From: Anaerolineales bacterium
GTDB lineage: Bacteria > Chloroflexota > Anaerolineae > Anaerolineales > UBA4823
NCBI GenBank assembly: GCA_025057645.1
Contig: JANXBJ010000002.1
Coordinates: 1-64,000, forward strand
Reading direction: 5' to 3'
DNA: 64,000 nucleotides
Shown: one piece after another, positions 1 through 64,000 of the stretch
How the letters are laid out: each line of letters begins with the position of its first letter
Numbering within the stretch: position 1 is the stretch's first letter
Position numbers and translations under genes: made by a program
Notes under the pieces: generated by a model
Told to the model about the DNA's origin: nothing
What the model saw: the letters and a program-made list of their open reading frames with translations, nothing else
Database searches by the model: none

Positions 1-3000
1 ACCACCACGGCTGACAACGTTACGACCAATAACTCCTTCACCTTAAATGTCTTGGTGCGTGTCTTGAACGTCTCGGCCAACGTGGATGGCACGACCCTGA
101 CGAATAGCGCCAGTCTGACCTATTGGCCCGGTACTAGCACAACGGACACCACTATCTCCGGCGGGACGCGCACCATTACTGTGGTGGAGCCGCGCATTGC
201 TACTACAAAATTGGTCAGCCCAACGAGCGGTGTGGATGCCGGGGATATTGTTACGTACTCGATTCAGTTCACAAACACCGGCAATAGCACTGCCTATGAT
301 GTGACCGCAGAGGACATTCTTGCTCAAGGTGTGACGTACAACAACGATGCTTCCTGTTCTTTCTTCAACGGTAGCACCCTTGTCCCCATTTCGGTCAGTG
401 TCACGGTCGGCGCTGGCACGCTCACCTTCGATGGCAACCCGGCTGGCTCTTGGGACATTCCAGCTACTAACCCCGATTCCTATATCGCTTGCACGTATAC
501 CGTCACTGCCCAGAGTAGCCTCCACTTAGATGGTGCCCACACCAACACCGTGGATGCGGATTGGTCCTCGCTCAACGGGACAGATGCGAACGAGCGGCTT
601 TATAACGATACAGGCACTTCACCGTTTGATGGGACTCAGGACACAGCCAGCGCCGTCTTCAACAGCCCTGCACCCACCTTTGATAAGAGCGATAACGCTA
701 CCAATCTGCCCATCGGCGCAACCTATACTGTCACCCTCACCTTGACCTCGCCGCTTGGCACGCTGCGCAACCTGACCATCAGCGACACCCTGCCGGCAGG
801 CCTCTTCTACGTCACCGGCACGCAAAGTGTGAGCAGCGGCATCAGTCCTGCGCCGACCTTCAGCGTGAGCGGTCCGAACGACGGCTCGGCACCTGCTACC
901 CTGACTTGGACTTTCGGCGATGCCGTCGTCTCCTCTAGTCCGGTGACCATCACCTATCAAGTAACCGTGGCGAATGTCGCCGGCAACCAGAACGGCGTCA
1001 CGCGCACCAACAGCGCCACGCTCTCGTACAGAGATGCTCAAAACACTCTAAAAACCCTCACAGACACAGATACCATCACCATCGTTGAGCCTGAACTGGA
1101 TATCACCAAGACAGTAGATGACGCAACGCCCGCCTATGGTCAGACCCTGACCTATACCCTGACTGTCTCCCACCTTCCGACCAGCACGGCAACCGCTTAT
1201 GACATTCTAGTCACGGATACCATCCCCTTTGGCCTGACCTATGTTCCCGGCTCGATCTCGGCTCCGGCCGGCTGGGTGGCCGACGATAGCGCTGCCCCAA
1301 CCCTGAGCTGGACTTGCAGCGCTCCGTGCTCGTTGCCTGTGGGAAGCACGGCAACTCTCTCGTATCAGGTTACTGTCACTACGACCTCTCCACCCAATCC
1401 GGGCAATGCGATCACGAACGATGCTCTCCTAAACTGGACCTCCACCAAGGGCGTAAATTCGAATGAGCGCAACGGCTCGGGTGGAATCAACGATTATCGT
1501 GAAACCACTGCCCAAGCCGTCATCCTATACAGCCCTGACCTGACCGTCACCAAGACCGACGGGCAGAACACTTACATCCCCGGCACCTCCTTCTCCTACA
1601 CGATTGTGGTCTCCAATGTCGGGAACGGCGATGCCGTCAACGCCACGCTGAGCGACCCCATCCCGCCGCAGATTACGTCTTGGTCCTGGACGTGTACGCC
1701 CGGCTCCGGCGCTTCCTGCAACGGTTCGGGCGGCTATATCAGCACCGCTTTCAGCGATACTGTCACCATTCCTGCCGGCTCCTCGATCACGTATACCGTT
1801 GTTGTCCAAACTGACCCAGCGGCGACAACCGACCTGACCAACACGGTCTCGGTCAACCTGCCTGCTGGTATGCCTGACCCAACCCCGGCGAATAACACTG
1901 CCAGCGACACCGACACGCCTGACCGACGCGCCGATCTTTCCATCACCAAAGATGACAGCGTGGCTCAGTACGTCCCTGGTGGCACGTTGATCTACACGAT
2001 TATTGTCAGTAATGCCGGTCCGAGCAATGCGCCGAACGCTCTGGTAGGCGATAACATTCCTGCTCATTTCACTTCTTGGACGTGGGCTTGTTCCGGCAGC
2101 ACGGGCGGCGCAAGCGGCTGCGACCCGTATGCTGGCAATGGAAACTTCAGCGATACGGTGAACCTGCCTGTCGGCTCGAGCATCACTTACACCGTTGTGG
2201 CCAACATCGCCTCCTCGGCCACCGGAGATTTGACCAACATTGCCACTGTCCAACCTCCAAGCGGCGTGACCGATCCGACGCCTGAGAACAATACCGCGAC
2301 CGACACCGACACGCAGAGCAGCCAGGCGGCGGTTTCGGTGAGCAAGGATGACGGAGTAACAGACTACATACCGGGCGCCACACTGACCTACACCATTGTG
2401 GTGACGAACACCGGGCCGAGCGATGCGTTGGGCGTGAGCGTGAGCGACCCGATACCGCCTCAATTTTCCTCCTGGTCGTGGACGTGTGTGGGTAGTAGTG
2501 GTGGTGCGAGCGGTTGCACGGGATATAGTGGCAGTGGGGATTTCAGTGATAGTATAGACCTGGCTGGGCCGTTCCCGTCTTCCGTCACGTATCAGGTGGT
2601 GGCGCAGGTGCGCTCTAGTGCGACTGGCGACCTGACCAACACGGTGGCCATCTCGCACCTGGCTGATATCACCCCTGGCGATAACACGGCCAGCGACACC
2701 GATACGCCCAACTATCAAGCCGACCTGTATGTGACGAAGAACGATGGTTCGGTCAGCTACACACCGGGCGTAAATGTCACCTACACGGTGACGATTGGCA
2801 ACGGCGGTCCTAGCGATGTCAACGGTGCGGTCCTGAGCGATAACCTGCCTGCGCAGGCGACCTCCTGGACGTGGGCTTGTTCCGGCAGCACGGGCGGAGC
2901 GAGTGGCTGCGACCCGTACAGTGGCAGTGGGAGCTTTAGTGACACTGTCGACTTGCCCGCTGGCTCGAGCATCACTTACACGGTTGTCGTGGTGATTCCT

Positions 3001-5403
3001 TCTTCGGCGACCGGCGATTTGGTCAACACGGCGAGCATTGCGCCGCCTACTGGGGTGAGCGATCCGGATTCGAGCAACAACACTGCGAGCGACACTGACA
3101 CGCAGAGCAGCCAGGCCGATTTGCGGGTGAGCAAGGATAATGGCGTGACCGAATACGTGCCCGGAACGAGTTTGACCTACACGGTCGTAGTGACCAATTT
3201 GGGACCCAGCGATGCGCTGGGAGCGGTGGTGAGCGACACGCTTCCGGCGCAGTTCACGGCGTGGGAATGGAGTTGTGTGACAAGCAGTGGTGCAACTTGC
3301 AACGGGTCAGGTGGGCAGATCAACACCGATTTCCGTGAAACGGTGAACCTGCCGGCCGGGTCTGTGATCACCTACACCGTCACTGCCCAAATCGCCTCTT
3401 CGGCGACCGGCACGCTGGTCAACAGTGTCACGGTCGATCCGCCGAGCGGTTCAACTGACCCCAATCCCGAAGACAATCGCGATGAGGACCGAGATGAACC
3501 AAACCTGCGCGCTGATCTGTCGATCAACAAGGACGACGGACTGACCGTGATTGCGCCCGGCTCAACCATCACCTACACGGTGACCGTGCGCAATTCGGGC
3601 CCAAGCGATGCGGTAAGGGCGCAGATCAGCGATCCGAAACCCCCCCAGATTCGGGTTTGGAGTTGGAGCTGCAGCCCAAGCGCAGGGGCTACCTGCACCT
3701 CTCAGCCCAATTTGAACAGCGATTTCCGCGACACGGTGAACATCCCCGCAGGCGGTGTGATCACCTACACCGTGGTGGCAACCGTTGACCCTAATGCGAC
3801 CGCCGGAACCCTAGTCAACAGAGCCACCGTCACCCCACCGGAAGGAGTGACCGATCCCGACCCCGGCAACAACGAAGATGACGACCAAGATCCCATCATC
3901 ACTCAACCCGAAGGCGATCTGGTCAAGACAATCCTGGCGAGCAATCAAGACTTCACGCCGCTGCCCAATGTGGCGATCGGGGAAGTGATCACCTACGAGG
4001 TGCGCTTGCGCCTGCCGGCCGCCAGTGTGATGGCCGACCTCGTTTTGACTGACGTGCTCGATCGTGGCTTAGCCTTTATGGGCTGCGATGCAGTAATAGC
4101 TTCAACATCCTTTATCACCACCACACTTCCCGGTGGGTTCGAGGCGGCCTGTAATGACCCCATCAATCCAACGGTGCAGACCGAACCGCCGGGCAGCACC
4201 GACCCAGCCGACCCCGGCCGACGCGTTACCTTCACCTTAGGAGAAGTGCGCAATCAAGGAGCGCAAGATGGCTTTCTGAGCTTGCGCTATCGGGCGGTGG
4301 TGCTCAACAGCGCCGAGAACCGCAGTGATCTCGTACTGCGCAACCGAGCCGAGGTGAGGTGGGCCGGAGGAAGCTTGGTGACTCAGGCGCCAGAGGTAGT
4401 GGTCGTAGAACCGGACTTTATCCTCGAGAAGAAGGCCGATCGCACAACGGCCCTGCCCGGCTCGGTGATCAACTTCACCATAACCCTCCGCCATAGCCCG
4501 CGCAGCCGGGTGGATGCTTTCAACGTGGTGCTGCGCGATACGTTGCCGCCGGGGCTGACGTATATCCCGGGGTCGCTGATCATTCTCGATGGACCGCCCG
4601 GTGGTGTGATTGATGATAGTGCTGCGCCCAAGCTCAAGGTAAGTTGGGGCTACTTCCCGCTGTTGACTAACGGCCGAGCCACGCAAGCGGTGGTGCGGTT
4701 CCAAGCTCGCTTGGGGCAGTTGGAGGCGGGGCAGAAGGTCACCAATGTTGCACGTCTGGAATGGTCAACCTTGCCGGGCGATGTCTCTTCGCCTCAATCG
4801 CCCTATAACCCCGTTTCGACCGAGCGAAATTACTCACCTCCGAGCGAAGTGGACATCCTTGTCGAGGGTTTGGAGATCGAAGTGCCGTTCCTGCCTCAGA
4901 CGGGCTTCCCTGCGGGTCGCATTACCCCTATCCCGGTTCAACCCAAGGACAAAACCTATGCCTCCTTGGGTGACCTGTGGTTGGAGATCCCCAAATTAGG
5001 GGTGCAAGCGAAGGTCATGGGCATTCCGGCGAAAGATCAAGGCTGGGATCTGACTTGGTTGTGGGATCAGGTGGGTTGGTTGGAAGGCACCGCCTTCCCC
5101 ACCCATCGCGGCAATTCAGCGCTCACTGCCCACGTCTATCTGCCCAGCGGCTTGCCCGGCCCGTTCTTGCGCTTGGGCGAACTGCGCTATGGTGATCAGA
5201 TCACTGTTCACTTGGGCAACCAGCGCTACATCTACGAGGTGAGGGAGGTCGATCGGGTCTTGCCGAAGGCGCTCTCAGCCCTGCGCCACGAGGAGTACCC
5301 GTGGCTGACCTTAATTACCTGCAGCCAGTATGACGAGCGGTCGAAGCAATATCGCTATCGCATTATTGTGCGCGCCGTTCTAGTGAGGATAGAGGACACA
5401 TAA
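1..5403 (+). CDS. Giant DUF11-repeat surface protein with LPQTG motif and fused C-terminal sortase domain (5' end outside window)
   Basis: The frame is open from base 1, so the gene begins upstream; 1800 residues are visible. About eleven DUF11-type beta-sandwich repeats run in tandem. Each opens with a motif like ADLSITKDD, continues through TYTIVVSNAGPSDA, and closes with a TDPTPxNNTA-type linker. Such repeats build long extracellular stalks. After the last repeat an LPQTGF motif is encoded at 4891-4908. It is followed by a complete sortase-like domain starting near LWLEIPKLGV (about 4975). The catalytic triad is readable: His in TAHVYL (codon 5131), Cys in LITCSQ (codon 5320) and Arg in YRYRIIVRA (codon 5359). 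A sorting motif next to the enzyme in one chain is unusual. No transmembrane helix follows the LPQTG, so it is not a classical wall-sorting signal. The domain assignments are read from sequence; a self-processing or pilus-like assembly role is inference. Confidence 0.9.
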   Translation, partial: TTTADNVTTNNSFTLNVLVRVLNVSANVDGTTLTNSASLTYWPGTSTTDTTISGGTRTITVVEPRIATTKLVSPTSGVDAGDIVTYSIQFTNTGNSTAYDVTAEDILAQGVTYNNDASCSFFNGSTLVPISVSVTVGAGTLTFDGNPAGSWDIPATNPDSYIACTYTVTAQSSLHLDGAHTNTVDADWSSLNGTDANERLYNDTGTSPFDGTQDTASAVFNSPAPTFDKSDNATNLPIGATYTVTLTLTSPLGTLRNLTISDTLPAGLFYVTGTQSVSSGISPAPTFSVSGPNDGSAPATLTWTFGDAVVSSSPVTITYQVTVANVAGNQNGVTRTNSATLSYRDAQNTLKTLTDTDTITIVEPELDITKTVDDATPAYGQTLTYTLTVSHLPTSTATAYDILVTDTIPFGLTYVPGSISAPAGWVADDSAAPTLSWTCSAPCSLPVGSTATLSYQVTVTTTSPPNPGNAITNDALLNWTSTKGVNSNERNGSGGINDYRETTAQAVILYSPDLTVTKTDGQNTYIPGTSFSYTIVVSNVGNGDAVNATLSDPIPPQITSWSWTCTPGSGASCNGSGGYISTAFSDTVTIPAGSSITYTVVVQTDPAATTDLTNTVSVNLPAGMPDPTPANNTASDTDTPDRRADLSITKDDSVAQYVPGGTLIYTIIVSNAGPSNAPNALVGDNIPAHFTSWTWACSGSTGGASGCDPYAGNGNFSDTVNLPVGSSITYTVVANIASSATGDLTNIATVQPPSGVTDPTPENNTATDTDTQSSQAAVSVSKDDGVTDYIPGATLTYTIVVTNTGPSDALGVSVSDPIPPQFSSWSWTCVGSSGGASGCTGYSGSGDFSDSIDLAGPFPSSVTYQVVAQVRSSATGDLTNTVAISHLADITPGDNTASDTDTPNYQADLYVTKNDGSVSYTPGVNVTYTVTIGNGGPSDVNGAVLSDNLPAQATSWTWACSGSTGGASGCDPYSGSGSFSDTVDLPAGSSITYTVVVVIPSSATGDLVNTASIAPPTGVSDPDSSNNTASDTDTQSSQADLRVSKDNGVTEYVPGTSLTYTVVVTNLGPSDALGAVVSDTLPAQFTAWEWSCVTSSGATCNGSGGQINTDFRETVNLPAGSVITYTVTAQIASSATGTLVNSVTVDPPSGSTDPNPEDNRDEDRDEPNLRADLSINKDDGLTVIAPGSTITYTVTVRNSGPSDAVRAQISDPKPPQIRVWSWSCSPSAGATCTSQPNLNSDFRDTVNIPAGGVITYTVVATVDPNATAGTLVNRATVTPPEGVTDPDPGNNEDDDQDPIITQPEGDLVKTILASNQDFTPLPNVAIGEVITYEVRLRLPAASVMADLVLTDVLDRGLAFMGCDAVIASTSFITTTLPGGFEAACNDPINPTVQTEPPGSTDPADPGRRVTFTLGEVRNQGAQDGFLSLRYRAVVLNSAENRSDLVLRNRAEVRWAGGSLVTQAPEVVVVEPDFILEKKADRTTALPGSVINFTITLRHSPRSRVDAFNVVLRDTLPPGLTYIPGSLIILDGPPGGVIDDSAAPKLKVSWGYFPLLTNGRATQAVVRFQARLGQLEAGQKVTNVARLEWSTLPGDVSSPQSPYNPVSTERNYSPPSEVDILVEGLEIEVPFLPQTGFPAGRITPIPVQPKDKTYASLGDLWLEIPKLGVQAKVMGIPAKDQGWDLTWLWDQVGWLEGTAFPTHRGNSALTAHVYLPSGLPGPFLRLGELRYGDQITVHLGNQRYIYEVREVDRVLPKALSALRHEEYPWLTLITCSQYDERSKQYRYRIIVRAVLVRIEDT
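2077..2129 (+). repeat. 53-bp near-identical coding repeat (second copy 2866-2918)
   Basis: Bases 2077-2129 and 2866-2918 match at 50 of 53 positions by eye. They lie 789 bp (263 codons) apart in the same frame and encode the TWACSGSTGGASGCDPY segment of two DUF11 repeats. Most other repeats in the gene have diverged at DNA level, so this pair suggests recent duplication or gene conversion. Confidence 0.8.
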
Positions 5404-5793
5404 GATAGGTCTCCTCTTGCGGCGTAGGCCTAGGTCAATGACTCCTCTGGTTTGGAGGACGACTCATATGCTTCCGTAGGTGAGTGAGCCTACAGACCTG
5501 CCTGACTGCGGTTCGAGCGGACGCTTCTCTGCCTCCCGGAACTCAGACAGAGATACCCTCTGCGCTGGTGTGTGATTCTCTCTGCCGAAGGAGGGAGGAA
5601 CAGGGTGATTGAATGTGTAAGGAAGATAAAGGACGCTGCTAAGTTGCGGCCTTTTGCAATTTTGCCGCTTAATTGAACCTTAAAAGCCCCGGGTTGTATG
5701 ATCCTAGGAGCGCGCGGTATAATCTTTTCGGGACGCAGATTGCAATCTTGGGGATCGGGGTCTTTTTTGTTTTAAGTCGAACGGGAGAGGTTG
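5404..5793 (+). promoter_or_regulatory. 390-bp gap with a promoter for the regulator gene
   Basis: No convincing gene lies here. A sigma-70-like promoter is visible: TTGTAT at 5694-5699, an 18-bp spacer and TATAAT at 5718-5723. It would start transcription near 5730. The leader carries the palindrome GATTGCAATC (5739-5748) and a T-rich run before the ribosome-binding site GGGAGAGG at about 5782-5789. Confidence 0.6.
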
Positions 5794-6474
5794 ATGCAGG
5801 GAAGGATTCTCTGGATTGAAGCCAAGCGTGCGACAAGAGAGAGCCTGATTGCTCAATTGGAGAGGCGTGGCTTCGAGGTCTGTGTTGTCGAGAGCGGTAA
5901 GGCAGCGTTGCAAGCGCTGGAGAACTTCGACCCGGATGTCGTTATTGTGGATGCGGTGTCGCTGCGTTCCAGTGGAAAGCGCATTTGTCGCTCCCTGCGC
6001 GAGAGATCGAACGGCCTACCGATTGTGCTGATCGCTGAGGACAAGTCCAGGGTGGACGAGGAGTGTGTGACGGTCACGCTGGTTGTGCCCTTCACCATTC
6101 GTAAGTTGCTCAACCGAATCATTCCTCTCCTGCCTTCCGAAGGCCAGAGGATGCTCCGCCGCGGCCCGATCCACTTGGATTTGGAGCTCAGGCGGGTGCG
6201 CTGCCACGGTCGTGAGAGCCGCCTGACCCCTCGCCTGACGAAACTCTTGAAAATCCTCTTGCTTAACGCCGGCAAGGTCGTTGAGCGTGCGATGTTGTTC
6301 CGCGAGGTTTGGGAGACGGACTACCTCGAGGACACTCGCACGCTGGATGTGCACGTTAGCTGGCTGCGCAAGGCCATTGAGCTTGATCCGAAGCGTCCTC
6401 GATATCTGAAAACGCTCCGAGGTGTGGGCTATCGCTTGGACATTTATCCCGAGGCAAACGCTGAAGAAGAGTAG
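5794..6474 (+). CDS. Orphan OmpR/PhoB-like response regulator with degenerate receiver
   Basis: The product has 226 residues. The first ~115 form a receiver-like domain. The remainder is a winged-helix DNA-binding domain of the Trans_reg_C type, with DVHVSWLRKAIELDP and a terminal TLRGVGYRL. The phospho-acceptor aspartate is kept (VVIVDAVS). The usual N-terminal acidic pair is replaced by WIEA, and the conserved switch lysine before PF is absent (LVVPFT). Phosphorylation is therefore doubtful. No histidine kinase is adjacent. The ATG at 5794 is preferred to the TTG at 5791 because of its spacing from GGGAGAGG. Targets are unknown. Confidence 0.85.
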   Translation: MQGRILWIEAKRATRESLIAQLERRGFEVCVVESGKAALQALENFDPDVVIVDAVSLRSSGKRICRSLRERSNGLPIVLIAEDKSRVDEECVTVTLVVPFTIRKLLNRIIPLLPSEGQRMLRRGPIHLDLELRRVRCHGRESRLTPRLTKLLKILLLNAGKVVERAMLFREVWETDYLEDTRTLDVHVSWLRKAIELDPKRPRYLKTLRGVGYRLDIYPEANAEEE

Positions 6475-6504
6475 AAGGGGTCACCCGAAAGCGGTGACCC
6501 CTTT
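6475..6504 (+). terminator. Hairpin terminator after the response regulator
   Basis: A perfect 11-bp stem AAGGGGTCACC/GGTGACCCCTT (6475-6485 with 6493-6503) and a 7-base loop directly follow the stop codon. The T tract after it is short, but the stem is strong and could also serve the convergent minus-strand gene. Confidence 0.75.
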
Positions 6505-6559
6505 GGTTGGTCAACACCAGCAGCAGAAAGACAAGCAGCGATCGGAGGGAGCTATAAAG

Positions 6560-7879
6560 CTATTTGCCGAATTTTGACTGGAGAATGTCCTGCAGGGTGG
6601 GCTGACCGATCTCTTGCAGTTCGTAGCGCACGCGCTGGAAGGGTTTCTCGATCCGAATCACCCGGCTCAGGTCGATCGGTGTGCCAACAAGCACCAAGTC
6701 GACCTCGGCGCGGCGGATGGTCTCTTCGAGCTCGCGAATTTGCTCTCCGCCGTAGCCCATGGCGGGAAGAACTGCACCGGTAGTCGGGTATCTTTCAAAG
6801 GTTGCCTTGATCGAACCCACAGCATAAGGGCGAGGGTCAACGATTTCGGCTGCGCCAAAGCGTTGCGCAGCCACCCAGCCGGCACCGTAAGCCATCTCTC
6901 CGTGGGTCAAGGTCGGGCCATCTTCGATCACGAGCACCCGTTTTCCTCGAATTGCGGCCGGATTGTCGACGAAGATCGGTGAGGCAGCCTCGATGACCAC
7001 GGCATTCGGGTTCAACTCGCGCAGGCTGTTGCGCACTTGGATCACGGCCTGCGGGTTGGCCGTGTCGACTTTGTTGATCACGAAGACATCGGCCGCACGG
7101 GCGTTAGCTTCCCCCGGGTGGTAGGTTCTTTCGTGGCCCGGGCGGTGCGGGTCGGCAACCACAATATGCAGGTCTGGCTTGTAAAAGGGCAGATCGTTAT
7201 TGCCCCCGTCCCACAGGATGATATCCACCTCCTGCTCTGCCTGACGGAGGATGCGTTCGTAGTCGACCCCGGCATAGACGATCAAGCCATTGTCGAGATG
7301 GGGTTCATACTCCTCGCGCTCCTCAATGGTGCACTGCTGCTCGTCCAGGTCTCGGTGACTGGCAAAGCGTTGCACGGCTTGTTTGGCAAGATCGCCATAG
7401 GGCATTGGATGGCGAACGGCAGCCACCCGGTAGCCCATTTGGCGCAGAATCTTTGAGACCCGCCGAGTGGTCTGGCTCTTCCCGCAGCCGGTGCGTACGG
7501 CGCACACCGCTACAACCGGCTTTGTGGACTTTAGCTGGGTGTGACGGGTGCCCAACAGGGCAAAATCTGCACCGGCCGCCAGAACTTGCGAGGCCTTGTG
7601 CATCACGTGTTCGTGAGGCACATCTGAGTAGGCAAAAACCACTTGATCCACTTCTTTTTCTCGGATCAGTTTGATCAAATCGTCCTCGGGGTAGATAGGG
7701 ATTCCCCGAGGGTATCTTGGGCCGGCTAGCTCCGGTGGGTATAGCCGTCCCTCGATGTTAGGAATCTGGGTGGCGGTGAAAGCCACCACTTCGACCTCGG
7801 GGTTGTTGCGGTAAAACACGTTGAAGTTGTGGAAGTCACGACCAGCCGCCCCCATGATCAGAATTCGAGTAGCACACAT
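6560..7879 (-). CDS. Cyclic 2,3-diphosphoglycerate synthetase-like GTPase
   Basis: The product has 439 residues. The start at 7879 (MCATRILIMGAAGRD) is chosen because GAAGGAGC precedes it and because an upstream extension would overlap argS. It has a Rossmann-like N-terminal domain with GAAGRDFHNF, then a P-loop NTPase core containing VRTGCGKSQT. Further on are a DGGNND motif and an NKVDTA-type nucleotide motif. This layout matches the family named for archaeal cyclic 2,3-diphosphoglycerate synthetase, which also has many bacterial members of unproven function. It starts 29 bp after argS ends, so the two are probably co-transcribed. Whether it makes the thermoprotectant cDPG here cannot be told from sequence. 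Confidence 0.75.
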   Translation of the reverse strand: MCATRILIMGAAGRDFHNFNVFYRNNPEVEVVAFTATQIPNIEGRLYPPELAGPRYPRGIPIYPEDDLIKLIREKEVDQVVFAYSDVPHEHVMHKASQVLAAGADFALLGTRHTQLKSTKPVVAVCAVRTGCGKSQTTRRVSKILRQMGYRVAAVRHPMPYGDLAKQAVQRFASHRDLDEQQCTIEEREEYEPHLDNGLIVYAGVDYERILRQAEQEVDIILWDGGNNDLPFYKPDLHIVVADPHRPGHERTYHPGEANARAADVFVINKVDTANPQAVIQVRNSLRELNPNAVVIEAASPIFVDNPAAIRGKRVLVIEDGPTLTHGEMAYGAGWVAAQRFGAAEIVDPRPYAVGSIKATFERYPTTGAVLPAMGYGGEQIRELEETIRRAEVDLVLVGTPIDLSRVIRIEKPFQRVRYELQEIGQPTLQDILQSKFGK

Positions 7880-7908
7880 CCGCTTTGCTCCTTCAAGCAA
7901 GATTATTT

Positions 7909-9720
7909 TTACATGACTTCTGGGGGAACAATCCCCAACATGCGCAATAAATTGGCCAAGGCCTGCTTGGCTGCGGCGACCAACCTTAAGCGAGCGGCTC
8001 GCATGTTTTCGTCCGCCTTTAGCACGGGGCATTCGGCATAGAAATCGTTGAAGGCCCGTGCCAGCTCGTAGGCCAAGTTGGTTAGGTACAAGGGCCTCAT
8101 TTCCTGCGCTGCCTTCTGCACTTCGCCGGGCAGGCGCGAGATCCAGTCGATCAACTGGATTTCGGTCGGGTGTAGTTCATAGGTGGGCAAAACCGAAGGG
8201 GGTAGGGGAGTTTCCATCTTGCGCAGGATGGAATTAGCCCGCACGTGAGCATACTGAATATAGGGGGCCGCCTGCCCGTTGAAATCCAATGCCGCATTCC
8301 AATCAAAGGTGACGATTTTGGTCGCATCGCGAGCCAGCATAGGATACTTGATCGCCCCGAGGGCCACAACCCGCGCCACTTCTTCCATCTCTTGCGCAGA
8401 GAGGTGGGGATTTTTCTCGCGCACCACTTCGAGCGCTCGTTGGCGCGCTTCTCGGATTAGGTCTTCTAGCAAAACCACCGTCCCCTCACGGGAGGCGATG
8501 GTAACGTTGCCCGGCAAATTCACCACCTCGTAGCTGAAATGATAACAGCGCTCTGCCCAGTCGGGATGCCCCATCAGAGCCAAGGTTTTGTAGATTTGCT
8601 GGAGATAGAGCGATTGGCGCACATCGACCACATAGACCGAAAGGTCAGGGTTAAACAGTTCGAATTTTTTGAGCGCCAGAACCAGGTCCTTTGTGGAGTA
8701 CAGGGAGGTTCCGTCGGAGCGCAAGATCACCAGCACCCGATAGGTTTCCTTCTCCAAGCCCAACAGCTCGTCAATCCGCACGATGACCGGGCCTCGGGGA
8801 CGTTCATCAATGGCAATTCCCTTTCGGACCAGCTCTTCCACTAATTCCTGACCCGGTTTTTCTAACTCGTGATCGTAAAAGATGTGATCAAACCGCACCC
8901 CTAGGATGGCATAGATTTGCTCGAAACCTTCTAATGACCATTGACGGCTTTTTTCCCAGAGGGCAAGGATTTCGGGATCGCGCTGGTCCCAACGGGCGTA
9001 GAGTTGACGCACTTCGCTCTCGAGTTCGGGGTTCTCTTCAAGTCGCCGGTTTGCCTCGGCATACAAATCTCCCATCCACCGCGTTTTGTCTTCGCCCGGT
9101 TCCTCTCCTGCGTGGTATTTCTGGTAATTCCACAACCACTTAATTACGTGCAGTCCGGTGTCGTTGATGTAGTTGGCGCGGATCACTTCATTCCCGGCAG
9201 CTTCTAGGATGTTACACAAGGCGTCCCCAAGCACGACATTGCGCAGGTGGCCGACATGAAAGGCCTTGTGAGTGTTGGGTTGAGAAAATTCCACTAAAAT
9301 GCGCTTTCCTGTTGGCTCACCCCAGCCAAAACGCTCCCCCTGTTCAAGAACGGTATCCACCACCCGCCGTGTGAACTCCAAGGGGTCAAAGTAGAGGTTT
9401 AAGTACCCATTGACTGCCTCGACCCGCTGAAACCCGCTTGGCAAGCTGAGCAACTCTCTGACCCGGCTGGCAATTTGGGCTGCAAGTTGCGGAACCGGCA
9501 AGGGGGTGTGTCCGGCGGCGCGTTGCTCTCTCGCCCATTGGGCAGCTAGTTGAAAAAAAGAGGTGGAGATGCCCCATTTTCCTGCGAAGGGAATCGGGTT
9601 CCATTCAATCTTCGCTTTGGGATAGGGATGTTGGGCTAGAATGGACCGGATTTCGTTGGTAATTTGCTCTTGTTCTCGTTCGAACATCAGGTAACCTTGG
9701 AGGATGATCGGATTGGCCAT
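7909..9720 (-). CDS. argS: Arginyl-tRNA synthetase
   Basis: This is a cytoplasmic class I synthetase of 603 residues charging tRNA-Arg. The order is an N-terminal additional domain, then the catalytic fold with a HIGH-like signature in QPNTHKAFHVGHLRN, an ArgRS-typical YSTKDLVLAL segment, and a C-terminal alpha-helical DALR anticodon-binding domain ending LLRMLGIVPPEVM. Length is normal for the family. The ATG at 9720 has a poor ribosome-binding site. A second ATG at 9687 (MFEREQEQ) would also fit the usual ArgRS N-terminus, so the start is uncertain by 11 codons. A TATAAT on the minus strand (9743-9748) lies 22 bp upstream. I saw no T-box motif in the leader. Confidence 0.97.
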   Translation of the reverse strand: MANPIILQGYLMFEREQEQITNEIRSILAQHPYPKAKIEWNPIPFAGKWGISTSFFQLAAQWAREQRAAGHTPLPVPQLAAQIASRVRELLSLPSGFQRVEAVNGYLNLYFDPLEFTRRVVDTVLEQGERFGWGEPTGKRILVEFSQPNTHKAFHVGHLRNVVLGDALCNILEAAGNEVIRANYINDTGLHVIKWLWNYQKYHAGEEPGEDKTRWMGDLYAEANRRLEENPELESEVRQLYARWDQRDPEILALWEKSRQWSLEGFEQIYAILGVRFDHIFYDHELEKPGQELVEELVRKGIAIDERPRGPVIVRIDELLGLEKETYRVLVILRSDGTSLYSTKDLVLALKKFELFNPDLSVYVVDVRQSLYLQQIYKTLALMGHPDWAERCYHFSYEVVNLPGNVTIASREGTVVLLEDLIREARQRALEVVREKNPHLSAQEMEEVARVVALGAIKYPMLARDATKIVTFDWNAALDFNGQAAPYIQYAHVRANSILRKMETPLPPSVLPTYELHPTEIQLIDWISRLPGEVQKAAQEMRPLYLTNLAYELARAFNDFYAECPVLKADENMRAARLRLVAAAKQALANLLRMLGIVPPEVM

Positions 9721-10278
9721 GGAGGCCCTTATTTCCTTGCAAATTATAATCCCTCCGAAAAGGGGGGAGATAAACCTCTGAAGGCCTCTTCACCCGTAAT
9801 CAAGCAGCAGAACTTGTCCTGAGCTAGCACCCTGTTTGAACGCCGATTGAGTAGGGGAAGGCATCGGCTGTACGTGGCGATCGGCTTAGGCTTGGCGGTA
9901 GAGGTTGAAGCGGGATTACTCATACCGGCAATTTGCGGCGCTGGTCGACCAGGAGTGTTGGGGGAGTTCGGCTGACCACCGGAAACCGGTTGCCAGTGCT
10001 CAAACTCATCTTAGAAAGAAGCGGAAAGCGCTCGTAGAGCATAGTTTTTGTTGACCCTGAAGGGACTCATCGGGGATCCTCGGTTTTCGCTCCGAGCTCG
10101 GTGCAGAAAACCTTTCCTGCGCTATTGACTTTAGTTGGATATTTTCTATAATGAATTATGGGGGATTATTGGTAATTGTTAGTGGTTGGATAATCAATAA
10201 AAACTTGATCCTGAGTGCACGAGCCCGGGATCGAGCGTTTTTCTCAGTTCCAAGCAGTGGTCCTTCGGGAGAAAAAAC
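9721..10278. other. 558-bp divergent intergenic region between argS and a lipoprotein gene
   Basis: There is no credible coding frame. It carries a minus-strand TATAAT (9743-9748) suited to argS and the plus-strand promoter described separately. The middle (about 9790-10090) shows nothing I recognise. Confidence 0.6.
10125..10152 (+). promoter_or_regulatory. Sigma-70-type promoter of the first stalked lipoprotein gene
   Basis: TTGACT (10125-10130), a 16-bp spacer and a consensus TATAAT (10147-10152). The predicted start is near 10159, giving a leader of about 120 nt. The paralogous gene near 23.4 kb has the same arrangement (TTGACT, 16 bp, TATACT). Confidence 0.8.
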
Positions 10279-11301
10279 ATGAACCGAATGAAGAATTGTC
10301 TTTGTCTGCGCACTCTTTTTTTGAGTATGGCGCTGATTATGGCTTCTCTCACCTGCACCCTTTCTGAAGGTGCAGAGACTTCCGCCGAAGCCACCCTTCA
10401 AGCGTTGGCGGTGCAAAGTACAGCGCTCGCATTGCAAGCCACCCAAGAGGCGGTCAGCCTTCAGGCGACCAGCCTAGCCCTCCAAGGAGGAGGGGAGAGT
10501 GCAGGAGGCACCCTACCGGAGCCGCAGCTCACCGTCCCACCCACCTTGCCTGTCGAAGAGACACCCACACCGTTCATCCAACCCGGGCAGGAAATGGACT
10601 TGGATTCCCTGCGTAAAGGGGCTAAGATCTTGCTCTTTGAGGATATTGCCGGTCATCGTGTGATTCCTCGTTATATCAAACCTGCCCTGGAGAACGCTGG
10701 CTACACCTTCACCGATGTGGAGAGCGGTCAAGGGTGGTTGAAAGAGCAGATGGTCGAAAACAAAGAATGGGACTTGATTATTGTCGCCGCTGAAGTCTCG
10801 GGCAAGATTAGCGGTGAATATTTCGACCTCATCCGAGAATTTCTCGATGCCGGCACCGGGGTTGTCATGGAGATGTGGGATATTGATTCCATGTCGCAGG
10901 GCAAGATTAAGCCGATCCTAGACCAATGCGGTGTTGAGCTGGAGAAGGATTGGGGTCACCCCGGCTACCGCGAGCTTTGGTATTTGATCCCCGATCACCC
11001 CGTCCTCAATGAACCTAACGAAGTAGGACGTTTGCGCCCGGCGCCGACGTGGTCTAGTGATACGGGGGACTTAATGAAGATCGAGTACTACGGTAACAAG
11101 GCGGTCGGAGATGCTACTTTGGTTATCGGCACCGATCAAAAGTTTAAGGATTCTCGGGCCGTTTTGACCACCTGTTTGGGCGGCCGCTTGGTCTTACAGA
11201 CCTTTGCCACTCACGATTATGCCCGCGAGGATATGGAGAAACTTTGGCAAAATTATGTCTTCTATGCATTGACTAACCACTTCATCCAGACCATGCGGTG
11301 A
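10279..11301 (+). CDS. Secreted lipoprotein-like protein with AQ/T helical stalk and GATase-like domain (paralog 1)
   Basis: The product has 340 residues. A signal peptide ends near LIMASLTC; the cysteine may be lipidated, although Thr at -1 is not ideal for a lipobox. A repetitive helical stretch follows (pattern ALxxQxTxLALQAT, residues ~35-75), then a Pro/Thr linker. A globular domain of ~220 residues starts at AKILLFEDI. Its DLIIVAAEVSG and VVMEMWDID segments resemble the core of ThuA/glutamine-amidotransferase-like folds, but no catalytic Cys-His pair is evident. The paralog at 23385-24347 shares the whole layout, including the end (EDMEKLWQNYVFYALTNHF against EEMIKLWQNYIYHTLNSHF). The function is unknown; an extracytoplasmic anchored role is inferred. 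Confidence 0.85.
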   Translation: MNRMKNCLCLRTLFLSMALIMASLTCTLSEGAETSAEATLQALAVQSTALALQATQEAVSLQATSLALQGGGESAGGTLPEPQLTVPPTLPVEETPTPFIQPGQEMDLDSLRKGAKILLFEDIAGHRVIPRYIKPALENAGYTFTDVESGQGWLKEQMVENKEWDLIIVAAEVSGKISGEYFDLIREFLDAGTGVVMEMWDIDSMSQGKIKPILDQCGVELEKDWGHPGYRELWYLIPDHPVLNEPNEVGRLRPAPTWSSDTGDLMKIEYYGNKAVGDATLVIGTDQKFKDSRAVLTTCLGGRLVLQTFATHDYAREDMEKLWQNYVFYALTNHFIQTMR

Positions 11302-11302
11302 G

Positions 11303-11426
11303 GAAGAGATAGGGATGGAGAAATTTTTTGGGGACGCCGGCTCAGTTGCAGGGATGGTTTGGTGATCCATCGCCTGATTTTCGAGCTGCTTGGTTGGGTC
11401 TAAGTTCTCCATCCCCGAGTCTCTTC
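11303..11426. repeat. Long inverted repeat between convergent genes
   Basis: Two-part arms pair across 124 bp: GAAGAGA (11303-11309) with TCTCTTC (11420-11426), and GGGATGGAGAA (11312-11322) with TTCTCCATCCC (11405-11415). That gives 18 perfect pairs enclosing 82 bases. It lies between the lipoprotein gene and icd, which converge. A shared terminator-like structure or a structured RNA is possible. Confidence 0.6.
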
Positions 11427-11534
11427 CCTCTCTAGGGGCAAAGGGCTTCGCTCTCGCCCCTGAGGGTTTCTTCTTCGAGTTTTGCCCGGCCTTCGTGCAG
11501 CCCGACAAGGCAAAGTGAGTGCGAGGGTCCATTT

Positions 11535-12836
11535 TCACCCCATGTGCGCCACGACTGCCTCTCCAAACTCGGAGCATTTGAGCAAGGTAGCCCCTTCCAT
11601 CAGGCGGTGAAAATCATACGTGACTGTTTTGGCGGCAATTGCCCCTTCCATGCCCTTGATGATCAGGTCAGCAGCCTCTTTCCAGCCGATATAGCGCAAC
11701 ATCATTTCGCCGGAGAGGATCACAGAACCGGGGTTGACCATATCCTTATCGGCGTATTTCGGGGCCGTGCCGTGGGTAGCTTCGAAGACTGCGTGGCCGC
11801 TTTCAAAGTTAATGTTCCCTCCCGGCGCAATGCCGATTCCCCCCACTTGGGCTGCTAGCGCATCCGAGAGGTAGTCGCCGTTAAGATTCATCGTAGCAAT
11901 GACGTCGAACTCTTTAGCGCGAGTGAGAGTCTGCTGGAAGGCGATGTCTGCGATCACATCCTTGATCAGCAGCTTCCCGGCTCTCAAAGCTTCTTCCTGT
12001 TCAGCGTTAGCGGCTTCTTCACCCTGAGCAGCTTTCGTGCGTTCCCACTGTGCCCAGGTATAGACCCGATCGCCGAACTCGCTTTCGGCAAGTTCATAGC
12101 CCCAGTTGCGGAACGCCCCTTCGGTGTATTTCATGATGTTCCCCTTATGGACAAGGGTCACGCTGCGTCGTCCATTTTGCAGCGCATAGCGAATTGCAGC
12201 CCGAACTAGGCGAAAAGTGCCTTCTTTCGAGATGGGCTTTAACCCGATTCCAGCGGTTTCGGGGAAACGGATTTTGGCGTATTCTTCCGGAAAAGCCGCC
12301 TTGAGCAACTCCCTAAAACGGTGATTCTCAGGTGTGCCGTATTCGAACTCGATCCCGGTGTAGATATCTTCCGTATTTTCGCGGAAGATGACCATGTCCA
12401 CATCCTGCGGACGCTTCACAGGAGAGGGAACGCCTTCGAAATAGCGCACCGGGCGTAGGCAGACGTAGAGGTCTAAGGCTTTTCGCAGGGCAACGTTGAG
12501 AGAGCGGAATCCGCCCCCGACCGGTGTGGTGAGCGGGCCTTTGATTCCGACCAAATATTGGCGAAAGGCTTGGACAGTCTCTTCGGGCAGCCAAGTGCCG
12601 AGCTGATTATAGGCCTTTTCTCCGGCTAGGACTTCCATCCAGTGAATCTTGCGTGCTCCTCCGTAAGCCTTCTCGACCGCTGCGTCCAACACACGTTTTG
12701 CGGCGCGCCAGATGTCGCGGCCGGTGCCGTCTCCTTCTACAAAAGGAATGATGGGATGGTCGGGTACGACCAGCTTGCCATCTCTCATCTGAATCGGCTC
12801 TCCGCCTGTGGGCGGTTGAATCGGGCTTGTGCTCAT
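11535..12836 (-). CDS. icd: NADP-dependent isocitrate dehydrogenase
   Basis: This TCA-cycle enzyme oxidises and decarboxylates isocitrate to 2-oxoglutarate. The 433 residues match the E. coli-type family. Visible are [16 protein letters not shown] with the phosphorylatable serine in the substrate site, the metal and substrate region [18 protein letters not shown], and the nucleotide loop [17 protein letters not shown]. Lys-Tyr in GTAPKYA together with Tyr and Arg in VTYDFHR are the residues that specify NADP over NAD. GGAGAG stands before the ATG at 12836. A TATAAT on the minus strand at 12898-12903 is a likely -10, with no clear -35. It appears to be a single-gene unit. Confidence 0.96.
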
Positions 12837-13423
12837 GGCTCTCTCCGAGATGGTGGAATGCTTTTTCGATGGTTATTCCTTCTACTCCGAGGTCTGATTA
12901 TAACGTAGAACGCCGTCTCCTCTAGGTCATGGCTCTTGGGCTTTTCTGCTGGGTCTGTTACTGTTTAGGCTCTTCGTCAGTGGGATAATCAACCTGCTTC
13001 ACCGGGCTTGGAGCTGGACTCTGGCTGCTTGTCTACTTCGCAACCAATGAGCATAGCGGTTAAGGCACGGAGTAGTCGTCACCCTCGCTCCGACCTCCGT
13101 CTGGCTCTGTTGAAGGTTTTCGCCTACGGCGATGCTTTCTTTCTGTTTGCTGTTTGGCAGGTGATGTTTAGGACATGGACAGTTGGCATGGTTGGGCACA
13201 CTTACAGCTCTGATGTGGGGTAGGTGTTTGTGGTGGCTCAGAAAACGCGACGCGCAGCAACAGATGGGGATGGAAATCGTCGCTAGCGGTGGTTTATTGT
13301 GCGGACATGCTTGATGAAAGAAGGTCTGCTTTTCTGAGCCGATTCGCTTGGTGATATAATACACCACGTTCTGCGGGAGGGGAGAGCAGGTAAACATCAT
13401 CAACTAGATGGAACGTCGAAAGG
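12837..13423. other. 587-bp divergent region between icd and the Ca2+ ATPase gene
   Basis: No gene is supported; the small frames here have no family resemblance or good ribosome-binding sites. It holds a minus-strand TATAAT for icd (12898-12903) and a plus-strand TATAAT (13355-13360) for the ATPase with a weak -35 (TTCTGA, 13332-13337). An inverted repeat overlaps that -35 (listed separately). Confidence 0.6.
13235..13340. repeat. Perfect 11-bp inverted repeat, right arm over the ATPase -35
   Basis: GGCTCAGAAAA (13235-13245) and TTTTCTGAGCC (13330-13340) are exact reverse complements separated by 84 bp. The right arm covers the putative -35 of the P-type ATPase promoter. The arms could be two half-operators or one long hairpin. 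Confidence 0.6.
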
Positions 13424-16312
13424 ATGGCACAGACGAGATTTTCACCGGAGTTTCTGACTAGGCAGAGCGAGGACGGTGTCTGGCATATTTTGCAACCAGA
13501 AGAAATTGCCGATCGACTGCAGACTCACTTCGAGCGTGGTCTAAGCCAAGAGGAAGTAGAACAACGGCTAAAGGCTGTCGGCCCCAATGTTTTGCAAGAA
13601 CCCCCACCCACTTCCTTCTGGCAAATGCTTCTCGACCAGTTCGACAACTTCGTGGTGATCATGTTAATTGTAGCCTCGTTGATCTCGGCTGCGCTGGGGG
13701 ATTGGATCGAATCGGCTGCGATTATTTCCATTGTAGTACTCAATGCTACCCTAGGTGTGATTCAAGAATGGCGCGCTGAGCAGGCGCTGGCTGCGCTGCG
13801 CAAATTGGCTGCTCCCGAGGCCCACGTCATTCGCAACGGAAGCCGTCAAATGATTCCGGCTAGCCAGTTGGTTCCGGGCGACATCGTTCTACTGGAAGCG
13901 GGAAACTACGTGCCGGCCGATCTGCGCCTGTTGGAGGCGGTGAATTTACAGATTGAGGAGGCGGCCTTGACCGGCGAGTCGGTGCCGGTCCAAAAGCACG
14001 CTGCGACGCTTCAGGAGAAGGATTTGCCCATTGGGGATCGCAAGAACTCTGCTTTTATGGGCACACTGGTCAGCTACGGGCGGGGGCGCGGTGTGGTCAC
14101 CGCAACGGGCATGGGAACACAGATCGGTTTGATCGCTGCGATGTTGCAGTCCGTGCAGCACGAACCCACGCCTCTGCAAAAAAGGTTGGATCAGTTGGGC
14201 AAGACCCTAGGCTGGGCAGCGATCGCAATTTGCGCTTTGGTGTTTCTACTGGGCTGGTTGCGTGGCTATCCACCGCTGGAGATGTTCATGATCGCTGTAG
14301 GCTTGGCCATCGCAGCGGTTCCCGAGGGGTTGCCTGCGGTAGTGACCATCTCTTTGGCTCTAGGAATGCGTGAGATGGTGCGTCGCCATGCTTTGATCCG
14401 CCGTCTCTCTTCGGTCGAGACCTTGGGTTCCGCTACTGTGATCTGCTCCGATAAGACCGGCACGCTCACCCAAAACGAGATGACGGTGACGCGCATTTGG
14501 GCGGATGGCGTGTTTTTCGAGGTTAGTGGCAGCGGTTACAGCCCCCAGGGAGAATTCTACGTCGATGGCAAACCCATTGACCCCCAGCAATATCAGGCGC
14601 TGTTGACCGCTCTTTGGGTAGGGTGCTTGAATAACGATGCTGAACTAGAGGAAATTGAAAGCAGCGATAGTGAGGTCCCCTACCGCATGGTCGGTGATCC
14701 CACAGAGGGGGCTCTGCTTGTGGCTGCTCTCAAAGCTAAAGCTGACTTGAAGGGGTTGCGTCATGCCTATCCTCGTGTCCAGGAGATCCCCTTTGATTCC
14801 GAGCGCAAACGCATGGTCACGGTCCACGCCTTGCACCATCCGCGGGAGGAAGACATTTCCCCTTTCGACACGACAGACTCACAGAAGGGCTATGTAGTCT
14901 TGGTTAAGGGCGCCCCGGACATTGTCCTGAATTTGTGCACTCACTGCCAGAACATGCAAGACTACGCCGTGCCCCTAAGAGAAGAAAAGAGGAGGCAAAT
15001 TCTGCAGGCTAACGACCGTATGACTCAAGAGGCTCTGCGGGTCTTGGGGGTGGCCTATAAGCTGCTCCCCGAGTTGCCTGCTGCACTTGACCCTGCTGAG
15101 TTGGAACGAGGCATGACCTTTGTGGGCTTGCTGGGCATGATCGATCCTCCTCGTCCCGAGGTGATGCCCGCCCTAGAGAAGGCACGGCGGGCGGGCATTC
15201 GTACGATTATGATCACGGGGGATTATCCCAACACGGCTCGGGCTATTGCCGAGTCGATTAAGTTGCTCTTGCCCGGTCATCAGGTCTTGACCGGCAGCCA
15301 GTTGGACACGATGGACGATCTCGAGCTACAGAGGCAGATTCGTTCCACCGATGTTTTTGCCCGGGTCTCTCCGGAACACAAGTTGAGGATTGTCGAGGCT
15401 CTCCGCGCCAATGATGAGGTGGTTGCCATGACCGGAGACGGGGTCAATGACGCCCCAGCGATCAAGCGCGCCGACATCGGCATTGCCATGGGGATTACCG
15501 GCACCGACGTGGCTAAGGAGAGCGCCGACATGGTGCTGACCGACGATAATTATGCCAGCATTGTGGCTGCGATCGAACAAGGGCGAGTGATTTACTCCAA
15601 CATCCGTAAGTTTGTCTTCTTCCTCCTCTCCTCGAATGTGGCTGAGATCATGATCATCTTCCTGGCCACGCTTGCAGGAGTCCCTACTCCGTTGACTGTC
15701 GTCCAGCTCCTGATGCTTAACCTGATCACGGACGGTGCGCCGGCGTTGGCACTGGCTATGGAAAAAGGCGACCCGGACATCATGGAACGCCCGCCGCGCC
15801 CGAGAAACGAACCGATCGTCCATAAGCCCATGCGGCTCGGGATTCTGATCCAGACCCTTGCCCAAACCGCTGTCACCCTAACCGCTTTTGCCATCGGTTT
15901 GCTTTGGCATCTTGCTGAGGGAGATGTCCTGCCACCTGGCGTCAACCCGCTGGTGTTTCTTCTGAGCTACGATTGGCGCGGGGTGGATGTCCAAACTGCA
16001 GAGACGATGGCCTTCGTCACCCTTTCTCTCTGCGAGCTGTTTCGCGCCTATACTGTGCGTTCGGAACGCCAATCGGTCTTCCGCATTGGTCTCTTCTCGA
16101 ATCGATCAATGCAATATGCGGTGGCGTTTTCCCTCTCGGTGCTGGCTTTGGTGATCTCCGTGCCTTTCCTCCAGCCTATCTTCAACACTCACTTTATGTC
16201 CCTGCGGGAGTGGGTGGTGGTGGTGAGTCTGGCGATGATCCCCGCCGCTGCCGAGGAGATCACCAAATTTTTCCTGCGACTTGCAGAACGCCGTCCGTTG
16301 CAAAAAAGGTAA
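13424..16312 (+). CDS. P2A-type Ca2+-transporting (cation) ATPase
   Basis: This 962-residue membrane pump is of the SERCA/PMR1-like P2A class, probably exporting Ca2+ (or Mn2+). It has an N-terminal cation-ATPase domain, the actuator loop with TGES (LTGESVPVQKH), the TM4 motif VPEGLPA, and the phosphorylation site CSDKTGTLTQNE with Asp343. The N-domain is followed by the hinge TGDGVNDAPAIKRADIG. TM6 carries NLITDGAPALALA, which supplies Ca-site residues. A C-terminal cation-ATPase domain of four helices ends the protein. The ATG at 13424 has only AAGG very close to it, so initiation may be weak. A terminator follows at 16328. CorA lies just downstream, forming a small divalent-metal neighbourhood. 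Confidence 0.95.
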   Translation: MAQTRFSPEFLTRQSEDGVWHILQPEEIADRLQTHFERGLSQEEVEQRLKAVGPNVLQEPPPTSFWQMLLDQFDNFVVIMLIVASLISAALGDWIESAAIISIVVLNATLGVIQEWRAEQALAALRKLAAPEAHVIRNGSRQMIPASQLVPGDIVLLEAGNYVPADLRLLEAVNLQIEEAALTGESVPVQKHAATLQEKDLPIGDRKNSAFMGTLVSYGRGRGVVTATGMGTQIGLIAAMLQSVQHEPTPLQKRLDQLGKTLGWAAIAICALVFLLGWLRGYPPLEMFMIAVGLAIAAVPEGLPAVVTISLALGMREMVRRHALIRRLSSVETLGSATVICSDKTGTLTQNEMTVTRIWADGVFFEVSGSGYSPQGEFYVDGKPIDPQQYQALLTALWVGCLNNDAELEEIESSDSEVPYRMVGDPTEGALLVAALKAKADLKGLRHAYPRVQEIPFDSERKRMVTVHALHHPREEDISPFDTTDSQKGYVVLVKGAPDIVLNLCTHCQNMQDYAVPLREEKRRQILQANDRMTQEALRVLGVAYKLLPELPAALDPAELERGMTFVGLLGMIDPPRPEVMPALEKARRAGIRTIMITGDYPNTARAIAESIKLLLPGHQVLTGSQLDTMDDLELQRQIRSTDVFARVSPEHKLRIVEALRANDEVVAMTGDGVNDAPAIKRADIGIAMGITGTDVAKESADMVLTDDNYASIVAAIEQGRVIYSNIRKFVFFLLSSNVAEIMIIFLATLAGVPTPLTVVQLLMLNLITDGAPALALAMEKGDPDIMERPPRPRNEPIVHKPMRLGILIQTLAQTAVTLTAFAIGLLWHLAEGDVLPPGVNPLVFLLSYDWRGVDVQTAETMAFVTLSLCELFRAYTVRSERQSVFRIGLFSNRSMQYAVAFSLSVLALVISVPFLQPIFNTHFMSLREWVVVVSLAMIPAAAEEITKFFLRLAERRPLQKR

Positions 16313-16327
16313 GGCGATTGTATCTCA

Positions 16328-16357
16328 GCCCCTCGTTGTGGTCAAGCCGAGAGGGGC
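16328..16357 (+). terminator. Hairpin after the P-type ATPase gene
   Basis: GCCCCTC (16328-16334) pairs with GAGGGGC (16351-16357) 15 bp after the stop codon. No long T run follows, so termination strength is uncertain. Confidence 0.5.
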
Positions 16358-16573
16358 AGAGGACCGACTGGTGTCAATGCTGGGTCCCTTCTCCGAGCGG
16401 GGAGGGTAAGAAAGAGGGCTCTGAGGTAAACTTGGGGGGCGGTGAGCTAGCTGAACGGCCCTGGAACGACGCAGCTGACTCTCTCTGGGTGTCGGTCGCT
16501 TTTTCGGACAGCTCTTATCGGCTGTCCTTGGAAAAGACCCAATTCTCTAAAAATCCGTGCCGAGGAGAACGCG

Positions 16574-17503
16574 ATGCTGACCATCTACAAAAATTATGAA
16601 GATGGACTGTCAATCCTCACGGAACCGATCACGGGGTGTTGGATTCATCTCCTTGATCCGACGCCTGAGGAGATCCAAACCGTAAGTAACTTGGGCATCC
16701 CGCGCGACTTCCTCACCTATCCTCTAGATTTAGACGAGCGTGCCCGGACAGAGCGAGAAGATGGGGTGTTGCTGGTTATTTTACGCATTCCCTATTACCA
16801 AGGGACTCAGGCCGATGCTCCCTATATCACTATACCCTTAGGCATCATCCTTACGGACAGGTACCTGGTCACCGTATGTAAATTCGAGAACGACATCCTA
16901 CGTGATTTTTGTAGTGGGCGCATCCGCAATCTCTCTACGGGAAAGCGCAACCGCTTCCTGTTGCGCATCCTCCTCGCTAGTGCCAACAATTATTTGGTCC
17001 ACCTACGCACAATTACAAAGACGGTGGACTACCTAGAGGATCAACTGCAAAAGTCGACTCGCAACCGGGAGGTTCTGGAGCTGCTCAAATATCAAAAGAG
17101 CCTCACCTATTTCACAACCGCCCTTAAGGCAAACGAGCTGATGTTGGAGCGTCTCGACCGCAGCCAGTTGTTCAAAGCCTACCCCGATGATGAGGACCTT
17201 CTGGACGATGTGATCACCGAGAACCAACAAGCCATCGAGGTGACGAGCATTACCAGCAACATTTTGAGCAGTATGATGGATGCCTTTGCTTCGATTATTT
17301 CCAACAACCTCAACGCCGTGATGAAGTTCTTGGCGGCGATCACTATTGTGCTGAATCTGCCGGTGATTGTCTCAAGTTTTTATGGCATGAATGTCTCGCT
17401 GCCATTGCAAGAACATCCTTTGGCCTTCGTCTTTGCGTTGCTGATCTCGGTTGCCTTGGCAGTAGTTGTGATTGTTGTCTTCATCCGACGAGATTGGTTC
17501 TGA
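16574..17503 (+). CDS. CorA-family magnesium/divalent-metal transporter
   Basis: A 309-residue inner-membrane channel subunit. A long cytoplasmic domain (~1-245) holds the extended helix running into TSNILSSMMDAFASIISNNLN. Two C-terminal transmembrane helices are joined by the signature YGMN (YGMNVSLPLQEH). The chain ends with the basic IRRDWF, as in pentameric CorA channels that carry Mg2+ or Co2+. The GAGGA(A)-type ribosome-binding site precedes the ATG at 16574. It is probably transcribed alone from the 260-bp gap upstream, which also contains a GGACAGC/GCTGTCC hairpin at 16506-16527. Confidence 0.93.
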   Translation: MLTIYKNYEDGLSILTEPITGCWIHLLDPTPEEIQTVSNLGIPRDFLTYPLDLDERARTEREDGVLLVILRIPYYQGTQADAPYITIPLGIILTDRYLVTVCKFENDILRDFCSGRIRNLSTGKRNRFLLRILLASANNYLVHLRTITKTVDYLEDQLQKSTRNREVLELLKYQKSLTYFTTALKANELMLERLDRSQLFKAYPDDEDLLDDVITENQQAIEVTSITSNILSSMMDAFASIISNNLNAVMKFLAAITIVLNLPVIVSSFYGMNVSLPLQEHPLAFVFALLISVALAVVVIVVFIRRDWF

Positions 17504-17601
17504 GGGGAAGTGCGTTTCCCAAGAAGCGTCCCTTCGGAGCGCAATGACTTACCTGTTTCGGCAGACTGACACCATTGCAAGGAAAATTTAACATTTAGAT
17601 G

Positions 17602-17630
17602 TTGCAAAAAATTGGGAGATGCTCTATGAT
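17602..17630 (+). promoter_or_regulatory. Promoter of the Flp-type pilin gene
   Basis: TTGCAA (17602-17607), a 17-bp spacer and TATGAT (17625-17630). The predicted start near 17638 leaves a ~45-nt leader with a strong AAGGAGG at 17667-17673. A small inverted repeat AACAT-N4-ATGTT (17590-17603) abuts the -35. Confidence 0.7.
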
Positions 17631-17682
17631 CAAAGCAATCCTCTCACGGTTTTGATCTCGATTAGAAAGGAGGAAAAAGGCG

Positions 17683-17829
17683 ATGTTGTTTGCCCCGAAA
17701 GAGAAAGGTCAAGGCCTTGTCGAATATGCGTTGATCCTTGTCCTTGTGGCAATTGTGGTCATCGTCATCCTTGCCTTGTTAGGACCTGCGATCGGCAACG
17801 TCTTCAGCGCAATTGTCAGCGCTATCTGA
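17683..17829 (+). CDS. Flp/Fap-type pilin subunit
   Basis: This 48-residue protein has the classic Flp prepilin shape: a short basic leader (MLFAPKEKGQG), then LVEYALILVLVAIVVIVIL, with the invariant Glu five residues after the Gly at which a TadV/CpaA-type prepilin peptidase would cut, and a short tail. Flp subunits polymerise into thin tight-adherence pili on the cell surface. It has its own promoter, AAGGAGG ribosome-binding site and intrinsic terminator, so it is an abundant-transcript type of unit. No tad/cpa assembly genes lie within the window; they must be elsewhere if the pilus is made. Confidence 0.88.
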   Translation: MLFAPKEKGQGLVEYALILVLVAIVVIVILALLGPAIGNVFSAIVSAI

Positions 17830-17862
17830 CCCACAGGTTGCCACGCGTCGCTACCCTTTCTA

Positions 17863-17893
17863 GCCCTGGTTGGTGAGCACCAGGGCGTTTTTT
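17863..17893 (+). terminator. Intrinsic terminator after the Flp pilin
   Basis: Stem GCCCTGGT/ACCAGGGC (17863-17870 with 17879-17886), an 8-base loop, then GTTTTTT. This is a textbook Rho-independent terminator. Confidence 0.92.
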
Positions 17894-17934
17894 GTCTGTA
17901 AACCCCATTTGAAAAAGAGGCGTTACGATCCCGG

Positions 17935-17963
17935 TTGAACGATCTTTGCGTAAGTGATAAACT
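17935..17963 (+). promoter_or_regulatory. Promoter of the GT87-like gene
   Basis: TTGAAC (17935-17940), a 17-bp spacer and TAAACT (17958-17963). The start would be near 17971, about 53 nt before the GTG start codon. Confidence 0.6.
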
Positions 17964-18023
17964 GTGAAAGCCAAAGAAGATGCTCAAGGTGATATCGACC
18001 AGAAAAGATCGCTAGAGTAAATC

Positions 18024-19193
18024 GTGGGAGCGAGGTTCTTTCTCGAGACCCTTCTTGTTTTTTCGCTTCTTTTAGCCGGTTTTGGGCTTGTGCTACTTCT
18101 ACCTCTCCCCGCTCGCCTCGGTGCAATTGATTTCCGCCCCTATTGGAGCGCAAGCTACCTCTTTGCGCGCAGGCTAGATTTTGGCGACTGGCAGGCGCTG
18201 GATAAAGTGCAGCGTACCCTAACGGCTTCGGATGAGCCTTTCACCATGCAGGCCTGGTTTACCCCAATTGGGCATTTGCTGCTTTTGCCGCTCACGTTCC
18301 TTCCTTTTCAGCAAGCGGTCAAGATTTGGTTATTGCTGAATATCGCCTTTCTCTCCTTCAGCGCTTGGTTGTTGTGGGAAGGTCCACCCCAAAAAGCTTG
18401 GCTGGCTCTCGTAATCGTTTTTTCGTTTTCAATGACCTTGACATCGCTGTATTTTGGGCAGGTGAACACGTTAGTGCTCTTGGGTTTGGCTTTGTTTCTC
18501 TACTTCAGGCGTACCCAAAACGACTTGCCGGCCGGGGCGTCGCTGGTTTTGACCTTGGTCAAACCCCACTTGGTGGTTTTGACCCTGCCCATCTTGCTTT
18601 TGAGTTTAGCTTGGCACAGACGGTGGCAGGCCCTGGTGGGGTTTCTGCTCTCTTTGGCTTTCTTGGGCGGTTTGCTTTTTGTTCTTCATCCCGGATGGGT
18701 GATTTCCTTCGGCGAAGTCATTCAGAGCGGGTTGGGCAGCTTCCGTCTAACGCCTTCTCTAGCCGGGCTGTTGGTTTATCTTGGGTTTGAGTCGTTAGGG
18801 AAGTGGCTTTGGCTGGGCGGCTTAGTGCTGGTTTTTCTGGTTTGGTGGAAATATAGAGGAGTTGACGAGCGAACGCTTTTGAGTGCAACTCTGTTGCTGG
18901 GGTTGTCTCTGACGCCCTTCGGATGGAGCTACGATCAGATCGTGCTCCTACTCCCCGGATTGGCTATTGCGCAATGGACTGTTCAAGGAGAGTTTACACC
19001 ACCCTGGAAGCGGTTTTTTGCGGCTGGTTTAGTGTTGATCAACGGCCTTGCCTATTACCAGCGCATCGTCGCTCAAAATGATTTATGGTTTTTCTGGATG
19101 CCGCTTGCATTATTCGGAGTGTATGGAATCGGTTGGGTGAAGCTTGCCAGACTAAGGGTGATGGAGCAAGGTCAAGCCGAAAATCGCTCTTAA
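18024..19193 (+). CDS. GT87/DUF2029-like polytopic glycosyltransferase
   Basis: The product has 389 residues and about ten hydrophobic helices. The first external loop contains AIDFRPYWSASYLF, the acidic-aromatic motif of polyprenyl-phosphate-sugar-dependent GT-C enzymes of the GT87/DUF2029 group. Members of this group (such as mycobacterial mannosyltransferases) transfer sugars on the outer face of the membrane; the donor and acceptor here are unknown. The start is GTG at 18024 with a weak ribosome-binding site. Its last 4 bp overlap the end of the convergent O-antigen-ligase-like gene. With that gene and the GT39 gene it forms an envelope-glycan neighbourhood. Confidence 0.75.
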   Translation: MGARFFLETLLVFSLLLAGFGLVLLLPLPARLGAIDFRPYWSASYLFARRLDFGDWQALDKVQRTLTASDEPFTMQAWFTPIGHLLLLPLTFLPFQQAVKIWLLLNIAFLSFSAWLLWEGPPQKAWLALVIVFSFSMTLTSLYFGQVNTLVLLGLALFLYFRRTQNDLPAGASLVLTLVKPHLVVLTLPILLLSLAWHRRWQALVGFLLSLAFLGGLLFVLHPGWVISFGEVIQSGLGSFRLTPSLAGLLVYLGFESLGKWLWLGGLVLVFLVWWKYRGVDERTLLSATLLLGLSLTPFGWSYDQIVLLLPGLAIAQWTVQGEFTPPWKRFFAAGLVLINGLAYYQRIVAQNDLWFFWMPLALFGVYGIGWVKLARLRVMEQGQAENRS

Positions 19194-21667
19194 TCCTCTT
19201 CCAGCAACGCAATTCCAGGGAGATTTCGATACCAGAGGACGACCTTCTCGGCATCGGAGGGCGACTCGCGAAGGGAGGTTTGTTTTACAAACCATTCCCA
19301 GCCCGGACGGGTTTCCTCGAGAATATACAGGTTGCGGATGAGCAGGGGGGAAATGTCACTCTTGAGGATCGGTTGTCGATAGACGTGGGAGTAATACATC
19401 GGTTCGCTTGCTCTGGTTTGGAGAAGGTATGAATTCATAAACAGCGGATAAGCCAGATCGGGCTGCTCGCTTTCGTACAGAATAAATGCAGCTATAGCAG
19501 TCAAGAGCGGGTCTTCCATCTTATATAATCCGCTCTGGTCAAGCAAGGCGAGGTCGTGGGCAATGGGGTAGGCATCCTCTCGTTGGTCACTCAAGTATAA
19601 AGCATAGGCCAAATAGGCGTAGAAGCTGGGGTAGTTAGGTTCAAAACGCTCTGCTGAGAGTTGCAAGCTGCTCAGAGCGTCCTCGGGTCTACCGAGCCCC
19701 AAGGCAATGATTCCGCTCATGAAATCTTTGTCCACAATCTCGTATTCGTACCACTCATCCCACTGTGTCCTGGAGGTCATCCAAGTTTCCAAGACATACG
19801 CTGAGGAAGAAAAGAGCGCAGAGAGATGAGCGAAGTTAGAGCGGAGCACAAGGGGACTGAGGCGCACAACCCTTTCATAAGCTGCTAGTGCTTGTTGAGA
19901 GTTCCCTAACTGTTCTTCCATCCACCCCAGGTTCAACCAGATCAAGGGGTTTCTAGGGGTGTTACTCGCCGTCTCCCTCATAATCTCTAGAGCAACCTCC
20001 CTGTTTCCGTTCAGCCAATGCAGCACCGCTAAATTGGCCTTTTGGGGTGGCCAATAGGGGTCAAGCTCGATTCCTCGTTCTTGATAATGGAGGGCGAGCT
20101 GTGCTTTCTGAGGAACGGTCTGTTCCGAGAAGTCGGCAGAGAGCTGCTCTACGAGCTCCATGCTGCACTCAAAGCTGTAAAGCGCGTTCTGTGTATATCG
20201 GTTTGCAAGAGCACAAATGTTGTTTTGAGAGGTGTGCGGATTTGAAACGCTCTCTGTGGATGAGTAGTAAGCGTAGGAAGGAGCGATCATCTTTGTGAGA
20301 GCGACGTAGCTGTAGAGTAGTGCGAGCGTCAGCAAAAAGCTTAGGAACAGAAATTGTCTTCGTCCGAATCGCCATTCTCCAAAGGACAGGGTGTATCGCA
20401 AGAGCAAGACCAGTAAGATCATGAATGAGGCCAGATAGGTGGGCACCCATAACATTGAGTCAAATAGCTGGTGGCCTAGGAAGCCCAAGGCACCTGCTAA
20501 ATAGGCATCGGAAGGCACTAAGGGTTTCCCCTGTTTTTTCAAGTAGTCAACCGCCTTTCCAAAGCAGATCGCTAATAGGGCGAACAGGAAAAGTAGCCCA
20601 ACGATCCCGTATTCCACTGCCACGTTTAGCCAGAGATTGTGTGCGGATAGGGCTAAAAACCCCGGTGGGAGCTGAGCGGGGTGGACGTAAGCGACGGGAA
20701 ACCCTGCGTTTCCGTGTCCGAGGATCGGTTTGTTGAGAAAGGCCTCCCAGGCGTAGTTCCACAAGAGGGCTCTTCCGGAGGAGAGGCTGTCTAAAACTGT
20801 TAGAAGACGGCTGGCTCCGAGACCGAAGAGATTAATTTGCCCACTGGTGGTAGCTCGCCAGACAATCCCGATGAGGAGAAGCGAAAACAAGAGTACTCCA
20901 AGCCCTATGGGCAGCAAGGAAGGCCGTGCTCGGTTGGGTATTCTCTCGCTTAGGTTTTCTTTCGTAGCTTCGCTTCTCAAGGAGCGGTAGAGGAAGAATG
21001 CCCCTGCGAATAAAGCGCCTATCATAGCGCCGCGCGAAATTGCAAGGAGAAGGGTGAGACCCATTAGGGTCAAGGCGAGAACCCATAGGATTTTCTTCGG
21101 CCTGCTCTGGGCATGGATCAGTCGGATGAGCACGATCGGCCACACGAAGTTCAAGAAGCCTGCGGCTACATTCGGGTGGGCAAAGAATACCCCGGGAACG
21201 CGAAAGGCCAGGCTGATCTTGTCTCCCAGCACGTTGAGTTTGGGCATTGTGCGGAGAAAGCTGCTGTAGAAGAAGACCGTTTCGAGCAGTTGAAGCAGAA
21301 AGACGATGAAAAAGGCGAAAATTAGGCTGTTTTCCCATAAAATGCGTCGCTCATCGGTCTCCAGCGTTACGTATAAGGCGAGGGCAAGTGAAATAAAGAT
21401 CAAAGAGATAAACACTGTATATGGGTTAGCAGGAAGACGATAGGAGACATTGGAGATGAGGAGGAGATAGGCCGCGAGAATTAGCGCAAAAGCTAGGCCC
21501 TTAGAAATCAGGAACGCGGGCTTCTGCCTCCCTAGGTAAAGCAGCCATGCCAAAGAGAGGAGGAGAAGTAACCCCCCGCCTTCGAGCGGGAACGTCAGGA
21601 AGGTTATCGTATTTAAGAGAAGCAGCGTGATCAGAGAAACCCAGGCCAAGTTTCGGTACTTACTCAT
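19190..21667 (-). CDS. O-antigen ligase/polymerase-like membrane protein with C-terminal TPR domain
   Basis: The product has 825 residues. The first ~470 hold roughly a dozen membrane segments and a large periplasmic loop in the Wzy_C arrangement. The loop contains LGHGNAGFPVAYVHPAQ and SAHNLWLNVAVEYGIVGL, whose His-Asn region is characteristic of WaaL/Wzy-type enzymes. Residues ~510-825 form TPR-like repeats (NLGWMEEQLGNSQQALAAYERV). The family ligates or polymerises lipid-linked glycans outside the membrane. The gene lies 15 bp downstream of the GT39 gene on the same strand, so the pair is probably one transcript. The exact substrate is not predictable. Confidence 0.82.
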   Translation of the reverse strand: MSKYRNLAWVSLITLLLLNTITFLTFPLEGGGLLLLLSLAWLLYLGRQKPAFLISKGLAFALILAAYLLLISNVSYRLPANPYTVFISLIFISLALALYVTLETDERRILWENSLIFAFFIVFLLQLLETVFFYSSFLRTMPKLNVLGDKISLAFRVPGVFFAHPNVAAGFLNFVWPIVLIRLIHAQSRPKKILWVLALTLMGLTLLLAISRGAMIGALFAGAFFLYRSLRSEATKENLSERIPNRARPSLLPIGLGVLLFSLLLIGIVWRATTSGQINLFGLGASRLLTVLDSLSSGRALLWNYAWEAFLNKPILGHGNAGFPVAYVHPAQLPPGFLALSAHNLWLNVAVEYGIVGLLFLFALLAICFGKAVDYLKKQGKPLVPSDAYLAGALGFLGHQLFDSMLWVPTYLASFMILLVLLLRYTLSFGEWRFGRRQFLFLSFLLTLALLYSYVALTKMIAPSYAYYSSTESVSNPHTSQNNICALANRYTQNALYSFECSMELVEQLSADFSEQTVPQKAQLALHYQERGIELDPYWPPQKANLAVLHWLNGNREVALEIMRETASNTPRNPLIWLNLGWMEEQLGNSQQALAAYERVVRLSPLVLRSNFAHLSALFSSSAYVLETWMTSRTQWDEWYEYEIVDKDFMSGIIALGLGRPEDALSSLQLSAERFEPNYPSFYAYLAYALYLSDQREDAYPIAHDLALLDQSGLYKMEDPLLTAIAAFILYESEQPDLAYPLFMNSYLLQTRASEPMYYSHVYRQPILKSDISPLLIRNLYILEETRPGWEWFVKQTSLRESPSDAEKVVLWYRNLPGIALLEED

Positions 21668-21682
21668 TTCGTTCCCCGAGCA

Positions 21683-23095
21683 TCAGCTTGTTCTTTTCCA
21701 TATCCAGCGCTCATGCAGGGTCGGCCGGATCGGCCTGAACAATAGATGGAAATCCGATGGTGGTTGCCATTCTGGAGGGGCTAGCAAAAATCGTACTTTG
21801 CTTTTCTCTTTCTCCTCAAGCTCGTTGCAGGGAAAAATAGAAGCCCCAAGTTCCTCCCTCCAGTAATAAGCGTAAGTCACTGCATCTAGGCCCGGATAAA
21901 CGCAGATTAGATCGCCCTGTTTCCACTCCCTCCTTAGAACCGGGAGCGCTTCTCTAACGATGCCCTTTTCTAGCCGGTAATACTGCATCAGTGCCGGAAA
22001 GGCGCAGATAGCTGCAATAGCTATGAGGACGCCCTGAAGGACGCGACTCGGGTATGGCTTAGACTGTTGAGAGTAGCTTTTCCAAGTTCGATGCAGCCGC
22101 TCGATTCCGATCGCCGAATAGAAGAAAAGGAACGGCGCCAGGAAAATGAACTGACGCGGGGTAATGAAATATCTGGTTGCTCGATTTAGAACCACGATCA
22201 GGCAAATTTGAGCCACAATGACGAGCAGGAGATACTGCTTCTTTTTTTCTTCCGCCTTTCTCGATGAGCACAAGCCAAGAAGTGCCGAAGCAGCTATCAC
22301 GAAATAGTATATCCATCCCTGCCATGGGAGGGGGAAAGGCGCTGCCCAACCGACACCGGCTAAAACACTCTGGATGAGGCCGAATTCCCGAGTCAGGCTA
22401 TGGGGATCCTTCGAGAGACGTCCAAAAGAGACCAGGAGTCCTAGGAACGCAATCAACAGGAAGATGGTTGAGCGGACTAAACTTCTCAGAGCCCCGCGCT
22501 CCTTGTTTCTTCGCAAGTCGGCCATCAGATAGGCATACACCATCCCCAACGCCAATAAAACATAGACATGAAATGTCAGCCCAACCATGCCGATCGTGCA
22601 AAATAAAAGCCAATCTCGCCCTCGGTTCTCTGCAATGGCCTTGAGGCCTAAGAAGACCACGAGTAAGTAAAAGAAGAGCAGCCCGGAATAGAAGCGCAAT
22701 TCTTGGGAGTACATCACAAGCAGCGGAGAGGTGGCCATTATCCAAGCGCTCAATGTGGCTTGGGATGGTGTAAGGTAATAACGGGCGACATAGTATCCTA
22801 CCCCAATCGCTGCAGTTCCCCAAATCGCTTCGGGAAGTCTCATCCATCCTGCGGATGTAGAAACTTGCCCGAACAACCAAACCAGGGCATAGTGAAGCGG
22901 CATTGCCATGACATGTTCGTGGGTTACTCTGATGGCTTCCCATAGGTTGGGTCTGCTTACTGCCTGCAAGACGTTGATCTCATCAAACCAGAAAGCGTCA
23001 TTCCCGATTTGAAAGAGGCGCAAGAAAAGGCCTGCACAAAGGCAACCCCCTAGGGCTAGGGGGAACTGCTGCCAACTCCCAGAGAATCGAGGCAC
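21683..23095 (-). CDS. GT39/PMT-like membrane glycosyltransferase
   Basis: A 470-residue polytopic GT-C-fold protein. The first external loop has FWFDEINVL with the catalytic Asp-Glu pair. The second has SPLLVMYSQELRFYS, typical of ArnT/PMT-like (GT39) enzymes that use polyprenyl-phosphate sugars. Around ten hydrophobic helices precede a C-terminal extracytoplasmic domain. Translation starts at GTG 23095 with AGGGG upstream. The linked downstream gene (O-antigen-ligase-like, 15 bp away) suggests a shared glycan or glycoprotein product. Confidence 0.82.
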   Translation of the reverse strand: MPRFSGSWQQFPLALGGCLCAGLFLRLFQIGNDAFWFDEINVLQAVSRPNLWEAIRVTHEHVMAMPLHYALVWLFGQVSTSAGWMRLPEAIWGTAAIGVGYYVARYYLTPSQATLSAWIMATSPLLVMYSQELRFYSGLLFFYLLVVFLGLKAIAENRGRDWLLFCTIGMVGLTFHVYVLLALGMVYAYLMADLRRNKERGALRSLVRSTIFLLIAFLGLLVSFGRLSKDPHSLTREFGLIQSVLAGVGWAAPFPLPWQGWIYYFVIAASALLGLCSSRKAEEKKKQYLLLVIVAQICLIVVLNRATRYFITPRQFIFLAPFLFFYSAIGIERLHRTWKSYSQQSKPYPSRVLQGVLIAIAAICAFPALMQYYRLEKGIVREALPVLRREWKQGDLICVYPGLDAVTYAYYWREELGASIFPCNELEEKEKSKVRFLLAPPEWQPPSDFHLLFRPIRPTLHERWIWKRTS

Positions 23096-23258
23096 ACTTT
23101 ACCCCTAATTCGCATTGGTTTTCACTGAGTATATCATTCAATCGGGGATGGGTTACTTTGCAAACTTGCAAGTGGCTCGGGAGAGCATCTCTGCGTAAGA
23201 TAAAGGGAAAATTACCGGTGGTTTGTTGGGCCGTCTGAGACTCTGAAATGAAATTGGC

Positions 23259-23286
23259 TTGACTCTTTTCTGGTTGGGAATATACT
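23259..23286 (+). promoter_or_regulatory. Promoter of the second stalked lipoprotein gene
   Basis: TTGACT (23259-23264), a 16-bp spacer and TATACT (23281-23286). The start is near 23293 with a leader of about 90 nt. The -35 sequence and 16-bp spacer are identical to those of the paralog's promoter at 10125. Confidence 0.7.
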
Positions 23287-23384
23287 TTGCTTAAGGAAAT
23301 CCGGCCCGCATCGTTTCCCATTTCGTTTCACTAAGGACCCTATATAGAATTGTTTGTCTTTTTCTTTTGGGAGGGAGTTTTGCG

Positions 23385-24347
23385 ATGATAAAGTCAACCC
23401 CCTTATTCCGATTTCTTCTTTGGCTCTCTCTGGTGGCTGTCTCGCTCGCCTGTGCCCTCAGCGGTGGAGGGGGAAGAGACGCTCAAGCCACAGCCGAAGC
23501 CCTAGCCGCCCAGAGCACCGCCCTGGCTTTGCAGATGACTCAACAGGCGCAACACATGCAAAGCACGCTTGCGGCTCAAGTGGAAAAAGGCGCTCAAACT
23601 CCAACTCGTGCCTCAAACTTAGAAGAGTTGCGTCAGAATGCCCGTATCTTGCTCTATGAGGACATCCTTACAAGCAAAACGAATCTGGAAAGATATGTCA
23701 AGCGCTCGCTGGACGAGGGTGGCTATTCCTACTTTGACACCGAGGGAGACCCCGAACGCTTGAAGGAGAATATTCTCTATGGGGCAACCGCATGGGACTT
23801 GATCATCGTCTCTGCCGAAGCCTCCGGACATATCCCCGCCGAGTACTTTGAATTTTTGGTTGCCCACCTGCAACGAGAAACGGCGTTGATCCTGGAGATG
23901 TGGGATATGGATGATATTCTGCAGGGGAGAATCGAAGCTGTGCCCAAACTCAAATGGATTCTGGATACTTGTGGAGTGGAATTTCACACCGATTGGTATA
24001 ACCCCAGTAGCCGTCAGGTATTCCTGCTTCGCCCCGAGCATCCTCTCCTGAATCAACCCCATCATATTGGCCAACTGGAGAGCGCAGGCCTGGTTTGGCG
24101 GGGCGATATCGGCGATCTGATGAAGATTAAGCGAGTCCAGAACCAAATTGTCGGTGATGCCACCTTCTTGGTTGGCCTTACACCGGCCAACCCCAACCTG
24201 AACGGTTTGGTGACGACTTGCGTGGAGGGGCGTGTGGTTATCCAAACGTTTGCTTCCCATGAGTACGGGCGGGAGGAAATGATCAAGCTATGGCAGAACT
24301 ATATCTACCATACGCTGAACAGTCATTTTCTGGCAACGATCCCATAA
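23385..24347 (+). CDS. Stalked lipoprotein with GATase-like domain (paralog 2)
   Basis: The product has 320 residues from the ATG at 23385, which follows GGGAGGGA. A signal peptide ends in VAVSLAC, a plausible lipobox. An Ala/Gln/Thr-rich helical stalk (ATAEALAAQSTALALQMTQ) follows. The globular domain opens ARILLYEDI and contains DLIIVSAEASG, ALILEMWDMDD and FLLRPEHPLLNQP. It closes with a TTCVEGRVVIQTFASHEY block that is almost shared with the gene at 10279. The family is known to me only as uncharacterised Chloroflexota proteins. Membrane anchoring outside the cell is inferred; no catalytic residues were identified. Confidence 0.85.
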   Translation: MIKSTPLFRFLLWLSLVAVSLACALSGGGGRDAQATAEALAAQSTALALQMTQQAQHMQSTLAAQVEKGAQTPTRASNLEELRQNARILLYEDILTSKTNLERYVKRSLDEGGYSYFDTEGDPERLKENILYGATAWDLIIVSAEASGHIPAEYFEFLVAHLQRETALILEMWDMDDILQGRIEAVPKLKWILDTCGVEFHTDWYNPSSRQVFLLRPEHPLLNQPHHIGQLESAGLVWRGDIGDLMKIKRVQNQIVGDATFLVGLTPANPNLNGLVTTCVEGRVVIQTFASHEYGREEMIKLWQNYIYHTLNSHFLATIP

Positions 24348-24459
24348 TACTCTCTCCTCGGTCAATGTGGCAATTCGTTTCATCCGATTTGGGTGACTGG
24401 ATGCCTTGAGTTTGTGTTGTTCGGAGGGGTAGAAGAGCAGAGAATGAGAGGGGGAAGAC

Positions 24460-25623
24460 ATGAAGAAGAGGGTGTGGATTTTGGGTTTGGGACTGCTTGC
24501 TGCTCTGGCGTGTCGCCTGCTGAAAGCGCCGACTACCCCGGTTCAGATGGATAGTGCCCAAGCAACCCTCATAGCCTTACGGGTGCAGCTTACGCAACTG
24601 GTGCTTCAACAGCCTTCGGCTACTTTGCCTCCGAGCGATGCAACCCAACCGCCCAGCGAGGTCCCTGTTGAATCGCCCACCGAGACGCCAACCTTGGTTC
24701 ACAGACTGGTGCCCGGCGAGGTTGCCCGACTGCGCACCGCAGTTTTTGACATGATCAGCGGAGATACCGCCCGTCAAGGGGTGAGTAATCAGCCGCCTGG
24801 AGGGGATGAGTCTCGATATAACCTCTACGAGCGTCCCTTTAACTCCCAAACTATGGCTCTCTTTTTCCCTGACCTAGATATTTGCGAGGCCAAGATCGGA
24901 CCGGACAACCTATGGATGTTCGTCACTATTTATCTGTATGGCCTAAGAAGTGCGAGTAATGCCCCACAAGGCGTCTATCGACTAGAGTTGGATTTGGACA
25001 TCGATGGACGGGGCGAGTGGCTGTTTGAGGCGCGTTCCCCCCTCGTCGAAGAGTGGCGTGTAGAGGGCGTGCGGGTGTGGGAAGATACGAGTAACGACGT
25101 AGGTGGCGAGCGACCTTGTGACGCCGATCCCCCGCAAGCGGAGGATAGTTACGATCGCCTAGTTTTCGATCAGGGATACAATACCGAAGATCCGGATGCC
25201 GCCTGGGCGCGCTACCAGCCTAGCTCGCCGCCCGCTGTGCAGCTTGCGTTCAAGTACAGCTTGATTGGAAATGACAACAAATTTATGTGGGGGGTGTGGG
25301 CGGACCAAGGGGTTGATCAGCCGCAGTGGTACGACTACAAAGATCATTATACTTACGAGGAAGCCAGCTCTCTTTTCCGTTCGAGTCGGTATTATCCTAT
25401 CAAGCAGATCGCTGAAGTGGATAACACTTGTCGTTGGACTTACGGCTTTGAGCCCAAAGGAGATGAACCTTGTTTGTGCGCAAGCGGTAAAAAGCAACCT
25501 ACTCCAACTCCGATGTCGCCCACAGAAACCTCTACTCGGTCTGCCGAAACGCCTGTCCAGCTTCCTCCGACTCCAACGGAATTTCCCCAATACCCTGGAG
25601 ACATTGGCGGTTATGTGTTTTAG
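24460..25623 (+). CDS. Lipoprotein with helical stalk, interrupted by in-frame TAG inside an SdrD-B-like domain
   Basis: The product has 387 residues to a TAG at 25621-25623. The signal peptide ends LLAALAC, a good lipobox. The stalk-like segment (QATLIALRVQLTQLVLQ) echoes the two paralogs nearby, followed by a Pro/Thr linker. A beta-rich domain of ~230 residues contains YRLELDLDIDGRGEW and WGVWADQG. A second PTPTPMSPTETST linker then leads into GDIGGYVF, the first strand of an SdrD-B-like repeat. The reading frame continues past the TAG as DMNGNCTRDEGDGG, which is exactly how such a repeat proceeds. The stop therefore truncates the protein inside a domain. The ribosome-binding region GAGGGGGAAG precedes the ATG. 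Confidence 0.8.
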   Translation: MKKRVWILGLGLLAALACRLLKAPTTPVQMDSAQATLIALRVQLTQLVLQQPSATLPPSDATQPPSEVPVESPTETPTLVHRLVPGEVARLRTAVFDMISGDTARQGVSNQPPGGDESRYNLYERPFNSQTMALFFPDLDICEAKIGPDNLWMFVTIYLYGLRSASNAPQGVYRLELDLDIDGRGEWLFEARSPLVEEWRVEGVRVWEDTSNDVGGERPCDADPPQAEDSYDRLVFDQGYNTEDPDAAWARYQPSSPPAVQLAFKYSLIGNDNKFMWGVWADQGVDQPQWYDYKDHYTYEEASSLFRSSRYYPIKQIAEVDNTCRWTYGFEPKGDEPCLCASGKKQPTPTPMSPTETSTRSAETPVQLPPTPTEFPQYPGDIGGYVF

Positions 25624-25893
25624 GACATGAATGGAAACTGCACCCGGGATGAAGGAGATGGAGGGTTCGGCCGCTTGGGTGTAACTCTCAGACGAGGCGC
25701 TTGTCCGGGTGGGGGAGTAATAGCAACTACGACCACCGGTGCTTGGAGACGCTACTTCTTCTCTGGATTGCAGCCCGGGCAGTATTGTGTGCTCCCGGAT
25801 AATCCAGGGGTGCCACTGACACCCCGAAGCGCCACGGTTGAAGTTCGAAGCGGCACGACAACGGACAACGTTAACTTTGGCTATTGTCCCTAG
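25624..25893 (+). pseudogene. 3' remainder of the amber-interrupted lipoprotein gene (SdrD-B-like domain)
   Basis: This is in frame with 24460-25623, beyond the TAG. It encodes DMNGNCTRDEGDGGFGRLGV, then a beta-strand pattern with WRRYFFSGLQPGQYCV, and ends NVNFGYCP before a TAG at 25891. The GYVF-x-DMNGN continuity across the stop shows that the two parts were one gene. An ATG at 25627 has no convincing ribosome-binding site. Nonsense mutation, sequencing error or readthrough are the alternatives. Confidence 0.72.
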
Positions 25894-26293
25894 GCGGCTC
25901 GTCTCGTTCTGTTGGTTTATGGGAGTTCAGTTCATCTTCCCCTTAGGTAACTTTGCTGCTGGACGTGGAGGGTTAATTGTGTCGAACGATGCTAAGCCCA
26001 TGGGCTTGTTCCCCTCTCTTCCGGCGGAGCGGAGGAAACCGTTGACGGTGAGCGAACTCAAGAGCAAAGTGCTGCCCGTTAGCTTTCTTTTGTAAACCTT
26101 CGCTCTGGAGAGATTTCCCTGGCTGTGAGTTCTGCGGGCAGGGACTTCCTTGTCGCTGCTCGGGGCACGGATACCATTGCGGCGAAAAGGGTTCGGGTTG
26201 GCTCATCTTTCTGGCGGGCTTCTGGGTTAAGAACCGCTAACAACATTAAGCCTACACAAAGGGAGGTTCAGGGATAAAATAAAATCCATAAGG
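25894..26293. other. 400-bp gap upstream of the SDR/SPT operon
   Basis: No gene is supported. An A/T-rich stretch with TAAAAT at 26275-26280 lies 13 bp before the ATG at 26294. If used as a -10, the leader would be only ~7 nt. No good -35 accompanies it. Confidence 0.5.
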
Positions 26294-27127
26294 ATGGCAA
26301 AAGCCTATTGGTCGGACAAGTGGGTCGTTATCAGTGGGGGCTCTAGTGGCATCGGTTTAGCGCTGGCAAAACAGCTGGCGGTGGCCGGTGCTCACCTCTG
26401 GTTAATCGCTCGTGGGGAGGATCGCTTGCAACTGGCGCTGCGCGAGGTTCAATTGAGAGCACAGAGTCCTTCTCAGCAGTTCGGTTACACGGCTGCCGAT
26501 CTCACCGAGGCAAAACAAGCTGAAGCAGTCGCAGAGCGCGTGCTGGAGAAGGCAGGCCGGGTGGATGTTCTAATTAACTCGGTTGGGGCAGCTCACCCCG
26601 GTTATATTCAAGAGTTAACGCTAGACATCTTTCACTGGATGATGGCGGCCAATTATTTCGCTCCATTGTATCTGATCAAGGCTTTGCTTCCGACGATGAT
26701 CGCTCAAGGCGGAGGACAGATCATCAACATCGCTTCTGCGGCTGCGTTGGTGGGGGTGTTTGGTTACTCGGCTTACGGAGCAGCGAAATATGCCCTGGTC
26801 GGTTTTAGCGAGGTCTTGCGTGCGGAAATGAAGCCCCATCGGATCCGCGTCTCGGTTGTCTATCCACCGGACACCGAAACGCCCCAGCTCGAATACGAAA
26901 ATCGATTCAAGCCGCCGGAGACAAAGGCGATTTCGGGGACGGCAGCTCCTCTAAGTCCGGATCAAGTGGCTCGAGCCATCCTGAAGCAGGCGGCGCAGGG
27001 AACGTTTGCGATCTTCCCTTCCTGGGATGTGCGTGTAATCGCTTGGCTGGTTAGGCTCTTTCCTCAATCTCTCGTCTTTGCGGCCCTAGACGCGCTAGCC
27101 CGCAAAGGTAAACAGGCCGGAGGTTAA
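26294..27127 (+). CDS. 3-ketodihydrosphingosine reductase-like SDR (KDSR-like)
   Basis: A 277-residue classical short-chain dehydrogenase. NADP-binding SGGSSGIG is at residues ~13-20, followed by an LIARGEDRL segment. The catalytic Ser lies in NIASAAALVG and Tyr161/Lys165 in SAYGAAK. After the active site the protein matches eukaryotic KDSR closely: VYPPDTETP, ENRFKPPETKAISG, LSPDQVARAILKQAAQG and a hydrophobic C-terminal tail (VIAWLVRLFP). KDSR reduces the 3-keto sphingoid base made by serine palmitoyltransferase. The SPT-like gene starts 2 bases after this stop codon, so substrate and neighbour agree. A generic SDR role remains possible without assay. Confidence 0.8.
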   Translation: MAKAYWSDKWVVISGGSSGIGLALAKQLAVAGAHLWLIARGEDRLQLALREVQLRAQSPSQQFGYTAADLTEAKQAEAVAERVLEKAGRVDVLINSVGAAHPGYIQELTLDIFHWMMAANYFAPLYLIKALLPTMIAQGGGQIINIASAAALVGVFGYSAYGAAKYALVGFSEVLRAEMKPHRIRVSVVYPPDTETPQLEYENRFKPPETKAISGTAAPLSPDQVARAILKQAAQGTFAIFPSWDVRVIAWLVRLFPQSLVFAALDALARKGKQAGG

Positions 27128-27128
27128 C

Positions 27129-28307
27129 ATGGATATCTTCGAAAAGTGTGCTCAATTTACGATCGTGCGAGAGGCGGTTGCAGGCGGTTACTATCCTTAC
27201 TTTATTCCCCTCTCCGAGAACGAGGGCAGTGAGGTAATGTATGGAAATCATCGCCTGATCATGTGTGGCTCGAACAACTATCTTGGCCTCACCACTCATC
27301 CAAAAGTAAAGGAGGCGGCGATCGAGGCCATCCGGCGTTATGGGACAAGTTGCACAGGCTCACGCTTTCTCAACGGAAATTTGGAGCTTCATGAACGTCT
27401 AGAGCAGGAATTGGCCGAATGGGTGGGTAAGCCTGCTGCCTTGGTTTTTTCGACTGGAATGCAAACCAACCTTGGCACAATCAGCGCACTGGTGGACCGT
27501 TCGGACGTAGTCATCTTGGACAAATACGACCACGCCAGCATCGTTGACGGTGCACGTCTGGCTTGGGGTGAGACCAAGCGTTTCCGTCACAACGATATGC
27601 AAGATTTAGAGCGGGTGCTGAAGTCGATCCCGGAGGAGAAGGGCAAACTGGTGGTTGTTGACGGGGTTTACAGCATGGAGGGCGATATTGCCCCCCTGCC
27701 GGAGCTGATTGAACTTTGTCGCCGCTATGGAGCTCGCCTGATGGTGGACGACGCTCACTCTCTGGGGGTCTTGGGTGGCGGAAAGGGCACTGCGGCTCAC
27801 TTTGGGGTGACCGAAGGGGTCGATCTGATTATGTCTACTTTTAGCAAGTCCTTTGCCTCATTGGGTGGGTTTATTGCCGGCGAGGAACAAGTGATCGAGT
27901 ATATACAGCATCATGCCAGAGCGCTGATCTTCAGCGCCAGCATCCCCCCCGCAAACGCTGCCGCAGCCCTAGCGGCTTTGGAAGTGATGCGTCAGGAGCC
28001 AGAGCGGATTGCCCGCGTCAACGCCATCGGCGAGCGCGTTCGGACCGAACTAAAGCGGATGGGTTACCAAGTTGGCAATTCCCAGACCCCGATCGTGCCC
28101 ATCATTATCGGTGACGATATGCGTACCGTGTTTGCCTGGAAAGCCCTCTTCGAGGCGGGGTTGTTTGTCAACCCGGTCCTTTCTCCCGCTGTCCCCGCAG
28201 GGCGACAACTGTTGCGCACGAGCTATATGGCTACTCACACCGATGAGCAGATCGATCGTGCCTTGGAGCTGTTTGAAAAGGTTGGCAAGCAGATCGGGCT
28301 GATATAG
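27129..28307 (+). CDS. Serine palmitoyltransferase-like alpha-oxoamine synthase
   Basis: A 392-residue PLP enzyme of the SPT/KBL/AONS family. The PLP lysine is Lys240 in STFSKSFASLGG. Features resembling bacterial SPT (Bacteroides type) rather than 8-amino-7-oxononanoate synthase are the N-terminal YYPYF, MCGSNNYLGL, YGTSCTGSRFLNGNLELHE, DHASIVDGARL, VVDGVYSMEGD, MVDDAHSLGV and YMATHTDEQIDRA. The family condenses serine with a fatty acyl thioester to 3-ketodihydrosphingosine, the first step of sphingolipid synthesis. GGAGG lies inside the end of the preceding KDSR-like gene, so translation is coupled. No biotin or threonine-catabolism genes are nearby. The SPT assignment is strong by motif and context but not proven. 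Confidence 0.82.
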   Translation: MDIFEKCAQFTIVREAVAGGYYPYFIPLSENEGSEVMYGNHRLIMCGSNNYLGLTTHPKVKEAAIEAIRRYGTSCTGSRFLNGNLELHERLEQELAEWVGKPAALVFSTGMQTNLGTISALVDRSDVVILDKYDHASIVDGARLAWGETKRFRHNDMQDLERVLKSIPEEKGKLVVVDGVYSMEGDIAPLPELIELCRRYGARLMVDDAHSLGVLGGGKGTAAHFGVTEGVDLIMSTFSKSFASLGGFIAGEEQVIEYIQHHARALIFSASIPPANAAAALAALEVMRQEPERIARVNAIGERVRTELKRMGYQVGNSQTPIVPIIIGDDMRTVFAWKALFEAGLFVNPVLSPAVPAGRQLLRTSYMATHTDEQIDRALELFEKVGKQIGLI

Positions 28308-28313
28308 ACCTAG

Positions 28314-29111
28314 ATGAAGGATCGCCAGCGCACTTTCCGCGTCGAAGGGGTGGTATTGCGACACTTGGATTGGGGGGAGGCCGATCGTTTGGTGATGCTT
28401 TTCGCTCGGGACCGGGGGAAGCTGCAAGCCCTCGCCAAAGGTGTTCGCAAAGCTCGTTCTCGCAAAGCAGGCCATCTGGAGCCGTTCAACCGAGTCAGTT
28501 TGCTCTTAGCCCGAGGACGAGATTTACCCCTGATTACCCAGGCCGAGACGCTTACTTCCTATCCTGTTTTCCATGAGGACCTTCTGCGCATGGGTTATGG
28601 GGCTTATGTCCTCGAACTCATTGACCGCTTTGCTGTCGAAGGGGAGGCAAATGTCGCCCTCTACCAACTGCTGGTTGAAACTCTGGAGCGTCTCGGCTGC
28701 AGTTCAGAACCTTTCTTCGAATTGCGCTACTTCGAAGTAAAGTTGCTCGATCAAGTGGGTTTCCGCCCGGAGTTTTTCCGCTGTGTGGTTTGCAACGAGT
28801 CGATACAGCCTCGGGATCAATTTTTTTCCTGCGAGCTAGGGGGCGCAGTCTGTCCTAATTGTGCCGTAGGCCAGAGGGCCCTTCGACCGGTTTCGATGCA
28901 AGCCCTGAAGTATCTGCGGCACTTCCAACGCAGTTCCTATGTTGAAGCCCGCCGCGCCAAGATTCCCCTGCCTATCCTTGAGGAAATGGAGTCCCTTTTA
29001 GGGCTCTACGTACAAACCCTTCTGGAACGCAATTTGAATACCCTCCAGTTTATCCGATCCATTTCCCAGCTCAGTCGACTCCAAGTCACTCCCCCGACTA
29101 AGGACTCCTAG
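28314..29111 (+). CDS. recO: DNA repair protein RecO
   Basis: The product has 265 residues. The N-terminal OB fold starts TFRVEGVVLRHLDWGEADRL. The helical C-terminal domain holds a four-cysteine zinc site (CVVC...C...CPNC at about residues 158-183). RecO works with RecF and RecR to load RecA on SSB-coated gaps. It begins 6 bp after the SPT-like gene and is probably its operon partner, though not in function. Confidence 0.92.
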   Translation: MKDRQRTFRVEGVVLRHLDWGEADRLVMLFARDRGKLQALAKGVRKARSRKAGHLEPFNRVSLLLARGRDLPLITQAETLTSYPVFHEDLLRMGYGAYVLELIDRFAVEGEANVALYQLLVETLERLGCSSEPFFELRYFEVKLLDQVGFRPEFFRCVVCNESIQPRDQFFSCELGGAVCPNCAVGQRALRPVSMQALKYLRHFQRSSYVEARRAKIPLPILEEMESLLGLYVQTLLERNLNTLQFIRSISQLSRLQVTPPTKDS

Positions 29112-29217
29112 GGCGTCTCTACAGCAAGCTAGGAGAGTAATGGCTAGGGCGAGGGGGTAATACTCTTCTGCTACAATAGCGATCTCGTTATCGCCTCACC
29201 TAGACCTGAGGGTCAGA

Positions 29218-30285
29218 CTAAGCCAAGTAGCCCTCTTTGCGTTGCAGTTCTTCGAGCACTTCCCAGAAGGCTTGGGCGGCTTGTTCTACGGCCGCATCGT
29301 CGATCCAATAATGGACCACAATTCGAAAGCGGTGAGGTTCGATGGCTCCGACCAAGACACCGCGTTCCCGCAAGGCTTCGCAGACTCTCTGGGTGGTGAT
29401 CGCAGAGCGAGATTCGAGTTGGGCAAAGATCATGTTGGTCGCTGGTGAGCCCTCCTCGATCACCAGGCCGGGGGCGCCCTGTAACTTTTGGGCTAATCGC
29501 TTGGCTCGCGCATGATCTTCAGCCAACCGATCGACCATGGTTTCCAATGCCACGATCCCTGCAGCGGCCAACACGCCGGCTTGGCGCATTCCACCCCCCA
29601 ATTGCTTTCTCACACGGCGTGCTCGCTCGATAAATTCGTGGCTGCCGCAGATCAGCGACCCCACCGGAGCGCATAGAGCTTTGCTGAGGCAAAACGTCAC
29701 CGAATCGAAAGGTGCAGCCAGTTCTTTGGCAGGGACCCCCAAGGCAACGGCAGCGTTGAAGATGCGCGCACCGTCCAAATGGGTGAGAAGTCCATGTTCC
29801 TTGGCAAATTCCCCAACTTGGCGGCAATATTCCGCAGAGAGAGCCACACCTCCGCAGCGATTATGCGTGTTCTCCAGAGCAATCAGGCGCGTGGGAGGCT
29901 GATGGATATCCTCTGGGCGGATGGCAGCCTGTAAGTGCTCCAATTTTATGGTTCCATCAGGCTGATTGGGAAGCTGGTGGGAGTGAATTCCTCCCAGTGC
30001 CGAGATTCCCCCGGCTTCGTATAGAAAAGTGTGGGCTTTATCTCCCACGATCACCTCGTCGCCTCGCTGGCAATGGGCTAAAATTGAGGCGAGGTTTCCC
30101 ATTGTGCCGGAGGGGACAAATAGAGCCGCTTCTTTGCCCATCATCTCGGCGGCCATCGCCTGGAGACGATTGACTGTCGGGTCTTCGCCGTAGACGTCGT
30201 CTCCCACCTCTGCGCGCGCCATTGCTTCGCGCATCGCCGGAGTTGGTTCGGTGACGGTATCGGAACGTAAGTCGATGAACTTCAT
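29218..30285 (-). CDS. Low-specificity L-threonine aldolase
   Basis: A 355-residue fold-type I PLP enzyme that splits L-threonine or L-allo-threonine to glycine and acetaldehyde. It opens with [20 protein letters not shown] and contains [13 protein letters not shown]. The PLP lysine sits in [19 protein letters not shown] and [11 protein letters not shown] are family signatures. GGAGG precedes the ATG. The start lies 1 bp after the rluD stop, so it is the last gene of the ZIP-lspA-rluD-aldolase run. Glycine and serine made here could feed one-carbon metabolism elsewhere in the window. Confidence 0.92.
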
Positions 30286-30286
30286 C

Positions 30287-31216
30287 TTATCCTCCAGAAC
30301 GTCTTAGAGTTTCGAGCATCTCAGCGAGGTCTTCGGGCAAGGGGCTTTCGAAGGTTCGAGGATGGGTTTCTCCCGGTAGGGTAATCGAGAGGCGATGAGC
30401 GTGAAGGAAATGACGCTCAATGGGCAAAGTAGGCCTTTGACGTCCGTAAACTCGGTCGCCCACGACTGGACAACCGATGAACTGTAGATGAAGCCGGATT
30501 TGGTGAGTTCGGCCGGTGAGCGGGTGCACTTCTAGCAAAGTATGCCGGGGAAAGCCCTCTAGGGTGCGATACTCGCTGATAGCCATCCTGCCTTTTCCGG
30601 GCGGGAGGATGGCCATTTTCTTGCGGTCTGCAGCGGAGCGCCCTACGGGGGCTTCGATTCGCCCCCTCGGGGTGGGAGGCTTTCCGTCGACCAAAGCAAG
30701 GTAGATCTTTTCTGCTTTGCGCAGGCGGAACTGCTCTTGCAGCCAGCGGTGACTACGTTCGTCTTTAGCTATGAGCAAGATCCCAGAGGTGTCTTTATCT
30801 AGACGATGCACTACCCCGGGGCGCACTTCGCCGCCGACACCTTCGATCTCGGGAGCGTAGGCTAACACCGCATTGACCAGCGTGCCGCGCTCGTGTCCGG
30901 CGCCAGGGTGGACGACCATCCCGGCCGGCTTATCGATCACAAGAAGGCGTTCGTCCTCGTAGAGGATTTTCAAGGGGAGCGGTTCAGGCTCAAGTTGGGC
31001 AGGAGCAGGTGGGGGGATCCTAGCGCAAATCCGATCGCCCCTCTGTACCAGTTGGCCGCCCTTTTTGGCAACTGTGCCGTTGACGGAGACAAAGCCGTCC
31101 TTGATCAGGCCTAGCCAGCGCTCCCGGGAGAGTTCTGGAAAACGGGCTAACAAAACCTTGTCCAATCGTTTGGGGTAGCTTTCTTGGTACGTGAACTCGA
31201 TCTCTCGTTCACCCAC
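30287..31216 (-). CDS. rluD: RluD-family 23S rRNA pseudouridine synthase
   Basis: The product has 309 residues. An N-terminal S4 RNA-binding domain ([19 protein letters not shown]) is followed by the catalytic domain with [16 protein letters not shown], which carries the nucleophilic Asp, and with [12 protein letters not shown]. The family modifies uridines of helix 69 or related sites in large-subunit rRNA. I prefer the GTG at 31216, overlapping the lspA stop by 8 bp. A GTG at 31261 would add 15 residues unlike the family. The lspA-rluD order is common in bacteria. Confidence 0.92.
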
Positions 31217-31766
31217 CCTGTTGACCCTCGGAGGACACTTGTCCCAATTCCTCAGAGTCACGCAGCTTGTTGCCCTCTTGAGGAGAGCCTTTTCTTTCTT
31301 GCCGGTCCTTCAACCAGAGACCCAAAGCTAGGATGGCCACTCCGATGGAGATGCTCGAATCGGCGATGTTAAAGACCGGAAAGGTGCCTACGGAAATAAA
31401 GTCCGTCACGTAGCCGTGGCGTAAGCGGTCAATAAGGTTTCCCACTGCACCGCCGAGTTGGAGCCCAAGTGCTAGGCGTAAGCTCCAATCGCGCCGTGGC
31501 ACTTTGGGGAAGTAGAACACAATCATCAGAGCAACAACGATCGCTAGGACCATGAAGAGCCCACCGAACCCTTGGAGGATGCCAAAAGCTGCCCCCGAGT
31601 TTTTCCAGTGCACGATGCGCACATAAGGGGTCAGGGCCTCCCAAGGTGACCAAACTTCACCGACCTGAAGCGTGCGGCGTACCAGCTCTTTGGTCCATTG
31701 ATCGAAAAGGAGGATAACTGCTGCTAGAGTGAATAAGTAGACGTAGTCCTGGAAAAGTCTTTTCAA
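31209..31766 (-). CDS. lspA: Lipoprotein signal peptidase (signal peptidase II)
   Basis: A 185-residue inner-membrane aspartic peptidase that cleaves prolipoproteins after lipid attachment. Four helices and the two catalytic Asp motifs are visible (GNLIDRLRHGYVTDF and FNIADSSI), as is the conserved NSGAAFG. Translation starts at TTG 31766, with AGGAG five bases upstream. The charged C-terminal tail (about 25 residues) is longer than usual. It serves lipoproteins such as those encoded at 10.3, 23.4, 24.5, 38.5, 42.6 and 57.1 kb. Confidence 0.95.
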   Translation of the reverse strand: MKRLFQDYVYLFTLAAVILLFDQWTKELVRRTLQVGEVWSPWEALTPYVRIVHWKNSGAAFGILQGFGGLFMVLAIVVALMIVFYFPKVPRRDWSLRLALGLQLGGAVGNLIDRLRHGYVTDFISVGTFPVFNIADSSISIGVAILALGLWLKDRQERKGSPQEGNKLRDSEELGQVSSEGQQGG

Positions 31767-31802
31767 ACAACCACTCCTAGAAGTGAGATCGAAGTGGAGA
31801 TT

Positions 31803-32615
31803 TTATCCTAAAGCGACATCCAGAAGCATCATAACTGCAAACCCTATTAGTGCTCCAATTGTAGCCACATCTGTTGAAGACCCCCGCTGCGATTCGGGGA
31901 TCAGTTCCTCGACAACAACGTAAATCATCGCTCCGGCAGCAAATGCTAGGGCATAGGGCAGTATCGAGCGCATGGCGAGCACCGTAGCGGCCCCGACTAC
32001 GCCTGCTACTGGTTCCACAAGGGCTGATAATTGCCCCATCCAAAAGCTTCTGAAGCGGGAAAAGCCCTCTCCCCGTAGGGGCATAGAGACCGCTACCCCT
32101 TCGGGAAAATTTTGAATCCCGATGCCCAGCGCAAGCGCAATCGCTCCGGCCAGGCTCGCTGAGGGGAGTTCTGCGGGGACTGCTCCAAAGGCGACGCCCA
32201 CTGCCAGGCCCTCCGGGATGTTGTGCAGCGTGATCGCTAAGACAAGCAGCACGATCCGTTTCCAAGTTGTTTTGATCCCTTCGGCCTCTTCGATAGCCAA
32301 CCCCATGTGAAGGTGTGGTAAGAGAGTGTCAACCAGCTTGAGAAAGGCGCCGCCGAGGAGAAACCCCGAAACGGCCGGCAACCACGCCGGCCAACCGAGT
32401 TCCTCGGCCATCTCAATCGAGGGCGCAAGCAAAGACCAAAAGCTGGCGGCGATCATCACTCCCGCTGCGAAGCCCAGCATGCTATCCAACAGCTTGCGAC
32501 TCACGCTCTTAAAGAAAAAGACTGCTGAAGCCCCGAGAGCGGTGAGAAACCAAGTAAAAGTGGTGGCGATCAGTGCCTGTAGAACTGGCGATAGCCCCGT
32601 GAACCATTCCATCAT
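31803..32615 (-). CDS. ZIP-family divalent metal transporter
   Basis: A 270-residue protein with eight hydrophobic helices. TM4 has [16 protein letters not shown] and TM5 has [14 protein letters not shown], the paired histidine/glutamate metal-binding signatures of ZupT/GufA-like ZIP proteins that import Zn2+ and other divalent ions. The start at 32615 (MMEWFTG) is chosen because GGAG stands 8 nt ahead; the ATG at 32633 has none. It heads the run leading 36 bp later into lspA. Confidence 0.93.
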
Positions 32616-32835
32616 CGTTGCTCCGTAAAGCATGAGTGAGAGAGTGAATGGTTTTATATAATACCTTAAAAGTGAAAGTTCAGTAAAGTCCTGCAGAGAA
32701 TCAAACCCTTTCCCAAAACTCTAACTCGGCGGCAGCTAAGCTTTGGCTAAGGGAGCAAGAAGGCTCTCTTCCCATAATAGACGCTCGTGCGCTGCGCTTT
32801 CTTGAAAGCTTGCTCAAGTGGAAGGAATAAACGCT

Positions 32836-34014
32836 CTACCGGCTCACGTAGGGAAGATACAGATCTATCCAGTCGATCGAACCGGGCAACTCAAAAGAGC
32901 CGAGATCGCATCGCCGAATCCCATCGTTATTACCATCCTGGGGCCGAGAAACTCCGTTTTGAGAGGTGTAGTTCACCAGGCCTTGAGAACACCAGTTGTT
33001 GTCGCCGCTGTCTATTGCCGGGCTACCCTCAAGCAGAGGCAGATAGGCCGGGGTGCCCGTAAGGCTGCCGAGTTTGGGGTCAGCCCTGATTATCGGAGTG
33101 AGGCTACAGTTTCCCGGGTTCTTGATCAAATTGGGCGAACCGAACAAACCCCCTCCGTCTTTGTGGCAATCGTCAGCCGTCCCAGAGCTAGCTAGGATGC
33201 TGTTATAGAGATACACATTCTGACCCACAAACGTTTCTCCGATCTCGCTGAGGAGTGCTGTGCCGGGTGTTCCCCGGTTCTCCCAGAAAGTGACGTTCTC
33301 AAGAAAGGCACCACTGTTTTTATTCCAAAGGCCGCCCCCTCCTTGGGTTGCTTCGTTTTGGTAGAAGGTTGAGTTTGCGATATTCACGCTTCCCTGCTGC
33401 ACGTTCGCAATCGCCCCCCCTTTACCGGTGCTCTGGTTCTGGAGGAACGTGCTGCGTTGGATTATCACATTGCCCAAATTGTAAATTGCCCCTCCTTGGT
33501 TAGCCCGATTGGCTTGAAAGGTGGTCTCAATCAGTTCAAGCTTGCCCCCGCTTTCGTTATAAATCGCTCCGCCTTGGGTGGAACTTTGCCCATTTTGAAT
33601 CTTCAACCCCACCAAGCGTAGGGTTCCCCTATTTGTAAACACACGATGGCTACCCTTGCCGTCAATCGCAATCCGGTGGGGGACGCTGAAAATTTCAAGA
33701 CGGTCTTGATTGACCGGCAGAGCAGAGGATAACTCAATCACTCCGTTGAGAGATTCGGCGAAAAGAATAGTATCCATCCTCAAATCGGGCGAGGGAGAAT
33801 ATCCACATCCCCAATAGGCAGCGTTAGAATTGGCAGCCTTGATCGCTTCCCGCAGCGTACACCAAAAGTCATTTGCTTCAGTATCCGAAAGCGTGTTGAC
33901 TACGATGCGTGCATGGCTCTGCGCCGCTGTATAGGTGGGCATTGCAAGAGTGCTAAGCACCACGAAGCCAAGCAGGATGTAAAGGGTCACCAAGAGCGGG
34001 ATAGATTTCGTCAT
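32836..34014 (-). CDS. Secreted CSLREA/right-handed beta-helix protein ending YLPYVSR
   Basis: The product has 392 residues. A signal peptide (to about AAQS, residue 32) is followed by the CSLREA motif region VNTLSDTEANDFWCTLREAI. A parallel beta-helix of short repeats comes next (GGAIYNESGGKLELIETTF-type rungs with GGAI/Y recurrences). The end has SPAIDSGDNNWC and CDLGSFEL, the choice-of-anchor-Q style terminus. Such proteins are extracellular and often polysaccharide- or surface-associated. The last residues are LYLPYVSR, matched by YLPLVSR at the end of the nuclease at 61-62.8 kb. AAGGAG precedes the ATG. No membrane anchor or lipobox is present, and the target is unknown. Confidence 0.85.
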   Translation of the reverse strand: MTKSIPLLVTLYILLGFVVLSTLAMPTYTAAQSHARIVVNTLSDTEANDFWCTLREAIKAANSNAAYWGCGYSPSPDLRMDTILFAESLNGVIELSSALPVNQDRLEIFSVPHRIAIDGKGSHRVFTNRGTLRLVGLKIQNGQSSTQGGAIYNESGGKLELIETTFQANRANQGGAIYNLGNVIIQRSTFLQNQSTGKGGAIANVQQGSVNIANSTFYQNEATQGGGGLWNKNSGAFLENVTFWENRGTPGTALLSEIGETFVGQNVYLYNSILASSGTADDCHKDGGGLFGSPNLIKNPGNCSLTPIIRADPKLGSLTGTPAYLPLLEGSPAIDSGDNNWCSQGLVNYTSQNGVSRPQDGNNDGIRRCDLGSFELPGSIDWIDLYLPYVSR

Positions 34015-34301
34015 TATTTCTCCTTGTTTGAAGCCCTTGACACCTGACCTCTGTGGGAGGTAAGAAGCTGTAACGAAGCGCTAACAGTGGAAGCCGACAA
34101 GCCCGGGAAAGGGCTTTCGCTGAGCTGATTTTGATTGCCTCGATTGTGCTCATTATATAATCAAGTTTCTCGGAAACGGCATTACACCTTTGTTAGGAGT
34201 CTTCTAGGCGATGGGTTGCCTATGTGCTAGAGTCGGCTTGGTTAGCAGCGCAAGCTGTCCCGAGGGTTGAGGCGCAGTGAGCAAGGCCCGCACTCGAGCG
34301 A

Positions 34302-34970
34302 ATGAGTCCAACAGAGGGAGTGTCCCTGTCCACATCCGTCCCTTTCGGGACAATATTAGAGAAAGCCGAAGAAATTCTAGACGCAAGCTGTGCAGCAGAT
34401 TGGCTGCGCAAGCAAGGGTATAACACGTATCTACTGGATGCCACACCGGCAGGTGCTGCTCTATACCGTCAGTATCACTTCGTTGAGCTTGATTGGGCGC
34501 GACAGTATGTTTGCACTCAGCCCCGAAAGGGCGCATGCTTCTCGCCAAGGGTTGACCTGCTCACCGTAGATTGCCTCCCCGAACTAGTGGCTTTTGACCA
34601 GCGATACTTTGGGTCTAACCGCAAGCGGTTGCTCTGCGCTTTCCTAACAGACTATCCCGATCGCTTTTTGGTCAAGCGCAGCGATCGGGGGGAAACCTGC
34701 GGGTTTCTTGTCGCTCAACCCCAGCGTCCGGGTCCGTATGTAGCTTGCTCCGTTGAGGATGCGGTCGACCTATTGGATACTGCTCTGGCGTTAGATTTCG
34801 AGGGGGAAATCAACGTTATCGCACCGGCTCTTAATCCTTACGCAGAAGAGCTATTTCGGCAGTATGGCTTCGGTTTTCTGCGAGCCTTGCCTCATATGGG
34901 TTGGGGGGTGCTGCACTCCCCCTCCCGGCGACGTTTTATTTATGGACAGGCCAGTTTTGCGTTGGGTTAA
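34302..34970 (+). CDS. Truncated YitH/HolE-type GNAT acetyltransferase, possible pseudogene
   Basis: The 222 residues match the C-terminal two thirds of YitH/HolE-like acetyltransferases: YLLDATPAGAALYRQYHF, the end of the GNAT fold, then the second domain through INVIAPALNPYAEELFRQYGF. The acetyl-CoA-binding first ~100 residues are missing. An in-frame stop lies a few codons upstream, and the ATG has no ribosome-binding site. A neighbouring frame just upstream reads VPVHIRPFRDNI, which vaguely resembles a missing GNAT strand, so a frameshift is possible. If translated it is unlikely to be an active acetyltransferase. Confidence 0.6.
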   Translation: MSPTEGVSLSTSVPFGTILEKAEEILDASCAADWLRKQGYNTYLLDATPAGAALYRQYHFVELDWARQYVCTQPRKGACFSPRVDLLTVDCLPELVAFDQRYFGSNRKRLLCAFLTDYPDRFLVKRSDRGETCGFLVAQPQRPGPYVACSVEDAVDLLDTALALDFEGEINVIAPALNPYAEELFRQYGFGFLRALPHMGWGVLHSPSRRRFIYGQASFALG

Positions 34971-34972
34971 TC

Positions 34973-35001
34973 TTGACCCACAGAATGGTGCGTTTTATCA
35001 C
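34973..35001 (+). promoter_or_regulatory. Candidate promoter of the methyltransferase gene
   Basis: TTGACC (34973-34978), a 17-bp spacer and TATCAC (34996-35001). The start would be near 35008, leaving a ~58-nt leader with GAGGAGAA before the ATG at 35067. Confidence 0.5.
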
Positions 35002-35066
35002 TGGATAGATAATCCTTTCTGTGGTTGAATCGAGGCGATACCCTTTGAAATCGAGGAGAAGTGTCG

Positions 35067-35921
35067 ATGCAAACCATTTTGCGCAGTAAAACCAAGACGG
35101 TGAAAATTGATCCTAACGGTCCTTTTACCATCATCGGCGAAAAGATTAACCCCACCGGGCGCAAGAAATTAGCTGCAACGCTTCAGGAAGGGAACTTTGA
35201 TTACGTGCGCGAGCTGGCCGCCAAGCAGATTGCTGGCGGTGCGGATGTCCTCGATGTCAACGTGGGGGTGCCCGGCTTAGATGATGTGGCCGTGTTACCT
35301 CAAGTGGTCAAACTCCTGGGAGAGGAGTTTGATATTCCTTTATGCATTGACACACCAAACCCTAAGGCGCTCGAGGCAGCGCTTAAGGTTGCTCCTGGGC
35401 GGGTGTTGGTAAACTCCGTTAATGGCGAAGAGTCCTCTCTCAACAGTGTATTACCCCTGGTGAAAGAATACAACACCGCTGTCATTGGCTTGACCATGGA
35501 TGAGAACGGCATTCCTAACGACCCGGAGACGCGATGCGCCATCGCCGAGAAGATCATCGAGCGCGCTGTTCGGATGGGCATTCCGGTCGAAGATATTGTG
35601 ATCGATGTCTTGGTCCTAACTGTCGGCGCCGACAGCAATGCTGCGGCGGTCACGCTGAAAACCATCGAGCTAGTGCGAAAGAATTTTGGCGTAAATATCA
35701 ACATAGGCGCCAGCAATGTATCTTTTGGGCTGCCCGACCGGGATACATTGAATATGGCCTTCTTGGGTCTGGCCATCCATGCTGGAGCCAGTTGTGCAAT
35801 CACCGATCCAACTAAATATACGGCTTACATCAAGGCCTGCGATCTCTTGATGGGGCGGGATGCCTACGCAGCAAAGTACATCAAGTATTACCGCACTCAC
35901 CCGGTGGAAGAGAAAAAATAA
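35067..35921 (+). CDS. Methyltetrahydrofolate:corrinoid methyltransferase-like (AcsE/MeTr, pterin-binding family)
   Basis: A 284-residue TIM-barrel protein of the pterin-binding family. FTIIGEKINPTGRKK opens the barrel, followed by GGADVLDVNVGVPG, PLCIDTPNPKALEAAL and NINIGASNVSFGLPDR, whose Asn and surrounding loop hold the pterin in AcsE-type enzymes. It matches MeTr and MetH pterin domains rather than dihydropteroate synthase. The ATG at 35067 fits the ribosome-binding site better than the GTG at 35061. The expected reaction moves a methyl group between methyl-THF and a corrinoid protein. No corrinoid partner or CODH/ACS gene is adjacent; MetH near 50 kb is the only B12 protein visible. 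Confidence 0.85.
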   Translation: MQTILRSKTKTVKIDPNGPFTIIGEKINPTGRKKLAATLQEGNFDYVRELAAKQIAGGADVLDVNVGVPGLDDVAVLPQVVKLLGEEFDIPLCIDTPNPKALEAALKVAPGRVLVNSVNGEESSLNSVLPLVKEYNTAVIGLTMDENGIPNDPETRCAIAEKIIERAVRMGIPVEDIVIDVLVLTVGADSNAAAVTLKTIELVRKNFGVNINIGASNVSFGLPDRDTLNMAFLGLAIHAGASCAITDPTKYTAYIKACDLLMGRDAYAAKYIKYYRTHPVEEKK

Positions 35922-36500
35922 AGTTGGAATATCATGGAATAACGGTTTGCTGTGATTCCCGCAGGTGTTCTTAGCTGGCCGAAAAATTGTAATTTGGCGA
36001 ACCAAAGAGGTCTCAAAACCCTTCTGTGGGCAGTATGGCTTCTAGGAGCTAGACTTGTGCGTGACAGAGCGAGTCTAGCTCCTGCCTAAACCCCGATGCC
36101 TGAGTATACATATACTCGGCCCTGCAAGTGCTCTGAGCGCACCTTCAGGCGAGCGTCAGCAAGGTTGCCCATCATCGCCTGACACCGAGGGGTATTCTCA
36201 GCAATCTTTCAGCAGTTCTCAAAGAGAGGTGTAAGATGTAGCTCCATTTGCCCGTCTTGGTGAGCTACATAACTTGAGCAGTTTGCGAGTGGGCTAAACA
36301 CTTGGGGTGGGTGTTCAATGGCCTCTCCGCTCTTCCTAAGGAGAGGCAATAGAATTTTTCCTTTCTTGCTCTCTGAAAGCTTGAACAGGTGCTAGGGGTG
36401 CAAAATACTTGTCTCAGCAGGCTACGCTCTCATTGCTGATGTTTATGGTCTGCCCCCTTGCCGAGGCAATCTTGATGCTGGGAGTGAGAGCTCAAGCCTT
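35922..36500. other. 579-bp gap with two strong inverted repeats
   Basis: No gene is supported. AGGAGCTAGACT (36044-36055) pairs perfectly with AGTCTAGCTCCT (36072-36083), a 12-bp stem with a 16-base loop and no T tract. A near-palindrome GAGTATA-CA-TATACTC lies at 36102-36117. The rest shows no promoter or gene I can defend. Confidence 0.6.
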
Positions 36501-36902
36501 CTAAGTCTTGCACCACGTCGGTGCCTTCTCTCGTAGACTTTGTAATTCGCTTGCCGTCATTTTTCGCACAGTGGTGTCCTGCAGGTGAGTGTCCCGATTC
36601 TCGACAATAATCCAGGAGACATCCCGGGTGCCTAGACAACCATGCCACACGCCAGCGGGCACGTTATAAATGACACCGGGCTTTAGGTCTTGCACCTCGA
36701 GTTGGCCTTCTTCAGTGAGGTAATACAAGGCCCCCCGCCCGCGCCATAGGACGAAGACCTCGTCGGTGTGCTGATGAACTTCAATTTCATCGGCATTGGC
36801 TAAGTCATAGAGAGGTTCCCAGTTTAGGATGGCCGCCATCCACTGCGGAGTAAACACCAGAGGCTTGTAACCTTCTCCATTCCATTCGTAGGTTTCAATC
36901 AT
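36501..36902 (-). CDS. Cupin-domain protein
   Basis: A 133-residue single-domain beta-barrel. Cupin motif 1 is seen in EVHQHTDEVFVLWRGRG and motif 2 in GVIYNVPAGVWHGCL, with histidines that would bind a metal. A strong AAAGGAGGATC precedes the ATG. Small cupins of this kind may be isomerases, sugar-binding proteins or regulators; the sequence does not decide. It lies 306 bp from mtnA on the same strand but is separated by a hairpin. It does not show the full acireductone dioxygenase pattern. Confidence 0.8.
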   Translation of the reverse strand: MIETYEWNGEGYKPLVFTPQWMAAILNWEPLYDLANADEIEVHQHTDEVFVLWRGRGALYYLTEEGQLEVQDLKPGVIYNVPAGVWHGCLGTRDVSWIIVENRDTHLQDTTVRKMTASELQSLREKAPTWCKT

Positions 36903-37208
36903 AATTTGATCCTCCTTTCTTAGTTGGGAGTATTCGGGATGTGGCTTTGACCGATCAAGACCTTGCGGCGATTTCTCATCTCTTGCCGAAAGGCAGCCGC
37001 TTCACAAACAGATGTGGCACCACAGAACGCAGCAGCGTCATCGGCGTGGGGGCTGATCACGAGGGCTGTTGGCGTAGGCTACTCCTTAGTCGGTTGAGGA
37101 CAAGACAGGTTGATCCCTTACTTACTTTCTTTGAGAAAGTATAAGGGATTGTTGAATGTTTGGCAAGGAGCTAGCGGACCCTCGGGCAAAACCATTGGAA
37201 CTCTCCTG
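36903..37208. other. 306-bp gap with a hairpin downstream of mtnA
   Basis: ATCCCTTA (37113-37120) pairs with TAAGGGAT (37142-37149), and ACTTTC (37124-37129) with GAAAGT (37135-37140). This bulged hairpin is positioned to end mtnA transcription on the minus strand. A short plus-strand frame at 36941-37144 has no recognisable features. Confidence 0.55.
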
Positions 37209-38324
37209 TTACAAGTTTCGCAGTTCGTGCCTAAGCTCCGGGTAGGTGGTGGGATACGATGGGCCTTGTTCATTCTGCGTTCCTCTTCGGAGCAGTTTAG
37301 GTAGATTTTCTTTGAAGGGAGGGTAGACTATCCCCAATTCGGTGATGATCGCTGTAATATACTGAGCCGGTGTGACATCGAAGGCATAGTTTAGGACCGG
37401 CGATCCTTCGGGCAGGACTTGTTCACTCCCAACAAAGGCGATTTCGCTCCGATCGCGAATTTCAATCGGAATATCTTCGCCTGAAGGGATGCTCATGTCG
37501 ATTGTACTCGTGGGAGCTGCAACATAGAAAGGCACCCTATGTTCCTTTGCCACAATCGCTAGGTTGTAAGTGCCGATCTTGTTCGCCGTATCTCCGTTGG
37601 CGGCGATCCGATCGGCGCCAACGAGGCACAGGTCGATCCCCACCTTTTTCATCAAAAATCCAGAAGCTCCATCTACGATTACCGTATGGGGGATGCCAAG
37701 TTGGTTCAATTCCCATGCCGAAAGCCGCGCCCCTTGCAGGCGAGGGCGAGTCTCGTCCAGGTAGGCATGGATGCGCTTGCCGCTTTCGTGAGCGGTGCGG
37801 ATAATACCCAACGCAGTTCCATATCCCACCGTGGCTAGGCTGCCTGTATTGCAGTGGTGGAGGATCTTTGCCGGGTTGGGGATCAGCGGCAGGGCGTTAT
37901 AGCCAATTTGTTTGTTCGCCTGAATATCTTCCTCGGCGATGAGATGGGCTTCATTAAGAACAGCTTGCCGGAGTGTTTGGACTTTCGCTTCGCTCAGGGA
38001 GGACACTCGCTCCAACACCCGGTCGATTGCCCAGAACAAGTTAACCGCCGTTGGACGGGAAGCCCGCAGGATCTCTGCCGCTGCTTGCAGGTCCTGCATG
38101 AGTTGCTCTACACTTGCCGCTTTGGAGGCATTGGCCGCCAAAGCTAGACCATAGGCTGCAGCAGCGCCGATAGCCGGTGCCCCGCGTACCACCATCGACC
38201 GGATTGCTTCGGCAACCTCACGGTAGTCTCTTAGTTCAAGATAAACCATTTCTTTGGGAAGCGCTCTTTGGTCGAGCAACCGCAGCGCCCCGTCTCGCCA
38301 TTCAATACTTCGAAATGGGCTCAT
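37209..38324 (-). CDS. mtnA: S-methyl-5-thioribose-1-phosphate isomerase
   Basis: This 371-residue enzyme of methylthioadenosine salvage converts methylthioribose-1-phosphate to methylthioribulose-1-phosphate. Motifs present are MVVRGAPAIGAAAAYG, the catalytic cysteine in HHCNTGSLATVGYGTALG, and the catalytic Asp in VGADRIAANGDTANKIGTYN. The ATG at 38324 (MSPFRSIEW) with GAGGAAG upstream is preferred to the one at 38348. No mtnP, mtnK or mtnC is in the window. A class II aldolase 3.4 kb away could take its product. Confidence 0.95.
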   Translation of the reverse strand: MSPFRSIEWRDGALRLLDQRALPKEMVYLELRDYREVAEAIRSMVVRGAPAIGAAAAYGLALAANASKAASVEQLMQDLQAAAEILRASRPTAVNLFWAIDRVLERVSSLSEAKVQTLRQAVLNEAHLIAEEDIQANKQIGYNALPLIPNPAKILHHCNTGSLATVGYGTALGIIRTAHESGKRIHAYLDETRPRLQGARLSAWELNQLGIPHTVIVDGASGFLMKKVGIDLCLVGADRIAANGDTANKIGTYNLAIVAKEHRVPFYVAAPTSTIDMSIPSGEDIPIEIRDRSEIAFVGSEQVLPEGSPVLNYAFDVTPAQYITAIITELGIVYPPFKENLPKLLRRGTQNEQGPSYPTTYPELRHELRNL

Positions 38325-38486
38325 CTTACACTTCCTCTTGTAACACACTGCGTAGGGAGACTCTAGATATCCGCTGAGGTTGTCAACAGGACATCCGCAG
38401 AAATTCTGAAGAGACTCCCTGGAAGTTCATTGATTCAGTTGTTTTGCCGACCTCCTGCCGTGTAACGCAGCCGTATCGGTAATCGC

Positions 38487-38515
38487 TTGACAGTCAATTC
38501 ACTCTAGATTATAGT
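38487..38515 (+). promoter_or_regulatory. Strong promoter giving a probable leaderless transcript
   Basis: Consensus TTGACA (38487-38492), a 17-bp spacer and TATAGT (38510-38515). Seven bases separate the -10 from the ATG at 38523, so the expected start site coincides with the start codon. No ribosome-binding site exists there. Confidence 0.8.
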
Positions 38516-38522
38516 GCGACTC

Positions 38523-40970
38523 ATGGGATGGTTGACAACTCGCTCCCGCCTCCTTTTCGGCGGATTGTTTGTCTTAGGCTCGATTCTCGGTTGTAATCTA
38601 CCCGGCTTTGTCCTCTCTCCGCCGACCGATCCGCAACCAGAACCTCTGAATCCCCCGACTGCGACTCCCGAACTGCTGGTCTTACCCACTCTTCCTCCCA
38701 CCGCAACCCCCTTACCCACCGTTGTGCCGGCGAGCAGCATCGCCAGCGGCGAGCGCGCCCTGAGCCACGGCGATTGGGAACAAGCTATGCAGGAATTCCG
38801 CAGGGCAGCCTCGGCAACCGCAGACCCCGATCTGCAGGCTGCTGCGCTCCTTGGGGAGGGCAAAGCCCGTTATGAGATGGGGGATTACCGCGGGGCAATC
38901 GATCTTCTTGAGCAGCTCTTGCGCGACTATCCCCAAAGCGCCCATGTCCCCTATGCCCATTTTGTCTTAGGAGAATGCTATACCGCCTTAGAACGGCACA
39001 GCGAAGCTGCCGATGCTTTTCTGAATTACCTTGCCCATCGCTCAGGGCTTGTCGATGCCTATGTCTTGAATCTCCGCGGTGATGCTCTTTTGGCCGCCGG
39101 GCGCTACACCGAGGCGGCTCAGGACTATCGCGCTGCCCTTCAATCCCCCTCTTTTCTCGACCCTCTCGAAATCCAAGTCAAGCTCGCTCGCACCCATGCC
39201 CTGGCTGGGGATTATCAAACGGCTATTGCGTTATATGACGAGGTATACAACCGCACCACCAGTGATGCCCTCAAAGCGCGAATGGCATATTTGAAGGGGG
39301 AAGCCTTTGCTGCCTTAGGTCAAATGCAGGAGGCCTATGCTGCCTATCTGGACGCCGTCAATAATTACCCCACTGCTTACGACTCCTACCGGGCATTGGT
39401 CGTCCTAGTTGAAGCCAACGTGCCGGTTGACGACCTAAATCGCGGCATTGTGGATTACTTTGCCGGACAATACGGCGTGGCTCTGGCGGCATTTGATCGC
39501 TATTTCCAAAAAGGCGGGCCAAATCGGGCGACTGCACTGTATTACTACGGTCTAACGCTCAGGGCGACCGGAGCTTTTGAGGAGGCACTCGAAGCTTGGG
39601 ATACTTTGATCGCCGAGTTTCCCGAGGACCGCTTCTGGGACGACGCCTGGGATCAAAAAGCCTATACCTTGTGGAATTTTATGAAGGATTACAACGCAGC
39701 TATTGAGGTTCTGCTGAACTTTGTCCAAAGTGCCCCCAACCATCCTCGCGCAGCCGAGTTTCTCTTTGACGCCGGGCTGGTGGCAGAGATGGACGGACAA
39801 TTGCAACGCGCGGCAGAAATCTGGGAAAAACTCGAGCCCCAATATCCGGCTAGCGAATATACTTATCGGGGTATTTTCCTGGCCGGGATCAGTCGTTACC
39901 GCCTTGGAGATTATAACGCAGCCCTTGCCTTGTTCGGCCGTGCTGCCGGTCTGGCATCAAGCCCTCGCGATCGGGCAGCAGCCTACCTGTGGCAGGGTAA
40001 ATGCCAGAAGGCTTTAGGCGATGAGGCTGCTGCTCAGGTGATTTGGGGACAGGCGGTAAATATAGACCCCACCGGTTACTACAGTGAGCGGGCGCGGGAG
40101 TTGATTTTGGGGCAAGCCCCCTTCACTCCGCCTCAGATGTTCGACTTCGCTGTCGATCTCGAGGCTGAGCGTCTCCAGGCAGAGGAATGGTTGCGGGCGA
40201 GGTTTCAAATTGGCCCGGAGACCGATCTCAGCAGTGTGGGGGACCTAGCCAACGACCCACGTTATCGGCGCGGTTTGGAGTTGTGGCGGCTCGGCTTGTA
40301 TGACGAGGCGCGTTTGGAGTTTGAAGATTTGCGCAGGGCCGTCTCCCAAGATGTTGTGAACAGCTTTCGCCTCATGAACGCTATGTTGGAGTTAGGTGCC
40401 TATCGTTTGGCGATCTTCTCTGCTCGCCAAGTTTTGAGTCTGGCGGGTTACGACGACGCAACCTCCATGAGCGCGCCCCTCTACTTCAATCATATTCGGT
40501 TTGGGCTTTACTTTCGTGAGCTGATCCTGCCTGTGGCGCAGAAATATCAGATTCACCCCTTGCTTCTCTTTAGCATTGTGCGCCAAGAGAGCGCCTTTGA
40601 GGGGTTTGTTCGTTCCTCTGCCGGCGCACGCGGTCTGATGCAGATTATGCCGGCAACCGGCGAAGAAATCGCCCGCAACTTGGGCTGGCCACCGAACTAC
40701 ACTGCCACCGATCTCTACCGCCCTCAGGTGAGTATCGAATTCGGGGCCTACTACCTTTCTAAATGGCGCAATTATTTCCAGGGGGATCTCTATGCTGCTC
40801 TGGCGGCTTATAACGGCGGCCCCGGCAACGCAATGGCTTGGCACAAGCTCGCTAATGGTGACCCTGATTTGTTTCTCGAAGTGATCCGCTTTTCTGAGAC
40901 TCGCAATTATCTACGGGGGGTTTACGAGATTTTCAGTCTCTACCGCAGGATATATAATCGAACACCCTAG
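38523..40970 (+). CDS. TPR-repeat lipoprotein with C-terminal SLT lytic transglycosylase domain
   Basis: An 815-residue envelope protein. The signal peptide ends GSILGC, a good lipobox, and a Pro/Thr linker follows. About fifteen TPR-like helical pairs (residues ~75-600) form a curved arm, as in Slt70. A transglycosylase domain of ~150 residues ends the chain: the catalytic Glu is in IVRQESAFEGF, with SSAGARGLMQIMPATGEEIA and AALAAYNGGPGNA. It would cleave peptidoglycan glycan strands to anhydromuropeptides. The ATG at 38523 is favoured over the GTG at 38514 because the promoter's start site falls on it. Confidence 0.9.
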   Translation: MGWLTTRSRLLFGGLFVLGSILGCNLPGFVLSPPTDPQPEPLNPPTATPELLVLPTLPPTATPLPTVVPASSIASGERALSHGDWEQAMQEFRRAASATADPDLQAAALLGEGKARYEMGDYRGAIDLLEQLLRDYPQSAHVPYAHFVLGECYTALERHSEAADAFLNYLAHRSGLVDAYVLNLRGDALLAAGRYTEAAQDYRAALQSPSFLDPLEIQVKLARTHALAGDYQTAIALYDEVYNRTTSDALKARMAYLKGEAFAALGQMQEAYAAYLDAVNNYPTAYDSYRALVVLVEANVPVDDLNRGIVDYFAGQYGVALAAFDRYFQKGGPNRATALYYYGLTLRATGAFEEALEAWDTLIAEFPEDRFWDDAWDQKAYTLWNFMKDYNAAIEVLLNFVQSAPNHPRAAEFLFDAGLVAEMDGQLQRAAEIWEKLEPQYPASEYTYRGIFLAGISRYRLGDYNAALALFGRAAGLASSPRDRAAAYLWQGKCQKALGDEAAAQVIWGQAVNIDPTGYYSERARELILGQAPFTPPQMFDFAVDLEAERLQAEEWLRARFQIGPETDLSSVGDLANDPRYRRGLELWRLGLYDEARLEFEDLRRAVSQDVVNSFRLMNAMLELGAYRLAIFSARQVLSLAGYDDATSMSAPLYFNHIRFGLYFRELILPVAQKYQIHPLLLFSIVRQESAFEGFVRSSAGARGLMQIMPATGEEIARNLGWPPNYTATDLYRPQVSIEFGAYYLSKWRNYFQGDLYAALAAYNGGPGNAMAWHKLANGDPDLFLEVIRFSETRNYLRGVYEIFSLYRRIYNRTP

Positions 40971-40973
40971 TTC

Positions 40974-41450
40974 TCAGCGGATCTTCACCACTTGCCCGCT
41001 GCACAACTCTAAAAGCATTTGAGGAGTCAGTCTAAATACAGCATGGGGTGTGCCGGCTGCTGCCCAGATTTCTTCGTGTTGCAGAAGATCTTCGTCAATG
41101 AACGTCAGCAAGGGCTGAATATGGCCGAGAGGAGGCACGCCGCCGATAGCAAAGCCGGTTTGCTGGCGGACGAACTCGGCGTCAGCCTTGCCCAAAGGTT
41201 CTCCAACCAATGCCTCGATGGTTCTCTCGTTCACCCGATTGGCCCCGCTGGCGATCACAAGTATCGGCCGTGCTGTGCGTTTGGTCTTGAAGATCAGGGA
41301 TTTGACGATCTGGGCGACCTCGCAACCCACCGCTTGAGCTGCTTCAACCGCCGTGCGGGTGGATTGGGGTAGCTCGATCACCTCGACCGAGTAACCCCGT
41401 TGACGGATGGCTTCTTGAACTTTTTGCGCGCTAGGACTAAGTTTTTGCAT
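40974..41450 (-). CDS. YbaK/EbsC-family aminoacyl-tRNA deacylase
   Basis: The 158 residues match the YbaK/ProX editing domain. Key segments are EVAQIVKSLIFKT, with the conserved lysine, and GFAIGGVPPLGH. Members hydrolyse mischarged Cys-, Ala- or similar tRNA-Pro in trans. Substrate choice cannot be set from sequence. It converges with the SLT gene 4 bp away. Confidence 0.88.
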   Translation of the reverse strand: MQKLSPSAQKVQEAIRQRGYSVEVIELPQSTRTAVEAAQAVGCEVAQIVKSLIFKTKRTARPILVIASGANRVNERTIEALVGEPLGKADAEFVRQQTGFAIGGVPPLGHIQPLLTFIDEDLLQHEEIWAAAGTPHAVFRLTPQMLLELCSGQVVKIR

Positions 41451-41696
41451 TTCGTCACTCTCTCATTGGGAACTAATCCCAATTCTTTGCCTCTCCCCCA
41501 CCGCAATACGGTTGGTGGAGACGGCATGAGAATATCAGGGTTAAGAAAAAAGGCAAGCCCCTCTCCGGCTTTGTAAAGTGGCCTTCCACCGGGCCAAAAC
41601 AATTCATCCCGAAAAGGCCGGTGAAAAAGGAAACGGATATACGAGGAAGCGGCGATAATGGTCAGCGTTTTCATAAAGTGTTCATGCGCTTATTGA

Positions 41697-42341
41697 TCAC
41701 CGAGAGAGGGAGCTCCTCATCAGATGTTGACGTTCAGCCTCCGGCAAGGGGATGATCTCCCCAGCTCCCTTAGCCAACATCCAGAGCTGGGCCACGGCCT
41801 CCAGTCGCTCTAATTTCACTAAAGCCTCTTCCAAGGTCTTCCCTAGGGTTAGGCTGCCGTGGTGGTCTAAAAGGAGCACGTCGTAGTCCCTTAGGTAGGG
41901 CTCAAGTCGTTCACCCATCTGAGCTGTGCCGGGCCTAGCATAGGGAATGGTTGGCACTTCCCCTAGGGCGGCTACGCCTTCGGGGACGATCTCGGTTGGG
42001 AAAGGCTGTCCGATCAATGTGAGCGCCACGGCGTGAGGGGGATGGGCGTGAATCACGGCTCGGACGTCGGGGCGGTGGCGATAGACGGTCAGATGCATGA
42101 AATACTCGGAAGAGGGCTTGCGGGAAGAGTAGGGTGAGCAGAGATTGCCCTCCATATCGATTTCGACAATTTGGTGCGGTTCCAGCCAAGCCTTGTAGGC
42201 CCCGCTAGGGGTGATCAGGATGCGACTCTCGGACAGGCGCACCGAGACATTGCCATCACTGGAGCGGGATAGTCCGCTTTGCGCCAGTTGGTGGACCGCT
42301 CGAACCATTTCCTTGCGCAATTTTGCGGCGAGGACTTTCAT
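41697..42341 (-). CDS. Class II aldolase/adducin-family protein (FucA- or MtnB-like)
   Basis: A 214-residue zinc enzyme of the L-fuculose-1-phosphate aldolase superfamily. Phosphate-binding SDGNVSVR and ITPSGAYK are present, with KPSSEYFMH carrying the acidic residue and zinc histidines in AVIHAHPPHA and LLDHHGSL. The ATG at 42341 is chosen; the TTG four codons upstream has no support. Relatives cleave fuculose-1-P, ribulose-1-P or 5-methylthioribulose-1-P, or dehydrate the latter (MtnB). Proximity to mtnA makes a role in methylthioribulose-1-P breakdown attractive, but this is inference. A minus-strand TATAAT lies about 11 bp before the ATG. Confidence 0.82.
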   Translation of the reverse strand: MKVLAAKLRKEMVRAVHQLAQSGLSRSSDGNVSVRLSESRILITPSGAYKAWLEPHQIVEIDMEGNLCSPYSSRKPSSEYFMHLTVYRHRPDVRAVIHAHPPHAVALTLIGQPFPTEIVPEGVAALGEVPTIPYARPGTAQMGERLEPYLRDYDVLLLDHHGSLTLGKTLEEALVKLERLEAVAQLWMLAKGAGEIIPLPEAERQHLMRSSLSR

Positions 42342-42576
42342 GCCGATTCCCAATTATATTTGAATTCTGAGCCTCGGTTTCAGTTGTGAGGGAGCTGCTG
42401 CAATGTTTCTATATCGTACTTGTCCGGCTGCGAAGAAAGTTCGAGGCTCAAAACCGTCCAAAACCGGTTATGATTAGGGGCAGCTTGAAGAGCGGCAACT
42501 CGACCGTAGGGTAGGAATGAATCCCCCTCAGAGGCGTTTTCGTATCCGATGTAGAAAGAGAAGCTAAGCAAGCAAG

Positions 42577-42993
42577 ATGAGTCGCTCTCTGCCTTCTTTC
42601 TGGTTATTCCCGTTCTTTTTCGGAATAACCATTGCTGCTGCCTGTGCCCCAACGCCCTCCGAATTCCCTTCGGTGGGCGAGTCTCCCTCGCCGCAACAGC
42701 CTCCCTCAAGCGATTTCTTGCCCCCGGCTGTTCTTGCGGCTCGACAAGCGCTGGCCGACCGATTGAATGTCCCTCCGGCGGAGGTCCGTATTCGCAAGGT
42801 TGAACAGGTTGATTGGCCGGACGCCTGTTTGGGTATTGAGACCCCGGGGATGATGTGCGCCCAGGTGATCACTCCGGGCTTTCGGGTTCTGCTTGAGGCA
42901 GCGGGAAAAATTTATGAGTTCCGTACCAATCTGGATGGCAGCCATGTGCGCCTAGCGCGCCCCGCTAACTTTGAGGGCATTGATGGGAAGTAA
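42577..42993 (+). CDS. Small lipoprotein of unknown function
   Basis: The product has 138 residues. The signal peptide ends ITIAAAC (lipobox), then comes a Pro/Ser linker. A compact domain of ~85 residues contains VDWPDACLGIETPGMMCAQ and ITPGFRVLLEAAGKIYEF. I have the impression that this WPDxCLG/ITPG pattern recurs in Chloroflexota lipoproteins, but I know no function. It stands alone between divergent and convergent neighbours. Confidence 0.72.
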   Translation: MSRSLPSFWLFPFFFGITIAAACAPTPSEFPSVGESPSPQQPPSSDFLPPAVLAARQALADRLNVPPAEVRIRKVEQVDWPDACLGIETPGMMCAQVITPGFRVLLEAAGKIYEFRTNLDGSHVRLARPANFEGIDGK

Positions 42994-43045
42994 AATCTCC
43001 ACAGAACGATTTGTTTATTCTACGTTTTTCGCTCGGAGGTAAAAG

Positions 43046-43534
43046 ATGGCAAACATCCTCACTGTTAAGATCGAGAAACCCGAGGCAATCAATTTCATCT
43101 TGGGTCAGAGTCACTTTATTAAGACCGTGGAGGACATCCATGAAGCGTTGGTAAGCGCAGTGCCGGGAATCCGCTTTGGCCTAGCGTTTTGTGAGGCTTC
43201 AGGGAAATGTTTGGTGCGTTGGAGCGGCACCGATGCCGCAATGATCGAATTAGCGCATAAGAACGCGCTGGCTATCGGCGCCGGACACTCGTTCATTCTT
43301 TTCTTGGGCGAGGGGTATTTTCCGATCAACGTCTTGAACACCATCAAGATGATCCCCGAAGTGTGCCGCATTTTCTGTGCCACGGCGAATCCGGTGGAAG
43401 TGCTGGTGGCAGAGACCGAGCAGGGGCGTGCTATTCTTGGGGTTGTGGATGGTTTTCCGCCTAAGGGTGTGGAAGGCGAGGAGGACATTGCTTGGCGCAA
43501 AGAGTTTCTGCGCAAGATCGGCTATAAATTCTAG
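43046..43534 (+). CDS. Adenosine-specific kinase family protein
   Basis: The 162 residues agree along the full length with the small adenosine-specific kinase family (PF04008), found mainly in archaea and thermophiles. Visible family stretches are [41 protein letters not shown] and ATANPVEV. It would phosphorylate adenosine, or act in adenosine salvage. CGGAGGTAAAAG precedes the ATG. The adenosine-releasing SAM hydroxide adenosyltransferase and nucleoside importer elsewhere in the window give it possible partners. Confidence 0.85.
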
Positions 43535-43567
43535 ACTCATCCCCCTCAAATAGGAATTGTGGGAGGT

Positions 43568-44098
43568 TTACCTCACTTCACGCTCTGAGGTTAGCCTGCC
43601 TTTTAGCCGGGTCGTCACCGCACGCCAGATCGGGCAACGGTCGTAAAAAGCTGAAAAGCAGACCACCAAACCCAAGAGAATCCAGATCCAACCGCTGCTC
43701 AGGGACAAACCCACTCCGATCAGGCCGACGCCGGCAACCAAACGCACCGTGCGCGCAACCGGGCTGAGCGGAGTAGGACCTAGTGCTCGTCCGGCGAGCG
43801 CGGCTTCGAAGAGGCGCCGGATGCCGGCGTTATCTTGGGCGCCGGTTTGGCGAAGCACTTCTTTCCCGTCGCAATAGGCGACCAAAGTGGGGATGCCGAA
43901 GATGCGCAAGGAAGCTAGCACCTCTGGCGCTTGATCGGCATCGATGCGCAGTAGATCAACCCGCCCTTCAAATTCTTTCTCGACTTGTTTGAGGGCGGGT
44001 TCCATCGCTCGACAGGGCATGCACCATTCCGCCCAAAAATCAATCACAATGGGGCGGGGATGGTTGCGAATTGTCTCCCAAAATTGTTTTTGGTCCAT
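43568..44098 (-). CDS. Thioredoxin fused to a DUF2892-like membrane domain
   Basis: The product has 176 residues. Residues 1-~105 form a thioredoxin fold with WCMPC (Cys26, Cys29) in place of the usual WCGPC and a cis-Pro in FGIPTLVAY. Residues ~115-165 are two hydrophobic helices of the DUF2892 kind, from VARTVRLVAGVGLIGVG to CPIW. This would tether the redox domain to the inner membrane. The preceding gene, 1 bp away, is a free-standing DUF2892 protein. Electron donor and substrate are unknown. Confidence 0.85.
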   Translation of the reverse strand: MDQKQFWETIRNHPRPIVIDFWAEWCMPCRAMEPALKQVEKEFEGRVDLLRIDADQAPEVLASLRIFGIPTLVAYCDGKEVLRQTGAQDNAGIRRLFEAALAGRALGPTPLSPVARTVRLVAGVGLIGVGLSLSSGWIWILLGLVVCFSAFYDRCPIWRAVTTRLKGRLTSEREVR

Positions 44099-44099
44099 C

Positions 44100-44303
44100 C
44101 TAAGGTTGATTGGTGCGAATCTTCAACACGGAATATACAGGACACCAACCGATTAAGCCGGTAAGAATAGGAACGAAACCGAGGAACTTGAGCACCGTCC
44201 CAAGCCCTCCGCTTACGGTGCCACTCCACCCAAGGTAGAGCAAAACCATGCCCAACACGACTCGTAATACACGATCCCATGTAGCTTCATTGACAAAAGA
44301 CAT
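44100..44303 (-). CDS. DUF2892 (YgaP-like inner membrane) protein
   Basis: A 67-residue protein with two membrane helices. The family signature runs from WDRVLRVVLGMVLLYLG to PILTGLIGWCPVYSVL. CGGAGGTGTGAG precedes the ATG. The next gene starts 1 bp after its stop and carries the same domain fused to thioredoxin, so the two are likely translated together and may interact. Confidence 0.85.
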   Translation of the reverse strand: MSFVNEATWDRVLRVVLGMVLLYLGWSGTVSGGLGTVLKFLGFVPILTGLIGWCPVYSVLKIRTNQP

Positions 44304-44375
44304 CTCACACCTCCGAGAGAGAAAAGAGCTCTAGATCGATTATCCAACCAATTAGATGAATTTTCGTCAAAAAAG

Positions 44376-44936
44376 TTACAACTCAATGAAAAGATGCTCG
44401 ATGAGAATTCGTAGACCGATACCAACAAGGAGAAAGCCCCCAAAGGTTTCCATTCTTTTTCCGAAGCGCCTTCCAAGGTAACAACCGCAGAAAAGTCCGG
44501 TTGCTGAGAGCATAAACGTGATCAAGCCAATAAACAACGAAGGGATGAAAACTGGCGCCCTCAAGATCGCCATGCTTAAGCCTACCGCCAAAGCGTCGAT
44601 GCTGGTTGCCACCGAAAGCAAGACCATCAGCTTTCCACGCGTGGGGTCAGATGAGTAGCTTTCTCGCCCTTCTTGAAAGCCACTCCAAGCCATCTTACCA
44701 CCCACATAACTGAGTAATATAAAGGCAATCCAATGATCAACGTTGCGGATGATCGCCTCAATAGTCGTGCCGCCCAGCCACCCGAAGAAAGTCATTCCAG
44801 CTTGGAACACTCCCAAGTGAAAGGCAAGACGCAACTTTGCGCGTGTGCTATAGGAGACCGGACTTGTCCCCACGCTTAGCGCAACTGCAAAGGCATCCAT
44901 GGCTAGGCCAAATGCCACGAGGAGGGATTCAATCAA
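44376..44936 (-). CDS. mntP: Manganese efflux pump MntP
   Basis: A 186-residue membrane protein with six helices in two repeated halves. The motif pair AFGLAMDAFAVALSVG (half one) and SVATSIDALAVGLSMAI (half two) holds the Asp residues that define MntP. It exports Mn2+. No yybP-ykoY riboswitch was recognisable in the leader. Confidence 0.93.
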   Translation of the reverse strand: MIESLLVAFGLAMDAFAVALSVGTSPVSYSTRAKLRLAFHLGVFQAGMTFFGWLGGTTIEAIIRNVDHWIAFILLSYVGGKMAWSGFQEGRESYSSDPTRGKLMVLLSVATSIDALAVGLSMAILRAPVFIPSLFIGLITFMLSATGLFCGCYLGRRFGKRMETFGGFLLVGIGLRILIEHLFIEL

Positions 44937-45413
44937 AGCAGTGCCCCAACGATGCTGCAGTGGATTGAGTAACTTGTCTACTCTGTGGTTCTCAGTGTGT
45001 GTTCGATCGACTAAGCTCTCGCAAGACTAGAAGCCGCTCAGGTCGACCAAGTGGATTGGCAGGCGCTATTATACCCCTTGCTTTCTGTTATCTTGTGCTC
45101 TTTTTCTGTAGAAGTAGGGCAGGGGTTGGAATCCGGGAGAGCAGGGACTTCCTTCGCTGGCTGCGCAGCGCAAATCTCTGTAGTTTGTTTCAGCCATCCG
45201 AGGTTGGTTGTCCTTCGTCCGCCAGAATTTGCGGATACAGGTGCTTTTAGTGTCAAATCGGGGTCTGAGTCGGAGCGATTCTTGCTGGGGCTTTTCCAAC
45301 TGGGATCAGCGAGAGCAGTTTGGAGGAAACCTTTTTGCAAAGGAACGGATCGAGCCGAGACTTTTTGCTGTCTCCTCCGTAAATAAGTTGAATTAGAACG
45401 TGAGGAGTTGTGG
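44937..45413. other. 477-bp gap upstream of mntP and the DUF4870 gene
   Basis: No gene is supported; the short frames are not conserved-looking. A minus-strand TATAAT (about 45068-45073) with no clear -35 might serve mntP. GAGG precedes the ATG at 45414. Confidence 0.5.
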
Positions 45414-45956
45414 ATGAGCGATCGAGAGGAAGCCCCTTTTTTATCCGTCGGGGAATCAAACGTACAGCAGAACCTTTCTAGAGAAGCCACTAGTGTATCC
45501 GAGAGCGAGGGCGATGTGCCTCAGGAGCTTCCCCCTGCCCAAGTAGGCCCGAGCGAGGAGCGCACCTGGGGAACGTTGGCGCACTTGAGCGTGTTGGTCA
45601 ATCTAGTGACCGGTTTCGGCGGTCCGATTGCCGCCTTTCTTATCTACTTGGTCTATCGCAATCGCTCACGGTTTATCGCTTATCAAGCACTGCAATCCCT
45701 AATTATGCAACTGATTGGGTGGTATGGTGCCGGAGCTCTGATCGGAATCCTCTGGGCGATTGTCGGGGTTTTATCAGCCTTGATTATCGGGGTTGTGTTA
45801 CTTCCTTTTGCACTGATGTTCACCCTAGTTCTTGGGCTTTTGCCCCTGGGCACATTGGTTTATGGATGCTACGGCGCCTATCAGGTGAGTCAGGGCAAAG
45901 ACTTCCGCTACTGGCTGATCGGTGATTGGGTGCGAGGTACACTGACCGGCAGATGA
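45414..45956 (+). CDS. DUF4870-domain membrane protein
   Basis: The product has 180 residues. A disordered acidic N-terminus (~60) is followed by the DUF4870 module: TWGTLAHLSVLVN, then PIAAFLIYLVYRN, SRFIAYQALQSL, two hydrophobic helices and GKDFRYWLIGDW. The family's function is unknown. It lies 78 bp before a second small membrane-protein gene on the same strand. Confidence 0.8.
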   Translation: MSDREEAPFLSVGESNVQQNLSREATSVSESEGDVPQELPPAQVGPSEERTWGTLAHLSVLVNLVTGFGGPIAAFLIYLVYRNRSRFIAYQALQSLIMQLIGWYGAGALIGILWAIVGVLSALIIGVVLLPFALMFTLVLGLLPLGTLVYGCYGAYQVSQGKDFRYWLIGDWVRGTLTGR

Positions 45957-46034
45957 AACGGTGCTTCGTTGGGACGCAGCATTGAAGCTGCTTGATCCAA
46001 TCAATTTGTGAAGAACTTTTTCTGTGGAGGTTTC

Positions 46035-46313
46035 ATGGAAAAGAGAACGATTGGACTGATTGCTACAATTGGGACGGCGTTGTCGTGTGGCTGTCCGGGC
46101 CTCTTTGCGTGCATCTTTGGCGCCGCTTCTGCGTTAGGGGGTGGCACGTTTAGTCTTGGAGAGCAGAGTGGAAACATCCCTCGCTCTCTCGGTGTCCCGA
46201 TCCTTTGCCTCGGGCTATTGCTGATGGCAATCCCGGTGGCTGTGGGGTTCTTTACTCTGCGGAGCAAGCCCCAACCTTCGGCGAGCGATGAGCCCATACC
46301 CCCGTCGGTCTAG
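46035..46313 (+). CDS. Small two-helix membrane protein
   Basis: The 92 residues begin at an ATG preceded by TGGAGG. Two hydrophobic helices (LIATIGTALSCGCPGLFACIF and GVPILCLGLLLMAIPVAVGF) flank a Gly/Ser loop, and the tail is polar. No family is recognised. It may share a transcript with the DUF4870 gene upstream. Confidence 0.65.
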   Translation: MEKRTIGLIATIGTALSCGCPGLFACIFGAASALGGGTFSLGEQSGNIPRSLGVPILCLGLLLMAIPVAVGFFTLRSKPQPSASDEPIPPSV

Positions 46314-46439
46314 GTTGTAGAGCCTCGGGATTCGGCTTCTGTTAGGCCAGCACAGCAAGAAGGTAAAAAGGGACAACCGAGCTTGGTCGGCGCTTTCAGA
46401 GTGCCTATAGGCTCGGGATGGAGTGGGCCTCTGGACCGG

Positions 46440-48329
46440 TCAAGTCAAATCACGACAGGTTTCAATGATCTCCGCTGCGATGTCATAGCGATGGAACGCA
46501 GGCATGAGATAGATTCCGCTTGCCCAGCTTCGCATTTGTTCGATAAGCTCCAGGGCAATGTGGACACCCTCTTGCGGTGCTCGTTCTCCCGCGCGCCGCA
46601 TCCGTTCAAGAGTTTCTTCTTGAATTTGAATCCCCGGCACTTCGTTATGGAGAAAGAGGGCGTGGCGTAGACTATAAAGAGGCAGCACCCCGACCAGGAT
46701 TGGAGTGCTGAGCTCGCCATATCGGTCCTGATAAAAGCGTAGGAAATCTGCAGCCCGTTGAGGTTGGAATACCGGTTGCGTGAGAATGAAGTCTGCTCCT
46801 GCGTTGAGCTTCCTTTGTAAGTTCTTTGCTTCCTGCCCGAAGTCCGGTGGGACAAGGTTCAATGCACAGCCGACAAAAAATTGAGTGGGTTGGCCGAGTT
46901 CGGCGCCGGCTTGGTCAAATCCGGCGTTGAGATGTTCCTTGATCAGCTTGATCAAGCCCGAGGGGACTAGGTCATAGTTATCCATAGCGTTAGGATAGTC
47001 TCCGATAGCCGTTGGGTCTCCCATGACCACGAAGACGTTGCGAATCCCTAGGGCATGGGCGGCTAATAAGTCCCCCTGCACCCGCAGCAGGTTGCGCCCG
47101 CGCGTGGGAAAGTGGAGGATAGTTTCGATGCCGAAAGTGCGTTGGATGAGTTCGCACACGGCCCAGGGGCTCATCCGCATGCGCGCCATGGGGCTGTCGG
47201 CGACATTGATCACGTCGGCACCTGCTTCGCTGAGCAAGCTCGCGCCGGCCAGCAACTTATGAGTGGAAAGGCCACGTGGCGGGTCCATTTCCACGCTAAT
47301 AACGAATTTCCCCTCTGCCAATTTCCGGGCTAGGTGAGAAGGGGGCTCTCTCTCCGGTTTTGCCTCTTCGAGTTCTACTGGCATGGATAATTCGCTCACA
47401 GAGGGCGCGCAACCCGCCGCCTGGCCGTCCAGGGCGGCGCGCATTGCAGCGATATGCGCCGGGGTGGTGCCACAGCACCCCCCTACGACACGTGCCCCAG
47501 CCTCGCAAAAAGCCAAGGCATATTCTCCGAAGTACTCAGCGTTGGCAGGATACATAATCCGCCCTCCAACCTGTTCTGGCCAGCCAGCGTTGGGCATAGC
47601 CGAAAACGGCTGCAAAAGGTCGGCACTCGTGGCAAGGGCTTGCCTCATCTGGCGGAGAATGCGCCAGACCTGCGCCGGTCCGCCGGAGCAGTTAACGCCG
47701 ATAACATCTACCCCTAGGGCATGGAGCTGACGGGCTACTTGAGCGGGAGTATCGCCGAGCAGGGTGACGTCATCTCGAGTAAAAGTCATGGAAGCAATTA
47801 GGGGTAAAGAGCTGAGCGCTTTGACGGCGTAGATAGCTTCTTGGATTTCGTTTAGATCACTAAACGTTTCCAAGATAATCCCGTCCACTCCCGCTTCCAA
47901 GAGAGCTTCGATCTGCTCTAGAAAGGCTCGTCGAGCTTGTTCAGGTTGCACCCGCCCATAAGGTGCCAATCGCACGCCGAGGGGCCCAACGTCGCCTAGG
48001 ATATACACCTTTTTTGGGACCAATTGAGCTGCTTGACGGGCAATCGTTACCCCCTGTTGATTGATACGCTTGAGGTCCTTTTCCAGTCCGTGCTGTGCGA
48101 GTTTGTAGCGGTTTGCGCCGAAGGTGTTCGTTTGGAGTAGGTCACTGCCGGCTCGGAGGTAATCGCTGTGAATCTGGAAGACCAACTCGGGGTTTGCGAG
48201 GTTCAGGGCATCAAAGCATGCGTTAATGCTGATCCCCCGGGCATGGAGTTCCGTGCCCATCGCCCCATCGGAAAGCAGAGGAATGCCGCTCTCCAGAAGA
48301 AGTTCTTTTAGTGTTCCAGAATCTTTCAT
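46440..48329 (-). CDS. Bifunctional homocysteine S-methyltransferase / methylenetetrahydrofolate reductase
   Basis: The product has 629 residues. Residues 1-~290 are a homocysteine-binding barrel, with LSDGAMGTEL, VNCSGGP and GARVVGGCCGT supplying the zinc cysteines. Residues ~330-629 form a MetF-like barrel (FVISVEMDPPRG, FVVMGDPTAIGDYPNA, ADFILTQPVFQ) that would reduce methylene-THF to methyl-THF. This is the YitJ-type fusion. The ATG at 48329 lies 2 bp after the metH stop, so both are in one operon: MTHFR makes the methyl-THF that MetH consumes. The second homocysteine methyltransferase is redundant with MetH and may use S-methylmethionine or another donor. Confidence 0.93.
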   Translation of the reverse strand: MKDSGTLKELLLESGIPLLSDGAMGTELHARGISINACFDALNLANPELVFQIHSDYLRAGSDLLQTNTFGANRYKLAQHGLEKDLKRINQQGVTIARQAAQLVPKKVYILGDVGPLGVRLAPYGRVQPEQARRAFLEQIEALLEAGVDGIILETFSDLNEIQEAIYAVKALSSLPLIASMTFTRDDVTLLGDTPAQVARQLHALGVDVIGVNCSGGPAQVWRILRQMRQALATSADLLQPFSAMPNAGWPEQVGGRIMYPANAEYFGEYALAFCEAGARVVGGCCGTTPAHIAAMRAALDGQAAGCAPSVSELSMPVELEEAKPEREPPSHLARKLAEGKFVISVEMDPPRGLSTHKLLAGASLLSEAGADVINVADSPMARMRMSPWAVCELIQRTFGIETILHFPTRGRNLLRVQGDLLAAHALGIRNVFVVMGDPTAIGDYPNAMDNYDLVPSGLIKLIKEHLNAGFDQAGAELGQPTQFFVGCALNLVPPDFGQEAKNLQRKLNAGADFILTQPVFQPQRAADFLRFYQDRYGELSTPILVGVLPLYSLRHALFLHNEVPGIQIQEETLERMRRAGERAPQEGVHIALELIEQMRSWASGIYLMPAFHRYDIAAEIIETCRDLT

Positions 48330-48331
48330 GC

Positions 48332-51300
48332 TCAGGCTCTCATTAGCTGCTCGACTCGGCTGCCTCCAACGGTATAGTATTTGGCTTGGGGATGGTGGAC
48401 AACGATTGCTGCGGTGGATTGCTCTGGAACTAATTGGAACGCGGCTGTCAGACTCATCCCTAGTTCTTTTTCCACCGGCAGAAGGTCGAACACTTTGCGA
48501 TGATCTTCTAATTCGGGGATGGCAGGGTAACCCCAAGAGTAGCGTTTTCCTTGTCCATCGGGTAGGCCTAGTTCACGTCGAATATGGCGATGAAGGTATT
48601 CCGCGGCTGCTTCGGCGGTTTGCACGGCTAACCCATGCACATAATAGGCTTCTGTGTAGTTCCCTTCTGCTTGCAGGCGGTCAAAATACTCAGTGGCTTC
48701 TTGCCCCACGGTGACGACTTGAAAAGCTACCACGTCGAGGATTCCACTTTCACGTAAAGAGAAATAGTCTGCTAGGCAAAGATATTCCTCCCCTTCCTGG
48801 CGAGGGAAGTGAAAGCGCATCAGCTCGACCCACCGGTCCGGCGGGTTGTCAACCGAGTCGGGTTGGTAAATGATCAGCTCATTTCCTTCAGATTGGCAAG
48901 GCCAATAGCCATAAGCTCCTTGGGGCTTGAGCCAACCGTGTTGAAGGGCATGACGCTGCATCGCTTCGAGGCGTTTCTCGAACTCTTGGCGTAGGATTTC
49001 CCATTCTTCGCCGTGGGCGTTTTTGGCCCCCCAAGAGAGGCGAAAGAGGTCATTCTTGAACAAATACTGAAACACAGCTTGGAGAGGCATTTGACGCACA
49101 ATCCGTGGCCCCCAAGCTACGCCGGGAGGAAGCCGGATCGGTTGGGGAGCAACGGAGGACCGTCGCACCTGTGGAACAGTGCGCTCCGTTTGGAGTGGCC
49201 GGCTCAGCTCGCGCCGAGCATCCTGAAGTACTTTTTGGAGCAGCTGCTGACGCTTTGTAGAATCCATGAGCTGATCCATGACCGCTAAGCCCTCGAAAGC
49301 ATCCTTACAATAAAAGACCCCGGGCTCATAGATATCACCCTTCTCGGTGAAGAGAATGCGCCAGCCGAAACGGCGATTGATTGCGGCGCCTCCGACAAGC
49401 ACGGGAAACTTTAGTCCTCTTCGGTGCAGTTCGTTGACAATTAAGGGCATTTGTTTGGAGGTGCTGACCAGTAGGGCGCTAAGGCCAATCGCATCCGCTT
49501 GTTGTTCAACAGCGGTTGTGATGATCGTCTCGGCCGGCACCTGTTTGCCTAAATCGATCACTATGTAGCCGTTGTTGGCTAGGATGGTCTTGACCAGGTT
49601 TTTGCCGATATCATGAACATCGCCGTAGACCGTGGCAAGGACAATTTTGCCTTTGGCGATCCCTTCCTGCTTTTCAAGGTATTTCTCTAAGTGCGCAACG
49701 GCCTTCTTCATCACTTCAGCCGATTGAAGCACAAAGGGCAAGATCAACTCACCGGCGCCGAACCTATCCCCCACTTCTTTCATAGCGGGCAGAAGTACGG
49801 TATTGAGAATGTCGACAGCGATCTGATGTTGCTTTCTTCTCAGCTCCTCTTCATCTGGAATTTCTCCGCCATCAGGGGAGGGGAAGCGGGGCCTCTTGCT
49901 GTTTCCTTCCTCGGCGAGAGAGGGTAGGGAGCCTTGGTTTAGAGCGCCATGGATGATCTCATCGATATCGGCTTCCACCCCTTCTTTGTGGCGATGTAAG
50001 ATGCGCCAGTATAGTCGCTGCTGAGGCGTCATCGTAGCCAGCAGGGCTGCCGTTTGGTCTTTTTCGCCCTCTCGCACTTTGCTTCCCTGAGCGGTGAAGT
50101 AATCAATAAAACGGGCGAGGGCATCTTCACGGCGCGCAAAAATCAAGTCCTCGGCAAGCTGGCGTTCTGTTGAGTTGATTTCGGCGTAGGGCGTGATGTG
50201 GGCAGGATTGACGATAGCCATATCCAATCCGTTTTGGACAGCGTGGTAGAGCATCACGCTGTTTAGGATCGGACGAGCATGGGCAGCCAGCCCGAAAGAA
50301 AGATTGCTCACACCTAAAGAAGTCAAGACGCCGGGCAAAGCTTGCTTGATCAGTCGAATTCCCTCTAAGGTCTCAAGCGCTGAATAGCGGTATTCTTCGT
50401 CCCCCGTGGCGAGGGTAAAGGTGAGGGCATCGAAAACTAGGGACTCCGGCGGCAAGCCGATCTCCTCGACGGCTATATGGTGAAGGCGTTGTGCGATCTC
50501 TAATTTGCGGCGGGCGGTCTTAGCCATTCCCTGTTCGTCAATGGTCAAGCAGAGTACAGCGGCGTTAAAGGCTTTGGCCAATTGGAACACACGTCGTGCC
50601 TTGGCTTCCCCTCCCTCTAGATGGGTGGAGTTGAGCAGACACCGCCCCGGGGCGGTCTTCAGAGCAACTTCCATCACCTCCGGCTCGGTGGTATCGATCA
50701 CCAAAGGCACATCAACTCCGGTGGCTAAGAGCTTCACCACCTTGCGCATAGTCTCAGCTTCGTCAGGGCGCTCCGTCAGGGCAACGGATACGTCCAACGC
50801 ATGTGCACCGCCTTCGACCTGTTGTCTAGCCAGCTCGAGGATTCCGTCGTAATTTTCTTCCAACAGCAACCGTTTGAATTGACGAGACCCTTGGGCGTTG
50901 CACCGCTCGCCGATCAGCAAAGGCGGCGGCTGTTGGTGCACCTCCACCGCACGCACCGCTGAAGCGAGGTGAGGCGGAAAGCGCGGTGGTTGAAAGAGTC
51001 TCAATTGGGGTTCTAGGTAACCTTTTCTGCGCAGGCCTTCTATCAGTTGTTGCAAGTGTTGGGCGGTAGTCCCGCAGCACCCCCCAACAACACGGATGCC
51101 GAAGCGTTCTACGAACTCGATTAGTTGGTCCGCAAAGGGTTGGGGTTGAAGCGGGTAAACGGCTTCTCCATCTACGTTCATAGGCAAGCCGGCATTGGGC
51201 AAGCAGGAAACGGGCAGCGGGGCATGAGTTCCAAGATATTGGATCGGCTGGCGCATGTGTTCCGGGCCGGTTGAGCAATTCAACCCAATAACGTCAATGC

Positions 51301-51976
51301 TCATCCCGGCCAGAATCGTCAGTGCAGCGCCGATATCGGTTCCTAGAAGCATCCTCCCGGTCGTGTCCAGTGTAACTTGGGCTTGGATGGGCAAGCGCAC
51401 CTTGAGCTCACGAAAAGCCTCGTGAATCCCTAGGATTGCTGCTTTGACTTCTAGGATGTCTTGGGAGGTCTCAATTAGCAGCACATCCACCCCTCCTTCG
51501 ATCAGACCCACCGCTTGTTCTCGAAACACATCCACCAGCTCATCGAAGCTGATATCGGAGAGATCGGGATCGTCTGCAGAGGGGAGTTTGCCTGATGGCC
51601 CAATGGAACCGGCAACAAAGCGAGGATGGTCGGGAGTGCTGTATTCATCGGCTAAGCGCTTGGCGAGAGAGGCAGCAGCGCGGTTGATTTCAATCACCCG
51701 GTCGGCTAAGCCGTATTCCCCCAGCGTAATGCGATTGGAACGGAAGGTATTTGTCTCGATGGCGTCTACGCCCACTTCTAAGAAGGAGCGATGGATCGCT
51801 TCGACTGCAGAGGGATATGTCAGAACGAGGAAATCGTTACAGCCAAAAGTCTTTTCGCCGCCGAAATGTTCATGGGTGAGCTTCATCTTCTGGAGGTTTG
51901 TCCCCATCGCTCCGTCATAGACCAGAATACGGCGATATAAGGTTTCCAGAAAGGGATGATTAGAAGAAGCTGTCAT
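48332..51976 (-). CDS. metH: Cobalamin-dependent methionine synthase
   Basis: The full-length 1214 residues carry all four MetH modules. The homocysteine domain (~1-320) has LNCSTGPEHM and VVGGCCGTT zinc ligands. The methyl-THF domain (~350-610) contains LLIGERCNAQGSR and SLGVSNLSFGL. The cap plus B12 domain (~690-890) has the His-on motif VYGDVHDIGKN. The AdoMet-binding reactivation domain (~930-1214) contains RYSWGYPAIPELEDH. The enzyme transfers methyl from methyl-THF through cobalamin to homocysteine. Its promoter at 52016-52044 carries an operator-like palindrome over the -35. The reactivation domain implies the usual flavodoxin-type reductant, which is not in the window. Confidence 0.97.
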   Translation of the reverse strand: MTASSNHPFLETLYRRILVYDGAMGTNLQKMKLTHEHFGGEKTFGCNDFLVLTYPSAVEAIHRSFLEVGVDAIETNTFRSNRITLGEYGLADRVIEINRAAASLAKRLADEYSTPDHPRFVAGSIGPSGKLPSADDPDLSDISFDELVDVFREQAVGLIEGGVDVLLIETSQDILEVKAAILGIHEAFRELKVRLPIQAQVTLDTTGRMLLGTDIGAALTILAGMSIDVIGLNCSTGPEHMRQPIQYLGTHAPLPVSCLPNAGLPMNVDGEAVYPLQPQPFADQLIEFVERFGIRVVGGCCGTTAQHLQQLIEGLRRKGYLEPQLRLFQPPRFPPHLASAVRAVEVHQQPPPLLIGERCNAQGSRQFKRLLLEENYDGILELARQQVEGGAHALDVSVALTERPDEAETMRKVVKLLATGVDVPLVIDTTEPEVMEVALKTAPGRCLLNSTHLEGGEAKARRVFQLAKAFNAAVLCLTIDEQGMAKTARRKLEIAQRLHHIAVEEIGLPPESLVFDALTFTLATGDEEYRYSALETLEGIRLIKQALPGVLTSLGVSNLSFGLAAHARPILNSVMLYHAVQNGLDMAIVNPAHITPYAEINSTERQLAEDLIFARREDALARFIDYFTAQGSKVREGEKDQTAALLATMTPQQRLYWRILHRHKEGVEADIDEIIHGALNQGSLPSLAEEGNSKRPRFPSPDGGEIPDEEELRRKQHQIAVDILNTVLLPAMKEVGDRFGAGELILPFVLQSAEVMKKAVAHLEKYLEKQEGIAKGKIVLATVYGDVHDIGKNLVKTILANNGYIVIDLGKQVPAETIITTAVEQQADAIGLSALLVSTSKQMPLIVNELHRRGLKFPVLVGGAAINRRFGWRILFTEKGDIYEPGVFYCKDAFEGLAVMDQLMDSTKRQQLLQKVLQDARRELSRPLQTERTVPQVRRSSVAPQPIRLPPGVAWGPRIVRQMPLQAVFQYLFKNDLFRLSWGAKNAHGEEWEILRQEFEKRLEAMQRHALQHGWLKPQGAYGYWPCQSEGNELIIYQPDSVDNPPDRWVELMRFHFPRQEGEEYLCLADYFSLRESGILDVVAFQVVTVGQEATEYFDRLQAEGNYTEAYYVHGLAVQTAEAAAEYLHRHIRRELGLPDGQGKRYSWGYPAIPELEDHRKVFDLLPVEKELGMSLTAAFQLVPEQSTAAIVVHHPQAKYYTVGGSRVEQLMRA

Positions 51977-52015
51977 TTGGACAACTTACCTGCTCTATGT
52001 CGAAATTTGAGCAGA

Positions 52016-52054
52016 AGTTTAACATGCCTGCGGTAGAGTGTCAAATACACTCTA
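52016..52054 (-). promoter_or_regulatory. metH promoter with operator-like palindrome
   Basis: On the minus strand the -35 is TTGACA (52039-52044), the spacer 17 bp, and the -10 TAAACT (52016-52021). The start is near 52009, ~33 nt before the ATG. A perfect 8-bp-armed palindrome TAGAGTGT-N5-ACACTCTA (52034-52054) covers the -35, where a repressor would act. The palindrome is too far upstream to be in the mRNA. Confidence 0.7.
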
Positions 52055-52224
52055 TCCGAGCCTGCGGCCGAGTGTAATGAGGGCTACCAAGGCAAGCAAG
52101 TCGCAATAGAGGAGGCTGTGCCTGGAGAGCTTAAGGCCGTTCGTTAGCTCCCCGAAGAAGGGAGCGCATGAGGTGTGCAGCGAGGTGCACAAATCAGGGC
52201 CGCAGGCGGCTCTAAGTGAACCCT

Positions 52225-53253
52225 CTAAACCACCCGATACAGTAACGGCTCCCCGCGCAACAACCGCAGCAGATTGGAATAATCTTCGCTCCGATCGGGT
52301 AGGGCATTGGGGTCAATGCTGCCCGAAGCTGTGTGGGGGGTTAGCACTATGTTTGACTCGGGGTGGCGGGCTAACTCTAACAGCGGATTGTCGCGACGGA
52401 TCGGCTCCCAAGCAAACGTATCTGTGGCTACACCACCCAAGTACCCCTCGGCGAGTGCATCCCGAACATCTGCCTCATTGAGGATACCACTGGCACCACA
52501 ACTGACCAGAAAAGCCCCTCTTTTCATCTTGCTAATGAATGCACGGTTCACGCAACCCGCTGTCTCGGGTTCGTAGGGCAGGAGCATGGCTACGTAGTCG
52601 CTTTGCGCCAGCAGGTGATCTAACGTGGCAAATCGAATGTTGAGGTCCGCTTCAGCGAAATCCGAAAGGCGGTTGCGCTTGTAGTAGAGTACAGTGCAGT
52701 TGAAGCCCTTCAATCGGCGCGCCAGCTCGATTCCGATCTCTCCAAAACCGACAATGCCTACCGTTTTCTGATTCAGGGTTTCTATACCCTGTCGCCCGGT
52801 GAAGTTAATGACAAAGGTGTCTTCGTCGCATTCTCTAGGCTCTAACCCCCAGTCGCGATCGAGGGTGATCACATGCATCGACTCGCGCAGGCGTTTTGCC
52901 AGTGCCAACATTTGCAAAATCATATGCTCCGCTACCATAGCGGTCATCCGGATTGGGTAGTAACAAACCGGGATACCGGCTTGCTTTGCTGCCTCGAGGT
53001 CGATGTCGTAAACTTGGGAACCCAGGCGTTGGATAAGGCGCAAATCTTTGCCGGCGGCGATGATATCGGCATCGATCGTATCGCTGCGCTCGGTGATCAG
53101 AAACTGTTTGCCGGGCAAATGGTGGAGGATGGTTTGTTTGTCGGCGTCGCGCAACAGGGTGATCTCAAATTCCGGTGGCGCAGCCTGCAAGGCCGATCGC
53201 TGGTGTCGTTCTCCACGGTGAGTAAGGAACAGAACTGAGTATTTGGAGGTCAT
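52225..53253 (-). CDS. D-2-hydroxyacid dehydrogenase family protein lacking the catalytic arginine
   Basis: The 342 residues show the two-domain fold with the nucleotide motif VGIVGFGEIGIELA. The general-acid histidine (LTPHTASGS) and the Glu of DTFAWEP are kept. The segment that normally reads NxARG reads SCGASG, so the substrate-anchoring arginine is replaced. Reductase activity on 2-keto acids is therefore doubtful. It starts 35 bp after the ABC ATPase gene and probably ends the nucleoside-importer operon. GAGAGGA precedes the ATG. Confidence 0.82.
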   Translation of the reverse strand: MTSKYSVLFLTHRGERHQRSALQAAPPEFEITLLRDADKQTILHHLPGKQFLITERSDTIDADIIAAGKDLRLIQRLGSQVYDIDLEAAKQAGIPVCYYPIRMTAMVAEHMILQMLALAKRLRESMHVITLDRDWGLEPRECDEDTFVINFTGRQGIETLNQKTVGIVGFGEIGIELARRLKGFNCTVLYYKRNRLSDFAEADLNIRFATLDHLLAQSDYVAMLLPYEPETAGCVNRAFISKMKRGAFLVSCGASGILNEADVRDALAEGYLGGVATDTFAWEPIRRDNPLLELARHPESNIVLTPHTASGSIDPNALPDRSEDYSNLLRLLRGEPLLYRVV

Positions 53254-53288
53254 GGGATCCTCTCGGAGAAAAGGGTTTAGGCGAGGGT

Positions 53289-54842
53289 TTAATCAGCGGG
53301 CACTGCAGCTTTTCCGGCCATCATCAAGCCCACCTGCTCGATCAGAGCTGGATCGGGCGGCACTTCGCCCATGAAGCGCCCCTCGAACATCACCAGGATA
53401 CGGTCGCTGAGAGCGAAGATTTCTTCTAAGTCGGCAGAGATCAAAAGAATCGCTGCTCCTGCATCCCGCTGTGCTAGAATCTGCTGGCGCACAAATTCGG
53501 TTGCGCCGATGTCAATCCCGCGCGTGGGTTGGTTTACCAAGAGGAAGCGCGGATGACGGTCGAGTTCGCGCGCAACCACGACCTTCTGCTGATTGCCGCC
53601 GGAGAGGTGGGCGATTTCTTCTTCAATGTCGCCGACACGGATGTTGAACTTGCTAATTTGGGAACGAGAATACTCTCGAATGGCTTCGAAGCGCAAAAAG
53701 CCCCTTTTAGAAAAGGGTTCGTCACGATACGACTTAAGCACAAAGTTCTCGGCGACCGAGAAAGGCAGGATTAAGCCCATCCGCTGCCGGTCTTCCGGGA
53801 CGTGGGCCATCCCCATCCGGTGAAGCCGATGGAGGTCATGTTTGGTGAGGATTTGGCCATCCAGGCGCATCTCGTCAAATTCACAATCGATCAGACCGGC
53901 AAGGGCAAGAGCCAACTCGGTTTGGCCATTTCCGGAAACCCCCGCAATGCCTAGGATTTCTCGTTCGCGCACCTCGAAGGAAACGCCCTTAACGGCCTCT
54001 AAACCCCGCGCATCTCTCACCCGCAAGTCTCGTACAGCGAAGATCACCTTGCCCGGCTGGGTCTGGGACTTCTTGAGTTCCATCAAAACTTCGCGCCCCA
54101 CCATCATGCGCGCCAGCTCGCGTGGGTTGGTCTCGGAGGTATTCACGGTTCCGACCACTCTGCCATCTCGCAGGACGGTGACACGATCGCTGACCTCCAT
54201 CACCTCTTCCAGTTTGTGGGTGATAAAAATGATAGTCAACCCTCGGTCGGCGAGTTGGCGTAGGAATTTGAGCAAGTGTTCGCTTTCTTGCGGGGTTAGC
54301 ACCGCAGTTGGCTCGTCTAGAATCAAGAGATCCGCCCCATGGTATAAGGCCTTGAGGATTTCTACGCGTTGTTGCTCCCCGACAGAGAGGTCCTGAACCA
54401 GCTTAGTTGGGTCGACATCTAGGCCGAACTCGTCGCTCATCGCACGGATACGCTCGTGCACTTCTTCCATGTGATTTAGGACCTTCCACGGGGGGTATTG
54501 CCCGAGGACGATGTTTTCGGCCACGGTGAGGGTAGGCACAAGCATGAAATGTTGGTGCACCATGCCGATGCGGTGGCGAATTGCGTCCTTGGGGTTGTGA
54601 ATATCCAGTTTTTTCCCTTTGTAGTAAATGCACCCCGAGTCGGGCTTATACAGGCCGTAAAGGATGCTCATGAGGACGGTTTTGCCTGCGCCGTTTTCGC
54701 CCAGCAGACAATGGATTTCCCCAGAACGTACTTCTAGGGTGATGCCGCGATTTGCCTGAACCCCTCCGGGAAAGCTTTTGTAGATATTTTCCATGCGTAG
54801 GATGAATTCTTGATCGGCGCTTTCCGGTGCGCACTCTTCCAT
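53289..54842 (-). CDS. Nucleoside/sugar-type ABC importer ATPase (two fused nucleotide-binding domains)
   Basis: The product has 517 residues. Domain 1 has Walker A GENGAGKT, signature LSVGEQQR and Walker B LLILDEPTAVL. Domain 2 has the degenerate Walker A GVSGNGQTE, signature LSGGNQQK and a Walker B ending VNQPTRGIDIGA. This asymmetric double ATPase is typical of the carbohydrate/nucleoside uptake class (YufO/NupO, RbsA). It powers the two permeases encoded upstream. AGGAGAGGG precedes the ATG at 54842. Confidence 0.94.
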   Translation of the reverse strand: MEECAPESADQEFILRMENIYKSFPGGVQANRGITLEVRSGEIHCLLGENGAGKTVLMSILYGLYKPDSGCIYYKGKKLDIHNPKDAIRHRIGMVHQHFMLVPTLTVAENIVLGQYPPWKVLNHMEEVHERIRAMSDEFGLDVDPTKLVQDLSVGEQQRVEILKALYHGADLLILDEPTAVLTPQESEHLLKFLRQLADRGLTIIFITHKLEEVMEVSDRVTVLRDGRVVGTVNTSETNPRELARMMVGREVLMELKKSQTQPGKVIFAVRDLRVRDARGLEAVKGVSFEVREREILGIAGVSGNGQTELALALAGLIDCEFDEMRLDGQILTKHDLHRLHRMGMAHVPEDRQRMGLILPFSVAENFVLKSYRDEPFSKRGFLRFEAIREYSRSQISKFNIRVGDIEEEIAHLSGGNQQKVVVARELDRHPRFLLVNQPTRGIDIGATEFVRQQILAQRDAGAAILLISADLEEIFALSDRILVMFEGRFMGEVPPDPALIEQVGLMMAGKAAVPAD

Positions 54843-54855
54843 GTTTCGCCCTCTC

Positions 54856-55800
54856 CTAGTAAGGGATGCCTAAGGCCTTTGGAGCACGAACGCGACGTTT
54901 GGTCAGACCGACTAGAACCAGCAGGGTGGCCAAGTAAGGTAGAGCCTGTAGGAACTGGTATGGAATTAATACGTTAGGCATTGCCTGAATCCGCAGTTGC
55001 AGAGCGTAAAACACCCCAAAAAGCAGGGAAGTTCCCATGGCTCCCCAAGGGGACCAGCCTCCAAAAACGACCACCGCAAGCGCAATAAACCCGCGTCCTG
55101 TGACGATGCCTTCGACAAATTGGTCTGCGTAGGCTAGGACTAAGAAAGCGCCCCCAATGGCTGCGAGGGAAGTCCCGATCAAAACACTGATGTAACGTGT
55201 GCGGTGGACGTTGATGCCAGCGGTATCGGCTGCTTTGGGATGTTCTCCGACGGCCCGGATGGATAGACCGAAGGCGGTCTTATACAACACGAAGGAAGCC
55301 GCCGGCACTAAGAGTAGAGTTGCGTATACCATGATGTTGTGACGGAAAAGCACTTCGCCCAAGAACGGTATTGAGCTTAGGAAGGGAAGGTCCAAGGGCA
55401 GGAAGGTTTTCAGGCTGAGGACTTTGCCGCTCTCGGCGTAAAAAGCCCGGTATAGGAAGCCGGTGATCCCCATACCGATCATGTTAAAGGCTGCACCCAC
55501 GACGATCTGATTGGCTTTGATCGTCACAGTGAAGAGAGCGAAGACTAGCCCACAGACTAGGCCACTGAGCACGGCTGCTATCAGTCCAAGAACCAGATTC
55601 CCTGTTTCAAACGCTGTAGAATAGGCGGCAAAGGCGCCGATCAACATGATTCCCTCGAGCCCAATATTCAGGACCCCAGCTCGTTCAGAAAACACTTCTC
55701 CAATGGCCGCGTAGAGGATGGGAGTCGCCATTCGCCAAGTGGCGGCTAGAGTGCTTTGGAGGAACAAAAGCGCAGGTAGGAGCTCCATGCTCAACTTCAC
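54856..55800 (-). CDS. ABC importer permease 2 (YufQ/NupQ-like)
   Basis: A 314-residue inner-membrane protein of the branched-chain/ribose permease family with about eight helices. It contains ERAGVLNIGLEGIMLIGAF and VGEHPKAADTAGINV, characteristic of the nucleoside-type subgroup. The GTG start overlaps the preceding permease stop (GTGA), so translation is coupled. GAGGA lies just upstream. Confidence 0.93.
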   Translation of the reverse strand: MKLSMELLPALLFLQSTLAATWRMATPILYAAIGEVFSERAGVLNIGLEGIMLIGAFAAYSTAFETGNLVLGLIAAVLSGLVCGLVFALFTVTIKANQIVVGAAFNMIGMGITGFLYRAFYAESGKVLSLKTFLPLDLPFLSSIPFLGEVLFRHNIMVYATLLLVPAASFVLYKTAFGLSIRAVGEHPKAADTAGINVHRTRYISVLIGTSLAAIGGAFLVLAYADQFVEGIVTGRGFIALAVVVFGGWSPWGAMGTSLLFGVFYALQLRIQAMPNVLIPYQFLQALPYLATLLVLVGLTKRRVRAPKALGIPY

Positions 55801-56951
55801 TCCTCTTTTTCCATGGTAACAGCGCGGTAGACGCCAAAAGCAACCACCGAAAGAACTACCATCCCTTGAATCATAAGCACGAGCACGGAGGGCACTCTTG
55901 CGTTCATTTGCATCACCTCCGATCCGGAGCGCAATGCACCGAATAGGATTCCGGAAAAGATCACCCCCAGCGGGTTATTGCCGACCAGGAGCGAGACGGC
56001 GATACCGTCAAATCCATATCCTGGGGAGATCAATTGATAGAGGCGATACGAAATGGCTGCAACTTCAACCGCACCGGCCAGCCCGGCCGCTCCGCCGCTG
56101 ATTCCCATGGCGAGGAGGATGTTGTTCTGCACGTTAATTCCGGCATAGCGTGCTGCCTCGGCATTGGTCCCAACGGCGCGAATAGTATACCCGATACTGG
56201 TTTTGAATAGGAGAATATACAAAATGATTGCCAGTAGAAGAGCAATGATAAAGCCGAGATGTAACCGGGTAGGAGGCAAAAAACGAGGTAGCCATGCATT
56301 CTCGCTGATGCGCGGAGTTTGGGGGAAAAGCCCCTTGGTTTCGATCATCGGTCCCGTGACCAGAAATCCCGTGATGAAGATGGCAATATAGTTGAGCATA
56401 ATGGTGGTGACGACCTCGTTGGCCCCAAAGCGGTTCTTGAGAAAGCCTGCCAACATCCCCCACATTGCGCCGCCGGCGATGCCCAGGAGCAATACTAGCG
56501 GCATCAGGATAGCACGAGGAAGACTGCCTAAATAGATGCCCGCAGCAGTTGCTGCGATCGCCCCGAGATAGAACTGTCCTTCTGCACCGATATTCCAGAT
56601 ACTGCATCGGAAAGCAATGGCAAGACCTGCGCCGATAAAGATCAGTGGCGTTGCCTTAATCAACACCTCGGTGACTGCAGTGAGATCCTTGAAAGCACCC
56701 TGCCACATGGCTCGGTAGGCAATCAGCGGGTCGTATCCGGCAAGCCAGAGCACCACTGCGCCGAGGAGCAATGCGATCAGTATAGCAATTGGGGGCAACC
56801 CAATGCTTTGCCAGGCTCGTCTAAACCTCTTCCCGAAGTTGCGCCAGACCATGCTTTCTCTTGCCTCTTTTGGGTTAGGATTTGCAAAGTGGAGATTGGG
56901 GTTTTCAGAGCCTCCTGCATACCGTGGAGGCGTTTTGTTGTCCGTTGTCAT
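55797..56951 (-). CDS. ABC importer permease 1 (YufP/NupP-like)
   Basis: A 384-residue membrane permease with nine or ten helices. Family motifs are FRCSIWNIGAEGQFYLGA and AVGTNAEAARYAGINV. A ~45-residue hydrophilic N-terminus precedes the first helix; an ATG at codon 34 is an alternative start. It pairs with permease 2 to form the translocation pore. The gene lies 163 bp after the lipoprotein gene, with a hairpin between. Confidence 0.92.
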   Translation of the reverse strand: MTTDNKTPPRYAGGSENPNLHFANPNPKEARESMVWRNFGKRFRRAWQSIGLPPIAILIALLLGAVVLWLAGYDPLIAYRAMWQGAFKDLTAVTEVLIKATPLIFIGAGLAIAFRCSIWNIGAEGQFYLGAIAATAAGIYLGSLPRAILMPLVLLLGIAGGAMWGMLAGFLKNRFGANEVVTTIMLNYIAIFITGFLVTGPMIETKGLFPQTPRISENAWLPRFLPPTRLHLGFIIALLLAIILYILLFKTSIGYTIRAVGTNAEAARYAGINVQNNILLAMGISGGAAGLAGAVEVAAISYRLYQLISPGYGFDGIAVSLLVGNNPLGVIFSGILFGALRSGSEVMQMNARVPSVLVLMIQGMVVLSVVAFGVYRAVTMEKEE

Positions 56952-57067
56952 CCGAAGCGCGACTCTCTTGGATGGGAAACCTAAAGAAATTCACCGAATC
57001 CAAAACAAACACAGGGAGCTTTCTCGACCCGGGGCTCGGTCAAAGCAATGAAGTCTTGGTATTGAAA

Positions 57068-57097
57068 CGTGGTGGTTGGCAATTCCCAACCACCACG
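57068..57097 (-). terminator. Attenuator-like hairpin between binding protein and permease genes
   Basis: A perfect 12-bp stem CGTGGTGGTTGG/CCAACCACCACG (57068-57079 with 57086-57097) has a 6-base loop. It lies just after the lipoprotein gene stop in the direction of transcription. A short TTT follows. Partial termination here would make binding protein more abundant than permease, as is usual for ABC importers. Confidence 0.75.
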
Positions 57098-57114
57098 CAA
57101 GTCGCTTAGGGAAA

Positions 57115-58152
57115 TTATTTCTGTGAAGATAGGGTTTTGATTTCGCCGGCTTTGATTTTCTCGGCAATGGCTTCTACTTCCTTACGCAGCTCTTCGGGGA
57201 CCGGGTTGGCTGCGCCGTCGTTATAGGTGATCCACATCACTTTGTCATGTTTGAGACCGAATTCAATATTGCTGGTGGGCTTAAATGTGCCGGCTTGCAC
57301 TTCCGCAGCGATTTCTACTAAGCCCTCGCCATAATTCAAGATGTAATTAGCGAGGATGTTCTTCGGTGCTTTGCTGGTGTTATCGCCGAACAGGCTGAAT
57401 CCCCAAACGTTCTTTTCCACCATAGCCTGATAAACGCCGTTATTAGCGAAATCTGCATTCCCAACCAGGAAATCTGCACCCCCGTCAACATAGCTGATTG
57501 CTGCCTCTTTCGCTGCGGCAGTGTCGGTCCAGTTCCCAATATAGGTGATTTTCACCGGGAAGTTCGGATCGACTGAATGTGCCCCTAGAGTGAAGCCTTC
57601 GAAGGCTTCGGCAATCGGTGGAATTTCCATTCCCCCAATTAGGCCGGCTCCTTTGCCCATTTTAGCAGCGATGTAGCCGAAGAGATAGCAAGGCTGACTG
57701 GAGTCGGTGTTCAAGCCGATCAGATTGGGGATGTTCGGGTCATAGAAACGGCTGCTAGAAAGGAAAAAGAAGGTGTTGGGGTATTGAGGGGCAACCGCTA
57801 TGGCAGCATCTGTGAACTCGTTACCGTGCCCAAGGATAAAGTTGTAGCCCTGGTCTGCAAAGTCGCGGAAGGCCTTTTCAAAGGCTGCGGGGGCCATCTC
57901 AACTTCTACGTAGCTGATCTCTGCACCAAGTTCGGCCTCCATGCGCTTGAAGGCCTCGTAGGCAGTCTGGTTCCACCCGCCGTCATTAACAGGACCTGGA
58001 GCCAGCAAACCGGCCTTGAATTTGGCAGGTTGTTCGGGTGGCTTGGTCGGCTCAGCGGGTTGCTCCGGGGCAGGGGTTGCGGCTGGAGCACAGGCTACCA
58101 ACAAGGCGAGGACGATCGATAACACGATCAGAAGGTATATACGGGCTTTCAT
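57115..58152 (-). CDS. BMP-family ABC substrate-binding lipoprotein (nucleoside type)
   Basis: The product has 345 residues. The signal peptide ends LALLVAC (lipobox), with a Pro/Glu-rich linker. The PnrA/BMP-like binding domain starts FKAGLLAPGPVNDGGWNQ and contains GHGNEFTDAAI and GADFLVGNADFANNGV. Relatives bind purine nucleosides or simple sugars outside the membrane. The ATG at 58152 with AGGAGAG is preferred to the one at 58176. It heads the operon BMP, permease 1, permease 2, ATPase, dehydrogenase. Confidence 0.94.
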   Translation of the reverse strand: MKARIYLLIVLSIVLALLVACAPAATPAPEQPAEPTKPPEQPAKFKAGLLAPGPVNDGGWNQTAYEAFKRMEAELGAEISYVEVEMAPAAFEKAFRDFADQGYNFILGHGNEFTDAAIAVAPQYPNTFFFLSSSRFYDPNIPNLIGLNTDSSQPCYLFGYIAAKMGKGAGLIGGMEIPPIAEAFEGFTLGAHSVDPNFPVKITYIGNWTDTAAAKEAAISYVDGGADFLVGNADFANNGVYQAMVEKNVWGFSLFGDNTSKAPKNILANYILNYGEGLVEIAAEVQAGTFKPTSNIEFGLKHDKVMWITYNDGAANPVPEELRKEVEAIAEKIKAGEIKTLSSQK

Positions 58153-58245
58153 CTCAACTCTCCTAATTTTGGGCATCTAACTACGGAGACAGCGCCTCCG
58201 AGTTTTCCTAAATATGGAAAGGGGGCGAAACGGAAGTAAAGCATA

Positions 58246-58289
58246 GCTTAACATGTATTAAGCATAACATAACAATACCCTGAAGTCAA
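58246..58289 (-). promoter_or_regulatory. Promoter of the nucleoside-importer operon with palindrome at the start site
   Basis: On the minus strand the -35 is TTGACT (58284-58289), the spacer 17 bp, and the -10 TATGCT (58261-58266). The start is near 58254, with a ~100-nt leader. GCTTAA (58246-58251) and TTAAGC (58258-58263) form an 18-bp palindrome over the -10 and start site, a typical repressor position. Confidence 0.7.
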
Positions 58290-58312
58290 GGAGAGCTCTT
58301 ACTCTTTATTTC

Positions 58313-58341
58313 TGGACAAGAGCCTGATTCTCAGTTAGAAT
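58313..58341 (+). promoter_or_regulatory. rpsT promoter
   Basis: TGGACA (58313-58318), a 17-bp spacer and TAGAAT (58336-58341). The start is near 58348, about 39 nt before the TTG start codon. It is divergent from the importer promoter. Confidence 0.65.
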
Positions 58342-58386
58342 TGATGTATAGACTAAGAGGATCACTATGAGGAATGGAGGTTAGCG

Positions 58387-58668
58387 TTGGCCAATATTAA
58401 ATCGCAGATTAAGCGAATGCGTCAGAACGAAAAACGCCGCCTGCGCAACCGATACTATAAGGGCCGGGCGCGTACGTTTGTGAAAAAAGCTCGGATAAGT
58501 ATTCAAAAGGGCTCTCTCGAGGAAGCCGTCAAGGCTACCCGCCTGGCTATCAGTGCGCTGGATAAGGCAGCGGAGAAAGGGATCATCCACAAGAATAATG
58601 CGGCTCGCCGGAAGAGCCGCTTGATGAAGCGTCTTGCTATATTGGAGAAACAACAAGCAACGACTTAG
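58387..58668 (+). CDS. rpsT: 30S ribosomal protein S20
   Basis: A 93-residue, highly basic helical protein that binds 16S rRNA. It begins ANIKSQIKRMRQNEKRRLRN and ends in a Lys/Arg-rich tail (HKNNAARRKSRLMKRL). The start codon is TTG with TGGAGG upstream. The E. coli rpsT gene also starts with UUG, which is tied to its autogenous control. A terminator follows. Confidence 0.97.
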   Translation: MANIKSQIKRMRQNEKRRLRNRYYKGRARTFVKKARISIQKGSLEEAVKATRLAISALDKAAEKGIIHKNNAARRKSRLMKRLAILEKQQATT

Positions 58669-58704
58669 GTTATTCGATGGATTTCTCGGTCGGGCTTGGC
58701 CGAT

Positions 58705-58734
58705 AGCGGGTGCAATTTTGCGCCCGCTTTTGTT
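58705..58734 (+). terminator. Intrinsic terminator after rpsT
   Basis: AGCGGGTGC (58705-58713) pairs with GCGCCCGCT (58720-58728), with one G-U pair, followed by TTTTGTTT. Confidence 0.88.
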
Positions 58735-58755
58735 TCAGAGACCGGAATTTCTGCG

Positions 58756-60084
58756 TTAATCTTCGGGGGCGATTTGCGGTAAGATTTCGGGGGCATAGGT
58801 GGAAACCATCCCTGTAGAGAGCCCGTTTTCACGGCAGATTTCGGCATACAGGTTGGCACTTGGGCGACGCGTGCGTAGCTGGGTTTTCTCGTCCAAAGCC
58901 CACAAGCCAAACCGCTGCGTCCACCCTCGTTCCCACTCGAAGTTATCTACTAGAGACCAGTGAAAATAGCCCTTGACAGGGATGTTGAAATTGATCGCTT
59001 TCCATAGCTGGTGGACGTGTCCGATAAGATAGCGTGGGCGCAAACGGTCTTCTGCGTCGTTGACGCCGTTCTCAGTGATAAGGATCGGAAGAGCGGCGCG
59101 TTGTGCCCATTGGATGGCGCTGAAGAAGCCCAACGGCTCGTTAGCAATAAATCCTCCATCGCTCAGGTCCGATCCCTCGGGGAAGAAGCGCCGCGCAAAG
59201 ACCTCGGCGGCCTTGCTCAGGTCAAAGGCCACCCGCGAGCGAGTGTAATAATTTAAGCCGAAGAAATCTTGGGTGCCCTTGGCTTCTGGGACGTTGCGCC
59301 GAAACAACAGGACGCGCAACTTGCCACTCGATAAGGGTAAGGTGATCATTTCGTTCAGAGCTTTGTGAAGGGTGTTCGTTGTCCAGCGGTCGAGTGGCGA
59401 CCATGACTTGGCGGGAAGTAAATCCTGATAGTGATGGGCCATGCCTACTCGAGCAGTAGGTTGAAGGTTGTGAATGGCGCGGTAGGCACTAGCATGGGCT
59501 CGCAGAAGGTTAACGGCGGTCTTAATCGCTGAGTCAAGGCTGGTTTTGCCCGGGGGCCAAATCCCTTGTACGTAACCGAAGATAATATATAGGTTTGGTT
59601 CATTGAAGGTAACCCATAGGTTCACGTACTCCTTGAGAGCGCTCACGACCTTGAGGGCATATTGTGTAAAGCGCTCGACTGAACGGTCGTTCTCCCATGC
59701 GCCCTCTTCTATAAACCACATCGGTTCGGCAAAGTGATGTAAAGTGACCAGAGGGATCATATTGCGTTGTACTAGCCCTCGAGCCATTTCTCGGTAATGT
59801 TCAAGAGCTTCCTCGTCCCATTTTTCGGGGGTGGGTTGGATGCGACTCCACTCAACCGAAAAACGGTGGGCGTTTTGATGTCCCTCGGCGGCGCGATCAA
59901 AATCTTCGCGCCAACGTCCACCCCACCAATCGCAAGCAAGGCCGCATTTATGACCATGCAGAACGCGTCCTTGTTCTTCCCACCAATGCCAAGAATTGAG
60001 AAAGTTGTTTCCCTCCACTTGGTGGGAAGAGGTTGCTGTTCCCCATAAAAAGCCACGCGGAAAATGGTATTTTACTTCTGGCAT
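58756..60084 (-). CDS. GH1 family beta-glycosidase
   Basis: A 442-residue (beta/alpha)8 retaining glycosidase. The N-terminus FPRGFLWGTATSSHQVEG is the GH1 signature. The acid/base Glu lies in VTFNEPN and the nucleophile Glu in ILITENGVNDAED. No signal peptide is present, so it acts in the cytoplasm on imported beta-glucosides or galactosides. No sugar transporter adjoins it. GAGGGAGAA precedes the ATG. Confidence 0.94.
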   Translation of the reverse strand: MPEVKYHFPRGFLWGTATSSHQVEGNNFLNSWHWWEEQGRVLHGHKCGLACDWWGGRWREDFDRAAEGHQNAHRFSVEWSRIQPTPEKWDEEALEHYREMARGLVQRNMIPLVTLHHFAEPMWFIEEGAWENDRSVERFTQYALKVVSALKEYVNLWVTFNEPNLYIIFGYVQGIWPPGKTSLDSAIKTAVNLLRAHASAYRAIHNLQPTARVGMAHHYQDLLPAKSWSPLDRWTTNTLHKALNEMITLPLSSGKLRVLLFRRNVPEAKGTQDFFGLNYYTRSRVAFDLSKAAEVFARRFFPEGSDLSDGGFIANEPLGFFSAIQWAQRAALPILITENGVNDAEDRLRPRYLIGHVHQLWKAINFNIPVKGYFHWSLVDNFEWERGWTQRFGLWALDEKTQLRTRRPSANLYAEICRENGLSTGMVSTYAPEILPQIAPED

Positions 60085-60169
60085 TTCTCCCTCACAAATT
60101 AGGGTTTCCAGAGTATTTTACCCCAAGGGAGGACTTTGAAGCTCCGTTATCAGATCGTGCTGGAACTTC

Positions 60170-60199
60170 TTGACATAGAACGATTGTTCGTGTTATATT
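60170..60199 (+). promoter_or_regulatory. lexA promoter with SOS box
   Basis: The -35 is TTGACA (60170-60175), with the -10 TTATAT/TATATT at 60193-60199. Between them lies AGAACGATTGTTCG (60177-60190), a perfect GAAC-N4-GTTC dyad of the Gram-positive-type LexA box. This placement gives autorepression. Confidence 0.88.
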
Positions 60200-60288
60200 T
60201 GGGTTTAAATATACTGTGGAGGCATCCCGAGGTTGATCCCCTTTGTTCTTCAACCTCAATCACGGGTTTCGCTATAGGAGAAGCCGTC

Positions 60289-61026
60289 ATGATGGCAAGA
60301 CGAAAAATTCAACAGATGCAAGACCGACACCGGCGTATTGTGGCGGTCTTGCATGAATTTCTGTCCGATCTGGGCTATCCTCCTTCAATTCGCGAGATTT
60401 GCGAACGCACAGGCATCACTTCGACTTCAATGGTCAACCGTTATCTTGAACAACTAGAAGAGTGGGGCGTTATTGAGCGGGATGGGGGGGTCTCGCGCGG
60501 CATCCGCTTATTGCGTAGTCCGGCCGAATTAGGGATAGACATTTGGGTCACGGTGCCTCAGAGAGCTCAATCCTTTGCCGAGGAACTCTTGCATATCCCA
60601 ATCGTGGGTCGTATTCAAGCTGGTCAACCGCTGCCAGTGCCGGGTTCGGATTTCGCCAGCTTTGACCCTGAACACGCGATTGCGGTTGCGAGCAGTTTAT
60701 TTTCTAAGCGCGATCAAGCCGAAGATCTCTTCGCCCTCGAGGTGCGTGGGGATTCCATGGTTGATGCGATGATCAATGATGGCGATATTGTCATCATGCG
60801 CCCGGTCACAGAGGTGCGCAACGGAGAAATGGTGGCTGTTTGGCTGAAGGACGTTGAAGAGACTACCCTGAAGTACTTCTACAAAGAAAACGGGCGTGTG
60901 CGCTTGCAGCCCGCTAATCCTGCTTATCAGCCTATTATTATCGAGCATCCGGAAAGTGTCGAAGTTCAGGGCAAAGTAGTGATGGTCATCCGTAAGTTTA
61001 GTGGGGAGGTCACCCCGGCTGCCTAG
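60289..61026 (+). CDS. lexA: LexA repressor
   Basis: The product has 245 residues from the ATG at 60289 (GGAG 8 nt upstream). The N-terminal winged helix has LGYPPSIREICERTGITSTS, with the recognition helix in the second half. The cleavage bond is Ala111-Gly112 in RIQAGQPLP. The catalytic pair is Ser156 (GDSMVDA) and Lys195 (TTLKYF). RecA filaments trigger self-cleavage and SOS induction. The linker before the cleavage site is longer than in E. coli LexA. Its 3' end overlaps the convergent nuclease gene by 4 bp. Confidence 0.96.
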   Translation: MMARRKIQQMQDRHRRIVAVLHEFLSDLGYPPSIREICERTGITSTSMVNRYLEQLEEWGVIERDGGVSRGIRLLRSPAELGIDIWVTVPQRAQSFAEELLHIPIVGRIQAGQPLPVPGSDFASFDPEHAIAVASSLFSKRDQAEDLFALEVRGDSMVDAMINDGDIVIMRPVTEVRNGEMVAVWLKDVEETTLKYFYKENGRVRLQPANPAYQPIIIEHPESVEVQGKVVMVIRKFSGEVTPAA

Positions 61027-62843
61027 CGGCTGACGAGCGGCAAATAATTCTGTAGAGGGAAGTAGAAGTTTGCTTGCCAGAGGTCGTGGTCGGAGGAACG
61101 GATTGGTGTGTCGTCCCGGCCTGCCCAAGTGTAGGGGTAGTCTGCGTTAATATGCAAGGGGACAAGCTGGGAGGCGTATAGTCCCTTTCCTGGGTCTAGC
61201 ATAAGATAGTCAATGGTTTGAGAGACTCCGCGGTAGACGTAAGAATAACGTTGCTCGGGAGAAACCATTTGGGTTAGGTCCACCATGCCGATAGCGAGCA
61301 GTTTTTGGATCGGCAAAGAGGTGGGAAAATCGTTAAGGTCTCCTGCCAGGAGGATGGGGGTCTCAGGAAATTCGAGGCGCAGTTGCTGGATCAGACGGGC
61401 GGTGAATTCAGCTTCGCGGGTGCGGCGCGGCAGAGTATAAGCTTGCCAAGGACTATCTTCCACTTTTGATTTCCAATGGTTGACCAGCAGGAGCAACTCT
61501 GCACGTTCTAGCCTCCCTTTGAGCGTCTCAAGTTCGAGCTTAACCACTAGCGGAGGTCGCAGGAAGAGGCGGTTGCCCTCTGCAACGCCATCGCCGTCAA
61601 GGTCGCAGGTCGATGTGTTTTCGGGGTAGGTCACGTTCTGGTTGCCGTCCGGGCCAAGCCCGTCCCTTAAGTCAGTGCAACCCTGTTCCTGACGCACGTC
61701 AGTTACACGCAGGCGGTCACTGCGATAAAGCAAGGCTACGTCTAGGCCGCGCAGGTCGGGTGTCTCTTCCCAAATGATTTCATACGGGGCTGTGAGTTCG
61801 GGTCGGGCGATCAGATCGCGCAGGACTCTCTCGTTTTCGGCTTCCTGTAGGGCGATGAGCTCAGGTTCGCCGAGTACCTCGCGAATCACCAAAGCGCGTT
61901 TGCGCAGGCGGCGTTGATATTCGGCTCGGGAGAGGACTGTGTCGTTCACGTCGGGGTCATCTTCGGTATCGAAAAGGTTGGCGAGGTTAAAGGTCGCCAG
62001 ACGGAAGGCATTGATGCTGGAGAGCGGCGGGGCTTGGGGAGCTCCCCAAAAAGGAGCTTCGAGAACTGTTGCTTCCTCTAGCAGATAGACGCGATAGGCT
62101 TCATAGGCCTCATCGAGCACGCCGAGCATATTTGCCACTTGGTCCCCTACTTTGAGCGCTTGGCCGAGTTCGTAGTCTCCCCTATCGTCAACGGCAAGTA
62201 CTCCTCCTGTGCCGCGTGGGTCGTTGTAGAACAGGCGCTTGACTTCCATTGCAGCCGGCATCAGCCACGTTGAGTCGTAGGAGTCGGTCGGTCCGACAAC
62301 GTTAGCCAACGGGACCTGGACAAGCATCCCTTCGAGGGATTCAAAGTAGAGTTTGGATTGGGAGTCCCTTTGAGGAGGCAATAGCGTGGTAGCTTCGGGT
62401 AAAGGGTTGTCGCTTGAGAGGTAGGTGATCTGAGCGTAGGTGGTCTCAATCTCTGTGCGGCCGAAATACTCTGTGACGATCCCCCCAACTTGGATATGAT
62501 CTCCTCGGCGCACAACCTCCACCTTCTGCTGCAGATGGATCCAGAGGGCGTCAGAGGTCCTAGGGTCTTGATCGCAGGTGGGTTGGTAAATGGCGATTAG
62601 GCCCTGTCTCCGATCGAAATCTGCAGTCACAATCCCTTGAACATAAACAAATTGGTCTTTCCAAGCCGAAGTGAATCCCCTGCCCTGAATCTGGCAAATC
62701 GCTACGGTGGAGGAGGTGTGAGTCCTAGCCGGTATAGCTGGCAGGGTAATCAGCAAAAGGAAAACCAGCCCGAAGCCAATCGAGGAGTCGGATGCCCACC
62801 AAAGTGGCAATAATTTTCTTCCCCCTACAGGGGAGATGCCCAT
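61023..62843 (-). CDS. Secreted endonuclease/exonuclease/phosphatase-family nuclease ending YLPLVSR
   Basis: The product has 606 residues. A signal peptide (hydrophobic FGLVFLLLITLPAIP) is followed by an OB-like region (~45-270) of the ExeM/NucH type. The catalytic EEP domain (~285-590) contains FRLATFNLANLFD, ALQEAENERVL, LLLVNHWKSK, LLAGDLNDFP and IRSSDHD, which carry the metal-binding Asn, Glu, Asp and His. Such enzymes degrade extracellular DNA. The chain ends QNYLPLVSR, like the beta-helix protein at 32.8-34.0 kb. AGGAGCG precedes the ATG. No anchor or lipobox is visible. Confidence 0.88.
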   Translation of the reverse strand: MGISPVGGRKLLPLWWASDSSIGFGLVFLLLITLPAIPARTHTSSTVAICQIQGRGFTSAWKDQFVYVQGIVTADFDRRQGLIAIYQPTCDQDPRTSDALWIHLQQKVEVVRRGDHIQVGGIVTEYFGRTEIETTYAQITYLSSDNPLPEATTLLPPQRDSQSKLYFESLEGMLVQVPLANVVGPTDSYDSTWLMPAAMEVKRLFYNDPRGTGGVLAVDDRGDYELGQALKVGDQVANMLGVLDEAYEAYRVYLLEEATVLEAPFWGAPQAPPLSSINAFRLATFNLANLFDTEDDPDVNDTVLSRAEYQRRLRKRALVIREVLGEPELIALQEAENERVLRDLIARPELTAPYEIIWEETPDLRGLDVALLYRSDRLRVTDVRQEQGCTDLRDGLGPDGNQNVTYPENTSTCDLDGDGVAEGNRLFLRPPLVVKLELETLKGRLERAELLLLVNHWKSKVEDSPWQAYTLPRRTREAEFTARLIQQLRLEFPETPILLAGDLNDFPTSLPIQKLLAIGMVDLTQMVSPEQRYSYVYRGVSQTIDYLMLDPGKGLYASQLVPLHINADYPYTWAGRDDTPIRSSDHDLWQANFYFPLQNYLPLVSR

Positions 62844-63098
62844 ACACGCTCCTTTTTTCGTATTTTACGCTTAATGCCGGATGGCGCAAGGGGGAAAAAG
62901 AGGTTTTCTCTCTCCAATTTTCGCCAACTCTTCAAGGAGAGATAGTCCAGAGCTTTCGGGAAAGTTCCGGAGCATCGGATTTCTGTTACAATGTATATAT
63001 AGCCTGTGATGATTCGAAGGATGCTGCTTCGGAGGAGAATCTGAGGCGGTTTTTGGCTTGTGCAGATCGCTCGCAGCGTCTGTTCGGGAGAGAGTGGT

Positions 63099-63893
63099 GT
63101 GGCCATCATTACCCTGACGACCGATTTTGGCCTGAGGGATAGTCATGTCGGCGCAATGAAGGGAGTGATTTGGAGCATTGCGCCCCAAGCCCAAGTGGTG
63201 GATATTACCCACCTGATCACCCCTCAGAATATTCAGGAAGGCGCCCAGATTTTACGTCGAGCTGCGCCCTATTACCCTGCTGGGACAATCCACGTCGCTG
63301 TCGTCGATCCGGGGGTGGGGACGGCAAGGCGCCCGATTGCCGGCCGGTTGGGCGATCATTATGTTGTCGGGCCGGACAATGGGATCTTCACTGCCCTGCT
63401 GGAATATCACGAAAGCCTGGGAAATCCTGTCGAATTTGTCCACCTTACTCGTAGTCAGTACTGGCGGGCCCAGGTTAGCTTTGTCTTTCACGGCCGGGAT
63501 ATTTTTGCCCCAGTGGCGGCCCACCTAGCCAACGGAGTTTCATTGGAAGCCTTGGGCGATCCAATTACCGATGTGGTGCGGCTTGTCTTTGCCAGGCCCT
63601 TGCCTATTCCCAATGGGTTGAGGGGTGAGGTCACCCATATTGACCATTTCGGGAACATCTATACGAACGTGATGCGCACCGACATAGGCGGACGGGCCGT
63701 GAGCGAGGTGCGCTTGGCTGGATGCACTATAAGCGAGTTTGTCAACACTTTCGGGGAGCGCCTGCCCGGAACTTTGGTCAGCTTGTTTGGAAGTAGCGAG
63801 CATTTGCTGGTTTGCGAGGTCAACGGGAATGCCGCTCGGCGGCTCGGAGTGAAGTTGGGCGAGCCGGTGGATGTAATTTTGGCGCAAAGTTGA
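63099..63893 (+). CDS. S-adenosylmethionine hydroxide adenosyltransferase (DUF62 family)
   Basis: The 264 residues begin at GTG 63099 (GGGAGAGA upstream), giving the family's usual ITLTTDFGLRDSHVGAMKG start. Other marks are VVDPGVGT, VGPDNG, HGRDIFAPVAA and THIDHFGNIYTN. Archaeal and bacterial members hydrolyse SAM to adenosine and methionine. The next gene, 2 bp on, encodes an ECF-type ATPase, an arrangement common for this family. The adenosine-specific kinase at 43.0 kb could recycle the product. Confidence 0.9.
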   Translation: MAIITLTTDFGLRDSHVGAMKGVIWSIAPQAQVVDITHLITPQNIQEGAQILRRAAPYYPAGTIHVAVVDPGVGTARRPIAGRLGDHYVVGPDNGIFTALLEYHESLGNPVEFVHLTRSQYWRAQVSFVFHGRDIFAPVAAHLANGVSLEALGDPITDVVRLVFARPLPIPNGLRGEVTHIDHFGNIYTNVMRTDIGGRAVSEVRLAGCTISEFVNTFGERLPGTLVSLFGSSEHLLVCEVNGNAARRLGVKLGEPVDVILAQS

Positions 63894-63895
63894 AC

Positions 63896-64000
63896 ATGTC
63901 CTACCCCCTTGTTTGGGTCAATGATCTGACTTTTCGCTACCGGGATCGTGCGCAGCCCGCTATCCAGGATATCACCTTTGAGGCGCATGCCGGTGAGTTG
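63896..64000 (+). CDS. ECF-type ABC transporter ATPase (3' end outside window)
   Basis: Thirty-five codons are visible. VWVNDLTFRYRD followed by IQDITFEAHAGEL is the first strand pair of an ABC ATPase of the energy-coupling-factor (CbiO/EcfA) kind, cut just before the Walker A motif. The ATG overlaps nothing and lies 2 bp after the SAM hydrolase stop, so the genes are co-transcribed. The transported vitamin or metal cannot be inferred. Confidence 0.8.
   Translation, partial: MSYPLVWVNDLTFRYRDRAQPAIQDITFEAHAGEL

Follow-up and report, generated by a model that had tools for sequence, protein, structure and literature searches.

A serine palmitoyltransferase-type gene paired with a KDSR-type SDR gene in an Anaerolineales genome: a putative lineage-specific sphingolipid module

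Organization of the locus

The window analyzed in this study is a stretch of 64,000 nt from an Anaerolineales bacterium (assembly GCA_025057645.1, contig JANXBJ010000002.1), in which a gene for a classical SDR is followed by one for a PLP enzyme of the serine palmitoyltransferase (SPT) type and by recO (Table 1). An earlier note on this DNA had described two adjoining genes; both open reading frames are intact at that place and on the same strand, and all the SDR and SPT motifs quoted are present in the sequence. The spacing of two bases that had been given is corrected here to a single base (C at 27128). In the alignment Lys240, the residue named as binding PLP, stands opposite the PLP lysine in the SPT of Sphingobacterium multivorum. 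The SDR and SPT are probably expressed from the same message with coupled translation, and predictions of promoters and terminators were no better than chance. The neighbour cluster of recO is the same in the close relatives L007-L009; recO is possibly co-transcribed with the pair and is outside the sphingolipid module.

Table 1. Coordinates of the SDR-SPT pair and associated features in the window
Feature	Position	Strand	Basis
KDSR-type classical SDR, 277 aa (proposed 3-ketosphinganine reductase)	26294..27127	+	intact ORF
KDSR-type C-terminal block, SDR codons 190-215, YPPDTETPQLEYENRFKPPETKAISG	26861..26938	+	matches SPT-adjacent SDR consensus
Shine-Dalgarno-like GGAGG within SDR gene 3' end, 5 bases before SPT ATG	27119..27123	+	sequence
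Serine palmitoyltransferase-type alpha-oxoamine synthase, 392 aa	27129..28307	+	intact ORF, profile scores, tree
Lys240 codon, PLP lysine in STFSKSFASLGG	27846..27848	+	alignment with 3a2b, BioF, KBL
recO, 6 bp downstream of SPT	28314..29111	+	RecO_N + RecO_C

Identity of the PLP enzyme

Against NF047600, a Bacteroidota equivalog model for SPT, the PLP enzyme scored 530.9 bits and stayed under the cut-off of 640, while the cut-offs of NF047599 (404.3 bits against 500) and NF047603 (326.2 bits against 670) were not reached either, and on these scores the enzyme is not filed under any of the three named NCBIfam SPT subtypes. The bioF model was the third-best NCBIfam match at 403.5 bits, below its cut-off of 426.45, and the KBL model PRK06939 (353.8 bits, cut-off 460) and TIGR01822 (285 bits, cut-off 493) were also missed. 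That every curated SPT cut-off was missed with bioF so high in the ranking would suit BioF, KBL or another related alpha-oxoamine synthase, accompanied by a general ketoreductase and serving biotin, threonine or other metabolism; the great breadth of the SDR family, of which 223 NCBIfam models match the window SDR, is in keeping with the same idea.

The signature residues and the phylogeny point the other way. The lysine motif TFSKS is common to the window enzyme and four SPT references, whereas BioF reads TFGKG and KBL TLGKA in the alignment, and the window SPT also holds the C-terminal arginine segment SPAVPAGRQLLR; the two together we take to be SPT-defining marks. The Sphingobacterium multivorum and other Bacteroidota SPTs (3a2b, 8guh) have the TFSKS motif and a similar arginine segment, and they fall in the same supported clade. 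The phylogeny against AONS/KBL that the earlier note had proposed as a check placed the protein within an SPT clade (support 98/97; 36 of the 42 tree rows) with BioF and KBL outside, in a tree that omitted HemA and eukaryotic SPT rows. Of its SPT references 3a2b is the sole one whose structure has been solved; similarity or genomic neighbourhood was the ground for counting the rest as SPT. Forcing the Anaerolineae rows together with BioF, KBL and the own-genome paralogue L003 was disfavoured by the AU test (p 0.032). A further comparison covered the window SPT, three references and 90 proteins out of the distinct set of 99, from which eight at contig ends and one fragment had been removed. Moreover, L003 scores above the cut-offs of TIGR01825, PRK06939 (KBL) and bioF, and a third oxoamine synthase, L002, is encoded in the same genome. 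A BioF or KBL identity was rejected on the combined evidence of scores, residues, the tree and the AU test, and the reading as another oxoamine synthase with a general ketoreductase is very unlikely. Its profile scores, although under the curated cut-offs, class the PLP enzyme as a serine palmitoyltransferase, as do its signature residues and its place in the phylogeny.

The amino acid used by such an enzyme is a separate matter. Near its full length it matched the structure of S. multivorum SPT (3a2b) with 422.8 bits, far above the 243.9 bits obtained with the solved cysteate C-fatty acyltransferase 28eh, and a sulfonolipid enzyme was set aside on these scores, although the chemistry leaves that possibility. 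Amino acid use varies among oxoamine synthases, Spt being able to take alanine for serine according to the available text of PMC11334938, and the amino acid substrate is not fixed by sequence alone; the pair could accordingly yield another long-chain amino alcohol, either 1-deoxysphinganine from alanine or a capnine-type sulfonolipid base from cysteate, which we consider distinctly improbable.

The KDSR-type SDR

The SDR protein matched Pfam adh_short (5.1e-49) and carries the S-Y-K triad and GGSSGIG (the cofactor motif G-x-x-x-G-x-G) of classical SDRs. With the eukaryotic 3-ketodihydrosphingosine reductase (KDSR; TSC10 in fungi) of structure 8jat, itself a classical SDR, it has in common S-Y-K, GGSSG.G and the ENRxKPxxTKxI part of its C-terminal block, and 75 of 231 aligned residues are identical; it differs in being bacterial and encoded beside SPT and in having no convincing membrane span in its tail. 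The PPDTETP part presumably resembles human KDSR. Eukaryotic KDSR bears a hydrophobic C-terminal membrane segment, and the hydrophobic tail described earlier for the window SDR stands as far as moderate hydrophobicity (best 19-residue mean 1.50, with two helices there in the model), not as a convincing membrane span.

The C-terminal block fits the consensus of 36 SDRs encoded next to SPT, all of which have P191 and T196 and almost all of which have D193, P197, E202, P207 and E209; the alignment was made from 36 of 40 sequences, without L011, L048, L092 and L108, the last of these a fragment. Regular-expression counts over the 40 SDRs were weaker than the alignment implies, with PPDT.TP in 20 (strict) or 28 (loose) and EN..KP..T in 26. 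Among SDR paralogues of the same genome, of which 14 of 17 were fetched and six of these were unreadable, the block occurred in none of the eight readable ones.

Structural searches were less specific. TSC10 was the best single-stretch match of the SDR family profile in the PDB (178.8 bits; 2et6 reached 190.1 summed over two domains), but ranked fifth when the single sequence was used, after 3-hydroxyacyl-CoA and hydroxybutyrate dehydrogenases. The AlphaFold model (pLDDT 95) was led in fold comparison by HSD17B13, 11beta-HSD1 and other SDRs, with many classical SDRs tied (best 50 matches, Z 31.8 to 32.9), and TSC10 8jat was absent among the best 50 matches listed in either fold comparison. The block common to TSC10 and the recurrent proximity to SPT across the order, described below, support the KDSR-type reading of the earlier note, and the protein is supported as a classical SDR with a KDSR/TSC10-like C-terminal block and as a putative 3-ketosphinganine reductase.

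Linkage of SDR and SPT within the order

Across 61 genomes of the order, the SDR was present in 26 of the 29 with SPT and in 2 of the 32 without it (Fisher p about 1e-11, kinship not corrected for); in 22 of these 26 genomes with both genes the two lie next to each other. The 29 were retained from 34 matching genomes, five with matches of only 47-48% identity being dropped by a cut made by eye at a clear gap. The pairing exceeds chance: among 99 distinct SPT orthologues, drawn from 108 loci, the SDR lay within 500 bp in 39 (38 times upstream and codirectional, once downstream in the opposite orientation), an extended SDR took its place in six, neither was found in 46, and eight were at contig ends. 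Individual genomes depart from the common arrangement: in G048 and G049 the SDR is not linked to SPT and the C-terminal block is kept, in G040 and G053 the SDR is missing and an extended SDR overlaps SPT, and in G042, one of the 26 paired genomes, a stop codon lies within the SDR match.

No tracking of SPT by the extended SDR was found in the order (7/29 genomes with SPT against 8/32 without, at E<=1e-50). Nor was a GNAT clade found that strictly tracks SPT, the family being present in 26/29 against 17/32 at E<=1e-8; the order tree was built from 76 of 86 GNAT matches and two references, ten weak or fragmentary matches being left out.

Partners of SPT across the class

The class-level picture is a different one. 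In 120 genomes, for each of which at most 15 to 20 candidates were scored, so that some homologues may be missed, the SDR occurred in 9 of 69 genomes with SPT and 6 of 51 without. On these counts a class-wide association was rejected, and KDSR is not the class-wide partner of SPT. Under the same limit on candidates, a CerR/HpnA-like extended SDR was found in 61/69 against 24/51 at the preset threshold and a GNAT homologue in 68/69 against 21/51 at E<=1e-80, with search models built from SPT-linked genes and Fisher values that do not correct for kinship. Stricter cuts (extended SDR E<=1e-100, GNAT E<=1e-115) were picked after the output had been seen; the associations hold at the preset thresholds. 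The class GNAT tree comprised 36 of 82 rows. Two class members, G087 and G160, have SDR, GNAT N-acyltransferase, extended SDR and SPT in one run. Linkage of this kind suits ceramide synthesis better than biotin synthesis and thus weighs further against another oxoamine synthase. Since SPT is linked to the SDR at the order level and goes with the extended SDR and GNAT at the class level, the sphingolipid module in the window is most likely a KDSR-type variant specific to its lineage.

N-acylation genes in the window genome

In the window genome the extended SDR was not found at E<=1e-60 nor at E<=1e-50. Two GNAT homologues, C11:550063 and C11:655378, were detected, both outside the clade of six SPT-linked ones in the tree, and the search found no member of that SPT-linked N-acyltransferase clade. 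PF03798 (LAG1-type ceramide synthase) had no match in the genome and none in 14 control genomes, so this blank shows no absence. Beside the window SPT no acyl-CoA synthetase or ACP was recognized by eye among ORFs of at least 80 aa, a size below which an ACP could escape.

These blanks for the SPT-linked GNAT clade and a strong extended SDR would fit a lineage without N-acylation, in which the sphingoid base itself is the final product or serves as a signal, as would the class member G138, in which the SDR-SPT pair is adjacent and no GNAT homologue was seen at E<=1e-80 among the candidates scored. Against such a free base stand the two more distant GNAT homologues and the excess of GNAT homologues among SPT-bearing genomes of the class, and we regard it as unlikely. 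Free long-chain bases are membrane-active, so N-acylation is rather to be expected in the lineage.

Proposed pathway and comparison with known systems

Eukaryotic membranes are marked by their sphingolipids. In bacteria two ceramide routes have been proposed, one with reduction first and one with acylation first, as outlined in the accessible text of PMC10865984. From its presumed substrates and acyl donor, the window pair likely makes a sphingoid base in the eukaryote-like, reduction-first order: SPT would condense serine with a long-chain acyl thioester to 3-ketosphinganine, and the SDR would use NAD(P)H to turn this ketone into sphinganine. An enzyme whose gene lies at another site probably N-acylates the base afterwards, giving dihydroceramide.

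A precedent for a bacterial reduction-first route is Bacteroides BT_0972, a classical SDR with 3-ketosphinganine reductase activity reported in PMC9278070. The neighbourhood of Bacteroidota SPT differs on two Bacteroidales plasmid records (L133, L136), where the divergent neighbour is diacylglycerol-kinase-like (annotated in L133, judged by eye in L136), whereas the window SPT pairs with a KDSR-type SDR. With the Caulobacter spt-bCerS-CerR route, as presented in the available portions of PMC11087976 and PMC11324152, SPT-based ceramide synthesis is held in common, and extended SDR and GNAT genes of a similar general kind are linked to SPT in other Anaerolineae; the window genome differs in that our searches brought up no strong extended SDR and no member of the SPT-linked GNAT clade.

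A tentative reading, which we hold as possible without favouring it, is that non-orthologous gene replacement has changed the reaction order of sphingolipid synthesis within one class. Anaerolineae at large would acylate first, using SPT together with an N-acyltransferase of the GNAT family and an extended SDR of the CerR type; in the window's order SPT would have been welded to a KDSR-type SDR, reducing first as in animals and fungi, and many genomes there, that of the window among them, would have lost the GNAT and extended SDR or put other genes in their place. Clusters of the G087/G160 type may then be intermediates, or both routes may be able to coexist.

Sphingolipid production by Anaerolineae has already been proposed from SPT-like genes and lipid correlations in a Black Sea study of the phylum and class to which the window genome belongs (PMC11334938, as far as its text is available), which reported 218 Chloroflexota MAGs with Spt-like genes and a correlation of Anaerolineae with ceramides in deep water. 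The queries described there were bacterial Spt, bCerS and CerR plus eukaryotic Spt, and the terms KDSR and ketosphinganine are absent from its main text as available. The earlier statement that no characterized pathway is known in the phylum thus stands for the literature searched, with the qualification that producers had been proposed. In that literature we found no report of KDSR-SPT pairing or an exchange of reductases, and no link to SPT in work on Thermomicrobium 1,2-diols.

Chloroflexota have been named as possible sphingolipid sources in anoxic waters and sediments in the accessible parts of PMC11334938 and PMC12619533. Bellilinea caldifistulae GOMI-1 and Ornatilinea apprima P3M-1, both belonging to named species, have this SPT, which should put lipid analysis within reach. 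Within one class, SPT neighbours a reductase of one type or the other, and in some cases one of each, which makes the order of reactions in sphingolipid synthesis testable across close relatives.

Gene pair and its genomic surroundings

In the window's genome, G000 (3.1 Mb in 63 contigs, 95.75% complete), the KDSR-type SDR gene and the PLP-enzyme gene are separated by one base as measured from the ORF coordinates, not by the two bases given in the earlier note, and a GGAGG lies inside the 3' end of the SDR gene, five bases ahead of the PLP-enzyme gene start. No acyl-CoA synthetase or ACP gene adjoining the pair was recognized by eye among ORFs of at least 80 aa, a limit at which a small ACP could escape. 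Among named records, Anaerolineales/Anaerolineae MAGs (L007-L009) come closest, their SPT being 92-96% identical.

Coordinates and arrangement of the gene pair, its neighbor and two related clusters
Feature	Location	Strand	Description
SDR gene	window 26294-27127	+	intact ORF, classical SDR
PLP-enzyme gene	window 27129-28307	+	intact ORF, same strand as SDR gene
recO	6 bp downstream of PLP-enzyme gene		
G087 cluster	L253 (G087:C19:11000-27000), 5431-9834	-	SDR, GNAT, extended SDR, SPT
G160 cluster	L254 (G160:C85), 3-3914		same-strand run, gene order as in G087

Two further features of the neighborhood were observed. One is at window 24460-25893 (+), where a lipoprotein-like ORF stops at 25623 and another starts at 25627 without a change of frame. 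The TAG that separates them appears, by eye, to interrupt a single repeat motif, so the gene may be broken or the assembly faulty here. Downstream of recO, on the opposite strand, lies a threonine-aldolase-type PLP gene (29218-30285, -; PF01212, 384.8 bits), for which no connection to sphingolipids was found.

Identity of the two enzymes

The PLP enzyme scores highest with the NCBIfam equivalog model for Bacteroidota SPT (530.9 bits), followed by beta-proteobacterial SPT (404.3) and bioF (403.5), with no curated cut-off reached. Its best solved relative is the SPT of Sphingobacterium multivorum (422.8 bits), as against 243.9 bits for the sulfonolipid enzyme 28eh. Lys240 and the TFSKS motif are as in the four SPT references compared, where E. 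coli BioF has TFGKG and KBL has TLGKA. In a 42-row tree, where the long branches of BioF, KBL and the Roseomonas and Thioclava proteins call for caution, a branch supported at 98/97 unites all 29 Anaerolineae rows with S. multivorum SPT (3a2b) and includes Parabacteroides, Prevotella, Aureispira, Priestia, Rubrobacter and Roseomonas proteins, while BioF, KBL, two G000 paralogues, L115 of a relative and the Thioclava protein fall outside. Constraining the Anaerolineae to group with BioF, KBL and the paralogue L003 was 20.7 log units worse (AU p 0.032); the phylogeny hence upholds the assignment to SPT over AONS/KBL made in the earlier note. L003 itself exceeds the TIGR01825, PRK06939 (KBL) and bioF cut-offs, and the other paralogue, L002 (G000:C11:568919-570040, -), is a second oxoamine synthase, 44% identical and over no cut-off. 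L002 scores nearly equally for SPT, TIGR01825 and bioF and pairs with L115 (100/100). Within the SPT clade also lies L132, an SPT-like gene (51% identical) at 5001-6215 of Priestia megaterium plasmid NZ_CP137804.1. This plasmid of a Bacillota host is typed as mobilizable, and the strand opposite the SPT-like gene bears methyltransferase and acyltransferase genes.

A single-sequence PDB search with the window SDR ranked the fungal KDSR TSC10 (8jat) fifth; two of the five alignments span the C-terminal region, and ENRxKPxxTKxI occurs only in that of TSC10. With a profile from 36 SPT-adjacent SDRs, TSC10 was the best single-stretch match (178.8 bits), outscored in summed bits by two-domain 2et6 (190.1). 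The consensus of these 36 sequences is PPDTDTPQLAYENxxKPPETKAxSG, and the block (SDR codons 190-215) was found in 0/8 readable SDR paralogues of G000 (17 found, 14 fetched). The KDSR-type reading of the SDR in the earlier note is supported by the part of the block common to TSC10 and by the conserved linkage to SPT in the order. The structure model (pLDDT 95) gave a fold comparison that was not specific, being led by HSD17B13, 11beta-HSD1 and other SDRs, with TSC10 absent among the matches listed. As a separate observation, one annotated protein of the Streptomyces sp. NBC_00158 plasmid (L252, 109-4146) fuses an SDR to an oxoamine-synthase-type domain.

Linkage within the order

Among 61 genomes of the order (G000 and 60 relatives; SDR counted at E<=1e-45), an SPT orthologue was present in 29 and the SDR in 28: both in 26, SPT alone in three (G025, G040, G053), SDR alone in two (G015, G031) and neither in 30 (Fisher p ~1e-11, kinship not corrected for). 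The SDR adjoins SPT on one strand in 22 of the 26. As for the others, SPT in G034 is adjoined by a second SDR cut by the contig, and in G042, G048 and G049 the two genes lie on separate contigs; the G042 SDR match contains an internal stop codon, and the unlinked copies of G048 and G049 retain the block. SPT is cut off by the contig end in G025 and overlapped (match coordinates) by an extended, HpnA-like SDR in G040 and G053. Across the order the extended SDR did not track SPT (7/29 SPT+ vs 8/32 SPT-; E<=1e-50).

For 99 distinct SPT proteins (108 loci), the neighbor was the SDR in 39 and an extended SDR in six, of which two are weak matches with 31-33% identity to the query; 46 have neither, and eight lie at a contig edge. 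Comparing cluster numbers by eye, the remaining neighbors of SDR-bearing loci were mostly not common to them. Neighbor type requires at least nine changes on the SPT tree and the extended-SDR label five, at least four of them forced by starred branches. An SPT-SDR pair on a contig labelled Coriobacteriia (Actinomycetota; L042, CAIKZH010000131.1) sits inside the Anaerolineae SPT tree, perhaps because the contig was misbinned or mislabelled, or because the pair was transferred.

Class-wide distribution

In a class sample of 120 genomes, each at least 85% complete, SPT occurs in 69 and the KDSR-type SDR in 15, with no association between them (9/69 SPT+ vs 6/51 SPT-); G160 was tallied as SPT- although it carries a contig-cut SPT. 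These counts go against a simple reading. Where both occur, the SDR adjoins SPT in 5/9 genomes (upstream in G000, G138 and G073; convergent in G071 and G102), lies 2.4 kb away in G087 and is on a different contig in 3/9.

The extended-SDR profile matched 85/120 genomes at E<=1e-60 (61/69 SPT+, 24/51 SPT-) and 43 at E<=1e-100 (39 SPT+, 4 SPT-), and in 8 of these 39 the gene lies within 450 bp of SPT. At E<=1e-100 it was present in 2/9 SPT+ genomes with the SDR vs 37/60 without (p 0.035). The GNAT family, initially spotted adjoining SPT on Rubrobacter and Aureispira plasmids, was found in 68/69 SPT+ vs 21/51 SPT- genomes at E<=1e-80, and in 53 vs 8 at E<=1e-115; both stricter cuts were set post hoc. 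The strict GNAT cut was also passed by 5/9 genomes with SPT and SDR, which argues against a clean route switch.

Clusters and N-acylation candidates

The runs in G087 and G160 carry both types of reductase and are candidate ceramide clusters. A 4-bp overlap joins the GNAT and extended-SDR genes in G087; in G160, with gene starts picked mechanically, there is one of this length at the SDR/GNAT and at the GNAT/extended-SDR junction. Both SDRs contain PPDTDTPQ. In G116 a GNAT is followed after 1.1 kb by an extended SDR and SPT, and in G062 SPT is divergent from an extended SDR and GNAT. The scanned extended SDRs are of the epimerase/3beta-HSD type; for two scanned in NCBIfam the nearest model was HpnA, under its cut-off. 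On Roseomonas and Aureispira plasmids, extended SDRs located in the SPT regions match this profile, which is weak evidence given the breadth of the family. From models built on SPT-linked genes, we infer that the extended SDRs may correspond to CerR and the GNATs to bCerS. GNATs L154 (G056:C90) and L155 (G040:C260), which group with SPT-linked ones, do not adjoin SPT; the neighbor is in both cases a similar gene that by eye resembles NAD synthetase.

G000 has two GNAT homologues in a clade split at 100/100 from that of six SPT-linked GNATs; the latter clade also contains GNATs from genomes without SPT, and the tree left out one further SPT-near GNAT (G173). No extended SDR was found in G000 at E<=1e-60. 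Sequence thus supports sphinganine formation well in this genome, and no gene is assigned to N-acylation.

Relation to previous work and significance

Spt-like genes are reported in 218 Chloroflexota MAGs and Anaerolineae are correlated with ceramides (PMC11334938); the proposal of Chloroflexota sphingolipids is widened to sediments (PMC12619533), and glycosphingolipids correlate with several groups including Chloroflexi (PMC10667739). Also described are a bacterial 3-ketosphinganine reductase (PMC9278070), two proposed routes to ceramide (PMC10865984) and the Caulobacter route with its ACP (PMC11087976, PMC11324152, PMC9386255); passages of PMC2615216 show no link to SPT. The terms KDSR and ketosphinganine are absent from the main text of PMC11334938, and none of the literature matches listed, from a collection without most subscription journals, described KDSR paired with SPT in Chloroflexota.

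Overall, the gene pair is real and conserved, and most likely makes sphingoid bases. The class-level sphingolipid claim was previously proposed; what is new is the pairing of a KDSR-type reductase with SPT and the exchange of reductase partners inside one class.
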